Shown piece after piece: positions 1 to 64,000 of a stretch of DNA of 64,000 nucleotides. Position 1 is the first letter of the stretch; each line of letters begins with the position of its first letter. The DNA is taken from contig NC_087084.1 of NCBI RefSeq assembly GCF_026151205.1, positions 1,154,312-1,218,311 on the forward strand. Reading direction: 5' to 3'. The stretch is from Bolinopsis microptera. Lineage: Eukaryota > Ctenophora > Tentaculata > Lobata > Bolinopsidae. The notes beneath the pieces are model-generated. The model was not told the origin of the DNA and made no database searches. It saw nothing but the letters and a program-made list of their open reading frames with translations. A program made the position numbers and the translations under genes.

Positions 1-3000
1 TCATCGACAATGAAGCTCAAGATAAAAGAAGGCCCATTTTCCCAAGAGTCGAAAACTCCCAAAATTGTACAGCTTCGCCACATGATATGGAAAATTTTTC
101 TTTATAAACACTGAATTGAAACGAATCACGGGGTTATAGACCATATTATGACTGTCACAATGGTAGTCTGTAAAAGCCCACTCTTTTGACCCTTTTCCCA
201 AAAAATGACTCTTATGCTTCAACTTTTAAAAAAGAAAAAAGGGAAAAGGGGTTTTTCCCTCTAGAAAGTGACACTTTTTCTCAATGGTGAAAAAGAGCTT
301 CAAAAAATAAAATCATTTTTCTTCTGTATTCGAATGCACCCAGCTTTCTTTGCTTTTATGAAAACCCCCAGCTTTCCCAAAACACTTCAGTATGATTGTC
401 TAAAAAGTCCAAAAGCGAGAAAACTATGACCACCACAAGCTCACACAACTCCAACAAAAAAAAACGATTTAAAATTGTCCCCCAACTCGGAACTCATGCC
501 CAAACCACAGAGCTCACAAAACTTCAAAAAAGAACGATCTCAAAAGTCTTTAAACCCTTTTGGCATCTATGAAAAACCCCTGAACGCAATGAAAAAAAAG
601 GAGAAAAAAGGGGTTTGGGGGAAAAAGGCCGGCGCGCACAATGACAGATAAAAAAAGAAAAGGGCCCAAAAGAAAAGCGACGCACTGTTTTTCCTCTCAA
701 AAAAGCTGGGAAACCAAAAAATCTCAGAAAATTTGCTCTCCCTTTTCCCTTCAAAAACATGGGCCCCCCCCCCAATATGGCGGGTTTAACAAAAAACTCC
801 ACCAAACCACTCTCCCATTTTTTAAATCAAAATCATTCACGGTCTCCAGCTACATCATTTTAAAACTGCTTATTCCCCCCCACGACATTTAAATTTCCCA
901 ACAGTTATTTTGTTAATAGAAAAAAATAAACTTGCTTCCCTTTAAATGAATACAGAACTTTCTAAAATCCCCTCCCAAAACTACACTCTACCCCCACCGC
1001 ATGACTCCCGTCATCTTATGGGGGCACAGGATCAAATGAACAATATTAAAATAACCTTGCTGCTAAACCCTTTTAGGTTCCCCTTTCATCTTCTAATCCT
1101 TTTCATCCCAAAAAACACCCCCAAACTACAAAACCCAAAAAAAAAACCCTTGGTTTTCCCTTAAAATTCTCCTTACCAACGGGTTTTATTTCCTACTTTG
1201 GATTGGGACTTTGTTTTTTTTTTTTTTTTTTTTCCTCATGGCTCCAAATTTTTGGCTGAAATTGAAACTTAACTGCTTTAAAATAAATGCACCCCCTGCC
1301 GGGTTTTTTGGAAACTCCCCTTTTTTCTAAATCCCCAAAAACTGTCTCTCCAAATAAACATTTTTACTGCTTCATGGGAACCTTCTGCTTGCCAGTCACC
1401 CCGCATGAACCTTCTACCCTGCATAACTTTTTCTTTTGGGGGGGACCAGCCCGGGTGCCCCCCAAAGGCTTAAAAAGGCTTTCTCCGGGCCCCCTTGACA
1501 TCACTTTTAAATCCCCTAAAAAAACCCCCCTTTTTGATCCAAAGACGAAAAAATTTGGGTGAAGACTTTCCGTGCTAAAATGCGAGAGTCCCCGAATATG
1601 CGTTTTTTTTAAATGTCACAACCCTTTTCTTCCGTAAAGGGTGTTTTTTAAAGGGCCCAAAGGTTACCTTAATTTAAAGCTCAAATTTTCCCTTCGGTTA
1701 TTTTGACCAGATAATAATGGATTTGTAAACTTTTCCAAAAAGTTTTTTAAAAAGCGTGGAAATTTTTCCCCCCTATAGATGTAAATGAAATGTTGGGGGG
1801 CATCAGGTAAATCTCCCATCCCCCCTTTAGCCAAACCCCACCAAGCCGCTTATTATCCCAATCATTCCATTTATAAAAAATTTTTTCCCCTTTTCCTGCG
1901 GGGGGTCAAAGTTGTATTAAAGGCCCTTTTAAAAAATGTTCCCCATTCCCAAACCCGACAGAAAAATTTCATTCAGCTCCCTCGTAAACTTTCGAGTCGG
2001 GGATTTTTGCTGTCCGTATAAAGTAAAGGGTTTTGGGAAAGTCGTTGTAATGTCTGATGTTTTTAACCTGATAAATGTTTTTAAAATTTTTAGTATGGCT
2101 TAAGAAAAAAAAATCCTTTTTTTAAGAAAAGTTTACTTTCCCATGATTTTTATTTAAAAAAAAATTACGATGGTGTAAAACAGTTTTTTTTGGGTGTACA
2201 GGGAAAGATGGGCCCTGTTTTTGTTTCATGTCAAAATTAGAAATTTTTTTTATCAAAAAGTCACAACGGGGTTTCCTACTGTGTTTTGCCCTTTTTTAGT
2301 CTTGCCAAACCCAAAAAAATTATCCACTGAGAAAAATTTTGACGGTTTAAAAACCTTTCATGGGGCTTTTTCACCTGGGGCCCGGGTAGTTAAAACCCGT
2401 TCCTTTCCTTTTGGGAATGCCGGGCTTTCGAAGGGCCCTTTTCATTTCCTGATTATTTCCTCTGGGGAAAGGGGCATTCAAATGCAGCAAAAAAAAAGAT
2501 CTCATTAAGAAAAAAAAATTTCCCAAACTCTCCTTTTAAAAAATTACGCTTTAAAGCCCAAAATTTTACTCTAAGCAAGAAAGTACGCTCAAAACCCCGA
2601 GTATATATTTTAAAATGCAGAACTGGAATTTAACGTGATCAGCTACTTTGTTGCATTGCAAATCCCCAGCGCCCAAAAATTCTAGAATATGGACGGTTCA
2701 AAAACATTAAAACCGGGGAGGGCCCCCTCGAATTTTTACCAGTGCAACATGGATCCGCTTCAAAATAAAAATTGAGCTTATTTAAAATTTTTGAAAAAAA
2801 ATGAAAAGGGGACCCAGCTTTTCTTTTTTGAAGATCAAGAACGATTTGGGATTGCTATGGTGAAAAAAATAAGGAAATTTTTCTTGGTTCTTAACATTCC
2901 CTTTTAAAAGACTTGGTTACTCAGTTTCCCGGGTATTCTAAATTAATGGGTTCCCGGAACCTACGGGGGGAATTTTTAAGTGAAATAAGGTGGTTTAGGA

Positions 3001-3700
3001 AGCCGAGCAATTAAAATGGACCCTTTTCATTTGCTGGCGCATGTTCGGGCCGCTACGTCCGCAAAAAATTCCCATCTTATCTGATTGAGGGGGTCAGGGT
3101 TGGGCATGGGGGGGGCGGTTTTGGGTCATTTTGTAAAATGAGTTTGGGGGCCCCTGGGGTCCCCCACCTTTTACCCCCCGCTTCAAAGTAGTAGGGCTCC
3201 CATAAAAAGGTGAGGTCCCATCGAGGAATAAAGGGAATTTATTGATAAGTATGTTACAAATCATTTTCCAACCCTTTTAAGAAATCCCGGGGGTTCACCA
3301 AAAATTATCAAGCTTTAGCCCGCACTCCCCCACAAAAACAAGGGGAAAAAAGGTGGTAAAGACAATATGCCCCTTTTTTGGAAATTTCCCAAAACCCCTT
3401 TCCCGAGGTTTTCAAAAAATTTTCTTTAAGGAAAACAAGAAAATGGTGACAAAAAAGTCAAAAAACAACCAAAATTTTGTGCAGTGGGGGGGAAACCCAA
3501 AATTGAGGCCCCTAAACTGCGACTAAAAGGGTGTCCCTCCCAAAAGTAAACCGGGGAGGAAAAAAAAATTTCTACCCATCGGCTTCTACTCCCCTTTTAT
3601 ACAAGGGAAATTTGGGTGTTCAAAATTTTTATTTAAACCCTGGGATTTTGGGTTTAAATTAAAGTTAAATTTTTGATGCCCCCCAAAAAATGAAAAAAGG
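1..3700. other. Homopolymer-inflated, gene-free stretch
   Basis: Runs of four to ten identical bases (A, T, C and G alike) occur far more often here than in the rest of the window, and the texture changes abruptly near 3.7 kb. Short reading frames exist on both strands, but none has a recognisable domain, and their products are dominated by Lys, Pro and Phe from AAA, CCC and TTT runs. I see no gene. The simplest reading is a low-quality consensus at a contig or gap-fill end; a strongly decayed repeat is the alternative. Confidence 0.6.
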
Positions 3701-3895
3701 TTTGTGGCCGCTTTGAAAGATGGTTAATAAAAATATTACAGCCGAGCAATAAGAACTCTAAAGAAGCCCTTAGACAGCTTGGTAATACTTTTTTAAATTC
3801 TAGGTCCGTCTCCGTCCAAGAAGCTATTTTTCGATGTCTGCCCCAGTTGAGTCTCTCCCATTTCAAACCTTCGGTTCTTTTCATTCCCTTCTGAC

Positions 3896-6110
3896 ATGCC
3901 AGGGGATAGACATGGCATTTGTCAAACCCTCGTTCTACCCCTACAACAGCTGCCAGATGATTCAGAAGATGTGTTCCATAACTCGCTTCTTGACAATAAC
4001 CTCAATCGTCCTGATGATTTAGAGTCGATCTGCTGGGCTGAATTTGCTTCCTTATACGTTCGGTTAGACAGAAACGTACTTCTAAAAACAGGACACAAAG
4101 TAATTACTCATAAATCTAATCTTGGCCAGATGATAAGGCGAGACTCGCCTCAAGTTATCAGAAGTAATAAAAAGTCTCGCACAAAGGAGCCTGAAAAGTA
4201 TTACTATTCGAAACTGTGTTTGTACTTTCCGTGGAGAAAGGAAGCTGATCTTATTGGCTCCTTTGCCACTTATCAAGAGTCATTTGCTGAGAATGTTGGA
4301 TGCCATGAACCCAACATCAAAAGTTTGAACAATTTGACGACGACACTCTGCAAAAAATGGAAGCTGAAATAAGACAAGAGATCAAAGATTCACTTCTTGA
4401 TGACAATAAAAGGAAGTTCTTGATGGTAGGCATCTCTTCAATCATCCCTTTGAAGGTATTGATATATCGAAGGAGGAAGAGAAGTCAGTGTTCAACGTCA
4501 CTTATAAGGAGCCCATTGTCTCTGATGACAGTACCAGCAAATGGTCACCAGTCTCAATGATACAACAGCGCGAACTCTTCAACATTGTAGATCATCACTC
4601 TTCCCGGGTTGCACAGGGTCACAAGGTCAATCAGCTTCTTCATTTTGTTAGTGGTGCTGGCGGAGTAGGTAAAAGTTTCCTCAAAAATGTTATGCGCTCC
4701 TGCATCTCACGCAAGTTCCCAGACAGTATTATTAAACCTAGGGTTGCTGTTGCAGCTAGCACTGGTTGTTGCTGCAGCTCTCATTGACGGTCAAACTGTT
4801 CACCAACTCCTTCAGTTAGATTGTCAAGAGGGCGGAAGAATCCAACCTAAACCACTTAATCCAAAAAAGAAGATGCAGATGAGGAGGTTCTTTCATGCAT
4901 GTAAGGTATATCATTATAGATGAAGTGTCCATGGTGGGTACACAAACCTCAACCAGATCAATTCACGTTGAATGAAATATTTGGGGTTCCTCCTGAAACC
5001 ACAATCTTTGGGGGAATCAACGTTATCTCAGTGGTGACCTTCATCAGATTCTGCGGTTCAACAACTATGGTTTGAGACTAAAGGTATCGCTGCTCTTGGG
5101 CCTAACATTTTGGAAGGATTCAATTACATTATCTGAGTAAAGGACATAGTAGAGCAAAGGGTGACAGTCAGTTCACGGAACTCTGTCACAGGGCTTAGGG
5201 TAGGAGAGCACACCCAGAGGATATTGAGTTACTGAGTTCAAGGGTTGTGGAAAAGCAGCCTAAACCTGCTGAAATCATGGACTCAATGGTCATTTATCCA
5301 ACCAATAGGGCAGTGCAACAGTCACAATCAGGAGTTGCATTCCAAGAATTGAGCAAACCTCTTCAATAGTTAACGTTGTTGCTCAAGACAGATTCTCCAA
5401 TGAAGTTTTCAACAATCTTCCAATTTGGCGACAAAGTTTATGACAAAATGAACAAGAAAACCCCAAGATTACACGACTGACGATGTGAACAAAACTGCTG
5501 GGTTACCAACTTCATTAAATATTGGTCCAGGAGCTAGGGTCATGGTGCGTGTTAATATCGGACACCCCTGACAAAATTGTAAACGGTGTGGACTGGACTG
5601 TCCACAGTTTCCAACTCCAAAATGGCAAAACTGTCAAGGACGGTTCATGCAGTGCTAGAGACATTCGGCACGTTAATGTTATGTTCGATGATGTTAACGT
5701 CGGCAGAACCATAAACATCATTGTGACAATTTCTGCGCTAACAATTGCACCAAGGTTGGCACTGTTCCAATAAAGCCGTGGAAATGGAATTTATCTCCAA
5801 AAAGAATAGTAAAACGTGGCTCAAACGCTATCAAATTCCATGGTTCTCTCTTGGGCCTGCACTGTTCACAAAGTTCAGGGTTTGACTTTGAACAAAGCAT
5901 ATGTATTCCTCGCTGGAGCATCAAAAGGTCACTCATGGCAGTCAGGCAAGGCATACCACTGCTATCTCTAGATTAACATCTCTCCTTGGTCTGCACTTCA
6001 TATCTTTTGACCCCAGGCAAATTCGCACATCTAAGAAAGTTGTAGATGAGTATGCTCGACTACGTGATGTTCCTAAATTTTGTGTTGTCCTCCAAGGTCA
6101 TAATGTTCCT
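3896..6110 (+). pseudogene. Decayed Helitron-type PIF1-like helicase
   Basis: Pieces of one superfamily-1B helicase can be read in order on the plus strand across several frames. 3896-4370 carries a region resembling the segment upstream of the helicase core in Helitron proteins (LPDDSEDVFHNSLL, then YFPWRKEADLIGSF). 4488-4787 has the Walker A motif GAGGVGKS. About 4790 has GQTVHQLL, about 4912 has the Walker B string IIIDEVSMVG, and 5860-6110 has the C-terminal motifs VHKVQGLTLNKAY and SLLGLHFISFDP. Frames shift repeatedly; for example, one extra T near 4768 separates ASTG from the following AALIDGQ. No Rep (HUH) nuclease is visible upstream, where the sequence is of poor quality. The function in an intact element would be DNA unwinding during rolling-circle transposition. 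A free-standing PIF1-like gene is the alternative. Confidence 0.75.
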
Positions 6111-6131
6111 GCAGCTACTTGTGAAGAAGTT

Positions 6132-6775
6132 TTAATAATGAGTTCCCATACCATCTGATCCCATCACTCTTCCCTGCAGTAACCCATTTAATGTTTCATC
6201 TTCTCCGCACAAGACCATCATCACCTCGCCTGCTGTATTAAAACGCCACATTCCTTTTTCTCCATTAGCGGATCTTACGAAGAAACATTTCAAGTCTACC
6301 TCATTATATTCTCCGCTCTCTATGATGTCTCCACAGCCTTCTACTGGTCTCAAACGTCCTTTACCAAACTCTCCTCAAGATCCAGCAAGTCCACTTCTAA
6401 GTAAACATCTCAAAACGACAAAGTCTCTTTCTCCTTTATGCAATGCAGATGTGGTCAACAATCCGGTTATGCAAATTCCTACCAGTTATCCAACACGTTA
6501 CTCTCTGAACCTGTTGGCAGGGCTCATGTCATTGATTTTTTGGGTCATCCTCAATCGGCAGAAACTGCAACTTTATTTACAATCTTTGGGATTCTCAGTC
6601 AATGCCTCCTTTGCTAATATCCAGGTTAATTCCAGTTGTGGTTACATCGCCTCTAGAGTCATTTCTAAACGAAGTCCTTCCTTTCGACAGGCCAGTCATG
6701 GTTTCACGCATCACTATTCGACTGTAACTATTGGGGAGCCTCGGATTTTGAACAGACATAGGTGCACTAGGTAAT
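6132..6775 (+). other. Possible downstream remnant of the helicase element
   Basis: A 150-codon frame (6322-6774) and broken frames before it follow the helicase remnant. The product starts with a Ser/Pro/Lys-rich tail and later contains a short SSCGYIASR stretch, but I recognise no domain. Its position suggests the C-terminal part of the same element. It may equally be chance. Confidence 0.25.
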
Positions 6776-9300
6776 CATGCTCTTAATATTTCCGGCACAA
6801 GTCCCGTATTCCTTTCAGAAACTAATTGCCTTGATCTTATTCCTATTTACTCGCTCCATTTTCACAATTTATATTTATACATAGAAATGATTATCTTTCC
6901 AATGTAGAACCTCCCATAGTAAGTCTACGTTTAAAGCCCGCATCATACACCTTTGGATAAGTTTAAGTCTAACGCACAGGTCCTCCCCAACCTTATTTAT
7001 AGTTAATACAGACGATGGTCATGGCGTTCATTGGATACTGTTATTTTAGAAATTGGCCTCTGCGCATTCCCCATCTCATGAACTGTAATTTCACCCTCGG
7101 CATTGTGAATGTTAGCCCCTTGCACTTATAAATAATCTTACATTCTAATTCTTATTTACTGTCACCAATAATTTCTAACAATCACGAACACCACTCACCC
7201 CATTCCTATCCTAGAACTTTCACAACACCATACCAGTGCTGTTGTAACGTGACTCTTGCGGTGTCACAGTGTAGTCAGCCTTACATTCTTACACTCGAGG
7301 TTCTGATTACACAGGTAATACAGTCGCGTTTTTTAAAGCAATAATCTTTTTTGTCGCCTATAATAATGCTTCACATTGAGAATACTAATTAGTTTCAATT
7401 ACTTATTCACCGTTATTGGTTAAAATTGCCAAAAAAAATCAGTAGTAATATTTCATTGCACCATAGTTCCTCCTAACATTATTCGTTTTCAGGAAGTTAG
7501 ACGTACAACAGGACACTGAAGTTTAAGACACAAGCTATAACAACAATTATAACATTGCATATTACTACTATTCTACAATTTAACCAACATTATCTTATAT
7601 AATTATATCTACTTTAATTTATGCTCTCCACAATTAACCAATTTCTATTATCACATTAGCAATAAATGACATGCACATACTACATTTTCATTTAACTTGC
7701 ACTCTAACTTTACATTTGTTTTCTGCAACTATTAATCGATATACTTTTGTTACCTTATACTTTCAATATGTCATAAATGTCACGTTATTATCTCATTATA
7801 TAACTTTAAACCCCTGTAATACCTCAGTTATCAGATAAGATTGGATGCATTATCATATGTTTGCAAAGAGGTTCGTCCGAGCAATTTACCCGTGGGATTG
7901 TCACGTGCTAACGGAAACTGAGAAGAGTGGTTAACTGCGTGTGGTTATTGTACCTCATCATCAACTGTTCTCAGGCTAATTACCTCACCTCATTCTCTAC
8001 ATGACGTAAAAGGGAAGGTGTTTTTATACTTTTTCATATAATAATACAATTATTATGTGCATTATGCTAAGTTTTCTCCAGTTTTCATTCCGGATTGCTT
8101 CAACACTTCTGATTTAATGTATCTGAAATATTACGCACGGCACAATCACAACTATTTCCTTTTCAGATCAGTTACTTGCTTTTTTCCAGTTTTCACATTC
8201 ACAACTGTCGACAGTTCCTTGCATGCCAAAGGCTCACTTATAGAAACAAATGCCGTCCTCGAATCAGCCCTCCTTGACAGTTAACTTTATCACATCACAA
8301 TTCATGAAATGGTTCGTAAATTCAACATTACTCGACAAGACTGTCACCCTTGATTCCGAAGTAATATAATATACCTTTTTGAACCTACATTAGTGACATA
8401 ATCTGTCGATCACATGACCAACTAATTGAATAATCAACTGATTTCAGAGCAGCTGTGAACACAATTTTGTCAGCACCAATTGGAAACATAACGCACACCA
8501 TCGGCTGCTGATTGAGTGATATTACTTCCTTCTTCACAGATCTACAAATCTTCTACTTTACACTAACCTAGCAAGACAATGTTATTAACACTCCATCATA
8601 ATTCATACTGAACTAATTAACATACTGAACAGTGAGATTTGAATTCCAATAATTGGTATCATTGAAGTATGACTATAAAACATTATTCAACCTTGTATAA
8701 CCACTAATTTGAAAGTGGAAGAGAGGGACCAGTTCTAAGCACAACATGATAATAATATGTTCTCTTCCTTATTTATCCATTCCTATTTCACCGCAACCTA
8801 GATTATATCGTGTATTAATTTTCTCTGGCACAGAGTTGCGCGTTGTTATGGCAACTTTGATCTTAACGTTTGCGGAGGGACAACATTCAAATCTACACGC
8901 GATATTTCAGAATACAGCCGCGCGGCTTATCCGTAAAATTAATTAAATTACCTCCACGCGCGCTGTGACTGGACAACATTCACTTTATTTATTCATATTT
9001 TCTTCGATGCACAGATATTTTGATCCCCTAACATCGACAGACATCAGGAAACTAGCGGCAACTCCTAACTTGAGCTAATTAACAATTATATCAAGCTGGT
9101 CCGGTCAACTCTACTTCATACATCATACTTTCATTGTGATTGTCTTTTATTTGGGTTTCTGTAACCATACAGTTAGTCAATTAACTTTAAGCCAATTCAC
9201 GTGACACCAGAAACAAAACAATTAATTGAAGGCCAAGGTATGATAAAATTTTGACATTTGGTACAAGTGGATGGAAATCTAGCGTCCGCCAACAGTCGAA
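6776..9300. other. AT-rich non-coding stretch
   Basis: Both strands are full of stops. Frames at 8057-8284 and 8746-8946 are short, without domains or splice context. I see no RNA gene or transposon terminus here. Confidence 0.5.
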
Positions 9301-9309
9301 CAAACGGGC

Positions 9310-9830
9310 GCAATTCTTGTTAAAACGGCATTTTTATCGGTTTTGTTGATATTACGTAGGTAGTGTTTAGTGCGAGCTACATTTTAATCGGTTGTATCTT
9401 CGGTTGTTATGGATATTTTTGATTTGATAAGAACTGACTGCAAAAAAATATAAAACTACTACATAGTAGCTTCATCCCTGTTACCACGGGCTTTCTAAGT
9501 CTTTTCTAGTCTCCATTATAATTCAAAGAATTATTTCTGCTGTATGCTCAATGCTGTACGATTGCCCACGTGCAAATTAGGTAAACAAATAGAAGTTGAA
9601 AAGTAACCATGGTAACGAGGTTTGTTACACGCACGTGCACGTGAAAAGATTTGTGAGCGACATTTTGATCGGTTTTGACGTAATTGCGTTGCGTTTAGTG
9701 CGAAATACATTTTAATCGGCTGTAATACAGCCGCTGTATCTTCGGTCGTGACGCGGATATTTTTTGATGCGATAAAAACTTACTATCAAAGGATACTATT
9801 ACCTTCCTCCCTGTGACCACGGGTTTTCTA
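9310..9830 (+). repeat. Two diverged copies of a ~190-bp repeat
   Basis: 9310-9500 and 9640-9835 share a backbone: an ATCGGTTTTG block, then GTTTAGTGCGA, CATTTTAATCGG, TGTATCTTCGG, a GATAAAAACT-like block and a final ACCACGGG(C/T)TTTCTA. The copies differ by many substitutions and small insertions, so the duplication is old. No coding potential is seen. Confidence 0.6.
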
Positions 9831-9845
9831 GTAGTAGTAATATAT

Positions 9846-9955
9846 AATACATAGTTGGAGGCGGTCCGTGTAGGCCATATAAACTGTTCTTTCAGCTACA
9901 CATTTTGATATACATATACATATATTATCATCGAAAGAAAAAAGTGGTCACTTTC
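9846..9955 (+). repeat. Dispersed repeat, copy 1
   Basis: A block containing GGAGGCGGTCCGTGTAGGC, then CTGTTCTTTCAGCTACACA, a TATACATATACATATATTATC tract and a closing CGAAAGAAAAAAGT. The same ordered blocks recur at 45178-45316 with a small insertion. The family is unknown; it may be a SINE or MITE fragment. Confidence 0.65.
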
Positions 9956-10109
9956 ATAATTGAATATAGTACTGGATACCACCCCTCGTCAAAATTAGAA
10001 TTAAAAATTAGATGTTGCACCAGGACATTAACTCATTTAACTCATCACTGCATGGCTGATTAAAAGTTGGGAAGTAAATTCAACAACTTGAAACTTAATC
10101 TCCATTAGC

Positions 10110-10340
10110 AAATTCACAGGCACTAAGTGAACTGGTAGCATGCTGTACAATAACTCAATAACACCCAGTACCAGAGTAGCAAGTATACAGGCACTAAGTG
10201 AACTACTACTAGAGTACTAGTAGCATGCTGTACAATAATATTAATACCCAGTACCAGAGTAGCAAGTATACAGGCACTAAGTGTACTGGTATAATGGTAG
10301 CAGCTAGCAGCAGTTAGCAGCAGTTAGCAGCAGTTTCTTT
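10110..10340 (+). repeat. Short tandem duplication of a ~75-bp unit
   Basis: Three partial units contain GGCACTAAGTG, AGTAGCATGCTGTACAATAA, CCCAGTACCAGAGTAGCAAG and TATACAG in the same order. They are followed by a run of (CAGTTAGCAG)-like repeats at 10300-10335. No protein or RNA signal is seen. Confidence 0.65.
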
Positions 10341-10361
10341 GCACTTTAGTCTCCCTGTGGC

Positions 10362-10535
10362 CGGGGACCCCAGTCTATTATAAAGTTATAATTATGCTAT
10401 GTTCATAATACTAATCATATAAACCGAATAGAGATTTGGCGGAATGACAGTGGACAGGCTGAGCGCCGCCCAATAAAGCCTGTCATTCCGCCGAATCTTT
10501 ATTGTTTATGAACATTGCACTTATAGCCTGGGGTC
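10362..10535. mobile_element. MITE family A, two copies head to head
   Basis: One plus-oriented copy (GGGGACCCCAG to GCTGAGCGCCGCCC) is followed directly by a reverse partial copy (GCCTGTCATTCCGCCGAATC to GCCTGGGGTC), making a palindrome. The family core GGCGGAATGACAGGCTGAGC is shared with 10959-11032, 45676-45716, 52068-52135 and 52920-52997. Confidence 0.65.
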
Positions 10536-10689
10536 TACGGTTTTCTTAGTATTTAGCGTTTAGTGCTGCTAATGAGCTAACTTATCAGCTGGCGTATTTG
10601 TCCGACGAGATTCCTGAGAGTGAGAGTTGACACCACCACTAAAGCTGAAACCCAAATTGTTGCTCCGCGCTGGGATGATGATTAATCAC

Positions 10690-10840
10690 CCTACACTCGA
10701 CTGTCACATGACATTTTCAACCCGTTTTGGCCCTGGAAGACTATTTGAAACCCTCACCCTCTAATCCGCTCCCAACCCAACCCTGTAGAAAAACTAAAAG
10801 ATCGAGTGGAGAGTGATTTAGCACGCTGTGGCCCCGGCCA
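10690..10840 (+). repeat. Dispersed repeat B (TTAGGG-containing family), diverged copy
   Basis: Contains ACACTCGACTGTCACATGAC, then TTTTCAACCC, GGCCCTGGAAGACTAT and a CCCAACCCAACCC tract, ending near GAGAGTGATTTAGCACGCT. The same block order occurs at 52146-52520 and, reversed, at 59100-59275, where the C-rich tract is clean telomere-type repeat. Confidence 0.6.
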
Positions 10841-10958
10841 GATTTAACAAACAGCAGGTATCGTGACGTGAATCTATTATAATGGTACGTGACACACAGG
10901 TGTGGTGGATACTGTGATTCGTGCGTTCTTTAAGTTTACTACTTGAGCTAGAGCTTAT

Positions 10959-11032
10959 TTACTGGGCGGCGCTCAGCCTGTCATTCTGCCATATCTTTTA
11001 TATGAACACCAAATCCTGAGGTCCCCGGGTAA
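10959..11032 (-). mobile_element. MITE family A, reverse copy
   Basis: Begins TTACTGGGCGGCGCTCAGCC and ends GAGGTCCCCGGGTAA, the inverse of the copy at 52920-52997. About 74 bp, with no coding capacity. Confidence 0.65.
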
Positions 11033-11610
11033 AAGGTTATTTAACCTTTATAAAACAGACAGAGTGGGTGACTCTGATATTCCTTTGCTTTTCTTTGCTC
11101 TCTAGAACGACAATATAGTATGTAACAGTTTCTACAATCTACATACGTCCTTAGTCCTTAACTGGGCGAGTAGACAGTGAGCTACCAGCTAACTAATGGT
11201 ATTGCCATTGGGACTGCTGCAAAGTAACGATATACTGGTCTTTCTGAATAGTGAGTTACTAGTTCACTAATGGTATTGGGACAGCACGGTGATATTGACC
11301 CCAGGCAAAGAGCTGCACCGCATATGCACGATCAGAGATGCACTGGTTCAGCATGGTGACAAAGTTCTCAGACATCTTGTTGTTGAGTTTTAATGCTCTC
11401 GTGAGTAAGTTGAAGTAAAGCACTTAGTTCAAAATATTTCAGCTTCTCACGAGACTTAACCAAGTGTTAATCTTAGGCAGACTCCAGGATGTATTATAAC
11501 TTACTCAAATGTACAAATTCATAGAATTTGGTTATAAAGATATTTGTGCACAATGCAGTATGCATATTCGACACACGACACATTATTTTTCATTTTACTG
11601 ATGTCCCTCT
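11033..11610. other. Non-coding stretch
   Basis: No gene is seen. A short degenerate duplication is present: the block around CAGCTAACTAATGGTATTG (about 11165-11220) recurs as CTAGTTCACTAATGGTATTG (about 11245-11290). Confidence 0.4.
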
Positions 11611-11611
11611 C

Positions 11612-11832
11612 GCCCCATTTACCACCCCATTTACCACCCCATTCACCACCCCATTTACTAGCCCATTAACCACCCCATTTACTACCCCATTTACCACCCC
11701 ATTTACTAACCCCTTTTACCATCCCATTTACCACCCCATTTACCACCCCATTTACCACCCCACTTACCACCCCATTTACCACCCCATTTACCACCCCATT
11801 TACCACCCCATTTACCACCCCATTTACCACCG
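11612..11832 (+). repeat. 12-bp minisatellite (CCCCATTTACCA)n
   Basis: About 18 near-perfect copies of a 12-bp unit. Because 12 is a multiple of 3 the array stays open in one frame (Thr-Thr-Pro-Phe repeats, shifting midway to Tyr-His-Pro-Ile after a one-base change), but there is no conserved flank. I treat it as non-coding simple sequence just upstream of the receptor gene. Confidence 0.8.
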
Positions 11833-12014
11833 CATTTCAATAAGACACCCAGCTGATATCCGGGGATATCATTACATTCATAGATTATTCGATATCTGAT
11901 AATATAGCTCTTCTATTGATTATTTAACTGTCGTTATTTGCTATATAATGTGGCCTATTTTCCAGTGTAGTTTTTAGAATTATAACGGAGGTTTTCAACG
12001 TATCATTTCGTATC

Positions 12015-12078
12015 ATGCGGATAATCTTGCTGCTGTCCCTTCTGTTCATTGAAAATGCTGCTGAGGATCTAGATGAAG
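12015..12078 (+). CDS. Signal-peptide exon of the Ig/CCP receptor gene
   Basis: The ATG at 12015 opens 21 codons: a basic residue, a leucine/isoleucine-rich core (RIILLLSLLF) and then acidic residues, the pattern of a cleavable signal peptide. A good donor (GAAG|GTAGGA) follows at 12079, leaving phase 1. The intron runs to 12291. The exon is too short to identify by domain. It is assigned by its signal-like composition, donor and matching phase with every downstream exon. No second copy of this exon lies before the duplicated domain at 36947, so this is the only visible start of the gene in the window. Confidence 0.6.
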
Positions 12079-12291
12079 GTAGGATCACCATGGTTTTTAC
12101 ATAATTTATATTGTTAGCAGTCAAATAATATCTTAAAATAATATTTGTATTTTGTAGTCGATTGAACCATGAAATGGACAATCAATCTAGTATATTCATA
12201 ACACTACAATCGTCGAGTAATTTCTATAATTGATAATATTTTACTCGTGATATTGTTATCTACCAGCTGATGTACTGTAATCTGCTTTTAG

Positions 12292-12760
12292 ATGATAACG
12301 TGGTTTATAACAACAGGTTGGGTAGCAGTACAACGTGATGAATATATAGACTTCAATCTGGAGCAGCATTCTCTTGAAATAAAGACTGATAGCACGTTAG
12401 GGAGTGAAGATGAAGTGCGTGTGTTCTTCTACAATTCGCAGGAAGACGGTGCACGATCACTCTCCCTCTACTTCACCTCCTCTCCTCAGTACCGTATCTG
12501 GCGTTGCAGCTCGAGCCGCACTAACTTCCCTACTGACCTACCTACTGCAACAGACAAGGTATGGAGGGTAACGTTAACTAGCACCTCAGGTATCAGACTA
12601 GTGGTACACTGTAACGAGGTGGAGGTGCTCAACATCCTGATATCAGACTCAACGTGTGGTAACACTAACTGGAGCATTTACTGGAGCAGCAGCATTGCAA
12701 AGATAACGTTTCCTTCCTCCAGCGACACTGCGTCTGATTTCTTTAGACCTAGTCAACCAG
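12292..12760 (+). pseudogene. Unrecognised extracellular-domain exon, copy 1 (frameshifted)
   Basis: A ~155-residue domain with alternating hydrophobic strands, few cysteines, and stretches such as SLEIKTDSTLGSED and KVWRVTLTSTSGIRLVVHC. It resembles a beta-sandwich but I cannot name the family. It is about 80 percent identical to the exon at 36947-37408. The acceptor ends at 12291 and the donor is CCAG|GTAACT at 12761. Relative to copy 2 it carries an extra T near 12304 (GTGGTTTATAAC against GTGGTTATAAC). Joined in phase 1 from exon 1, this gives an early stop; the rest of the domain is open in the shifted frame. Exon length is 469 (not a multiple of 3), against 462 for copy 2. Either a real null allele or a one-base sequence error. 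Confidence 0.6.
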
Positions 12761-12817
12761 GTAACTGGGTAATTCAAGATCTAAAATCTAAAATACGAAG
12801 ATAAATGTTGATTGTAA

Positions 12818-14634
12818 AGCCTTACTTACTTGTACTTGATTAGGTCTTCTCAATCATTCGAGTGGCCTGCACCAATGAACTCCCGTTTGTGACGTATCAT
12901 CTCCCTCCAAAGTTTGCGGTCACTAGCCATCTCGCTCGCTCCTTCTAGGTCTATGTCAGTGTTTCCTGTAAACGCTGCAGCATCTTCCAGCAAACATTTC
13001 CTCCAGTTCTTTCTTGGACGGCCCCTAGATCTTCTCCCATGGGCAGGGGTCCAATTAAGCAGGTACTTAGGAAGCCTAGTGTCTGGCATTCTGGTGACAT
13101 GGCCAAACCAGCGCAGGCGGTTTGCTTCTATGTACGTCTCTACTGGATTTATCTTTGCACGCTCCAGTACTTCAGTGTTTCTAACCCGATCGAGCCATCT
13201 TATCCTAAGTATTCTCCTCAAGCAACGCTGATGGAACACCTCAAAGCGATGTAGCTGCTTTTTGGTTGTGTTCCAAACCTCACTACCATATAACAATATT
13301 GTCAAAACCGCTGCCTTATAAATCCTGATCTTTGTATAAGACTGGATGTTGCGGTTTTTCCATATATTACTCAGTTGATTGAAGGCTCCGGAAGCTTTCT
13401 GAATCCTAGCTGACAGCTCACGGTCGATAGTACCGTCGCTGGAAATAATTGTACCTAAGTACGTAAAGTCACTAACTTGCTGCACTGGCGTGTCTTCAAC
13501 AGTGATGTTCACTGTGGCTTCTTTCGTGTATGGCCGTTGAGAGGTTGCTTTACCAATGACCATAGCCTCAGTCTTTTTACCATTGATTCTAAGACCTCCC
13601 TGGGCACCATACATACACAAAAGGTCAGTCGTTTCTTGAAGACCTTCCTCGCTGTTATCCAGTACAGCCATGTCATCTGCATAATCCGTATCTAACACAG
13701 TGATATCATCAACGAGCGGACTGATAGATCTTTGAAGAACCGCTCCGTGGGACACCACTTTGTTGCTTTCTGTTCTCTCAGCAGCCACATTGAGGCAGAC
13801 ATTAAAAAGTGGGGGACCCTGAATGTCTCCTTGGCCACTGCCTGAACTTACTTCAAACCATTCTGATAGTTCACCATTGTGTCTAACAGCACTAACAGTT
13901 CCATTAAAGAATGCCTGTATTATTCGAATGTATTTACATGGCAGGCCATAATGACTGAAAGCTTTCCAAGTATAATTCCTGTCGATGGAATCAAAAGCTG
14001 CCTTGAAGTCCACAAAATTTACATACAGGGGGAGAATATATTCAATGCAGTTATGTATAATAGTGCGGAGTGAATAAATCTGATCAATGCATGATCTGTT
14101 CTTTCTAAACCCACACTGATTGTCTCGTAGCAAACTTTCTAAACCGTCACTCATGCGATGTAAAATGATGATTTGATACAGTTTAGATGCTGTAGATCTT
14201 AGAGTGATCCCCCTATTATTGGAGCAATGAGAGGTATCACCCTTCTTTGGTACAATTATCACGATGCCTTTCAACCAGTCGTCAGGCACTGCTTCTGAAT
14301 TCCAAACTTTAGAGAACAATTTTTCCATCCTATCCACAAGACCACTTGCCCCATATTTTAACTGTTCATTAGAGATTTCGTCGATCCCAGCACTTTTGTG
14401 ATTCTTCAATTTTTTGAGACAGTTTAAAATCTCAAGTCTAGTGGGGGGACCATCACCATCACCAAGATAAGGAAAGCATGGAACCACTTCAAGATGGTCC
14501 AGGTCAGACAAATCCGCATTCGTGGGAGGAGGGTTTAATAGCTCCGAAAAATGTTCTCTCCATCTCTCTCTCTGAGCAGAGGGATCAGCAATCAACTTCC
14601 CGGATTTGTCTCTTACAGCAGTTGATTTACGATT
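12818..14634 (-). pseudogene. RTE-like LINE, reverse transcriptase part (5' part displaced)
   Basis: Read from 14634 down to 12850, the frame gives the palm of a non-LTR reverse transcriptase: NNRGITLRSTASKLYQ, NQCGFRKNRSCIDQI, VDFKAAFDSI, SGSGQGD and the catalytic YADD, followed by the C-terminal EVWNTTKKQLHRFEVF and WFGHVTRMPDTRLP region. An intact enzyme would do target-primed reverse transcription. Upstream the frame runs straight into the LTR at 14635. Its missing endonuclease lies at 26926-27631 and 36512-36706, and the three parts rejoin in frame when the insertions are removed. The 3' end is near 12818 in a (TTAC)-like tail. It lies antisense in an intron of the receptor gene. Confidence 0.85.
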
Positions 14635-15552
14635 TGTTGTAGCGTGTGCGTAGAAATAAAACAATCTGTTAACACGTAATCATAGAGGCTAGGGAAGAAC
14701 AAATCGTTAATAACAAATTATGATAGCAATCAATGTTCAATATATACAGGGTGGCCCATGATAGTCTACCCATCCTTATCTCTTAAAATTGTTACAGGTC
14801 GCTGAGATCTTGCTAATTATTTTAAAAACAAAAAGTGGCATAACTTATGTTCTGATAAATATTTTTTCTTCTAAATTTCACAGAATGTTAATAACAAGTA
14901 GATGAACCTTTGTGGCAAGTTTTGTGTGATTGAGAGCTTCACTGAGCTTATTTGACCAATAAAGCCCCTGAGCGAGCTAGCTTGAATTTCTCACCCAGAA
15001 CTGTTTACATTGGTTAATAGAAACCACCAAAAAAAATTCCTGGGTAAAAAAATAAAAAAACCAGCGATTTATTCACGTTTTATCAATTCTATTCACCACG
15101 ATCCATCGCACATTCCATTCTCTCTATATTTTAACTGATAAGGACTATCACAGATGATCCTTCCTGCTTGTGTATATCGTTCTTCTCACATGGAATGTGC
15201 GATGAATAGAATTGGTAAAACATAAATAAATCGGTGGTTTTTTAATTTTTTTACCCAGGATTTTTTTTGGTGGTTTCTATTAACCAATGTAAACAGTTCT
15301 GGGTGAGAAATTAACGCTAGCGCACTCAGGAGCTAATTTTGTCAGACAAGCTCAGACTCACACAAAACTTAGCACGAAGTTGTGTCTAATTATGATTGAC
15401 ATTCTCTAAAAATTTGAAGCAAAAATATTAATCAGAACGTAAGTTATGGCGCTTTTCCATTCTGAAATAAAATAATTAGCAAGATCTCAGCGACCTGTAA
15501 CAATTTTAAGAGATAAGGATGGGTAGACTATCATGGGCCACCCTGTATAACA
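14635..15552 (-). repeat. 3' LTR of the Gypsy element, split by a foldback element
   Basis: 112 bp of LTR (14635-14746) and the remaining 5 bp (15548-15552) are separated by an 801-bp insertion including its TA duplication. With the insertion taken out, the LTR has the same length and sequence as the 5' LTR. Confidence 0.88.
14747..15545. mobile_element. TA-flanked foldback/MITE (Tc1-mariner-type target)
   Basis: 799 bp starting CAGGGTGGCCCATGATAGTC and ending with its inverse. Long arms pair over most of the element (for example GCACATTCCATTCT at 15109 with GAATGTGC at about 15190). TA lies on both sides (14745-14746, 15546-15547), and removing one TA plus the element restores the LTR. There is no transposase frame, so it is non-autonomous. 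Confidence 0.85.
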
Positions 15553-15664
15553 ATCTCCCTTCGGCAAGTTATAGCTAGTCGGCCGATACAACTAGCTGCG
15601 CTCGCGTTTAACACGAGGAGCTAGGCGCGCGCGCAAAATTGAGGTCAGGAGGACTGTCGGTAAC
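15553..15664 (-). other. 3' internal end of the Gypsy element with polypurine tract
   Basis: Between the 3' LTR and the next insertion. On the minus strand the purine run GAAGGGAGAT abuts the LTR start TGTTATA, as expected for the plus-strand priming site. The rest (GCGCGCGC-rich) is non-coding. Confidence 0.6.
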
Positions 15665-16082
15665 ACGACATCTGTCCGAAAGCGACATCTGTCCGAATCA
15701 GAAAATATGTTATTTGGACAATAGTTTATGTCGGATCCTACCGTACGATTTTCTTAAAACTTTCCATAAAGTATGGTGGTTATATGACGAATAATATGTG
15801 TAAGTTTGAGCGAGTTTCTATGAGCCAAGTTCAAGATATTACCTTAACTGCAAAAAATATATCCAATTCGGTGGTACTCAGTGGTTCCAAAGCATATATC
15901 TGGAGATCCAACGATACGATTTTCTTGAAAATTCTTCAAACTTACACATATTATTCGTCCTATAACCACCATACTTTATGGAAAGTTTTAAGAAAATCGT
16001 ACGGTAGGATCCGACATAAACTATTGTCCAAATAACAAATTTTCTGATTCGGACAGATGTCGCTTTCGGACAGATGTCGCCC
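15665..16082. mobile_element. Foldback element with repeated CGACATCTGTCCGAA ends
   Basis: Left arm 15668-15810 and right arm about 15938-16082 are near-perfect inverse copies, including TCGGATCCTACCGTACGA and ACTTTCCATAAAGTATGGTG. Each outer end has two tandem copies of a ~16-bp motif (CGACATCTGTCCGAA). The spacer is about 130 bp. The internal frame at 15784-16035 is not conserved and I do not call it a gene. Target duplication is not clear. Confidence 0.75.
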
Positions 16083-16483
16083 TGTCCTGATTTCGGACTG
16101 TCACTTTTTAGCGCTGATTAGCTTAACGTCGCCGCGCGTTCCATACATTTTTTTTTATTGAAATCTTTCAAATCAGTCAATTACATACAAGTTTACACAA
16201 TGAATTAGTTAAATATAATATTGTCCTCTAAGCATGGATTGTCAAAGTTGAAATTGTCTCGGACAAAATGTATGTAACCAAAGGACCTGAGGGTCACCAA
16301 AACACAGATATTGAGTGCAAATGCAGCTCCTGCACAAGCATGGGCCCTTATAAAATTGTAATAAGTTACTTTAAACAAAATCACACACCCATTCAATCAA
16401 TTCATAAAATATTGTGCTGTGAGATGAAATTGAGAAATATGTGAATGCAGACAGCAAGAATAGATAATCTTGAATAAACTATT

Positions 16484-19400
16484 TTACGGATTTGTTTCTA
16501 TTGAATAGTCAAGTTCAGAGTCCGAATCCACCGGGATAATTTTCCCCCACATGTAAGTGGAAAGTTTACTTTTAAAATCAGTGATACTCTCTATCTCACG
16601 GATATCTAGAGGAATGTGATTCCACTTAGTGTGGGTCCTATAGAAGAAATTCTTGGCAAAAGCGTTGGAGCTTGCTCGAGGTGAGATAGAGCTTACAAAA
16701 CATAGAGAGTCCATGTGACTATTTCTGAGCCTTGAGTGGCCTTGAAATGGTTGCAAATATGAGGGTAAAGTGACAGGTATATGTTGCTTCACAATTTTAA
16801 AGAAGAAGATGAGATCCAAGAAGTCAAAGCGGTCTTCAATCGGCATAATCTTCAGCTGTCTGCATTTTTGAATGTATGTGGATGGTGGATAACTCATATA
16901 CTCCTCGTGAAGAATCCACTTAATAGCACGCTTTTGGAGGCCCTCCAGCTTGCTTATCTGGGATTTTGTGACTGGTCTCCATATAACCGAGCAATGCTCA
17001 AATAGGCTCCTCACTAAAGTGAGATACAGTACTCTACGACGATTTACGTCTTGGACAAAATAACAATTTCTTCTCGCCATGCCTAATTTTTGGTTTGCCT
17101 TAGAAAGGACTTTGGAGCACTGATCTTTCCAATCGAGATTTGATGTCACAATTACACCCAGATCCTTTTCATGATCAACATAGTCAAGTGTGATTCTTCC
17201 CATGGAGTATACAAAGTTAAAGAGTGGTAGGACACTAAGGAGGGAAACTGTTTCGGATATCCTTCCTGCGACGGTGAGGACCTTACATTTGTCGGGATGA
17301 AATCTCATTTTATTAGAAAGTGACCAGTCATGGAGATAATCAATGTCCTTCTGCAGTCGCAGGATATCAGACTCCGAAACAATCTTACGCCAAATTTTAG
17401 TATCATCGGCATACAGTGACAGTTGTGTGCCTGGTGAAATCCCCACTGATATATCATCAATGAACATAATGAACAGCAATGGTCCCAAAATTGACCCTTG
17501 AGGTACACCAGACTGGGCGTTTCTCATAGAAGAAAACTTGCCACTTATCAAGACCTGTTGTTGCCTGTCTCTTAGATAATCAGTGATGAATTTCAGTAGC
17601 CTCCCATCAATACCAAATTTGCTCTTTAGCTTAAATAATATAAGATCATGGTTAACCGAGTCAAATGCTTTGGCAAAATCAAAGTAGACTACATCTGTTC
17701 TCATATTTTCATTCAGTGAGAGCGCTAGGCTGTCGCACAGTCCTACAAGATTAGTTGCACAAGATCTCTCAGCTCGGAAACCATGCTGTTTGTCATTGAT
17801 CATGCCATTAGTAAGTGCCAATAACTCATCTCTTATTATGCGTTCAAGAACTTTTGTGATTAAGCATGTAAGAGAAATTGGCCTATAATTTGAAACCTCA
17901 TGTTTATCCCCTTTCTTGAATATTGGTACAATGTGCCCCAGTTTCCACTCCCTTGGTAGTGTCCCAATGTTGTAGCATGAATGAAAAAGTATTGATATAG
18001 GGTATGCGAGCCCAACCGCACAGTTTTTCAAAAGTTTCCCATGGATACCATCAGGTCCATAAGCTTTATTAGCATTAATATTGGAAAGGATTTTGCGAAC
18101 CCTTCTGTGGTCAAATTCAATATCAAAGCGCCAATCATTAGAGTAATCTATATCTATGTCATAAGTTGATGCCTCAGAGAACTGCTCGAAGAAAAAGTCA
18201 TTAAATAGGTTGGCCTGGTCTTCAGGGCAGTTGCGGACAGTGCCTTTGTGGCTTACAAACTCAGGGATCCGCTGACTAGCTGTCTTCGATTTGACATAGG
18301 ACCAAAATTTTTTTGTTATTAAAGCACTATCATCAGATTCATTTAATGTTTCCCTCATCTTTTGAGCAACCACATTTTTGAAATTTTTCCTAGCAAGGGA
18401 GAATGCAATTTCAGCTCTATCACTTTTATGCCTTTCTTTATGTAATCTCACTTTCTTACGCCATGCATCATAACACTCCGAGTCAAACCATGGATCTTGG
18501 CCATCAGTCTTGACAGAGCATTTTTTAACAAATTTATCTGTGACATTAAAAAGTTTGTCCTTAAATTTTTTCCATCCAATTTCAGGTTCTGTGCCATTGA
18601 GCAATGCATCCCAATTCGTGTGTCGGAGTTCATGGTTTAGCCTCTCCCAGTTCACAGTCTTAAAGTTATAGCACATACGCCTGACTGGCTTCTTCCTACC
18701 AACTTTAACGTTGATCTTAAAATTGATGGGGAAGTGGTCAGACTTGCAAGCACTATCTCTCTCACCTACCATTAGGTCATTAATATTTGACACAGAGTTT
18801 GTGAGCAATAGGTCAAGTGTTTTGCCTTTGCAGTGGGTAGGTGTTAACACACATTGTTGAAGGCCTAGATCAACAAAAGATTCAACAAAAGATTGCTCAA
18901 TAGGACAGGAGCTGGCCAGGGTAGACCAGGAAACTCCGGTCAGGTTAAAATCTCCTAGTATGAAGACTTTACTCAGTCCTCTTCTTCTGAGAAGAGTTTT
19001 CAAAGACTCAACAATTTTTTCATGATTTGCGGAGCCCAGTGTACCAACACGATAACATGTGCATACAACAAACTTAATTCCAGTGGATGTCTTAAATTCC
19101 ACAGCAAGAATTTCTGCACCATACTTGAGATGAACTTCCTTTGAAGTTAGATCAAGGTCTGCTCTCACTGCAATCATGACCCCTCCACCATTCCTCCTAA
19201 ACCGGGTTGGATTAGAAGGATCTGGTGGATGAGTTTTCTTCGATCTATCAGAGCGAAATATCTTATATCTGTCAGGGTGCAGAAATTCACTATCAGCAAT
19301 AGAACTCTTAAACCAGGTTTCGTTAAGTATTGCAATATCTATCTTAGCCTCATTAAGATAAGTCGACACTTCAAGACATTTAGTGGTATCAATCATTGGA

Positions 19401-20014
19401 TGGGCATTGTTCAGTTCACCAAAAGGGATGAGACCTTGAACATTCTGAAAGTAAACATTCAATTTATTACCATTCCCAACTCTAACACCTATGGGAGACG
19501 GCCCTGGGTTTACAATTCCAGGGTTTACTAAAACTATCAAAAAACCATTCATCAAAAACAACCAAATTATGCATCCCGTGAGTGTATTGCCGGTTCTACC
19601 AGTAAATATGCAATTTATGTTCTTATGGATTGAAATCTGGCAAAATCTATATAAACCATCGAAACTGTAATTATTCCTCAGATAATACATATTTGCTAAA
19701 TATAAAAAGAAATAAACTGTAAAGCATCGGCACAAGTTAGGAACTGGGTATGTTGGTACAAAGGCTCGGCAATCATAAGTGACCCTAGAAAAAGCCAACC
19801 CACTTACCCCGACATATGTGATAGTGATTAGCGAAAAGTGACATATGAATATAACATAAAAAATATAAAATAATAAGCGAGAATCAATGCAGCTGTCTAA
19901 ATAATCAAAAATACTACCTGTACCACGTCTACGGTTCTGATGTTTGATGGATTTTGCAAAAGAATTTCCACTAAACACTCCAACTCTAAATCTGTATGTT
20001 ACTAAATCGATCAT
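16484..20014 (-). CDS. LINE ORF2: endonuclease-reverse transcriptase
   Basis: 1176 residues. From about residue 184 there is an apurinic-type endonuclease: LNVYFQNVQGL, ILNETWF, NGGGVMIAVR, VFILGDFNLTG, TLDLLLTNS and the catalytic SDHFPI. From about residue 650 there is a reverse transcriptase with VPIFKKGDKHEVSNYRPISL, QHGFRAERSCATNL, YFDFAKAFDSVNHDLI, SGVPQGSILGPLLF and the active site YADD, then the CR1-type C-terminus (SLFEHCSVIWRP, KLEGLQKRAIKWIL). It would nick target DNA and copy the element RNA into it. Odd point: the first ~175 residues contain two or three strongly hydrophobic stretches (YIFYVIFICHFSLITITYV, CIIWLFLMNGFLIVLV) ahead of the usual NPGP start, so the true start may be internal. 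It lies 82 bp downstream of ORF1. Confidence 0.9.
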   Translation of the reverse strand: MIDLVTYRFRVGVFSGNSFAKSIKHQNRRRGTGSIFDYLDSCIDSRLLFYIFYVIFICHFSLITITYVGVSGLAFSRVTYDCRAFVPTYPVPNLCRCFTVYFFLYLANMYYLRNNYSFDGLYRFCQISIHKNINCIFTGRTGNTLTGCIIWLFLMNGFLIVLVNPGIVNPGPSPIGVRVGNGNKLNVYFQNVQGLIPFGELNNAHPMIDTTKCLEVSTYLNEAKIDIAILNETWFKSSIADSEFLHPDRYKIFRSDRSKKTHPPDPSNPTRFRRNGGGVMIAVRADLDLTSKEVHLKYGAEILAVEFKTSTGIKFVVCTCYRVGTLGSANHEKIVESLKTLLRRRGLSKVFILGDFNLTGVSWSTLASSCPIEQSFVESFVDLGLQQCVLTPTHCKGKTLDLLLTNSVSNINDLMVGERDSACKSDHFPINFKINVKVGRKKPVRRMCYNFKTVNWERLNHELRHTNWDALLNGTEPEIGWKKFKDKLFNVTDKFVKKCSVKTDGQDPWFDSECYDAWRKKVRLHKERHKSDRAEIAFSLARKNFKNVVAQKMRETLNESDDSALITKKFWSYVKSKTASQRIPEFVSHKGTVRNCPEDQANLFNDFFFEQFSEASTYDIDIDYSNDWRFDIEFDHRRVRKILSNINANKAYGPDGIHGKLLKNCAVGLAYPISILFHSCYNIGTLPREWKLGHIVPIFKKGDKHEVSNYRPISLTCLITKVLERIIRDELLALTNGMINDKQHGFRAERSCATNLVGLCDSLALSLNENMRTDVVYFDFAKAFDSVNHDLILFKLKSKFGIDGRLLKFITDYLRDRQQQVLISGKFSSMRNAQSGVPQGSILGPLLFIMFIDDISVGISPGTQLSLYADDTKIWRKIVSESDILRLQKDIDYLHDWSLSNKMRFHPDKCKVLTVAGRISETVSLLSVLPLFNFVYSMGRITLDYVDHEKDLGVIVTSNLDWKDQCSKVLSKANQKLGMARRNCYFVQDVNRRRVLYLTLVRSLFEHCSVIWRPVTKSQISKLEGLQKRAIKWILHEEYMSYPPSTYIQKCRQLKIMPIEDRFDFLDLIFFFKIVKQHIPVTLPSYLQPFQGHSRLRNSHMDSLCFVSSISPRASSNAFAKNFFYRTHTKWNHIPLDIREIESITDFKSKLSTYMWGKIIPVDSDSELDYSIETNP

Positions 20015-20096
20015 GGTGTTTTACAGGTGAGTATACTTGCCAGACTACAACTGCATATCATTAGCTTAACAAGGTTCAGAAGACAGCACAAAAGAA

Positions 20097-21542
20097 CTAC
20101 TGATAGATATAAGGATTAAAATATCTACTGTGGATGGCACGAATATAAAATCTGGCCAACACACCCATACCTTTCTGAGGATTGGGGTGAATGCCTTTGT
20201 TCTCAAATAAGGGATCAAATCTCTTAACAGGCTCACTTAGAGCTCTCTTAAACTTTGTAAAGGGATAAAACACATCCATGAAAAAGAACCTCCTAAATAC
20301 ACACTCATTGTATAAAATCCTATTAAAATCCATTACCCTCTTGTTAGTTAATTTATCGTTATCATTCTGTAAAGGTAATGGCAATAGAGATTGAACATAT
20401 ACCTTACAGTTGGGAAATAATAGGCCTATCTTACCAAAAAGTTGCTTTACTGGTCCCCTCAAAATACCAATTTTATCCCCCACACGCCTAATATCGTTTG
20501 TGCCTACGCTGATCAGAAGCTTCTCAACGTGGACATCAGGATGTGCCGTGCAGTAGTCCTCCAACTGTTTCTGGACTTTGTCCATTTTTGCTCCGCCTTC
20601 TGCAACATTTACGACTGTGACTTTCCCTTTTCCCAGCTTTGCGGAGTCCAATCTTTGAGCATAAGAGTCTCCAGCAACCAACGTGACTCTTTGCGCAGGT
20701 ACTTGGGCTTCGGTGCCAGAAGCTGGTGTACTAGTCTCTGTGCTGATATTCTGAGAGCTAACTTGGCCACCAGATTTCACAATAGCTCGAAATGACAGGG
20801 AGTATCTTACTTGCTCCGATTTCTTTGGAGGCTCTCCCTTTGTGGCCGGCTCTGCTCGCACAGCATGCCTCAGATTCTGCTGTGTCCCAGGCCGCATTAC
20901 AACAAGACTGTTGTTCTTCATCCTTATCGTCTTGACACAATTAGGTTTCCCAGTTGTGCCCTCGTAAAACTCAAGCGTCCGTTCACATCCCAGTGAGAAA
21001 GAGCAAATCGATTTCTCCTGGTCCATTAGTTTCTCACCGTCATTGTGTATTGAAGTACTCGCTTGGTTGTTTCCATACTTGATGACCAGACATGAGTCCA
21101 GAGGTCCAGTTATCTCCGTACTCGAGTTTACAAGACTCAGGAGTCTTTTGATATTAGGGAAACCACTGATATCCTGTGGTGGGTGCACTGGATTTGTGTC
21201 AGTGTAAATATAGGGTGCATCCTGTGAGCACAACCAAGCTGTTGTTGCCTTGTGTCTTCCCTCGGTGTTCAGTTTCTGCAGGGACTCACATTCAACCCAT
21301 ACCGCATCACGGAGAACCTCATCCTCGCAGAAGTCCTCTATATGTAACACAAAATTGTCCACCTTTCCCTCACGCTTTGGCAGCTCGTTTTGAACAGAGT
21401 TAAGGATATGACGTAGATCCTCAACTGAGGCAGCTTTGACATAGTCGAAAATCTCTTGAAGGTTTATCATTGTTGTCAGAGATTGTCGAGTCTGGCAGCA
21501 AAGTTTGCCAGGGAACCATCCGTAACACCTCAGAGTAGGCAA
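20097..21542 (-). CDS. LINE ORF1: AlkB-like dioxygenase fused to SGNH esterase
   Basis: 481 residues; M1 or M25 may be the start. Residues ~120-255 match the AlkB 2OG-Fe(II) oxygenase pattern: LVIKYGNNQASTSIHNDGE gives the HxD iron ligands (H166, D168), SFSLGCERTLEFYE the following strand, LRHAV the distal ligand (H226), and RYSLSFR the oxoglutarate-binding arginines (R246, R252). Residues ~285-465 match SGNH hydrolases: GDSYAQRL (Ser293), a glycine at 316-317, GTND (Asn349) and GIHPN (His452); the usual Asp three residues before that His is Lys here. Esterase domains are known from CR1-type ORF1 proteins; the AlkB part is the surprise. A possible role is demethylation or protection of the element RNA plus membrane or lipid interaction, which is inference only. 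It sits directly upstream of ORF2. Confidence 0.75.
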   Translation of the reverse strand: MPTLRCYGWFPGKLCCQTRQSLTTMINLQEIFDYVKAASVEDLRHILNSVQNELPKREGKVDNFVLHIEDFCEDEVLRDAVWVECESLQKLNTEGRHKATTAWLCSQDAPYIYTDTNPVHPPQDISGFPNIKRLLSLVNSSTEITGPLDSCLVIKYGNNQASTSIHNDGEKLMDQEKSICSFSLGCERTLEFYEGTTGKPNCVKTIRMKNNSLVVMRPGTQQNLRHAVRAEPATKGEPPKKSEQVRYSLSFRAIVKSGGQVSSQNISTETSTPASGTEAQVPAQRVTLVAGDSYAQRLDSAKLGKGKVTVVNVAEGGAKMDKVQKQLEDYCTAHPDVHVEKLLISVGTNDIRRVGDKIGILRGPVKQLFGKIGLLFPNCKVYVQSLLPLPLQNDNDKLTNKRVMDFNRILYNECVFRRFFFMDVFYPFTKFKRALSEPVKRFDPLFENKGIHPNPQKGMGVLARFYIRAIHSRYFNPYIYQ

Positions 21543-22188
21543 CCTCCCACAACACTAAACACGACCTGGAAGGAAAATGGCACGAGAAAATGTGTAATGA
21601 AACTGCTGGTCGGGAGTAAAGTTAAATTTGCCAGTGAAAATATAGCTAGAGTAAGGATAAGAGGGGCAATATCAGAGATGTAAAAATTCACATTCAAAAT
21701 AAGCTAACAATGAGAAAGAAGTAAAAGAGAAACTTACATCGTGTTTAAGGTGTTGTTGCCCAGTGCAAGCACTGGGCGAGAGGAGCCTAACTCAGGAGGC
21801 GAACTTCAGGAACCCCAGCGCACCCGCATACCAGGAGATCGGCTGTACTTCCTAGCCCGTCATGCCATTGTACATGTGGAACAACTTTTGTGACCAAACT
21901 GGTCTTTAACTTAAACTGTCAGAAAACAGACATAAAAAATACTTTCTCCCCACAGGTCGGGACAAAATTAGCAACATTTTACTTCTTAAACGTTAAAAAC
22001 TTGTAACTCATATTTCCATAAAATTGGATTAGCCACGTTCTCTGTCGAATTATTAAAATACATAAGTTAAATCAGGAAATCTGTAAAATTTAAAATAATG
22101 AGTGACTCTAAAAATGTGATAAAAACAGCGGTTTGACAAATATTACAACATACGGGTTTACAATGATTTCAGTTCGTGATTACTCATT
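21543..22188 (-). other. LINE 5' UTR and Gypsy 3' tail, no gene
   Basis: GC-richer sequence to about 21.88 kb (CCCAGTGCAAGCACTGGGCG forms a small hairpin at about 21760) is probably the LINE 5' UTR. The AT-rich remainder is probably Gypsy 3' sequence. No frame of note and no clear insertion junction. Confidence 0.4.
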
Positions 22189-22461
22189 CTAACTCATGGT
22201 TTTCATTTTAGTGATAGCATCACTCTTAGCACTTCTGGTTGGTCTCAAACGCGGTTCAGGTAAGGGTGCACCACCTGTAGCTGTAGGTTTGGACAACTCA
22301 GACACCCGGACTTGCTTGTCGTTGGTTTTCAGGGGGGAAGCAACTTTCGGTTGAGGACGCTCAGTCACTTTAGCCGGTGAGGTATCCTTGACTGGGGACG
22401 CTGGTTTCGCCACAGCCTCAAGTCTGTTGCCGTTCGGAACTCCTAGGTTTAGTGCATTCAT
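22189..22461 (-). CDS. Small Pro/Lys-rich frame downstream of Gypsy pol
   Basis: 90 codons rich in Lys, Pro, Ser and Thr, with no domain. It lies 65 bp after the pol stop in a different frame. Basic, proline-rich tails ending in an RPTRS-like stretch are common at the C-terminus of Ty3-type Pol proteins, so this may be a separated Pol tail after a frameshift rather than an independent gene. Recognition is weak. Confidence 0.35.
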   Translation of the reverse strand: MNALNLGVPNGNRLEAVAKPASPVKDTSPAKVTERPQPKVASPLKTNDKQVRVSELSKPTATGGAPLPEPRLRPTRSAKSDAITKMKTMS

Positions 22462-22526
22462 TCTCCGTCTTTCCCTTGTTTCATGCAGCTTCTGGAACTT
22501 AATGTCAGAGCGAGCTATCTCTCTGG

Positions 22527-25500
22527 TTAACAGCGTTTTTGCGGACTAGTGATTGCTTTTCGTTCCATCCTTATAACGGGGGTGTGTCGTGGTTTTATTG
22601 CGTCAGCGTTTTTCTTTACAATCCTGTCTCCGTGTTGGACCACGTAATTGTTCGAATTATCACCGAGTCTTTTGATTACTCTAGCTTGTTCCCAGTGGCT
22701 TTTGTCGTCCATTTTGGCGAAAATGAGCTGATTTTCCCGGAACTCTCGAGTTCTGGGGTGTTCGTTAATTGCAACTTGCAGTTTCTCAGATTGCAATTCC
22801 TGCTCCCTCATCCGATCGGTTGGTTTGATTTGGTGTAGTTTAGATCGCAGAGTTCTGTTGAACGCTAACACAGCTGGTGTTTGACCAGTAGACGAATGGG
22901 GTGTGTTGCGGTAAGTTAGCAGAAAATCATTCAGATTCTTGCACACGTCCTTACTGGTTACAGACATCTTTTTCAGGGCGGATTTAAACGACTGAACAAG
23001 TCGTTCGCAGATTCCGTTTGATTTGGGAGAATACGTCGGAACAGTCACGTGCTTTATACCACAGGATTTCAGATATCCCTCAGTTTCATCCGACACGAAC
23101 TGTGGTCCGTTATCCGTTACCAGACAGATTGGAATACCTGTACGAGAGAATATGGATCTAAAAGCACGTATTGTAGCACTAGATGTTGTATTTGTGTTCA
23201 TTTGAACAACTTCAGGCCACTTGCTGTAAGAGTCTACTAATAATAGCCACATGCTGCCCAGGAATGGGCCCGCAAAGTCAGCGTGTACTCTTTGGAAAGG
23301 TGCACTGGTTTTAGCCCAGGGGTGGTCAACGACTTTAGTCATGTTCTTACCATACTTGGCGCATGTCTCACACGTCCGAGCAGTATCCTCGATTTGTGTG
23401 TCAAGACGTGGCCAGTAAACGTAAGATCTGGCCAAGGATTTCATACCTGTTACTCCAATGTGAGTGGCGTGCAGAATATCCATTACAGTGCTTCTCAGTT
23501 TAGCGGGAATCACGACACGGGCTCCCCAAGTTAAACATCCAAGTTCATGGCTCAACTCGTCTCTTCTAGTCCAGAAAGCTTTGAGATCACCGTCACATTT
23601 CAGATTCTTCGACCAACCATTCAGAGTGTATTCCAAAACTCTGCTCAGAATCGGGTCCTTACGAGTGTCGTTCGCCACTAACTCAGCATTGAGTAAAGTC
23701 TCGCTCATAGTCAGTGCGAACATATCACCAAACTCGTCTCTCTCCCTCACAGGGTGTGTTACCGATTTTGGCAGCCTGGATAACATATCAGCGTTAGCAT
23801 GATCCTTGGTATTACGATATTGAATGTCATACTGGTAATTCATAAGGAATAAAGCCCACCTAGTTAACCTACCGGCAGTCATCTCTGGAATTGGCTTATC
23901 GCCAAATATACGAACCAGCGCACGATGATCTGTCACCAAGGTAAACTGTCTCATATACAAGTAAATATGTAGGCGCTTTATGGCCCACACTATGGCCAGG
24001 GCCTCTTTGTCCACTTGAGCGTAATTCCTCTCGGCCGGTGACAGGGTCCGGGAGATGAACTCAATGGGGCGCTCATCCCCATTCAGCATAATGTGAGACA
24101 ACACTGCGCCAATGCCACCGATTGAAGCATCAGTGTCCAGTTTAAGAGGAAGCTTGGGATTGTAAAAGGTCAATACACGGTTAGAAGCCAGCAGATTTTT
24201 CAATATTTTAAACGCTGTCTTTTCGGTATTTGTCCACACCCACTTTACATTCTTAGCTCTCAGCCTTTCAATTGGAGCAATCACAGACGACAAGTTGGGC
24301 AAATAGCGCCTGTAATAATTCACAGCCCCCAAAAAACTAATTAGTTCGTCCACATTCCTAGGTTCTGGAGCCATCAGCATACTCTCGACCTTGCTTTTCA
24401 CGGGTTTGATCCCTTCAGCAGACACCACATGACCCAGATAGACAACTTCTTTTTGCATGAAAGAAGTTTTTTCGGTTTTACATTTAAAACCTCGCTGCTC
24501 CAACCTACTTATGACATTATTGAGGTTGATCAGATGGTCACTCTCATTTCGACCAGAAACTAATATATCGTCAATTCTGCAGCACGTCATAGGCACACCC
24601 CACAGAGTGTCATCCATACATGACTGGAATATAGCCGATGCACTGCTGATGCCATACGGCAAGCGATTCCATTGATACAACCCTTTGTGCGTATTCAGGG
24701 TGGTCAAGACACGGTCCTCATTTCTTATCAACAGGTTATTATAAGCCTTTTTGATGTCAATCTTAGAGAACGTTTGTCTCCCCTGCACAGCATTCAGACA
24801 TTCCTCCACGGTAGGTAGAGGGTATTGTCGGGTGCTGATACATTTGTTCAGGGTCGATTTATAATCCCCACAAATGCGCACTGACTGCCCTCCATCCTTC
24901 TTCACAGGCACTATGGGTGTCCCCCATGGACTGTCTTCGACTTTGGTTAGAATCTTCGCTTCAACCATATCATTTAACTCACTTTCAACCTTGTTTCTCA
25001 AGGCATAGGGTAGACTACGGGCTTTCATCATAATAGGTTTGGAGTTGTCCTTCAGGACCAAACTTGCCTGTACACCCTTAACTAGTCCTAAACCCGATTT
25101 AAACACCTCGCTCTGTTTTAACTGAGCGATACTACGACATTGATCAACCCGAGTACAGGTGTTTTCACATTTCCACCTGTTTTTCACGGTCGCACCATCG
25201 GTTAGCATGTCACCCTTATCGACACCACTCCCAGAGCAGCTTTCACAGCTCACTGACACCTGCTGGGATTTGTCTGGGGCTAAATTATGTACTAACTTTG
25301 TGCTGAGCAGCTTCTCTAGCCAATTCTGTCCACAGAACTTTACAATCCACGGTCTTCCAAACAAATTGGGGAAGTCCTCTGCTACATAGAGCTGCATTCC
25401 ATGAGCTTTTTCACCGTTCAACTCTACATTAACTACGGCACAGCCGTCAACTGTTTTGATTTGTCCGTTTGCAACCCGTAATGTTTGCCTGCTGGGTGTA

Positions 25501-26807
25501 AGTGTTAAATTGGCCAAGCCACAAGATAATAATGTACGTTTGCTCACAACAGACACTGCAGACCCTGAATCGAACTCCATAGACAGAAGTTTACCGTTGA
25601 TTTCTACTTCTACATACGGTTTGCTTAACTCAATCATATTGACATTCGGAAACACATTATCAGAAACTAAACTTAAGTCAGATTTATCAGTGGTAATAGT
25701 GGAATCGGGATCACAAACAAGATAACTAAAATCAAAGGCATTAAACACCTTATCCCTCACATACATATTTGAAGATTTCGAATCAGTTAAATGAGTAAGT
25801 TTAGAGAAATCAGCACACAGATAAGAACATGTATTAGCATTACCTTTTTCAATCTCAACTGAATTACACTCATTGTCATGATCATACTCGGGGTAAAGCT
25901 CATTGTCCAAGACATTTTCACAATTCTCATCCATACCGAACTCATAACTCTCCGAACTCGACTCTCCTTGTTCAATGTTGTGAACAATGCTGTTTTGCTT
26001 GCAATTCTTGGAGATGTGTCCAATACGTTTGCAGATATGACACCGGACTTGACAATTTTCACCAATATGTCCACGAAGTCCGCACCGTCTACATTTAAGT
26101 CCCTTTTGCATTCCACTTTTCTGCTTTCCACCCGAACCACCTGAACTTTCCCCCTTCTTCCCATAGAGGTTTTTCATTGTTCTTTTGAATGTTGGTTTCA
26201 CAAAGTTCACTGATCTCGATGACTCTCCCGGTGATAGCGTACTATTCATGAATTGAGCCTCCCTGTTTGCTTGCTCACGACTTAAAGCTTCCTTCACCGC
26301 GGTTGCCAGTGTTAAGTCATCCTTAGTTAACAACTCGGAAACAACCTTTTGATTCCTCAGTCCAGCGAGCAGCTGATCCAGTATAGCCTCGTTGTAGTTG
26401 GCAAAATCACATTCATTTGCGATTGTTCTTAGTCTTGAAACATAGGTTGCTGTGGATTCTTCGCCCTCCTGCACACAGCTTCTCAGTTTGTATCTTTGGG
26501 CAAACTTTGTTGGTGCCGGGGCCAAGTGATCTAAAATGAGTTTCTTACACTCCTCGTAACTGCAGTCTTCCATCTTTTTTACGGTCAGTGACTTCAACAG
26601 CTTGTAAATGTTCTCATCTGTCCTTGCAATAAAGCCTGCTAAATTCTTCTTTATAGCCATGTTTCTAGCCTCACGGTTAGAACCGTCATTAGCTAACTCT
26701 GGGACCTCTGCTGCCAGTCCTCCCGCCAATAACTCAAACTCGTATCTTTCAAACCAGCTTTTTTGACAGCATGTGACGGTTAGTGGCTCTTTTGTCCTCG
26801 TCGCCAT
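22527..26807 (-). CDS. gag-pol: Gypsy Gag-Pol polyprotein
   Basis: 1426 residues in one open frame from the ATG at 26807 (an upstream Met at 26876 would lie inside the LTR). In order: Gag capsid-like region; two CCHC knuckles near residues 239-269 (CRRCGLRGHIGENC, CHICKRIGHISKNC); an aspartic protease with active-site FDSGSA near 415; a reverse transcriptase (DGGQSVRICGDYKSTLNKCI, FSKIDIKKAYNNLLI, active site IDDILVSG in place of the common YVDD); an RNase H (LDTDASIGGIGAVL); and an integrase with the HHCC finger (HATHIGVTG ... CETC), the D,D,E core (HADFAGPF, VTDNGPQFVS, SPKSNGICER) and a chromatin-side tail. Gag and Pol share one frame, so no frameshift is needed. No stop interrupts it. It is the pol type often labelled K02A2.6-like in animal genomes. 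Confidence 0.93.
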   Translation of the reverse strand: MATRTKEPLTVTCCQKSWFERYEFELLAGGLAAEVPELANDGSNREARNMAIKKNLAGFIARTDENIYKLLKSLTVKKMEDCSYEECKKLILDHLAPAPTKFAQRYKLRSCVQEGEESTATYVSRLRTIANECDFANYNEAILDQLLAGLRNQKVVSELLTKDDLTLATAVKEALSREQANREAQFMNSTLSPGESSRSVNFVKPTFKRTMKNLYGKKGESSGGSGGKQKSGMQKGLKCRRCGLRGHIGENCQVRCHICKRIGHISKNCKQNSIVHNIEQGESSSESYEFGMDENCENVLDNELYPEYDHDNECNSVEIEKGNANTCSYLCADFSKLTHLTDSKSSNMYVRDKVFNAFDFSYLVCDPDSTITTDKSDLSLVSDNVFPNVNMIELSKPYVEVEINGKLLSMEFDSGSAVSVVSKRTLLSCGLANLTLTPSRQTLRVANGQIKTVDGCAVVNVELNGEKAHGMQLYVAEDFPNLFGRPWIVKFCGQNWLEKLLSTKLVHNLAPDKSQQVSVSCESCSGSGVDKGDMLTDGATVKNRWKCENTCTRVDQCRSIAQLKQSEVFKSGLGLVKGVQASLVLKDNSKPIMMKARSLPYALRNKVESELNDMVEAKILTKVEDSPWGTPIVPVKKDGGQSVRICGDYKSTLNKCISTRQYPLPTVEECLNAVQGRQTFSKIDIKKAYNNLLIRNEDRVLTTLNTHKGLYQWNRLPYGISSASAIFQSCMDDTLWGVPMTCCRIDDILVSGRNESDHLINLNNVISRLEQRGFKCKTEKTSFMQKEVVYLGHVVSAEGIKPVKSKVESMLMAPEPRNVDELISFLGAVNYYRRYLPNLSSVIAPIERLRAKNVKWVWTNTEKTAFKILKNLLASNRVLTFYNPKLPLKLDTDASIGGIGAVLSHIMLNGDERPIEFISRTLSPAERNYAQVDKEALAIVWAIKRLHIYLYMRQFTLVTDHRALVRIFGDKPIPEMTAGRLTRWALFLMNYQYDIQYRNTKDHANADMLSRLPKSVTHPVRERDEFGDMFALTMSETLLNAELVANDTRKDPILSRVLEYTLNGWSKNLKCDGDLKAFWTRRDELSHELGCLTWGARVVIPAKLRSTVMDILHATHIGVTGMKSLARSYVYWPRLDTQIEDTARTCETCAKYGKNMTKVVDHPWAKTSAPFQRVHADFAGPFLGSMWLLLVDSYSKWPEVVQMNTNTTSSATIRAFRSIFSRTGIPICLVTDNGPQFVSDETEGYLKSCGIKHVTVPTYSPKSNGICERLVQSFKSALKKMSVTSKDVCKNLNDFLLTYRNTPHSSTGQTPAVLAFNRTLRSKLHQIKPTDRMREQELQSEKLQVAINEHPRTREFRENQLIFAKMDDKSHWEQARVIKRLGDNSNNYVVQHGDRIVKKNADAIKPRHTPVIRMERKAITSPQKRC

Positions 26808-26808
26808 T

Positions 26809-26925
26809 TGTTGTAGCGTGTGCGTAGAAATAAAACAATCTGTTAACACGTAATCATAGAGGCTAGGGAAGAACAAATCGTTAATAACAAATTATGATAG
26901 CAATCAATGTTCAATATATATAACA
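26809..26925 (-). repeat. 5' LTR of the Gypsy element
   Basis: 117 bp, TGTTATATATATTG to GCTACAACA on the minus strand, flanked outside by the target duplication CGATT (26926-26930). The gag ATG begins one base past its inner end. Confidence 0.9.
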
Positions 26926-27631
26926 CGATTCTTCTTACCGGACAGTGTTTTTATCCGTTGCCAGACTTCCCTTTGCCGGCCATGGACAGCAGCTGTTTCC
27001 AGATCTGCTGCAACTCTAAGAGCCCAATTCTCGTCGTCTTTCCTGCAGCTCTTTTTGACAAGTTTATTGGCCCGAGAATACTCGCTCCTATTGTTGTTGT
27101 CACTAGGCGCCATCTGTTTAATCTTACTGCGTTCTGCAATAAGGCTTTTTGTCTCCTGAGACAAATGCTGCTGCTTTCTGCGCCGGGGGCGCTCACCCAA
27201 TACCTCCATAGACACTTCTTTAATAGTATCCTTAACTAATGTCCATTCTCCATCAAGATTCTCCTCCATTGGTAGGCAGCTAAAACGATTTTGAAGAGCA
27301 ATGCAGTACTCTTCAACCTTGGACTGATCTCTAAGATTCTCAATTGCTGGAGATATCCTACGAGAAGCGTTCATTTTTTGAACTGCCATAAGTTTGACTC
27401 TAAATTGACCCCGAACCAAATAATGATCGGAGCCAATGTCTGCACCCCTGCATGATCTTACGTCAAGTAGAGAGTGACTCCACTTGGTAGAAATACAGAC
27501 ATGGTCAATCTGATTTACTGTGCGGCCATCTGGAGACTTCCAACTTCCTTTATGAATATCACGATGCTGGAAAAGCGTCCCACCGATTGTCAGCTGATTT
27601 AATGCACAGAAATCTAAAAGTCGAAGGCCGG
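26926..27631 (-). pseudogene. RTE-like LINE, C-terminal endonuclease and linker
   Basis: On the minus strand the frame gives GLRLLDFCALNQLTIGG, HRDIHKGSWKSPDGRTVNQIDHV and IGSDHYLVRGQF, the second half of an apurinic-type endonuclease of the kind annotated as craniofacial-development-protein-2-like. A linker to the reverse transcriptase follows. Translation ends inside the Gypsy LTR (stop at about 26904). Both of its borders are insertion points: it continues in frame into the part at 12818-14634 when the Gypsy element and one CGATT are removed, and into 36512-36706 when the Ig array is removed. Confidence 0.85.
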
Positions 27632-27703
27632 ACTTGCAATACAGTTTTTGATTCACTTCCAATTTCTATCTCTCCACCACATTTAAAATTCAATTCAAAC
27701 CAG

Positions 27704-30330
27704 ATAAACCAAATGCAAGTGTCATAGATTTCGAAATTAGGAGTATTCATTTATCAAAATTTACTTCAGAGGTTGAATCAGCGAATAAAGAAACGAAAAA
27801 GGGCTCTGATACAACCATATCCTGTGTTATCACTGGATTGACAGAAACAGCAACAGTGACCTGGCGAACTAGTACAGGCCAAGTTTCAGGTGATACGCTC
27901 GTCCCTGTCCAAGGAAGCCATTCTGGAGGGACACAAACATCAACTCTTGAAGTAGACGGAAGTCTTGTGAATGAAGATACTGCCTACACTTGCAGAGTCA
28001 CTTCCGGATCTTTGCCCGATTCCAGCCACTCAGATACCACCGTCAATCTTAACGTTTATGGTAAGTTTTTCAACGCTAACAGTTATCTTGCAATACAGTT
28101 TTTGATTCACTTCCAATTTCTATCTCTCCACCACATTTAAAATTCAATTCAAACCAGATAAACCAAATGCGAGTGTCATAGATTTCGAAATTAGGAGTAT
28201 TCATTTATCAAAATTTACTTCAGAGGTTGAATCAGCGAATAAAGAAACGAAAAAGGGCTCTGATACAACCATATCCTGTGTTATCACTGGATTAACAGAA
28301 ACAGCAACAGTGACCTGGCGAACTAGTACAGGCCAAGTTTCAGGTGATAAGCTCACCCCTGTCCAAGGAAGCCATTCTGGAGGGACACAAACATCAACTC
28401 TTGAAGTAGACGGAAGTCTTGTGAATGAAGATACTGCCTACACTTGCAGAGTCACTTCCGGATCTTTGCCCGATTCCAGTCACTCAGATACCACCGTTAA
28501 TCTTAACGTTTATGGTAAGTTTTTCAACGCTAACAGTTATCTTGCAATACAGTTTTTGATTCACTTCCAATTTCTATCTCTCCACCACATTTAAAATTCA
28601 ATTCAAACCAGATAAACCAAATGCGAGTGTCATAGATTTCGAAATTAGGAGTATTCATTTATCAAAATTTACTTCAGAGGTTGAATCAGCGAATAAAGAA
28701 ACGAAAAAGGGCTCTGATACAACCATATCCTGTGTTATCACTGGATTGACAGAAACAGCAACAGTGACCTGGCGAACTAGTACAGGCCAAGTTTCAGGTG
28801 ATAAGCTCGTCCCTGTCCAAGGAAGCCATTCTGGAGGGACACAAACATCAACTCTTGCTGTAGACGGAACTCTTGTGAATGAAGATACTGCCTACACTTG
28901 CAGAGTCACTTCCGGATCTTTGCCCGATTCCAGTCACTCAGATACCACCGTTAATCTTAACGTTTATGGTAAGTTTTTCAACGCTAACAGTTATCTTGCA
29001 ATACAGTTTTTGATTCACTTCCAATTTCTATCTCTCCACCACATTTAAAATTCAATTCAAACCAGATAAACCAAATGCGAGTGTCATAGATTTCGAAATT
29101 AGGAGTATTCATTTATCAAAATTTACTTCAGAGGTTGAATCAGCGAATAAAGAAACGAAAAAGGGCTCTGATACAACCATATCCTGTGTTATCACTGGAT
29201 TGACAGAAACAGCAACAGTGACCTGGCGAACTAGTACAGGCCAAGTTTCAGGTGATAAGCTCACCCCTGTCCAAGGAAGCCATTCTGGAGGGACACAAAC
29301 ATCAACTCTTGAAGTAGACGGAAGTCTTGTGAATGAAGATACTGCCTACACTTGCAGAGTCACTTCCGGATCTTTGCCCGATTCCAGTCACTCAGATACC
29401 ACCGTTAATCTTAACGTTTATGGTAAGTTTTTCAACGCTAACAGTTATCTTGCAATACAGTTTTTGATTCACTTCCAATTTCTATCTCTCCACCACATTT
29501 AAAATTCAATTCAAACCAGATAAACCAAATGCGAGTGTCATAGATTTCGAAATTAGGAGTATTCATTTATCAAAATTTACTTCAGAGGTTGAATCAGCGA
29601 ATAAAGAAACGAAAAAGGGCTCTGATACAACCATATCCTGTGTTATCACTGGATTGACAGAAACAGCAACAGTGACCTGGCGAACTAGTACAGGCCAAGT
29701 TTCAGGTGATAAGCTCACCCCTGTCCAAGGAAGCCATTCTGGAGGGACACAAACATCAACTCTTGAAGTAGACGGAAGTCTTGTGAATGAAGATACTGCC
29801 TACACTTGCAGAGTCACTTCCGGATCTTTGCCCGATTCCAGTCACTCAGATACCACCGTTAATCTTAACGTTTATGGTAAGTTTTTCAACGCTAACAGTT
29901 ATCTTGCAATACAGTTTTTGATTCACTTCCAATTTCTATCTCTCCACCACATTTAAAATTCAATTCAAACCAGATAAACCAAATGCGAGTGTCATAGATT
30001 TCGAAATTAGGAGTATTCATTTATCAAAATTTACTTCAGAGGTTGAATCAGCGAATAAAGAAACGAAAAAGGGCTCTGATACAACCATATCCTGTGTTAT
30101 CACTGGATTGACAGAAACAGCAACAGTGACCTGGCGAACTAGTACAGGCCAAGTTTCAGGTGATAAGCTCACCCCTGTCCAAGGAAGCCATTCTGGAGGG
30201 ACACAAACATCAACTCTTGAAGTAGACGGAAGTCTTGTGAATGAAGATACTGCCTACACTTGCAGAGTCACTTCCGGATCTTTGCCCGATTCCAGTCACT
30301 CAGATACCACCGTTAATCTTAACGTTTATG
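27704..30330 (+). CDS. Ig-domain exons, copies 1-6
   Basis: Six exons of 119 codons, at 27704-28060, 28158-28514, 28612-28968, 29066-29422, 29520-29876 and 29974-30330. Each is bounded by AAACCAG| and TTTATG|GTAAG with phase 1 at both ends. The domain has the Ig signature: first cysteine in TISCVITG, the core tryptophan in VTWRTS, and the second cysteine in EDTAYTCRV (the D-x-A-x-Y-x-C motif). It would form one extracellular Ig fold per exon, for adhesion or recognition. Differences: copy 1 has DTLVPVQ, copy 3 DKLVPVQ and LAVDGTLV; copies 4-6 are identical in protein. No start codon belongs to these exons: they depend on splicing from an upstream exon such as 12015. Confidence 0.85.
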
Positions 30331-30427
30331 GTAAGTTTTTCAACGCTAACAGTTATCTTGCAATACAGTTTTTGATTCACTTCCAATTTCTATCTCTCCA
30401 CCACATTTAAAATTCAATTCAAACCAG

Positions 30428-30783
30428 ATAAACCAAATGCGAGTGTCATAGATTTCGAAATTAGGAGTATTCATTTATCAAAATTTACTTCAGAGGTTGA
30501 ATCAGCGAATAAAGAAACGAAAAAGGGCTCTGATACAACCATATCCTGTGTTATCACTGGATTGACAGAAACAGCAACAGTGACCTGGCGAACTAGTACA
30601 GGCCAAGTTTCAGGTGATAAGCTCACCCTGTCCAAGGAAGCCATTCTGGAGGGACACAAACATCAACTCTTGAAGTAGACGGAAGTCTTGTGAATGAAGA
30701 TACTGCCTACACTTGCAGAGTCACTTCCGGATCTTTGCCCGATTCCAGTCACTCAGATACCACCGTTAATCTTAACGTTTATG
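30428..30783 (+). pseudogene. Ig-domain exon copy 7, one-base deletion
   Basis: Same as its neighbours except that GCTCACCCCTG has lost one C (about 30627), giving a 356-bp exon. Read in phase, it hits a stop after about 17 codons (LLK then TAG near 30678). Splice sites are intact, and skipping this exon would keep the frame of the transcript. Confidence 0.85.
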
Positions 30784-30880
30784 GTAAGTTTTTCAACGCT
30801 AACAGTTATCTTGCAATACAGTTTTTGATTCACTTCCAATTTCTATCTCTCCACCACATTTAAAATTCAATTCAAACCAG

Positions 30881-32145
30881 ATAAACCAAATGCGAGTGTC
30901 ATAGATTTCGAAATTAGGAGTATTCATTTATCAAAATTTACTTCAGAGGTTGAATCAGCGAATAAAGAAACGAAAAAGGGCTCTGATACAACCATATCCT
31001 GTGTTATCACTGGATTGACAGAAACAGCAACAGTGACCTGGCGAACTAGTACAGGCCAAGTTTCAGGTGATAAGCTCACCCCTGTCCAAGGAAGCCATTC
31101 TGGAGGGACACAAACATCAACTCTTGAAGTAGACGGAAGTCTTGTGAATGAAGATACTGCCTACACTTGCAGAGTCACTTCCGGATCTTTGCCCGATTCC
31201 AGTCACTCAGATACCACCGTTAATCTTAACGTTTATGGTAAGTTTTTCAACGCTAACAGTTATCTTGCAATACAGTTTTTGATTCACTTCCAATTTCTAT
31301 CTCTCCACCACATTTAAAATTCAATTCAAACCAGATAAACCAAATGCGAGTGTCATAGATTTCGAAATTAGGAGTATTCATTTATCAAAATTTACTTCAG
31401 AGGTTGAATCAGCGAATAAAGAAACGAAAAAGGGCTCTGATACAACCATATCCTGTGTTATCACTGGATTGACAGAAACAGCAACAGTGACCTGGCGAAC
31501 TAGTACAGGCCAAGTTTCAGGTGATAAGCTCACCCCTGTCCAAGGAAGCCATTCTGGAGGGACACAAACATCAACTCTTGAAGTAGACGGAAGTCTTGTG
31601 AATGAAGATACTGCCTACACTTGCAGAGTCACTTCCGGATCTTTGCCCGATTCCAGTCACTCAGATACCACCGTTAATCTTAACGTTTATGGTAAGTTTT
31701 TCAACGCTAACAGTTATCTTGCAATACAGTTTTTGATTCACTTCCAATTTCTATCTCTCCACCACATTTAAAATTCAATTCAAACCAGATAAACCAAATG
31801 CGAGTGTCATAGATTTCGAAATTAGGAGTATTCATTTATCAAAATTTACTTCAGAGGTTGAATCAGCGAATAAAGAAACGAAAAAGGGCTCTGATACAAC
31901 CATATCCTGTGTTATCACTGGATTGACAGAAACAGCAACAGTGACCTGGCGAACTAGTACAGGCCAAGTTTCAGGTGATAAGCTCACCCCTGTCCAAGGA
32001 AGCCATTCTGGAGGGACACAAACATCAACTCTTGAAGTAGACGGAAGTCTTGTGAATGAAGATACTGCCTACACTTGCAGAGTCACTTCCGGATCTTTGC
32101 CCGATTCCAGTCACTCAGATACCACCGTTAATCTTAACGTTTATG
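30881..32145 (+). CDS. Ig-domain exons, copies 8-10
   Basis: Exons 30881-31237, 31335-31691 and 31789-32145, each 119 codons, phase 1-1. They are identical in protein to copies 4-6 and show no base difference from one another that I can see, introns included. This points to very recent duplication or gene conversion. Confidence 0.85.
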
Positions 32146-32242
32146 GTAAGTTTTTCAACGCTAACAGTTATCTTGCAATACAGTTTTTGATTCACTTCCA
32201 ATTTCTATCTCTCCACCACATTTAAAATTCAATTCAAACCAG

Positions 32243-32598
32243 ATAAACCAAATGCGAGTGTCATAGATTTCGAAATTAGGAGTATTCATTTATCAAAATT
32301 TACTTCAGAGGTTGAATCAGCGAATAAAGAAACGAAAAAGGGCTCTGATACAACCATATCCTGTGTTATCACTGGATTGACAGAAACAGCAACAGTGACC
32401 TGGCGAACTAGTACAGGCCAAGTTTCAGGTGATAAGCTCACCCTGTCCAAGGAAGCCATTCTGGAGGGACACAAACATCAACTCTTGAAGTAGACGGAAG
32501 TCTTGTGAATGAAGATACTGCCTACACTTGCAGAGTCACTTCCGGATCTTTGCCCGATTCCAGTCACTCAGATACCACCGTTAATCTTAACGTTTATG
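32243..32598 (+). pseudogene. Ig-domain exon copy 11, same one-base deletion as copy 7
   Basis: Carries the identical loss of one C in GCTCACC(C)CTG and the same early stop. It lies exactly 1815 bp (four units, less one base) after copy 7, so a four-unit block was duplicated after the mutation arose. Confidence 0.87.
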
Positions 32599-32695
32599 GT
32601 AAGTTTTTCAACGCTAACAGTTATCTTGCAATACAGTTTTTGATTCACTTCCAATTTCTATCTCTCCACCACATTTAAAATTCAATTCAAACCAG

Positions 32696-33506
32696 ATAAA
32701 CCAAATGCGAGTGTCATAGATTTCGAAATTAGGAGTATTCATTTATCAAAATTTACTTCAGAGGTTGAATCAGCGAATAAAGAAACGAAAAAGGGCTCTG
32801 ATACAACCATATCCTGTGTTATCACTGGATTGACAGAAACAGCAACAGTGACCTGGCGAACTAGTACAGGCCAAGTTTCAGGTGATAAGCTCACCCCTGT
32901 CCAAGGAAGCCATTCTGGAGGGACACAAACATCAACTCTTGAAGTAGACGGAAGTCTTGTGAATGAAGATACTGCCTACACTTGCAGAGTCACTTCCGGA
33001 TCTTTGCCCGATTCCAGTCACTCAGATACCACCGTTAATCTTAACGTTTATGGTAAGTTTTTCAACGCTAACAGTTATCTTGCAATACAGTTTTTGATTC
33101 ACTTCCAATTTCTATCTCTCCACCACATTTAAAATTCAATTCAAACCAGATAAACCAAATGCGAGTGTCATAGATTTCGAAATTAGGAGTATTCATTTAT
33201 CAAAATTTACTTCAGAGGTTGAATCAGCGAATAAAGAAACGAAAAAGGGCTCTGATACAACCATATCCTGTGTTATCACTGGATTGACAGAAACAGCAAC
33301 AGTGACCTGGCGAACTAGTACAGGCCAAGTTTCAGGTGATAAGCTCACCCCTGTCCAAGGAAGCCATTCTGGAGGGACACAAACATCAACTCTTGCTGTA
33401 GACGGAAGTCTTGTGAATGAAGATACTGCCTACACTTGCAGAGTCATTTCCGGATCTTTGCCCGATTCCAGCCACTCAGATACCACCGTTAATCTTAACG
33501 TTTATG
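32696..33506 (+). CDS. Ig-domain exons, copies 12-13
   Basis: Exons 32696-33052 and 33150-33506, phase 1-1. Copy 12 equals the array consensus. Copy 13 differs (LAVDGSLV, CRVISG in place of CRVTSG). Both keep the two Ig cysteines and the core tryptophan. Confidence 0.85.
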
Positions 33507-33603
33507 GTAAGTTTTTCAACGCTAACAGTTATCTTGCAATACAGTTTTTGATTCACTTCCAATTTCTATCTCTCCACCACATTTAAAATTCAATTCAAAC
33601 CAG

Positions 33604-35116
33604 ATAAACCAAATGCGAGTGTCATAGATTTCGAAATTAGGAGTATTCATTTATCAAAATTTACTTCAGAGGTTGAATCAGCGAATAAAGAAACGAAAAA
33701 GGGCTCTGATACAACCATATCCTGTGTTATCACTGGATTAACAGAAACAGCAACAGTGACCTGGCGAACTAGTACACTGCCGTTTTCTCAGAAAAGGCAG
33801 TAAGTCCATATTTGCCATTTCGAGATATTGCGACTTTTGCGTTTATGGTTTTTTCTCCGCTTACTTTTTGCGTAAGATCAAAAGTAAACACGTTGAGTTA
33901 TCAATAATTAGTCAAATTTTAATTTGTCAAAAAAATTAAAGCTTTGAGCCGTCCATAAGCTTAGATATAACCATTTTTATGCCAAATAATCGAGCTTATT
34001 TTTCATACTGGATGGACTTACTGCCTTTTCTGAGAAAACTTGGACTTACTTCCTTTTCTGAGAAAAATCTCTGTTCAATATTTTTCTGAGAAGGAAGTAA
34101 GTCCAAGCTTTTTACTAAATTTTTGAGGTTTGGATCTATGTATTTTGGATTATATTGTAAAATATAATCAATTAGGTAAATCTAAATTGCTCCATATCAT
34201 ATAATAAATGTTTTTGAATAGTAGTATGCCCTTATTTAGGCAAACTCGCCAATTTTGAAAGATTTCAGTGCATTAAATGATATCTTATCGATATTATGAT
34301 GAAAATGAACTTGATCTAAAAGATATACCTAAACTAAACATTCTCTGCGATTATAAGAGCTCAATAACTGCTCCAATGTTTATGTTTTGCAAATAAAATA
34401 CATCCGGCGTTTTTGAAAATCGGCCACCAAATTTTTTTTGAGGCCTAAATGAAAATTTTGATCACTTAAGTAAAGTTGAAATGTAATTATACATCGATTC
34501 TGAAAATTTCAAGCGAAAATATCAATCGGCAGTAAAGTTATGTTCTTTTTGGGAAATCGCTTTCTAAAATTCCGCTTTTAGCATGCTTTTATAGGAAGTA
34601 AGTCCAGCTACTTCTTCCTATCACAGATAATTTATCTCAGAAAAGGCAGTAAGTCCACGGAATTACTTCCTTATCTCAGAAGATTTTCAAGATTTTCTCA
34701 GAAAAGGCAGTAAGTCCGGACTTACGTCCTTCTCTCAGAAAATAATTGGCCAAAACCGAACATAATGTTTCTCAACTGGGACTTACTTCCTTAGAAATTG
34801 CATGCAACAATGTTTCTATACATTAATATGTAGCTCATGTTGTAGAGAATTTTCTACTGAAAATTTTGATACCAATATTGTCATATTTCGAAAAATTGGA
34901 CTTACTGCCTTTTCTGAGAAAACGGCAGTACAGGCCAAGTTTCAGGTGATAAGCTCACCCCTGTCCAAGGAAGCCATTCTGGAGGGACACAAACATCAAC
35001 TCTTGAAGTAGACGGAAGTCTTGTGAATGAAGATACTGCCTACACTTGCAGAGTCACTTCCGGATCTTTGCCCGATTCCAGTCACTCAGATACCACCGTT
35101 AATCTTAACGTTTATG
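33604..35116 (+). pseudogene. Ig-domain exon copy 14, interrupted by a transposon
   Basis: Exon halves 33604-33775 and 34927-35116 rejoin exactly at AGTAC when the 1151-bp element between them is removed. As it stands, the exon cannot encode an Ig domain. Flanking introns and splice sites are intact, so the exon could be skipped without a frame change. Confidence 0.88.
33776..34926. mobile_element. Non-autonomous TIR element with iterated motif
   Basis: 1151 bp. The left end ACTGCCGTTTTCTCAGAAAA is matched by its inverse at the right end (GAAAACGGC|AGTAC); AGTAC flanks both sides, with 2-5 bp ambiguity because the terminus overlaps it. The motif TTCTCAGAAAAGGCAGTAAG, or its CTTACTTCCTT variant, recurs at least eight times inside in both orientations (near 33787, 34018, 34050, 34088, 34590, 34634, 34697, 34715 and 34895). 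No transposase is encoded; the frame at 34802-35011 has no domain. Confidence 0.8.
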
Positions 35117-35213
35117 GTAAGTTTTTCAACGCTAACAGTTATCTTGCAATACAGTTTTTGATTCACTTCCAATTTCTATCTCTCCACCACATTTAAAATT
35201 CAATTCAAACCAG

Positions 35214-36027
35214 ATAAACCAAATGCGAGTGTCATAGATTTCGAAATTAGGAGTATTCATTTATCAAAATTTACTTCAGAGGTTAAATCAGCGAATAAAG
35301 AAACGAAAAAGGGCTCTGATACAACCATATCCTGTGTTATCACTGGATTGACAGAAACAGCAACAGTGACCTGGCGAACTAGTGCTGGGGAAGTTTCAGG
35401 TGATACGCTCGTTCCTGTCCAAGGAAGCCATTCTGGAGGGACACAAACATCAACTCTTGAAGTACACGGAAGTCTTGTGAATGAAGATACTGCCTACACT
35501 TGCAGAGTCACTAATTCCGGATCTTTGCCCGATTCCAGCCACTCAGATACCACCGTCAATCTTAACGTTTATGGTAAGTTTTTCAACGCTAACAGTTATC
35601 TTGCAATACAGTTTTTTATTCACTTCCAATTTCTATCTCTCCACCACATTTAAAATTCAATTCAAACCAGATAAACCAAATGCGAGTGTCATAGATTTCG
35701 AAATTAGGAGTACTTATTTATCAAAATTTACTTCAGAGGTTGAATCAGCGAATAAAGAAACGAAAAAGGGCTCTGATACAACCATATCCTGTGTTATCAC
35801 TGGATTGACAGAAACAGCAACAGTGACCTGGCGAACTAGTACAGGCGAAGTTTCAGGTGATAAGCTCACCCCTGTCCAAGGAAGCCATTCTGGAGGGACA
35901 CAAACATCAACTCTTGAAGTAGACGGAAGTCTTGTGAATGAAGATACTGCCTACACTTGCAGAGTCACTTCCGGATCTTTTTCCGATTCCAGTCACTCAG
36001 ATACCACCGTTAATCTTAACGTTTATG
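35214..36027 (+). CDS. Ig-domain exons, copies 15-16 (diverged)
   Basis: Exons 35214-35573 (120 codons, an extra Asn in CRVTNSGS) and 35671-36027. Copy 15 has AGEVSGDTLVPVQ, LEVHGS and a VKSAN variant; copy 16 has TGEVSGDK and SGSFSDS. Both keep the Ig cysteines, tryptophan and phase 1-1 splice sites. The greater divergence fits their position near the array edge. Confidence 0.85.
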
Positions 36028-36124
36028 GTAAGTTTTTCAACGCTAACAGTTATCTTGCAATACAGTTTTTGATTCACTTCCAATTTCTATCTCTCCACCA
36101 CATTTAAAATTCAATTCAAACCAG

Positions 36125-36481
36125 ATAAACCAAATGCAAGTGTCATAGATTTCAAAATTAGGAGTATTCATTTATCAAAATTTACTTCAGAGGTTGAATC
36201 AGCGAATAAAGAAACGAAAAAGGGCTCTGATACAACCATATCCTGTGTTATCACTGGATTGACAGAAACAGCAACAGTGACCTGGCGAACTAGTACTGGC
36301 CAAGTTTCAGGTGATAAGCTCACTCCTGTCCAAGGAAGCCATTCTGGAGGGACACAAACATCAACTCTTGAAGTAGACGGAAGTCTTGTGAATGAAGATA
36401 CTGCCTACACTTGCAGAGTCACTTCCGGATCTTTGCCCGATTCCAGTCACTCAGATACCACCGTTAATCTTAACGTTTATG
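36125..36481 (+). CDS. Ig-domain exon copy 17 (last)
   Basis: 119 codons, phase 1-1, with DFKIRS where other copies have DFEIRS. The donor TTTATG|GTAAG is intact, but its intron runs after only 30 bp into LINE sequence (from 36512), and the next plausible acceptor is at 36946, before the domain copy 2. Confidence 0.85.
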
Positions 36482-36511
36482 GTAAGTTTTTCAACGCTAA
36501 CAGTTATCTTG

Positions 36512-36706
36512 CCTGGCCGTTGTCATTTGATGAAACGTGAAGGGAATGCTTACCAATAACACCGGACCAAGCTGAGTTATCTTGGCCAATGCGAGCATTT
36601 AGATCTCCAAGTAAAAACTTCACGTCATGAGCTGGTTGTTCATCAAATGCCCCAGATAGCTGCTGATAAAGCCTGCATAATTGTTTTACGTGCCTATGAA
36701 CGTTAC
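36512..36706 (-). pseudogene. RTE-like LINE, N-proximal endonuclease fragment
   Basis: On the minus strand: VKFLLGDLNARIGQDNSAW, SGVIGKHSL and SNDNGQ, the central catalytic strand of the endonuclease (GDLNARIG). The last codon abuts the Ig array. Without the array, the frame continues as NGQAGLRLLDFC into 27631. The 5' end is truncated near 36706, as is usual for LINE copies. Confidence 0.85.
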
Positions 36707-36946
36707 GTGTAATACTCGATGTATTTCTAAATACAATTTTCACCATGGTTTTTACATAATTATATTGTTAGCAGTCAAATAATATTTTTAAATAATATTT
36801 GTAGTCGATTGAACTATGAAATGGACAATCGATCTTATATCTTTATATATTCATAAAACAACAATCGTCGAGTAATTTCTATAATTAATAATATTTTACT
36901 CGTGATATTGTTATCTACCAGCTGATGTACAGTAATCGACTTTAAG
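36707..36946 (+). repeat. Duplicated intron segment before domain copy 2
   Basis: 36707-36741 (TGTAATACTCGATGTATTTC ...) repeats the sequence after copy 2 (37441-37474). From CACCATGGTTTTTAC the rest matches the intron before copy 1 (12085-12291). This is the junction of a tandem duplication whose unit was intron, domain exon and following intron. Confidence 0.75.
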
Positions 36947-37408
36947 ATAATAACGTGGTTATAACAACAGGCTGGGTAGCAAAACAACGTGGGGTTGATA
37001 TAGACTTCAATCTGGAGCAGTATTCTCTTGAAATAAAGACTGATAGCACGCTAGGGAGTGAAGATTTAGTGTGGGTGTTGTTCTTCACTTCACAGAGAGA
37101 CTATGTAGGAGGACTCAACCTCCACTTCACCTCCTCTCCTAAGTACTATATCCGGGATTGCAGATCGAATTGGGCTTACATCCCTACTGACCTACCTACT
37201 GCAACAGACAAGGTATGGAGGGTAACGTTAACTAGAACCTCAGGTATCAGACTAGTTGTACACTGTAACGGGGTGAAGGTGATCAACACCCCGATATCAG
37301 GCTCAACGTGTGGTCAGAGTAACTGGAGCACTAGCTGGAGCAGGGACATAGCTAAGATACAGTTTTCTTCCAAAGACACTGCGACTGATTTCTACAGACC
37401 TCTAACAG
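36947..37408 (+). CDS. Unrecognised extracellular-domain exon, copy 2 (intact)
   Basis: 154 codons, entered in phase 1 from the acceptor CTTTAAG| at 36946 and left in phase 1 at AACAG|GTAACT. The domain starts DNNVVITTGWVAKQ and contains SLEIKTDSTLGSED and RVTLTRTSGIRLVVHC, with a possible disulphide pair C(VVHC)-C(GSTC). No frameshift, unlike copy 1. I cannot name the family. It sits between Ig and CCP exons, so an extracellular lectin-like or adhesion role is plausible but not shown. Confidence 0.7.
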
Positions 37409-37553
37409 GTAACTGGGTAATTCAAGATCTTAAACGTGACGTGTAATACTCGATGTATTTCTAAATACAATTTGTTTTATGGTATAATTGAGCCCATTAT
37501 AAAATATGTGAACTATCAAACTTATTTTAATTATCAAGGGCAATATTTGTCAG

Positions 37554-37739
37554 AATGTACTAAACTGAAGGCTGAGTGGACAAGTACGATTGAGACAGCA
37601 GCCCACTTTCCAGTAGACCCAGGAACTGTCTTGGAAGTGACCTGTTCTGACCCAGGAGCTCTCAACAAAGGGAGCAATAAAGTGACTTGCACAGGGACAG
37701 AATTCACCTTCTCAAAAGAGCCTTATTGCTTCAGCCTAG
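37554..37739 (+). CDS. Sushi (CCP) domain exon
   Basis: 62 codons, phase 1-1, acceptor TTTGTCAG| and donor AGCCTAG|GTAAAT. Four cysteines in CCP spacing: ECTKLKAEW, LEVTCSDPG, NKVTCTGTEF and KEPYCFSL, with the aromatic residue before the last cysteine typical of sushi modules. Such domains mediate protein binding in complement-type and adhesion receptors. It is the last recognisable exon of the receptor gene in the window; a membrane span was not found downstream. Confidence 0.7.
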
Positions 37740-38090
37740 GTAAATCATTATAATAATATTTGTTATGCACATAATCTGGTTAAATAACTGACTTGAGAAC
37801 TGACTTTTTGGAAGGTGGATGCATAAAAACAGGTCAACACTTCAAAATGTCCCCAATCAACGAATCTATTATTATCTAGTGGCCGGGATAAAATCTAATT
37901 GCCCAACTTGACCCTACCATGTCCTTTATTGACGATGTCAGTCAATTCTTCGCAGCTCGGCGAGGCCCAGTAGCAAATTATTGGATGCGAGGCGCGGCCC
38001 AGTAACGCATCACGCTACAAACCATATCCAAAATGACCCCTGTCCATATTTACCCCACCCTACATACATGCTACATGAAGAGGTTTCCTC
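37740..38090. other. Intron or intergenic sequence
   Basis: No gene or named repeat is seen. Two GAGGC(G)CGGCCCAGTA-like strings (about 37960 and 37992) form a small imperfect duplication. Confidence 0.35.
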
Positions 38091-38375
38091 CTAGTCGTTG
38101 GAGTGGCCTGCTTCACACAAATCTCTTCTACGGCGTAAGCGTAACATGTTCCTCCATCCCACTCGTTTTAGAGCTAACTGTTTTACTGCGTCTCTGCTGA
38201 TGTTATCGACACCTGTAAAGTCAGCCGCATCCTCGAGTACACAGGCCATCCAGCCTTTGCAGGGTCGTCCTCTCAGTCTCTTTCCATAGTTTGGACTTGG
38301 TTTCCAATCCAGTAAAAAATTGAGAAACCGTCTCTCTGGCATGCTGACAACTTGTCCGTACCCCACCTTACCCAT
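38091..38375 (-). pseudogene. Truncated RTE-like LINE, C-terminus only
   Basis: 94 codons ending DLCEAGHSND, matching the last ~90 residues of the element at 12850 (IGAGHSND; shared RGRP, LEDAA and FTG blocks). Divergence is clear, so it is a different subfamily or an older copy. It is 5' truncated near 38375. Confidence 0.8.
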
Positions 38376-40392
38376 CTGTTAACTTAGATATCAATTAAAA
38401 CAAGAAAACATGACAACTACATATCTGCCAAATATCTTTATTTGAAATGTATACACCCTTTTGAATATCTCTTTTGCAAGCTTCAAGCATAATTTCTAAA
38501 TTTCGGCCGGCAATATCTGTAGATAACACTCTAAATAATTATAATTCAGGTTAGTAACTTAATAATGAAGCAGGAATTTCTACACGAGAAAGCGACGCAA
38601 TGAACGATGAACCATTCACCATAAGCTATATAAAATAATGCTTTTGTTTGTTCTCAATAAGTGAAATCATCGTCAATAATATTAGCACGTACATATTCAA
38701 CATAACATATTGTAAATTTGGTCTCCTAAAACCTCATGCTCGATTAAAATCGTTTTACTGCTGATAATACTGTAGGCAAATTATATTAATGAATCCAGTT
38801 CTAATTTCAGAGCAACGAGGCATAAAAAGAACAGAGGACCGTTCAAATAGGATCCTTCTCAATCTGTCCCATGAATTAGTTTCTTCAAGGTTATATTACA
38901 TTTTTATTACAGTTCCATCCTTAGCACCATTCTTTTAGATGATAAAATTGATAGAAAATGTTATTATTTCTAGTACTGCACTATCCTCAAACACTGTTAT
39001 CTAGTCATTGTCATAATGGGGTGTCGAAATACTATGGCTTTAACTTGAGCTACATCCATGGCGATTTTAAAATCTCTCACTTTCAGCTTCAGAATGAAAT
39101 ACTCTGATCATCTCTACTCAACCGCGTAACAAAGTTTAATTAATGACAGTATATATTATAATGTACAGGGAGTGAGGGAGTGCTGACTTATATTTTGATA
39201 TTTAATTTAAATATTCTTTCAGTAAGTTATTTATTCTTACTGAATGGTATTTTTTAATAGGCGAGGTGGTAACTGCCAGAATTGGAAAAAAATTAATCGT
39301 TAATGATTTCTAATCCCCAGGAAGGTTCCTGAGGACACTGGAACAAATATCGTAGAGTTGACTTGTCAGCAGCCGTAGGGAGGAGAGGGAGAGGAGGGGA
39401 AGGATCTAAATGCACGGAGCACATGATCAGCCTAATCAGTTAAACAAAAATTTCAATTTTATGCCATTTATTACAGAGTAAACAAGTTTACAATAAATCA
39501 ATTTGATATTTAAAGGAATCCTAATTCAATGTGCAGTATGGTTATAACTCTTTGAATAGATTAGGTATAGGTAGGTGGGGCAAAGGAGTGTGCGTGCTGT
39601 TCGATATTGCTCACACCAAACGGCAACCTAATAAATGTTTTGTATGGACACTGGTCTCCATCACGATACAAAATTAGGATTGTAGAATTTATTATATAAC
39701 TATTAGTGCAGTGGAGGTAGCGGTGTGGTGCATTAATAGAGTGACAGCCCACTGATTTAGAGTTTTTTTTTAGTGAGCATAATGGGTATACCTGAAGGCT
39801 TCAGTATGGCAACTTTAAATTGGTTCTTTTAATCATCCATTAAATATCAGTTTAAAAGTATATAAATCTGGAATCTGTTCACACTGTGAACCAGTCCTAT
39901 ATTGGCTGTTCATTTGACAGAGTTACTGGCTGGCACTCCCATCATCTTCTCACTCACCATCACTGCCCAATCAAATTTATGCAATCAAAATCACTATACA
40001 CCCATAATCATATGATCAAAACACAAAGCTTTGAAATATACTTTTTTCTGTTTGAGATTTGAATAACGTTACTGTAATGTTCCAAATTATATTTTAAATG
40101 TTCAAATGTTATATAAATTTCAAAAATCCTCCTAGATTAAATATTAAAAACGTCTCAATAATGGAAATAGTCATACAATTAAAAAATTTACAAATTCTTA
40201 ATATCTACCTAAGAGAAAAATACCTACCTAAGTCAATGTCTACCTGTAATACACTAAATATCAGGTTAAATATATAGGTGGTGGAGTCAGCACACATTTA
40301 CCAAAATTAAAATTTCTTAATAGGAGGAACCTGTGGGCCGATAACACTGAATTAAATTTGTTGAAGGAGATTGTTTTAAAATGATAGCTGCA
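38376..40392. other. AT-rich non-coding stretch
   Basis: No gene with a recognisable domain. One candidate terminal exon (38811-38938) is listed separately. A frame at 39561-39752 on the minus strand is unsupported. Confidence 0.4.
38811..38938 (+). CDS. Candidate terminal exon (weak)
   Basis: After the acceptor CTAATTTCAG|, phase 1 gives EQRGIKRTEDRSNRIL... for 42 codons to TAG. Two further sites, at 41564-41595 and 42647-42732, share TTTCAG|AGCAAC and the same phase, so each would begin Glu-Gln. They could be alternative tails of the upstream receptor gene. No transcript evidence. Confidence 0.2.
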
Positions 40393-41113
40393 TTATGTCC
40401 ATACTGAATCATTATAAGCATGTTGCAGCTTTAGAAGCGCCTTTTTCAGGCGACTTTTAGCAAGGCTAATCTTGTAGGAGTAGTCAAAAAGCTTAAGTTT
40501 AGGTGCAATTGTGCTTCAAATTTTGGTGGATCTTGATATAAAGTCATTAGATGGGAGTTGTGAAATGAGAGTGGTTTCCTTTCTAGAAGATGGCTGATAA
40601 TTCTGTTGCAGTGATGCTGGGCACCTTAGTTTTAGTATTTTAAAAGCTTCCATAAATGTTTGATATGTATATACATTTTAAAAAGCCAGGATGATTTATT
40701 GCTTGAAAAGTGGTTTACAGTGCTCTAGTTGGAAGAATGTATGGTCAAGTGCCTGGTTGTCAAACTCTCTTGTTCTTGCACATGTTAGGAACTTGTTTAC
40801 GTATGCCTCTTCATCACCAAAGAGGACCCGTATGCAGTGCTTCTGAGACAGCCAGATACTTGCTATCCTAAAGAGTGCTGCATCACCCCAAACTGAGATA
40901 CAATATGTAAGGTGGGATTCAAATAGTGTGTGGTAGAGGTCTTTATGGAGTTCCTTCGGTACGGAGTCCCTAATTCTATTTAAGGTGGCAGAGGCATAGT
41001 TTAACTTTCGTTTAAGTGCTGTTATATGAGGCCCCCAGGAAAGCTGTTCGTCAATAACAACTCCAAAAAACTTTGTTGCTTTACATTTAAACTTTCCTGT
41101 AATTTTGATCCTT
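40393..41113 (-). pseudogene. LINE reverse transcriptase C-terminal fragment
   Basis: Minus-strand translation from 41110 is open for about 125 codons: FFGVVIDEQLSWGPHITALK, LNRIRDSVPKELHKDLYHTL and FESHLTYCISVWG, the thumb region of CR1/Rex-type LINE polymerases. After a stop, a second open stretch resumes (VYTYQTFMEAFKILKLRC ... NDFISRSTKI) and ends at 40393 after one more in-frame stop. There is no start codon, as it is a 5'-truncated copy. Confidence 0.75.
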
Positions 41114-42146
41114 CAAGCACCGAACATGAACATTTAGGGTTCGACCTTAAACTGTTGGTACCACATCATAGAACAGTAGAACCACCCATCTAACATCTGA
41201 ATGTGTGTCTCACATCAATGAAATTAATTTCGTATCTTTAAATAATGCTGCTCAGAATTTGTGTTACAAAACACTGGGTTTCAACTTTGAGTAGTAGTAC
41301 ATAAACAATCCACACCATGGTACACTACCACCCCAATGCCATGCAGTTAGCCTCCCTATCCGACCTCCCGCCTGTAGATGGAAATAAACGCATTAAAAAA
41401 GGTGCAAGTTAAAGAGTCTCTGAAGTGAACCAAACTTGACTGAGTTGAAGTTTTATCACGTATTGGACATATATTAAACAAATGATAACATCAAATATGG
41501 TAAAGGTCTCTGATGAACTTTTAATTTTTTATGTTAATGAGTTGTTCTATTGTTTAATTTCAGAGCAACAAGGTCGGCAAGGAAAACAGCCCTAGCTTAC
41601 AGAGTATCTGCAAAGTTTAAATGTAAGTTTGAAACAATATTTTTAACAACAGACCACCAATAAAATGCTATTTATAAATGTGTTTTGTAATCAGACCAAT
41701 TTTATAAGTAACTGAAATAATTATTTCAGCGATTGGTGAACGACAGTCAGCGAAAAGTTTGACAGCGATTAAAAACTCAAACCAACGCCAACACGACTTT
41801 AAAGTTATGAATTAAGATAATAATTTTTTAATAAAATAACTATTTTAATGGTAGCTATATTTGAAAAAGGTTATGTATTTAGGTTATTAGTGTGGTTTAC
41901 TTGTGAGTTCTAAGTTAGTGACGTTATTTCAATCCCTCAGGGCTGCTCTTCAAGAGCGAACATCGACTTCACAATCACTCGGAAAACCCTCATCTCGCAG
42001 ATAAGCTTTGGAGCTTTCTGTCTCATCAATGTGAGTTTTGGATCGTAGTGTAAATGAGGAAGTATAATTTTAATCGCTAAATGATATACAAATATTAATA
42101 GCATGAACTCGTGAATTAATTAACTTTGATACATCCCATTATATAA
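41114..42146. other. Non-coding stretch
   Basis: No gene is seen. It contains the short AGCAAC acceptor-like site at 41561 with a donor-like GTAAGT near 41620. Confidence 0.35.
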
Positions 42147-42542
42147 CTTATCGGTCATAATTATAACGGACATTACTTTCACGCTAAAGACCTTAGCGTG
42201 AATAATTATGTCTGAGAAAATAATGTCTGTGGTATTAAGGTCCGTGAATAATAAAGTCCGGTAATTATTTCCATTGACTTTTGTGTTTGTGTCCCTACAT
42301 AGTACATATGTGTAGATATGTGTATAGCCAATTACTATATTAGCTTATTAGTATGCGAGGGCAAATATGATCACTCCTCCATCACATTCTAGAGTTCAAA
42401 AAAAGAGTAAAATTCTTATCAAAAGATCACCAAAAATTGTCCAATATTTTGGAAATTTTCGCGCGGTCAAGAGCGTGAATAATTATGTCGGTGAAAAATT
42501 TGGTCCGTGAAAAAGTTGTCCGTGATAATTATGACCGATAAG
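42147..42542. mobile_element. Small TIR element (MITE) with internal repeats
   Basis: Left end CTTATCGGTCATAATTATAA is matched by its inverse at the right end (TAATTATGACCGATAAG). Inside, AATAATTATGTC and GTCCGTGA-like strings recur several times in both orientations. 396 bp, non-coding. No clear target duplication. Confidence 0.7.
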
Positions 42543-42649
42543 GTATGTTTTAACGAGAGCCATTGGTGATTGCACACGGAATTAATATCATTCTCAACGA
42601 TTAGAAATATGCGGTCCATGTAATTAATTACATTTAAATATTTCAGAGC

Positions 42650-43080
42650 AACACGTATCTCGCATCCCAGAACATCCCAGAAATAACCTCACATCCCAGA
42701 AGAAACCTAACTACATCCTAGATGTAACCTAGTACATCCCAGAAGGAACCTAAAAACATCCTAGGAGGAACCCAACATAACTGAAGGAACTTACCAACAT
42801 CCCAGACGAAACCTCACAACATCCCAAAAGGAACCTAGCTACATCGCAGAAGGAACCTAACAACATCACAGAAAGGACCTGACAACATCTTAGAACTTTA
42901 GAAGGAACCTAACATCCCATAAGGAACCTAACAACATCCCAGAAGGAACCCAACATCCCAGAAGTTACCTGACAATTATATCTTAAAAGGAACCTAACAT
43001 CCCAGAAGGAACTTAACATTAACAACGTCCCAGAAGGCACCTCACAGCATGATCCCAGAAGGAACCTAACAACAATACAT
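42650..43080 (+). repeat. Degenerate minisatellite (ACATCCCAGAAGGAACCTAAC)n
   Basis: About 18 irregular copies of a 19-26-bp unit with substitutions and length changes (CCTAACAACATCCCAGAAGG in the clearest ones). The variable unit length rules out a maintained protein repeat. Confidence 0.75.
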
Positions 43081-43435
43081 CAAATAAAGAACTGTGAACA
43101 CTAGCATGCTATTAATTTAACGCGAACGTAGCAGAACGTATTTCTATGCAATCAATTTTATCAATGTGCTCCTAATTTTATGTATTAGACATGAGATTTG
43201 ACAGTAAAGATATATTTAGAAGTACAACTGCTATGAGTATGATGCCGTTTTGACTTTCATTTTCAAGCTCTCAAAAAAACCTTTTATAGTATATTGTCCG
43301 GTTCTTTTTCCTTTATTTTTTATGTCAGATAAGCTTTCTGTGTAAATTAGATTAAGCATCAACAAAAATACATTTTAATACTTTCTCGATTTAAATTTGA
43401 TTAGATCAATGTAGACAACTTGCAGTTCATTTCTT

Positions 43436-44460
43436 ATGAGAAACAATGTTGTCTTATTTGATCTATTTAATATATGTATCGACGTCTATCTAAAATTTAA
43501 TGCGTCTAAAACCACTATCAGACTAAAGATAGAGAATAACTGGATCGGCCAATACTCACTGTCCAGCAAAATCATTTCACATGCTAAATACCTAGACCAA
43601 GAAACCAGTAAATTAGGTATCTCTAACCAACTACCATTGTTAGATCGCACAACTGCTACCTATTTCAATAATACTGGGTACACAGTCTTACTTAAGTTAC
43701 CACAGGATCCTCCTCTAGACTCAACACTTAAAATCTACACGGACGGATCGCTTAAAAGCTCGACACAACTCACTGGAGCTGGCTTCACAATGAACAGGAA
43801 TGGCAGGACGATAGTTGAACAATCCATCAGCCTGGGAAGACATGCTACTATTAACCAGAGCGAAATGTTTGCAATCTACAGAGCAGCAGAAATCCTAAAT
43901 GAAGCAAACACAACCAACCAGGTAATAAACTTTTATTCAGACTCGCTAAGCTCCCTTCTTCAATTAAAAAAAGGCCAGTCAACCTCTAAACTCACCATCG
44001 ATACAGCACGTATCCTTATTGAACTAAGTAAACAGAACCATATATTTTTATATAAAGTGCCAGCGCATACAGGTATAGTTGGCAACGAGAGAACCGACAA
44101 GCTTGCTAAGCTAGGAGCTAGCCAACCTCCAATTGGCCCTGAACCCTTTCTCTGTATCAGCTGGAGTAACGTGATCTCCGATCTACTCAATAAAGCGAAA
44201 AACGATACCCTTCTCCAGCTAAAAAACCACGGGATGAAGGAGGAATCCAAGACTCCGATAGAGAGCTATATTAATAGATACGGCATCAGCAGATTAGCCT
44301 GCAGGGAAAAGAACCACCTCAGTGCTCCGGACAGAACTGGCTCAAGAATAATCTAAGCATACGCGACCACACCTCCTCTCCCCTCTGCACCCGCTGCGGC
44401 TCCGCAAAGGAAACAGCTCAACACTTCATCAGCGAATGCCTGGCCTACGCAATGGTAAGG
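43436..44460 (+). pseudogene. LINE fragment with RNase H and zinc-knuckle tail
   Basis: 306 open codons (43436-44356) hold an RNase HI domain with all acidic residues visible: IYTDGSLKS (Asp), INQSEMFAIYRA (Glu), NFYSDSLSS (Asp) and KVPAHTGIVGNERTDKLA (His, Asp). After a frameshift near 44340 the C-terminal LCTRCGSAKETAQHFISEC finger follows, typical of I/Jockey-type LINE proteins. The polymerase is missing, so this is a 5'-truncated, frameshifted copy. The intact enzyme would remove RNA during element copying. Confidence 0.8.
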
Positions 44461-45177
44461 ATATGTACTTTCGGAGTCCCATAGATTTCACTCTCGGACA
44501 TTTTAAGCAATTTTGGCCCTGAAAAATTGGTACAATACATAATTAACAAGACAGGCAGAACCAAATCCGACTACTTCCCCACATAACTCAATTCGACACT
44601 TACATAGCTTCAAGGGTATCCTCAATTCAGCCCTACAGGCGTACCCAACCCCAGAGAACACATGAATTAACCACACGCTAGTAGATCGCGCGCAGTGAGC
44701 CCAGCGCATTCAAACCCAAAATTGACAGCATTTGTGATGCGCGCGCTGATATATATACAGCTAACCATACCCACTGTTTTTAGCTCAGCCACCACAAGGC
44801 AGATAGTATCATTACAGTTCCCCGCCACCCAACACATTATCCAAACGTTAACACACCAGCAACCGCCATTAGCAATCTATGCCTCACCAAGTCTCAAGAG
44901 CCAGCATTACTCAGCACGGGCGTCATCCTTCCATGGTGTTGAGCGGCCAGGGTAACCACCCAGAACTTCCCTAGGGACAAAGTTAGTAAATCTCCGGAGG
45001 TGCAACCCCGATTCGGCTGACACCTTAACAGGTATTATCATCCAGTGGCCCTCAGGGAAGGGGCTTAATGCAGATGGATGGACTCCAGTAGGACACTCCC
45101 CAAGTGGAGGGTCGCCACCTCTATATGACGGTGGTCAGTGGGTGTCGCGACAAAAAAAAATATATATATATATAATA
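44461..45177 (+). other. Probable LINE 3' tail
   Basis: No frame of note. A conserved-looking block (CTCCGGAGGTGCAACCCCG ... GGGTGTCGCGACAAAAAAAA) ends in A-rich and (TA)n sequence at about 45148-45172, as expected for a LINE or SINE 3' end on the plus strand. Confidence 0.4.
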
Positions 45178-45316
45178 AATAATATATAGTTGGAGGCGGT
45201 CCGTGTAGGCTATATAAACTGTTCTTTCAGCTACACATATACATATACATATATTATCATCGATATAAATGTTTTTGTTTAAATTTTTATCCTCGAAAGA
45301 AAAAAGTGATCACTTT
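45178..45316 (+). repeat. Dispersed repeat, copy 2
   Basis: Same block order as 9846-9955 (GGAGGCGGTCCGTGTAGGC, CTGTTCTTTCAGCTACACA, CGAAAGAAAAAAGTG), with a ~30-bp insertion before the last block. Confidence 0.65.
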
Positions 45317-45485
45317 TGTTGACTAAAGAAGTGAGCCTACTCACATTTGAAATTAGCGAACTGATTACTAAGCAATTGAATGAGAATGAAGCTAAAGCTG
45401 TAAGCACTATCAAAACGAATCCACGCTTCTCTTACAGCTATGAAAAACGATTAGATCAGGAGTTGCTACATGTTGTATACCTCTC

Positions 45486-45504
45486 GTGCACGCGAAGCGT
45501 GCAC
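45486..45504. other. Perfect 8-bp hairpin GTGCACGC-GAA-GCGTGCAC
   Basis: Inverse copy of the second hairpin found at 50832-50850 and 51640-51658. It is followed at once by GCCGGCCGGCC. The frame around it (45316-45615) has no domain and I do not call it. Confidence 0.6.
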
Positions 45505-45675
45505 GCCGGCCGGCCACGCGCGATCAAAAGGGGTTGCAGCGTGTGTCAACTTTATCATTGGTTGGATATTAGGAGTCATTATTTTACAATAGGTCCTGAC
45601 TTGGTCACGTGGTGAATGGTAATGTTTAGTTACCAGTCACGTGAAATATCCAAGCAACACAGCGCAGGATCAACT

Positions 45676-46232
45676 TTACTGGGCGGCGATCAGCCTGTCA
45701 TTCCGCCAAATCTCTATATTTTTATTTGACCAAAACCCATAATCATGGGTAGAGTGGACCGCTGCCAGTGTCTCTCTTTCCCAAACAAAAGGAAATGATA
45801 TTAATTTGATTGACCGTTCTCAAATGCAAAATGATACCGAGAATGAAATCGGTCGCTCGCTTTTCCCATTCATTCACGGCTTACGAATTGTAATAACTTT
45901 CGATTGATTAGGTACATCAATCAGATGCTGTAAAAATCTCTTTGGGTTGCGTTCGGGTCGATACCTAGTATTTCGGGGTAAGGGTGGTAGTTATTACTTA
46001 TTGAATTAGCTGAAGTTTATTGAATCTTTATTGCCGAGTACAGCTGCCTTTGGGTAGTTCTTCTTAATCTATTACAATTGTAAATGAATGGGAAAAGCGA
46101 GCAGCCGATTTCATTCTCGGTATCATTTTGCATTTGAGAACGGTCAATCAAATTAATATCATTTCCTTTTGTTTGGGAAAGAGAGACACTGGCAGCGGTC
46201 CACTCTACCCATGATTATGGGTTTTGGTCAAA
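45676..46232. mobile_element. Long-inverted-repeat element (family C) next to MITE A end
   Basis: 45676-45716 is a MITE A end (TTACTGGGCGGCGATCAGCC). Then arms of about 150 bp, 45724-45877 and 46082-46232, are near-perfect inverse copies (GACCAAAACCCATAATCATG; GAAAGAGAGACACTGGCAGC), with a ~200-bp spacer. A single arm recurs at 52617-52757. Non-coding. Confidence 0.75.
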
Positions 46233-47261
46233 TATCATCTCTTTTTGATTATAATGTCAGGGTACTTTATAAAGTCGAAATATAAACTGATATCTTCATT
46301 AATAAGGAGGAAGTTTCAACAATTTCGAAATTTTTCCTTTAAAAACATTTCCTTGTGTTTAGGTAAGCATATCGGTCGATCACTGACTGAATATGCCACT
46401 TAATACTCATTCAAGTTGGCATTAAATTCATTTATAATGACATTAAACTGTCGTGGCAAAGCAGAATTTGTTGGAAATCACGAATGAGCAAAATTCTCAC
46501 CTTTCGCACGTGCAAACTTTGAGCGGACGTTGCGTGCGCATCCAATATTGAATCGCCGTAAATTTTTGCATGTAATTGTTTTATATATAATTTGATAAGC
46601 ATGCAAAGTTTCAAAGTATTTCAAGAAGAACTGTAATCACAACGGCACTCTAAAGTTGACAGAAAATGACGAAAACAGCAATTTTCAGTGATTTTAGCAA
46701 TTTTCTATCAATTTGGGCGTGTCCCCACGTGTGCAACTTTTCGATTTTTAACTTTAAAACTAGCCTAATGCACAATTTATACTTATAGAAAGCAGAACTG
46801 AGCTCCACAACCCAAGGCATGGCCCAACACCAGAGAATACTAAATCGCAAAATTGACGTTTTTATAAAATAATTCTTCAAAAAAGCACAAACTTCAATGA
46901 CGAATATCTTTATGAAGGAGCAAGCTAGAAAAACTTTCCGGTAGATTTTCAGAATGCTTGAACAATTATCTAAGATAAAAAATTTCTTCAGATTTTGAAT
47001 ACAATTACTTTTTAATGGTGTAAAATCATTTTTAAAAGTTATTACTTTGTCAAAAATCAAGTTTTAAAAACGGTTAACTTGATGACGTCATCAAGGGGTG
47101 TTTATGACGTCAAATAATTTGTTTATTCAATGTAAACTAAAGTGTAAACAATTATTTTCAAGACCTGTGGTCGGAAATGGCTGTATCTTTTATACTTTTG
47201 AATCTATGGACAATTAAATACAGGCTACAATTGACTGGCAAAGCGTCTATCCCTGAATATG
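46233..47261. other. Non-coding stretch
   Basis: No recognisable gene. A minus-strand frame at 46650-47060 is AT-driven and has no domain. Confidence 0.4.
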
Positions 47262-50200
47262 TATATGGACACGTTCATTGAAGTTTGAGGATATTGGTAA
47301 ATATTAGTGACCCTACTGAATGGCACGATGATGTAAAATGTGTCACACTATGAAAATATATAAACCCTCTAACCCTAAGATAATCGTTTCATCCTCTAGA
47401 TAAACTTTGTCGCATAACGATATCTTTATCAGACGATAAGATATCGCTTAAATGCGGCCGGCAGTGAGTTGTAAACTTTGTCACACTATAAAAACGTGAC
47501 GGAGTTTATATGGACCCCTTGTTGCCGTGTTTGACCAAATTTTCGAATTTCCAATTCATAGAATAGCTGTATATGACTATTATCTACATATTTAGCGACT
47601 TTTTTCCTTAAATGGTAGCACCATGTAAACTCCGTCACACATTTAAGAAATTTATATGAGGGATGTTTATGACATCCTGACATGAAATGCCGAATAGTCT
47701 AGCATTATTTTGTGAGCTGAATGTGTTTGGAATTGTTCACATATTTCATTGTTATAGGCAAATACAAATACAGAAGGCAGAAATAGGTAAATTTAGTCAC
47801 ATAAATTTGTATGATATCTCAACATGTGTGAAATTGAGTAAATATTAGTATACCAACTTTTAAACACTCTATATTACGTACTATGGATCAATTAACAATA
47901 TTTCAACCATACGCCGGTCATATAAATTATTATATGGCAGTGATATGTTAACATTGGATAAATTTCAACACCTGAACAGGGTAAAAATTTGTAAATTTCG
48001 TCACAAAAAAAATATTATAACTTTATTTGCTCCGTGTTGGCAAAATAACTAATTTATCGATATAGTGATGGTGATAAAGTAACATTATATACTAATTGAG
48101 GTATGATTCTTCGAAATAGGGGCAGGAAATGTAAATTTCGTCACATCAGCCATTGCATTAGTTAGATAGATTTTCTTTCATATCAACTGCCCTTAATATA
48201 GTTGGAATGGATTTATACAGGAAATATAGAAACCCATGCCCATTTTTCATCACATTGAAATTATACTGTTGGGGCAGGAAAAGTAAATTTCGTCACATTT
48301 CGGTAAATTAGTGATATCAAACTCAGCATTGTTAAACTTGGGTTCTGATTTGCTGAAAAATAACCTACCAATAATTCCTGGAAGAATATTGAATTCTAAT
48401 CCGGGTATGGTTCTTCAAAATAGGGTCAAGAAATGTAAATTTCGTCACATACGTCATTGTAAAATTTAGATACATTTTCTTTCACATCAACAGTCCTAAT
48501 TATAGTTTGAAATGATTAATTCAGAGATAAAGGAAATATAGATACCCATGCCCATTTTTCATCACATTGAAATTATACTTTTGGGGCAGGAAAAGTGAAT
48601 TTCGTCACATTTCGGTAACTTAGTATAATTAAACTCAGAATTGTCAAACTTGAGTTCTGATGATCTGCTGAATAATAACCTACTAATAATTCCTGGAAGA
48701 ATATTGAATTCTAATCGGGGTATGGTTCTTCAAAATAGGGCCAAGAAATGTAAATTTTGTCACATATGTCATTGTAAAATTTAGATACACTTTCTTTCAC
48801 ATCAACAGTCCTAATTATAGTTTGAAATGATTAATTCAGAGATAAGGAAATATAGAAACCCATGCCCATTTTTCATCACATTGAAATTATACTGTTGGGG
48901 CAGGAAAAGTGAATTTCGTCACATTTCGGTAACTTAGTAAAATTAAACTCAGAATTGTTAAACTTGAGTTCTGATTTGCTGAATAATAACCTACTATAAT
49001 AATTCCTGGAAGAATATTGAATTCTAATCGAGGCATGTTTCTTCAAAATAGGGTCAAGAAATGTAAATTTCGTCACATCAGCCGGCTGCAGCCATTGCAT
49101 TAGTTAGATAGATTTTCTTTCATATCAACTGCCCTTATTATTATTGTGACAATTTTTACATCAACTGCCCTTAACTTGAATCAGCTCTATCCGTGTATCG
49201 TCCTTATATACAGTTTTCCCGCCTTCCAAACCAAAATCAGATATAAAAGATTTCGGCAATTCACCCAAAATTTTAAATTCCATATAATTATAATGTGACA
49301 GAATTTACATCATTTCCCAATAAGTGCATGTATTTGCTAACTTTTCAAAACAACATATTTTAGGGCTATGATTGGTAGAAGAACCATCAAATAATGAGTT
49401 GAAAGGGTTTTGAGGACACCTCACAGTAGAAAAGGGGTATCGTATTCTGAGTGTGACAAAGTTTACGAAATATTGCCTTAAAACCGTTCGATCCCTGCCC
49501 TTTAGCCAAATGTTGTATCATAATTGTTAGAATGACCTAATCTACTATATTTAAAACCAAAAAATGCTAATTGGGCAGCTATGGTTAACACAGTCACAAA
49601 AATGTGACATTTTTTACATTATAGTGCCTAAAAACAATAAATTGTATTTCTGAGCCGTGTATATATGGAAGTATGGGTCACGTGGCTAATGTCCAGAACT
49701 TCTGAACACGCTATTTTTTTTTGGCTTACCAATATCCTTAAACTTCAACATGAACGTGTCCATTTACGATTTTTGTGACGATGTTTACATCAACTGCCCT
49801 ATACTTCAATCAACTGTATCCGTGTATCGTCCTCATATAGAGTTTTCCCGCCTTCCAAACCAAAATCAGATATAATTATAAATGATTTCGGAAATTCACC
49901 CAAAATTTCAAATTCCATATAATGTGACAGAATTTACATCATTTCCCAATAGCCAAGTGCATGTATTTGTTAACTTTTCAAAACAACATATTTTAGGGCT
50001 ATGATTGGCAGAAGAACTATCAAATAATGAGTTGAAAGGGTTTTGAGGACACCTCACAATAGAAAAGAGGTCTCGTATTCTGAGTGTGACAAAGTTTACG
50101 AAATGTTGCCTTAAAGCCGTTCAATCACTGCCCTTTAGGCCTACATTGTATCATAATTGTTAGAATGACCTAATCTACTATATTTTAGACAAAAAAATGC

Positions 50201-50437
50201 TAAGTGGGCAGCTATGGTAAACAATGTCACAAAAATGTGACATTTTTAACATAATAGTGCCTAAAAGCAATACATTTTATTTTTGAGCAGTGCATATGGG
50301 AGTATGGGTCACGTGGCTAATGTTCAGAACTTATGAACACGCTAGATTAATATATGTTAAAATTAAACCACTATCGTCAAAAACGCTGTTTTAGAAATTT
50401 ACCAATTTCCTCAAACTTCAATGAACGTGTCCATATA
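47262..50437. mobile_element. 3.2-kb non-autonomous TIR element full of 15-bp iterons
   Basis: Terminal inverted repeats of about 40 bp: TATATGGACACGTTCATTGA at 47262 and its inverse ending at 50437. Inside, about twenty copies of GTAAATTTCGTCACA or close variants occur. They point forward from about 47400 to 49075 and backward (TGTGACRAARTTTAC) from about 49290 to 50250. The left half has a ~310-bp unit repeated (from about 48110, 48415, 48720 and 49025); the right half has a ~640-bp unit twice, including an internal copy of the terminal repeat at 49729-49768. No transposase or other gene is seen. Confidence 0.8.
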
Positions 50438-50792
50438 TTATGTATCACGACAATCTATCGTAAAACAGGGGTTCTAGAAAACCCACTTCCCGATGCTCCT
50501 GAAACCTGAAACTTTTTTTGCAGTCGATTTGGTCAACTTCTAGACGCCCTGAAAAATTTCAGATCTCTAACTCAATTTTAACATGGTTTTTAAGGCACCT
50601 GAATATGGCGATTTTGGGTTTTTTACCGAATTTCGTATAACAGTGCTGGCGAGTATTTTATGCAAATTTCTTAAAAATCTCAACATAACTATTTTTTATT
50701 CCTGTCATCTTTGACATCAAATTAGAATGTTTTGAACTAAAAATAAATCTGCTGAACGACTTCCGATGAGTCTTAATGCCTGAAAAACTCCT

Positions 50793-50850
50793 GCCGGAGG
50801 CGGCGGCCTTCGGCCGCCGCCTCCGGCCGGAGTGCACGCTTCGCGTGCAC
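50793..50850. other. Paired GC-rich hairpins, copy 1
   Basis: 50793-50827 is a perfect 16-bp stem (GCCGGAGGCGGCGGCC) with a TTC loop. 50832-50850 is a perfect 8-bp stem (GTGCACGC) with the same TTC loop. Four bases separate them. Confidence 0.85.
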
Positions 50851-50867
50851 GAAAGAGGCTTGTAACG

Positions 50868-50938
50868 TGTACCAAAGGGGGTATAATAGTAAAGGGGGTT
50901 TAATAGTAAAGGGGGTATAATAGTAAAGGGGGTATAAA
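50868..50938 (+). repeat. 17-bp tandem repeat (AAAGGGGGTATAATAGT)n
   Basis: About four copies; a matching set lies at 51680-51750 in the second block copy. Confidence 0.8.
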
Positions 50939-51600
50939 TCAAGAGGCTTGCATATATTGAACATATTGACACGGGTGCAGAGTTGAGTCTGTACGGAACC
51001 TAGTAGTTTCAGATCCTTGTTTAACTTGCCGTACAGCAAGGTCATCCACTACTTTAGCCCGGCGAGGCACATAACTCCCTCTACAACTCCATGACAAATG
51101 TTTCATATATACTAGCCGAATTCACAAGATATATCCTTGTGTTTGAGAAGAGCTCGTTAGAACTGCTTCCTTTCCCTTCAGTATAATAGTAAATGGGGTA
51201 CATAGTATACCCACAATAAATGCAACGGTCGTGCTTGCCAGCACTGTGATATAGATAGATATCACGACAATCTGTCGTAAAACAGGGGTTCTAGAAAACC
51301 CACTTCCCGATGTTCCTGAAACCTGAAACTTTTTTTGCAGTCGATTTGGTCAACGTCTAGACGCCCTGAAAAATTTCAGATCCCTAACTCGATTTTAACA
51401 TGGTTTTTAAGGCACCTGAATATGGCGATTTTGGGTTTTTTACCGAATTTCGTATAACAGTGCTGGCGAGTATTTTATGCAAATTTCTTAAAAATCTCAA
51501 CATAACTATTTTTTATTCCTGTCATCAAATTAGAATGTTTTGAACTAAAAATAAATCTGCTGAACGACTTCCGATGAGTCTTAATGCCTGAAAAACTCCT

Positions 51601-51658
51601 GCCGGAGGCGGCGGCCTTCGGCCGCCGCCTCCGGCCGGAGTGCACGCTTCGCGTGCAC
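51601..51658. other. Paired GC-rich hairpins, copy 2
   Basis: Identical to 50793-50850: 16-bp stem with TTC loop at 51601-51635, 8-bp stem with TTC loop at 51640-51658. Confidence 0.85.
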
Positions 51659-51799
51659 GAAAGAGGCTTGTAACGTGTACCAAAGGGGGTATAATAGTAA
51701 AGGGGGTATAATAGTAAAGGGGGTATAATAGTAAAGGGGGTACATAGTATACCCACAATAATTAAATGCACCGGTCGTGCTTGCCAGCACTGTGATGAA

Positions 51800-52067
51800 C
51801 ATGATAGCCTAGCCTGCCTAGGCTCCCCAGGTAAGATCAACCTGCAATCTGAATCATTTCTATCAAATCATCATTCATTTCAAACCAGTTTCATCATGGT
51901 TCCTAGTATTATAACTACATTTTTTGCTTTGAACCTCATCATACAAATTTGTGACTCATTATTCATCGCGCGTTAAAATTTAAATGTTTATTTGCACTAC
52001 ACGTTGTAATTGTATACCTTTTATCTTTTCTTAGCGGCCTTCGGCTGATGATTAATCATTAATCACT
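51800..52067. other. Non-coding spacer
   Basis: No gene or named repeat is seen. Confidence 0.35.
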
Positions 52068-52135
52068 TTACCTGGGGACCTCAGGTTATCATGTTCATAA
52101 AAATTCGGCGGAATGACAGGCTGAGCGCCGCCCAG
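52068..52135 (+). mobile_element. MITE family A copy
   Basis: TTACCTGGGGACCTCAGG to CTGAGCGCCGCCCAG, 68 bp, matching 52920-52997 in the same orientation. Confidence 0.7.
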
Positions 52136-52145
52136 CTATAATCAC

Positions 52146-52340
52146 TATACACTCGACTGTCACGTGACTTTTTCAACCCATTCTCTAGCTGGCCCTGAAC
52201 GACTATTCGAAACTATAACCCTTTTATTTGATTCTAACCCTAACCGGAACCCTAACCCAATCCCTGAAAAAGCATATGCTTAAACCCTAACCCTAACTAG
52301 AAATTAGACTAACTTCCTTATTCGGTCATATCACGTGATC
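52146..52340 (+). repeat. Dispersed repeat B with interstitial CCCTAA tracts
   Basis: Contains CTCGACTGTCACGTGACTTT, CTGAACGACTATTCGAAAC, then tracts of CTAACC(CTAACC) type separated by AAAAGCATATGCTT. It is the inverse of 59100-59275. A second fragment of the family end (GATCGAGTGTAGATGGTAGA ... TTTAGCACGCTCC) lies at 52483-52520. Confidence 0.7.
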
Positions 52341-52616
52341 GAGACAGTTTTTTGCCGATATCTCGCCAGGGGAACATTTTAACCCTGTGTCAATGTCATG
52401 GGGGTGATTCGGAATCAGCGTTCGAAAATATATCGATACAGGTTGGTTTCAACTGTCGGGGGCCCTTTTAAATAAATATCGAAGATCGAGTGTAGATGGT
52501 AGAGTGATTTAGCACGCTCCAGAGGCGGCTCGTGGGAGCTGGCTGGCAGTTTTGTTGGGGGTCCAATCGATGGACTGGGGGGGAGGGGGGCTTGGGAGCC
52601 GGCTCAAGCTGATCCC

Positions 52617-52757
52617 TCCAAAGCGAGCGACCGATTTCATTCTCGGTATCATTTTTAATTTGCAGACGGTCATTCAAATTAATATCATTTCTTTTTGTTT
52701 GGGAAAGAGAGACACTGGCAACGGTCCACTCTACCCATGGTTATGGGTTTTGGTGAA
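52617..52757 (+). repeat. Single arm of inverted-repeat family C
   Basis: AAGCGAGCGACCGATTTCAT through CTACCCATGGTTATGGGTTT, matching the right arm at 46090-46232. The partner arm is absent. Confidence 0.7.
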
Positions 52758-52776
52758 ATCACAAATCAAAATTTTT

Positions 52777-52810
52777 TCCGTACGAGGGGGACATCCCCCC
52801 CTCGTACGGA
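52777..52810. other. Perfect 14-bp hairpin
   Basis: TCCGTACGAGGGGG (52777-52790) pairs with CCCCCTCGTACGGA at the end of 52795-52810 across a short loop. It lies just outside the repeat C arm. Confidence 0.65.
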
Positions 52811-52919
52811 AGAAACCATGAATTTATGAAAACACAATATTATAAAGTAGGTAGCAGGTTTGGACGTGCTTCTTTGCAAGAATTTACTTTACTGCAGTCG
52901 CACTCGCACAATGAATGCA

Positions 52920-52997
52920 TTACCTGGGGACCCCAGGCTATTATGTTCATAAAATAAAGATTCGGCGGATTAATGACAGGCTGAGCGCCGCCCAGTA
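52920..52997 (+). mobile_element. MITE family A copy with 9-bp target duplication
   Basis: 78-bp element TTACCTGGGGACCCC to GCCGCCCAGTA flanked by ATGAATGCA at 52911-52919 and 52998-53006. This copy defines the element ends and the likely target-duplication length (8-9 bp, as for hAT or Mutator types). Confidence 0.75.
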
Positions 52998-53193
52998 ATG
53001 AATGCAATCAGCACATTTATTAGCCTTTATACTGGAGAGTGGAGAAGCAACCAACTGTAACAATTGCTCCTCTAACTCGTTTCTTGTCACAGCCGCACGC
53101 ATATGCTTACTATTTATACCTACACTTTTATCACAAGATACGTTATTTGAACTGACAGCACTCCCTCTGCCCACTGAAGAGTTACGGAATTAT

Positions 53194-53262
53194 GCTACTG
53201 ATGAGGATGCTACTGATGAGGATGCTACTGATGAGGATGCTACTGATGAGGATGCTACTGAT
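53194..53262 (+). repeat. 15-bp tandem repeat GCTACTGATGAGGAT
   Basis: Four full copies and a partial one. In the frame 53002-53298 it reads as an acidic Ala-Thr-Asp-Glu-Asp repeat. A GTAAGT donor-like site lies at 53295, but joining there to the receptor exon at 53762 gives the wrong frame and a stop, so I do not call this an exon of that gene. Confidence 0.6.
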
Positions 53263-53761
53263 ACTGCTAAATTCTTCTCCCACTATATCCAGCAGTAAGT
53301 ATACCTTATTATTTTTTTAAATTTTGTAGCCATATTTCGCCAAATTTCGGTAATTTTAGACCCAAGTTGGTTTTGACCTCCATTCCCCCTCCCGCATCTG
53401 TATATGATTTAGCATAAAGCTGTTGTGTAGATATAACAAACCTAGGATGGCTTCTAATCGGTAACCGATTAGTACTGAGTTTTTTTGATATTTGAAGTTT
53501 TGAAACTGTATAGAAGGGGGGACAAATTAAATGGCATAAATTTCAATGGAGAAAATAGAAAAACCTTTGGGTAAATTGACATTTATGCTATTTTATGACA
53601 TCCCCCGGCCCCCCACCCTCATCGGCATGTTACTCTAACGTATACTCACCTACAATCTGCTGTTAGAACATGAGTAGTATATGATGCATTTACTACTAAT
53701 ATACTACTAATATGTTATCGGGAGTAAATTTGAGTAATCCGACCTTCTTTTTATCGTGCAG

Positions 53762-56700
53762 AAATAGAGAACGAAATCAATTTCCAAAAACCTCTTCACT
53801 CAGGCAACGCAAAGTTCTATTTGCTTAACGGCAAGGGGCTCCAAACAACGAACGGTTTTGGCATGCTGATCGTTCAGATGGACCAAAGCTGGGGGCCTGT
53901 TCAGAACGGCCTTGAAGCATACGGAGAGGACTGTTTACCTGACCACCTCTGCAGAACAATGGGATATAACCACGCAATCAGCTGGCTGGCACAACCCAAC
54001 TCTACGCCAGGTAATTCAATGTTCAGTTTCAACAACATCTCCTGCCCAGCGGACCATAATGTAAGCCACAATGTTAACCGCAATGTTAACCACAATGTAA
54101 GCACGCTGTATAGCATTAAAAAGATAGAACACAAGATAGAACACTCTATTAACAAACAGGTAGAACCAACCATACATTTGTTTTGCGGTACATTTAGTGG
54201 ATCATGTCCGATAGTTGAGAGGAATAACTTCCTTAAGAGAGTGTGCTTTGAAGATCTGGGTATGACAGTACGCCAGTGCCCCTACTCTGACACTCTCTAC
54301 ATAACCCTTGATCAAGCTATCAACTTCGCTAATTTCGATAAAGTCTGTGACAACGACCCTCATTTCTACCAAGGCTGTGGTTTTGGGAAATCCCAGGATA
54401 TAGTAATGGACTCCGCAACATTTTGCAACAAATATGTTTGTACAACTGAACAGAAAGTGAAAGAGAAAGTGGAAGAGAAAGTGTGGAACACTGGAGATCT
54501 CCCCGTCTGCACTATCTCATCTGACAGGATTTGTTTTGATCAACCATGTTACCAGTCAGTATCGATACATGACCAATCGAAATCTAGACTAGGCTGTTAT
54601 AATCTAGATCTACCAGAGGAGTTGTGTGCTGGTACGAATGAAGCAAGAACCACAGTGCAGCTGAGGAGCGGCCAGGTAGTGGACCGGTCTACTGTATGCA
54701 ATGGTAAGTGTGATGCCCACTACAGATGTGAAGACGAGGCTTTCTGTGGTGGTTACTTGTACGGTATGTACTGTGTTGGTCACCGTCACAACTTTAATTA
54801 CGTTAAACCAAGCGATGTGTACGAATATGTCTGCAACGGGCAGGACTCTCACCTGTGCTTAACAAATGAGGTAGAAATAAAGTGTCCAGATCTTGAGTCC
54901 TTGGCAAGCCACGAAAAATGCCACAAGTTTACCGGTTCATTTAGTTCCAGTTGGGTGGTGTCCATTCTGAACAGAACGAGATGTACTGCCCTCTGGGGAA
55001 TTGACATTTACGCTGATCCATACATGATCCCAGTGTGTAGTAACTTCCTGGACCAGACAAACTGCACAGATCCCAACCGGTCAAAAGTGACGTGTGAAGT
55101 GGGCGGGTATATCTCAACCATATCCGAATATTTTGTATGCCATGGCCAACTGAGGGTCCCCTCGTTATGTGACAGTGGCATAGACCAAATCTGTGAAACA
55201 TTATCTGCAACTTGTGAGATACATAAACACAAAATGTGTGATAAAATTGAGGATTGTCTTGATGGGACTGATGAGACATTAGCCATCTGCCGCACCATGA
55301 CAAAGAAGGTGTGTCACAGAGCCTACAAGCACGACCAGGCACTGGAAATACCTCTGGAGTGGGTGGGGGACGGGGTGGAGGACTGTTTAGACGGGATTGA
55401 TGAGGAGGATGGGTGGCAAACTTGTGGTATTGGTCGGACTAAACGCAATGTAGTGTCAGTTAATCAACCCTGTGAGGAGGTACTCATTTGCAGGAACGAC
55501 CAGACAGCCTTCGTAGAGTTTAAAGATCTCTGTGATGGTATTGATACCTGTGGGCACGAGGAAGAGATCTGTAAGAGCTCACATCTTATCACATCCACAT
55601 TTAACAACGCATTAACTTTTAATAAAGCCGCGGGAATTGAGAAAGTTTTCTTGTATTGCTTGCCTGGTCTTGAGAGCCTGCAGGAGATTGCAGGGCAATG
55701 CGTTGTCAGTGAAGTCAATCTATCAGGCATGGAGGTCTTCGGAGTCAAATCAGTTTTAACAATTTTCCGTCCTAATAAAACCATCAACTGCGATCATACC
55801 TTTGGAGAAATCTACGTGACACTGAGTTGTGCAGGGTATTGTGAAGACTCTATTTGCCCCTTGAAAAACAAGATCCAATACAATTCTTGTCCTCAGCAAT
55901 ATCTTAACAGAATATACACCGTGGCTGAAAATTCTTTCATTTCGTTCGTCACTAAATCAGGTAATCATTACAAAAACGATTACTTCCGCTGTGATAATAA
56001 CATTTGCTTAAACTATAACCAAGTCTGCAATGTGGTGAATGATTGTGGGGACGGCTCTGATGAAGAGAACTGCACTAACGTATTCCATTGTAACTCTAAA
56101 GAACAGCTGATCCCCATTACTGAGAAGTGTGATGGAAACACAGATTGTCAGGACTTCTCTGATGAATGTAACTCTGACTGCGGGAAGGATATCCTACAGA
56201 ACATGTTTCTCAAGGTCCTATGTTGGGTTCTAGCTCTCCTGGCTATAGTTCTCAACCTCACTACAATATTCAAAACTTCAACTGATTTCAATGATAAAAT
56301 ATCAAAAGCAGCTCTAAACAACAAAATGCTGATACTTCTCATAAACATAGGAGATCTGCTAACAGGAGTTTACCTGATGAATATAGCGGTAATGGACACG
56401 ATAGTGTACGGAAGTAGCTACTGTATTAAGAGACTGGAATGGCTCACTAGTGCTCATTGTTCCTTGATCGGTGCTATCAGCACTGTTGGTTACCAGATCT
56501 CTCTGGTTACCATGACAAATCTCGGTCTAGCTAGATTGGCGGAGATAAAGAATGGGTCTATGATTAGTTATAGTGTGAACAAGCGAGCCATCCTCAGAAT
56601 CTTCCTCCTTGTATCTCTCATCGTTCTGATGTCAGTCATCATAGCTGTAGCGCCGTTGCTAGAACAGTTTGAAGACTTCTTTGTCAATGGTATGACCTAT

Positions 56701-57456
56701 GACCCTTCAGCGAAATTGTTTATTGGAGCTCCTAGAAAAGAAATCCATCTGAGCGTGTTGCAAGGGTACTACGGGAATATAAAAGGGGATTCTCTCAAGT
56801 GGGCAGCTATAAATGACCTTGTGAACGGAATGTTTTCTAATGATTACGGAGGTGATACACTCGGCCGGAGGAAGCTTGAATTCTACGGAAATGAAGGAGT
56901 CTGCCTCTTTAAATTCCTAGTTAAAGAGGATGACCCTCAGCGTATCTACACGTGGACTATCTTAACAATAAACATAATCTGCTTTGTTATAATATCTGTG
57001 TGTTATATTCTGATAAACACGATCACTAAAGCTTCTTCCAGGGTCCTTACCCAGGATACATCCCATACAGGCCAAATGGCAAGGAAACGGAACAGACGGT
57101 TGCAGCAGAAAATATCCGTCATTATTGCCACGAATCTGATGTGCTGGTTACCAGTAACCATAGTTTGCTGTCTGCATTCTGGTGCTATTATTGACGCAAC
57201 CCCTCACTATCCTATCATATCAATAGTATTTCTACCCATCAACTCTGTAATTAACCCTGTGTTATACAGTGAGTTTTTCAGTGGCTTGTGGAGTAGATCC
57301 TGCAAAAATGTGGCATGGATTTTCACAAGAAATAGAAAGGACCCGAGGATATTACCTAATCAACTATCTACCAAACCGAAGGGGAGCGTCGTTGAAATTG
57401 AAATGAGTAACATGAACACTATTCAAAAGAACGGCGACTCTATATTAACCACATAA
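53762..57456 (+). CDS. SRCR/LDLa-containing rhodopsin-like seven-pass receptor (3' exon)
   Basis: One open exon of about 1230 codons, entered after CTTTTTATCGTGCAG| at 53761 (two bases complete a split codon; an upstream exon with start and signal peptide is needed and was not found). Near 53840-54230 is an SRCR-like domain (LIVQMDQSWGPVQNGLEAY, CRTMGYNHAISW), then a long cysteine-rich ectodomain, then LDLa modules: CDKIEDCLDGTDE at about 55240, CNVVNDCGDGSDEENC at about 56025 and CDGNTDCQDFSDEC at about 56130. The seven-pass part starts near 56210 (VLCWVLALLAIVLNLTTIF), and the last helix has NPVLYSEFF, the NPxxY motif, at about 57250. It resembles the GRL101/LGR-like LDLa receptors of invertebrates but lacks leucine-rich repeats. 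It should sit in the plasma membrane and couple to G proteins; ligand unknown. No frame breaks. Confidence 0.85.
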
Positions 57457-58395
57457 ACTGAAGTAGAACTGAAATGAACTTTACTAAATGAGTTTACTTT
57501 CCTCAAACTTACATAATGATGCACGTTTATTAGACCGATCAAAAAGTTCGTAAGATATTTATTTGTTATACTAAATCGTTTGCAGCTGCGTTGAAAAAAA
57601 GTTTCGTAGATATTTTTCTTGCTGTTTTTTTTTGGGAATATACTTAATTCACGTACAGTGGGGTGACATCTGTTTTCGTCATTTCTGATAATGATAATAC
57701 AAACAGTGTTACTAACTTTATTTTTAATTGTAATTGACGAAATGAGAGTCTCCACTCAGTGTGTTAAAACATAATTCTTTGTCGACGTTTCGGCTACATG
57801 CCTTTGTCATAAACAGGACGTACTGAAAACTTACATAGCTGCAAAGATACAATGTTAAAATAATCTATTAATACTACGAAATATAACAACAACAAATAAC
57901 ATCTTGAAACCCAACAACGATCACAAATTTTTTTTCCCAAAGAAACATAAAATATAACGGCTAAAAGAATCCACACCGCAACAAGCCGTGAACAATTCCT
58001 CATAGTACTACAAACATTTTACCAAGATAGCTCCTTCATAAAACTGAGTAATCAAAAATTATCTAGGTTAATAAGTTCAAATTCAATATTACATTAACTT
58101 CCAAGTATATTTTATCCAATCACCTTCATTTACGGACTCAGACAATTGAGTATTTATTTCTGGGTTTTCACGTTTTATTAGAACCGACTGCCACAATTGA
58201 CGGTCCACATAGTCTTTACATCTTTTTCGAACTATAAACCGAAACGGTATAGTCTTCAGTTGTGACAAGTGCAGTTAAGTGCAATATCATTATCTCCTGA
58301 TAAGTGATCAGGTTATGTAGCTCTCGGCTCATACTAATTCGATCGCCCAAAAGTTCATGTGACTTTAGTTTTTATGGTTTTGCAGCCGTACAAAA
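57457..58395. other. 3' flank and non-coding stretch
   Basis: Receptor 3' UTR and spacer. Apart from the ribozyme-like block at 57781-57820, nothing is recognisable. Confidence 0.4.
57781..57820 (-). other. Hammerhead-like ribozyme remnant (weak)
   Basis: The minus strand reads TATGACAAAGGC-ATGTA-GCCGAAACGTCGAC: a short GGC/GCC stem and the GAAAC core half of a hammerhead, as found in Penelope-like elements and retrozymes. The CUGAUGA half is degraded (UUUAUGA), so it is probably inactive. Confidence 0.35.
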
Positions 58396-58430
58396 CCCAA
58401 ATCCCAACCCTAACCCTAACCATAACCCCG
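58396..58430 (+). repeat. Interstitial telomere-type tract
   Basis: CCAACCCTAACCCTAACC with a few mismatched neighbours, in otherwise unique sequence. Too short to be a chromosome end. Confidence 0.6.
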
Positions 58431-59097
58431 AAGCTTTCCCAGAAAACCTTACCACCTGCCGGGCTCGCTAGAGGTGATCGATTTTCAACAGCACGTTTGT
58501 CGTCGCGCGTCACATCAAGTTCACCAGCTTTTGCACGCTGCATTTAGCCTAGTAATCATGACAACGACATTACTTTGCAAAGTTTAAAAGCTACTATCTT
58601 TTATTTAGCCCAAAATCAAACTTTTCGGTTTAATTCAGAATCTAAGTTGTCCCAAATTTGGCTCCTGGGGAGCTAACTTTAAATTTACGAGACGGAAATT
58701 TTGTTGAAAACCGGAAGGTTCTATCTATTTTACTTTTGGAGATATACCCCAGCCGGTAGGGTTTGCTGGGTAGGTTCGGTAGTTAAGTATAATTGGAAGG
58801 TTCTGACAAATTTTCAGAATTATCTCATTCAAGGAACCGAAGATATGACAGAATAATACGACAAAAATCAACGAATTTCGTCAAATTACGCGACTTTTAC
58901 ACCTACTTTTGCTCCAAAAGCCGTGCACCATCAAATATGGCACCTAGGCAAAACTCGGATCACTGATCATTTCAAAAAGGTATGACAAATTTGGTTTTGT
59001 GAAAATTCTCACAGTCTCTAGAAAACAATGGTACAAAAATTTTGAAAATCCGAGCAAGTTTATTTTTATCGTGCACCCCCTAATATGACCGTATAAG
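58431..59097. other. Non-coding stretch
   Basis: No gene or named repeat is seen. Confidence 0.35.
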
Positions 59098-59275
59098 GAA
59101 GTCAGTCTAATTTCTCGTTAGGGTTAGGGTTTCAGCATATGCTTTTGTTAAAGATTGGGTTAGGGTTAGGGTTGGGATCAGATTAGAGGGTTAGGGTTTC
59201 GAATAGTCGTTCAGGACCAGCTAGAAAACGGGTTGAAAAAGTCACGTGACAGTCGAGTGTAGAGTGATTATTCAT
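59098..59275 (-). repeat. Dispersed repeat B, reverse copy with TTAGGG tracts
   Basis: GTTAGGGTTAGGG tracts separated by AGCATATGCTTTT, then TTCGAATAGTCGTTCAGG and AAAGTCACGTGACAGTCGAG, the inverse of 52146-52340. Confidence 0.75.
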
Positions 59276-59431
59276 AGATCACGCGTTTTGATACTTGGTA
59301 GGTTATCAATCTACAATTAAAAAAGTACGTAAATGGTAAATAAATTGTTAACTGCGCGACCTGAAATAATATTTCTACTATACCTTTTTAAATTTGAAAT
59401 GCAGACTATGAATATGATTATTGGGCGGCCA

Positions 59432-62400
59432 GTCATTAGTAGTGTACTGTGCACACTACACCTCTACACTACTGTCATTAGTAGTGTACTGTGCACACTA
59501 CACCTCTACACTACTGTCATTAGTAGTGTACTGTGCACACTACACCTCTACACTACTGTCATTAGTAGTGTACTGTGCACACTACACCTCTACACTGCTG
59601 TCATTAGTAGTGTACTGTGCACACTACACCTCTACACTGCTGTCATTAGTAGTGTACTGTGCACACTACACCTCTACACTACTGTCATTAGTAGTGTACT
59701 GTGCACACTACACCTCTACACTACTGTCATAAGTAGTGTACTGTGCACACTACACCTCTACACTACTGTCATTAGTAGTGTACTGTGCACACTACACCTC
59801 TACACTACTGTCATTAGTAGTGTACTGTGCACACTACACCTCTACACTGCTGTCATTAGTAGTGTACTGTGCACACTACACCTCTACACTGCTGTCATTA
59901 GTAGTGTACTGTGCACACTACACCTCTACACTACTGTCATTAGTAGTGTACTGTGCACACTACACCTCTACACTACTGTCATTAGTAGTGTACTGTGCAC
60001 ACTACACCTCTACACTACTGTCATTAGTAGTGTACTGTGCACACTACACCTCTACACTACTGTCATTAGTAGTGTACTGTGCACACTACACCTCTACACT
60101 ACTGTCATTAGTAGTGTACTGTGCACACTACACCTCTACACTACTGTCATTAGTAGTGTACTGTGCACACTACACCTCTACACTACTGTCATTAGTAGTG
60201 TACTGTGCACACTACACCTCTACACTGCTGTCATTAGTAGTGTACTGTGCACACTACACCTCTACACTGCTGTCATTAGTAGTGTACTGTGCACACTACA
60301 CCTCTACACTGCTGTCATTAGTAGTGTACTGTGCACACTACACCTCTACACTACTGTCATTAGTAGTGTACTGTGCACACTACACCTCTACACTGCTGTC
60401 ATTAGTAGTGTACTGTGCACACTACACCTCTACACTGCTGTCATTAGTAGTGTACTGTGCACACTACACCTCTACACTGCTGTCATTAGTAGTGTACTGT
60501 GCACACTACACCTCTACACTGCTGTCATTAGTAGTGTACTGTGCACACTACACCTCTACACTGCTGTCATTAGTAGTGTACTGTGCACACTACACCTCTA
60601 CACTACTGTCATTAGTAGTGTACTGTGCACACTACACCTCTACACTACTGTCATAAGTAGTGTACTGTGCACACTACACCTCTACACTGCTGTCATTAGT
60701 AGTGTACTGTGCACACTACACCTCTACACTACTGTCATTAGTAGTGTACTGTGCACACTACACCTCTACACTGCTGTCATTAGTAGTGTACTGTGCACAC
60801 TACACCTCTACACTGCTGTCATTAGTAGTGTACTGTGCACACTACACCTCTACACTGCTGTCATTAGTAGTGTACTGTGCACACTACACCTCTACACTGC
60901 TGTCTTTAGTAGTGTACTGTGCACACTACACCTCTACACTACTGTCATTAGTAGTGTACTGTGCACACTACACCTCTACACTACTGTCATTAGTAGTGTA
61001 CTGTGCACACTACACCTCTACACTACTGTCATTAGTAGTGTACTGTGCACACTACACCTCTACACTGCTGTCATTAGTAGTGTACTGTGCACACTACACC
61101 TCTACACTGCTGTCATTAGTAGTGTACTGTGCACACTACACCTCTACACTACTGTCATTAGTAGTGTACTGTGCACACTACACCTCTACACTACTGTCAT
61201 TAGTAGTGTACTGTGCACACTACACCTCTACACTACTGTCATTAGTAGTGTACTGTGCACACTACACCTCTACACTACTGTCATTAGTAGTGTACTGTGC
61301 ACACTACACCTCTACACTACTGTCATTAGTAGTGTACTGTGCACACTACACCTCTACACTACTGTCATTAGTAGTGTACTGTGCACACTACACCTCTACA
61401 CTACTGTCATTAGTAGTGTACTGTGCACACTACACCTCTACACTACTGTCATTAGTAGTGTACTGTGCACACTACACCTCTACACTACTGTCATTAGTAG
61501 TGTACTGTGCACACTACACCTCTACACTACTGTCATTAGTAGTGTACTGTGCACACTACACCTCTACACTACTGTCATTAGTAGTGTACTGTGCACACTA
61601 CACCTCTACACTACTGTCATTAGTAGTGTACTGTGCACACTACACCTCTACACTACTGTCATTAGTAGTGTACTGTGCACACTACACCTCTACACTACTG
61701 TCATTAGTAGTGTACTGTGCACACTACACCTCTACACTACTGTCATTAGTAGTGTACTGTGCACACTACACCTCTACACTACTGTCATTAGTAGTGTACT
61801 GTGCACACTACACCTCTACACTGCTGTCATTAGTAGTGTACTGTGCACACTACACCTCTACACTACTGTCATTAGTAGTGTACTGTGCACACTACACCTC
61901 TACACTACTGTCATTAGTAGTGTACTGTGCACACTACACCTCTACACTACTGTCATTAGTAGTGTACTGTGCACACTACACCTCTACACTACTGTCATTA
62001 GTAGTGTACTGTGCACACTACACCTCTACACTACTGTCATTAGTAGTGTACTGTGCACACTACACCTCTACACTGCTGTCATTAGTAGTGTACTGTGCAC
62101 ACTACACCTCTACACTGCTGTCATTAGTAGTGTACTGTGCACACTACACCTCTACACTGCTGTCATTAGTAGTGTACTGTGCACACTACACCTCTACACT
62201 GCTGTCATTAGTAGTGTACTGTGCACACTACACCTCTACACTACTGTCATTAGTAGTGTACTGTGCACACTACACCTCTACACTGCTGTCATTAGTAGTG
62301 TACTGTGCACACTACACCTCTACACTGCTGTCATTAGTAGTGTACTGTGCACACTACACCTCTACACTGCTGTCTTTAGTAGTGTACTGTGCACACTACA

Positions 62401-64000
62401 CCTCTACACTGCTGTCATTAGTAGTGTACTGTGCACACTACACCTCTACACTGCTGTCATTAGTAGTGTACTGTGCACACTACACCTCTACACTGCTGTC
62501 ATTAGTAGTGTACTGTGCACACTACACCTCTACACTGCTGTCATTAGTAGTGTACTGTGCACACTACACCTCTACACTACTGTCATTAGTAGTGTACTGT
62601 GCACACTACACCTCTACACTGCTGTCATTAGTAGTGTACTGTGCACACTACACCTCTACACTGCTGTCATTAGTAGTGTACTGTGCACACTACACCTCTA
62701 CACTGCTGTCATTAGTAGTGTACTGTGCACACTACACCTCTACACTACTGTCATTAGTAGTGTACTGTGCACACTACACCTCTACACTACTGTCATTAGT
62801 AGTGTACTGTGCACACTACACCTCTACACTACTGTCATTAGTAGTGTACTGTGCACACTACACCTCTACACTGCTGTCATTAGTAGTGTACTGTGCACAC
62901 TACACCTCTACACTACTGTCATTAGTAGTGTACTGTGCACACTACACCTCTACACTGCTGTCATTAGTAGTGTACTGTGCACACTACACCTCTACACTAC
63001 TGTCATTAGTAGTGTACTGTGCACACTACACCTCTACACTACTGTCATTAGTAGTGTACTGTGCACACTACACCTCTACACTGCTGTCATTAGTAGTGTA
63101 CTGTGCACACTACACCTCTACACTGCTGTCATTAGTAGTGTACTGTGCACACTACACCTCTACACTACTGTCATTAGTAGTGTACTGTGCACACTACACC
63201 TCTACACTGCTGTCATTAGTAGTGTACTGTGCACACTACACCTCTACACTACTGTCATTAGTAGTGTACTGTGCACACTACACCTCTACACTGCTGTCAT
63301 TAGTAGTGTACTGTGCACACTACACCTCTACACTACTGTCATTAGTAGTGTACTGTGCACACTACACCTCTACACTACTGTCATTAGTAGTGTACTGTGC
63401 ACACTACACCTCTACACTGCTGTCATTAGTAGTGTACTGTGCACACTACACCTCTACACTGCTGTCATTAGTAGTGTACTGTGCACACTACACCTCTACA
63501 CTGCTGTCATTAGTAGTGTACTGTGCACACTACACCTCTACACTGCTGTCATTAGTAGTGTACTGTGCACACTACACCTCTACACTACTGTCATTAGTAG
63601 TGTACTGTGCACACTACACCTCTACACTACTGTCATTAGTAGTGTACTGTGCACACTACACCTCTACACTGCTGTCATTAGTAGTGTACTGTGCACACTA
63701 CACCTCTACACTACTGTCATTAGTAGTGTACTGTGCACACTACACCTCTACACTACTGTCATTAGTAGTGTACTGTGCACACTACACCTCTACACTGCTG
63801 TCATTAGTAGTGTACTGTGCACACTACACCTCTACACTGCTGTCATTAGTAGTGTACTGTGCACACTACACCTCTACACTACTGTCATTAGTAGTGTACT
63901 GTGCACACTACACCTCTACACTGCTGTCATTAGTAGTGTACTGTGCACACTACACCTCTACACTGCTGTCATTAGTAGTGTACTGTGCACACTACACCTC
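59432..64000 (+). repeat. 42-bp satellite, 108 full copies, runs off the window
   Basis: Unit GTCATTAGTAGTGTACTGTG plus 22 further bases ending CTCTACACT(A/G)CT. From 59432 to 63968 is exactly 108 x 42 bp with no insertion or deletion; a partial unit fills the end. The only frequent variant is A or G in ACT(A/G)CT; rare ones are CATAAG (two copies, about 59729 and 60651) and CTTTAG (about 60904 and 62374). Each unit holds an inverted repeat, GTAGTGT/ACACTAC. Because 42 is a multiple of 3 the array is open in one frame, broken only at the CATAAG copies; no protein is implied. Confidence 0.97.

Follow-up and report, generated by a model that had tools for sequence, protein, structure and literature searches.

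An AlkB-like dioxygenase domain fused to an SGNH domain in ORF1 of a ctenophore LINE

A LINE of the ctenophore Bolinopsis microptera carries within its ORF1 an AlkB-like 2-oxoglutarate (2OG) and Fe(II) dioxygenase domain fused to an SGNH domain. AlkB is known from Gypsy elements and SGNH from ORF1 of CR1/L2 LINEs; apparently new here is an AlkB domain in ORF1 of a LINE, joined to SGNH. The earlier note on this DNA knew no description of the fusion, and none of AlkB in a LINE was found among the papers listed by searches of open-licence PubMed Central; a Repbase entry may exist.

Organization of the element

The window, i.e., the whole stretch of 64,000 nucleotides that was analysed, contains a copy of the element with the following features:

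16148..21876, minus strand: body of the LINE copy (about 5.73 kb), with both ORFs open, which ends 3' in AATAAAAAAAAA
21471..21876, minus strand: 5' untranslated region, common to the fetched copies and to 23 matches genome-wide
20097..21470, minus strand: ORF1, 457 aa, AlkB-SGNH fusion, open from ATG to TAG (Pfam)
20775..21365, minus strand: AlkB-type 2OG-Fe(II) dioxygenase domain, residues 36-232 (Pfam, fold)
21039..21047, minus strand: HxD iron ligands H142 and D144
20865..20867, minus strand: distal iron ligand H202
20787..20807, minus strand: 2-oxoglutarate clamp R222-x5-R228
20118..20705, minus strand: SGNH/GDSL hydrolase-like domain, residues 256-451, with S269, G293, N325 and H428
20015..20096, minus strand: gap of 82 nt between ORF1 and ORF2
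16484..20014, minus strand: ORF2, 1176 aa, APE-type endonuclease and reverse transcriptase (Pfam)
16148..16483, minus strand: 3' untranslated region with A-rich end

The earlier note placed ORF1 at 20097..21542; these coordinates hold, and the strand, which it left unstated, is minus. Counted from a TTG start ORF1 has 481 aa, and from its first in-frame ATG (21470) it has 457 aa. The motifs claimed for it are present at the claimed residues in the 481-aa numbering, where IHND starts at 165, LRHAV at 224 and RYSLSFR at 246, followed by GDSY at 291, GTND at 347 and GIHPN at 450 in the SGNH half. Residue numbers below are those of the 457-aa protein (H142, D144, H202, R222, R228; S269, N325, H428).

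Profile matches and homologues of ORF1

Both halves of ORF1 are recognized by Pfam. PF13532 (2OG-FeII_Oxy_2) scores 60 bits, its curated cut-off being 31.2 (E 4.7e-16), and PF13472 (Lipase_GDSL_2) 40.5 bits with a cut-off of 32.9 (E 5.2e-10), so the profile search that had been proposed as a check puts both domains above their cut-offs and gives a significant 2OG-Fe oxygenase match. A chance match of motifs is ruled out by these E-values. The PHROGs match is an alkylation-repair family (E 5.4e-11), NCBIfam has no match to ORF1, and a scan of IMG/VR found no relative.

A search of 5.8 billion proteins yielded 140 homologues at E <= 0.001, and both Pfam domains are present in 94 of the 120 that were listed. 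Among 48 relatives scanned with Pfam at E <= 0.01, PF13532 is found in 44 and PF13472 in all. In a tree with 100 database relatives the subfamilies of this host are scattered over several parts, with nearest identities of 35-95%. Conservation was counted in an alignment of 120 rows, made of the window ORF1 and 119 of the 120 listed homologues (P0076, a merged model, was excluded); counts for each residue omit rows gapped at that column.

The AlkB half

Profile match, fold, the HxD...H ligands and the R-x5-R clamp all place this half in the AlkB family. H142 and D144 are each kept in 116/116 ungapped rows, as is E146; H202 is kept in 119/119, R222 in 119/120 and R228 in 118/120. All 21 ORF1s compared across genome copies have the Fe and 2OG ligands. 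A profile of the AlkB half alone matches ALKBH3 (4.1e-14), ALKBH2 (4e-8) and AlkB (6.9e-6) in the PDB. Structure prediction, also proposed as a check, gives an AlkB-type fold and not some other one: the best match of the modelled AlkB half among PDB structures is ALKBH2, and the best 50 rows of the fold comparison name ALKBH2, ALKBH3, AlkB and FTO. ALKBH5 and ALKBH1 fall outside these 50 rows, which carries no weight against either. By its best sequence and fold matches the AlkB half appears to be ALKBH2/ALKBH3-like. Human ALKBH3 and ALKBH2 differ from it in being cellular repair enzymes, and identity to them over the fold is 16-22%. The AlkB half alone finds 57 proteins, mostly members of the same family or fragments, along with a few distant proteins (219 aa, 1e-8 to 4e-6).

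An NxY motif before HxD is a feature of the AlkB family, although it is not known to be universal, and human ALKBH3 and ALKBH2 keep it. In the alignment Asn is absent from the commonest letters of column 130, and Tyr132 is kept in 103/116 rows. The replaced Asn is read as a variant site; the name AlkB-like is therefore kept and the claim of activity lowered. The domain looks intact and would belong with the enzymes that clear DNA and RNA of methyl damage.

Retrotransposons encoding a dioxygenase of the AlkB family are known from orchids. Ty3/Gypsy elements of Phalaenopsis have an AlkB ORF with m6A demethylase activity in vitro, which groups with ALKBH5 homologues and is a recent acquisition in one lineage (PMC9289625). 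These are LTR elements of a plant with a separate AlkB ORF (PMC9289625), whereas the element here is an animal non-LTR one whose AlkB is part of ORF1, joined to SGNH, closest by its best matches to ALKBH2/3 and spread over divergent subfamilies. Since the orchid AlkB is ALKBH5-like, AlkB capture by the LINE was apparently independent. By analogy with the orchid elements, the AlkB half could act as an m6A eraser, hiding LINE RNA from m6A-based control by the host or altering its translation; this is unlikely, as the 31 PDB sequences listed at E <= 1 in the sequence search are ALKBH3, ALKBH2 or AlkB throughout.

The SGNH half and selection on ORF1

Residues of SGNH blocks I, II, III and V are kept (S269 in 119/119, G293 in 118/118, N325 in 118/118 and H428 in 115/115 rows). 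The Asp of the block V DxxH motif is not conserved, being K425 in the window copy and mostly N, S, G, K or R elsewhere, with Asp in L026 and L027 and Glu in L028. The esterase half of the original claim thus stands as an SGNH domain, by Pfam and fold, and is less certain as an enzyme because this acid is not conserved.

Esterase-type (type IV) ORF1 is known in CR1/L2 LINEs, e.g., zebrafish ZfL2-1 (PMC3905857, PMC4120745), and is confined to two vertebrate groups in the data set of PMC4120745. The element resembles these in having an SGNH domain in ORF1, the mark of type IV that Pfam and fold both detect here, and an APE-RT ORF2 downstream. In ORF1 of the ZfL2-1 type the esterase is preceded by a coiled coil and by a linker of poor conservation, and neither AlkB nor dioxygenase occurs in the two texts (PMC3905857, PMC4120745).

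The OSK profile matches the SGNH half of 19 of the 48 relatives at E <= 0.01, and that of the L022 ORF1. The OSK domain is a degenerate SGNH-like, nucleic-acid-binding scaffold, and the match may hint at RNA binding by the SGNH half. By the same analogy the AlkB half might be non-catalytic and kept as a nucleic-acid-binding scaffold. The OSK matches, the unconserved SGNH acid and the replaced NxY Asn are consistent with this reading, which is nevertheless improbable: the five Fe/2OG ligands show no or almost no variation over 120 rows, and binding alone would not demand that.

Between the window copy and L018, of a subfamily with 80% identity, dN/dS is 0.156 in the AlkB half, 0.099 in the SGNH half and 0.497 in the linker. 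L024 and L025 give 0.137 (AlkB) and 0.135 (SGNH), and the young pair L026/L027 gives 0.785 for AlkB, from 2 silent and 6 replacement changes, and 0.195 for SGNH; dN/dS is saturated in more distant copy pairs. The low values in AlkB and SGNH indicate that both domains are kept by selection.

The LINE and its copies

ORF2 matches endonuclease profiles (PF14529, 5.3e-11; PF03372, 2.7e-5) and a reverse transcriptase profile (PF00078, 3.3e-29), and has no Pfam match to RNase H at E <= 10. The ORF order, the APE and RT domains in ORF2, the A-rich 3' end and the occurrence of 5'-truncated copies are those of a two-ORF APE-type LINE. The searched assembly has 264.65 Mb in 232 contigs; 11 of the contigs C1-C13 span 15.2 to 26.2 Mb, C15 has 0.17 Mb, and matches on C4 and C7 lie beyond 16 and 19 Mb. 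ORF1 has 96 genome matches, eight with internal stops; the copy number is not 96 and is probably higher, since one copy sometimes gives more than one match and scores cover 93 of 710 candidates. Seven copies, including that in the window, have 100% identity at full ORF1 score.

Twenty further copies, picked to span subfamilies, were fetched. In every one of them ORF1 is open and has ORF2 sequence after it, and ORF2 is open in 15 (it is broken in L017, L020, L021, L025 and L027). In L027 the break, after about 518 aa, is caused by an inverted ORF2 copy of another AlkB-LINE subfamily. Nine copies (L009-L017) are 99.16-99.95% identical to the window element over 5.7 kb, aligned from 21876, and the closest pair (L010, L012) has two differing sites in the body; such near-identity points to recent amplification. 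Seven subfamily representatives have identities of 27-80% in ORF1 and 41-90% in ORF2, and their ORF1s are mutually 27-48% identical, save one at 80%. In five divergent subfamilies Pfam confirms endonuclease and RT in ORF2, while in ORF1 it finds the GDSL profile in 5/5 and PF13532 in 1/5.

The fusion of AlkB and SGNH in one ORF1, as originally claimed, is thereby borne out by profile matches, fold and conservation, as well as by purifying selection and the many other copies. Its tie to a LINE endonuclease-polymerase is likewise upheld by the adjoining ORF2 and by the same order in further copies, and the ORF1 recurs in every fetched copy, a point the earlier note had wanted checked. A host gene is ruled out by the 96 repeat matches and the near-identical copies on many contigs, and a decayed relic by open frames and purifying selection. 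The element is a young, probably autonomous ctenophore LINE.

Two gene models of Mnemiopsis leidyi also have the AlkB-then-endonuclease order. In one, ORF1 residues 1-323 (71% identical) are joined to ORF2 residues 194-885 (88%), and in the other ORF1 2-298 (57%) to ORF2 190-649 (67%); the skipped parts suggest a gene-prediction intron spanning both ORFs. Among the database proteins, an ORF1 match (P0004) and an ORF2 match (P0175) each lie on a contig of 494,976 bases, probably one and the same contig and thus a linked ORF1-ORF2 pair.

The 5' end and the spliced leader

All 12 fetched copies of the window subfamily and its 80% relative have about 38-44 extra nt at the 5' end, e.g., GTTTTAATACTTTCAACACTACTATATAACAAATAATTTTAGG. 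Most full-length copies begin with such a leader; leaders are found in L009-L020, L022, L024, L025, L027, L028 and 29 of L029-L058. A tandem array on C3 with 591-bp spacing has a unit (L059) that contains GTTTTAATACTTTCAACACTACTATATAACAAATAATTTGAG followed by GTAAGATT, as expected from its sequence for a spliced-leader (SL) RNA gene with a 5' splice site. The exact exon tail with GTA directly after it occurs 175 times in the genome (reversed control, 0) and the leader at <= 3 mismatches 1490 times (control, 0). The array unit and these counts identify the LINE leader as the whole or nearly the whole SL exon. Of 30 exact leader matches that were read, 29 run on into a LINE start. By eye, the leader is homologous to the published SL of Hormiphora californensis, a ctenophore with 13 chromosomes (PMC8527503). 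Together with the Mnemiopsis matches, this homology points to a ctenophore host that is probably a near relative of Mnemiopsis.

Another tandem array, spaced at 428 bp and located on C5, has a variant leader that ends TTATTGAGG and is probably a second SL family. Eight exact leader matches end TTATTTAGG, including L012, L014 and L025. L010 and L012, with their two body differences, have different leader types, so leaders have been exchanged. The third base before the junction is G in the SL genes; it is T in 18/19 and C in 1/19 copies of the window subfamily and 80% relative, T in 29, G in 10 and A in 2 of the 478-aa subfamily (n=41), and T in 24, C in 2 and G in 2 of the 521/523-aa subfamily (n=28), a few rows in the latter two counts being preceded by unrelated sequence. 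Across several subfamilies of the AlkB LINE, the GAG end of the SL exon is thus mostly TAG or CAG. Each of three processes could account for part of these observations: LINE RNA may be trans-spliced under selection for a YAG acceptor, the RT may jump from its template onto SL RNA, or a modified base may be misread. Partial inheritance is indicated by the recurrence of some leader variants in several copies.

The window copy is without leader and begins at CATG (21876), no more than about one base from where leader and body join; random 5' truncation is an unlikely source of this start. No clear target-site duplications were seen in a comparison that took the leader-less start as the 5' end. 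Trypanosomatid LINEs similarly have a spliced-leader host and a short common 5' module, Pr77, a 77-nt promoter bound by TBP and SNAP50, factors of the SL RNA gene (PMC8190864). Pr77 is a promoter and is not described as an SL exon in the excerpt of that source, whereas the 5' module here is an SL exon.

Surroundings in the window

The AlkB LINE lies within a Ty3/Gypsy element, as nested insertions at 14632-26920. The latter has an open ORF (22527-26876, minus strand) and identical 115-bp terminal repeats, and interrupts an RTE-like LINE (12850-14664 and 26904-27662) with, by eye, a target duplication AATCG. Two inverted-repeat elements were seen by eye between 14760 and 16140. A 454-bp tandem array occupies 27633-33776 (13.5 copies, 99% matches) and 34927-36512 (3.5 copies, 96%); its unit seems, by eye, to encode an Ig-like domain exon, possibly of a gene with many near-identical Ig exons. 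A 1211-aa protein in a single ORF (53821-57456, plus strand) combines LDL-receptor class A repeats with a rhodopsin-type seven-helix domain. A 42-bp minisatellite (59432-64000, about 109 copies, 98% matches) continues past the window end and is open in more than one frame.

Proposed function

In other LINEs ORF1p is the protein that binds the RNA of the element, and ORF2p supplies both the DNA nick and reverse transcription. The blocked bases m1A and m3C stop RTs, and ALKBH3, the closest relative of solved structure, removes both; PDB titles of the ALKBH fold matches name 1meA and 3mC. We infer both the enzymatic activity of the AlkB half of ORF1p and its substrate. The simplest mechanism would be template repair inside the RNP: ORF1p would accompany the element RNA, its AlkB half would oxidatively demethylate m1A, m3C and the corresponding DNA bases in the RNA template or first-strand cDNA, and target-primed reverse transcription could then pass the formerly blocked bases. 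The SGNH half may help ORF1p associate with RNA or membranes and might hydrolyse weakly. We give about an even chance to the proposal that ORF1p contains an ALKBH2/3-like demethylase which frees element RNA or cDNA of methylation that blocks base pairing. Unusually full-length copies were rejected as support for template repair, there being 12 five-prime ends (98-100%) against 40 three-prime ends, the 40 being those scored among 210 candidates.

Action on DNA or host factors is also conceivable, if rather doubtful: the domain might clear 3mC/1mA from cDNA or from target-site DNA, or it might oxidise a silencing mark or a protein where the element inserts. ORF1 protein of other LINEs is RNA-associated, and placement of the domain in ORF1 favours RNA as substrate. 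On the side of DNA, PDB titles show that the structure of ALKBH2, which gives the best fold match, was determined with duplex DNA; 3mC is introduced by DNMTs, which co-occur with ALKB2, and genes of Mnemiopsis carry CG methylation (PMC9246332).

Tentatively, and with less assurance than for template repair, we propose an animal LINE lineage with its own RNA-repair enzyme in the RNP, retained across deep divergence, whose RNA 5' end came repeatedly from host SL RNAs. If ORF1p is an active demethylase, a retrotransposon would have its own enzymatic answer to damaged template or to methylation of RNA by the host. The role of RRM-less ORF1 proteins would then become testable, as H142A should separate packaging from repair. 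Set beside the plant RNA viruses with AlkB (Alphaflexiviridae, Betaflexiviridae and Closteroviridae, as told in PMC9289625), and from description only, the element is likewise an RNA-based replicator with its own AlkB. It would, if the proposal is true, be an animal non-LTR counterpart to the AlkB of plant viruses and orchid Gypsy elements, and would speak for nucleic-acid methylation as a broad limit on RNA-based replicators.
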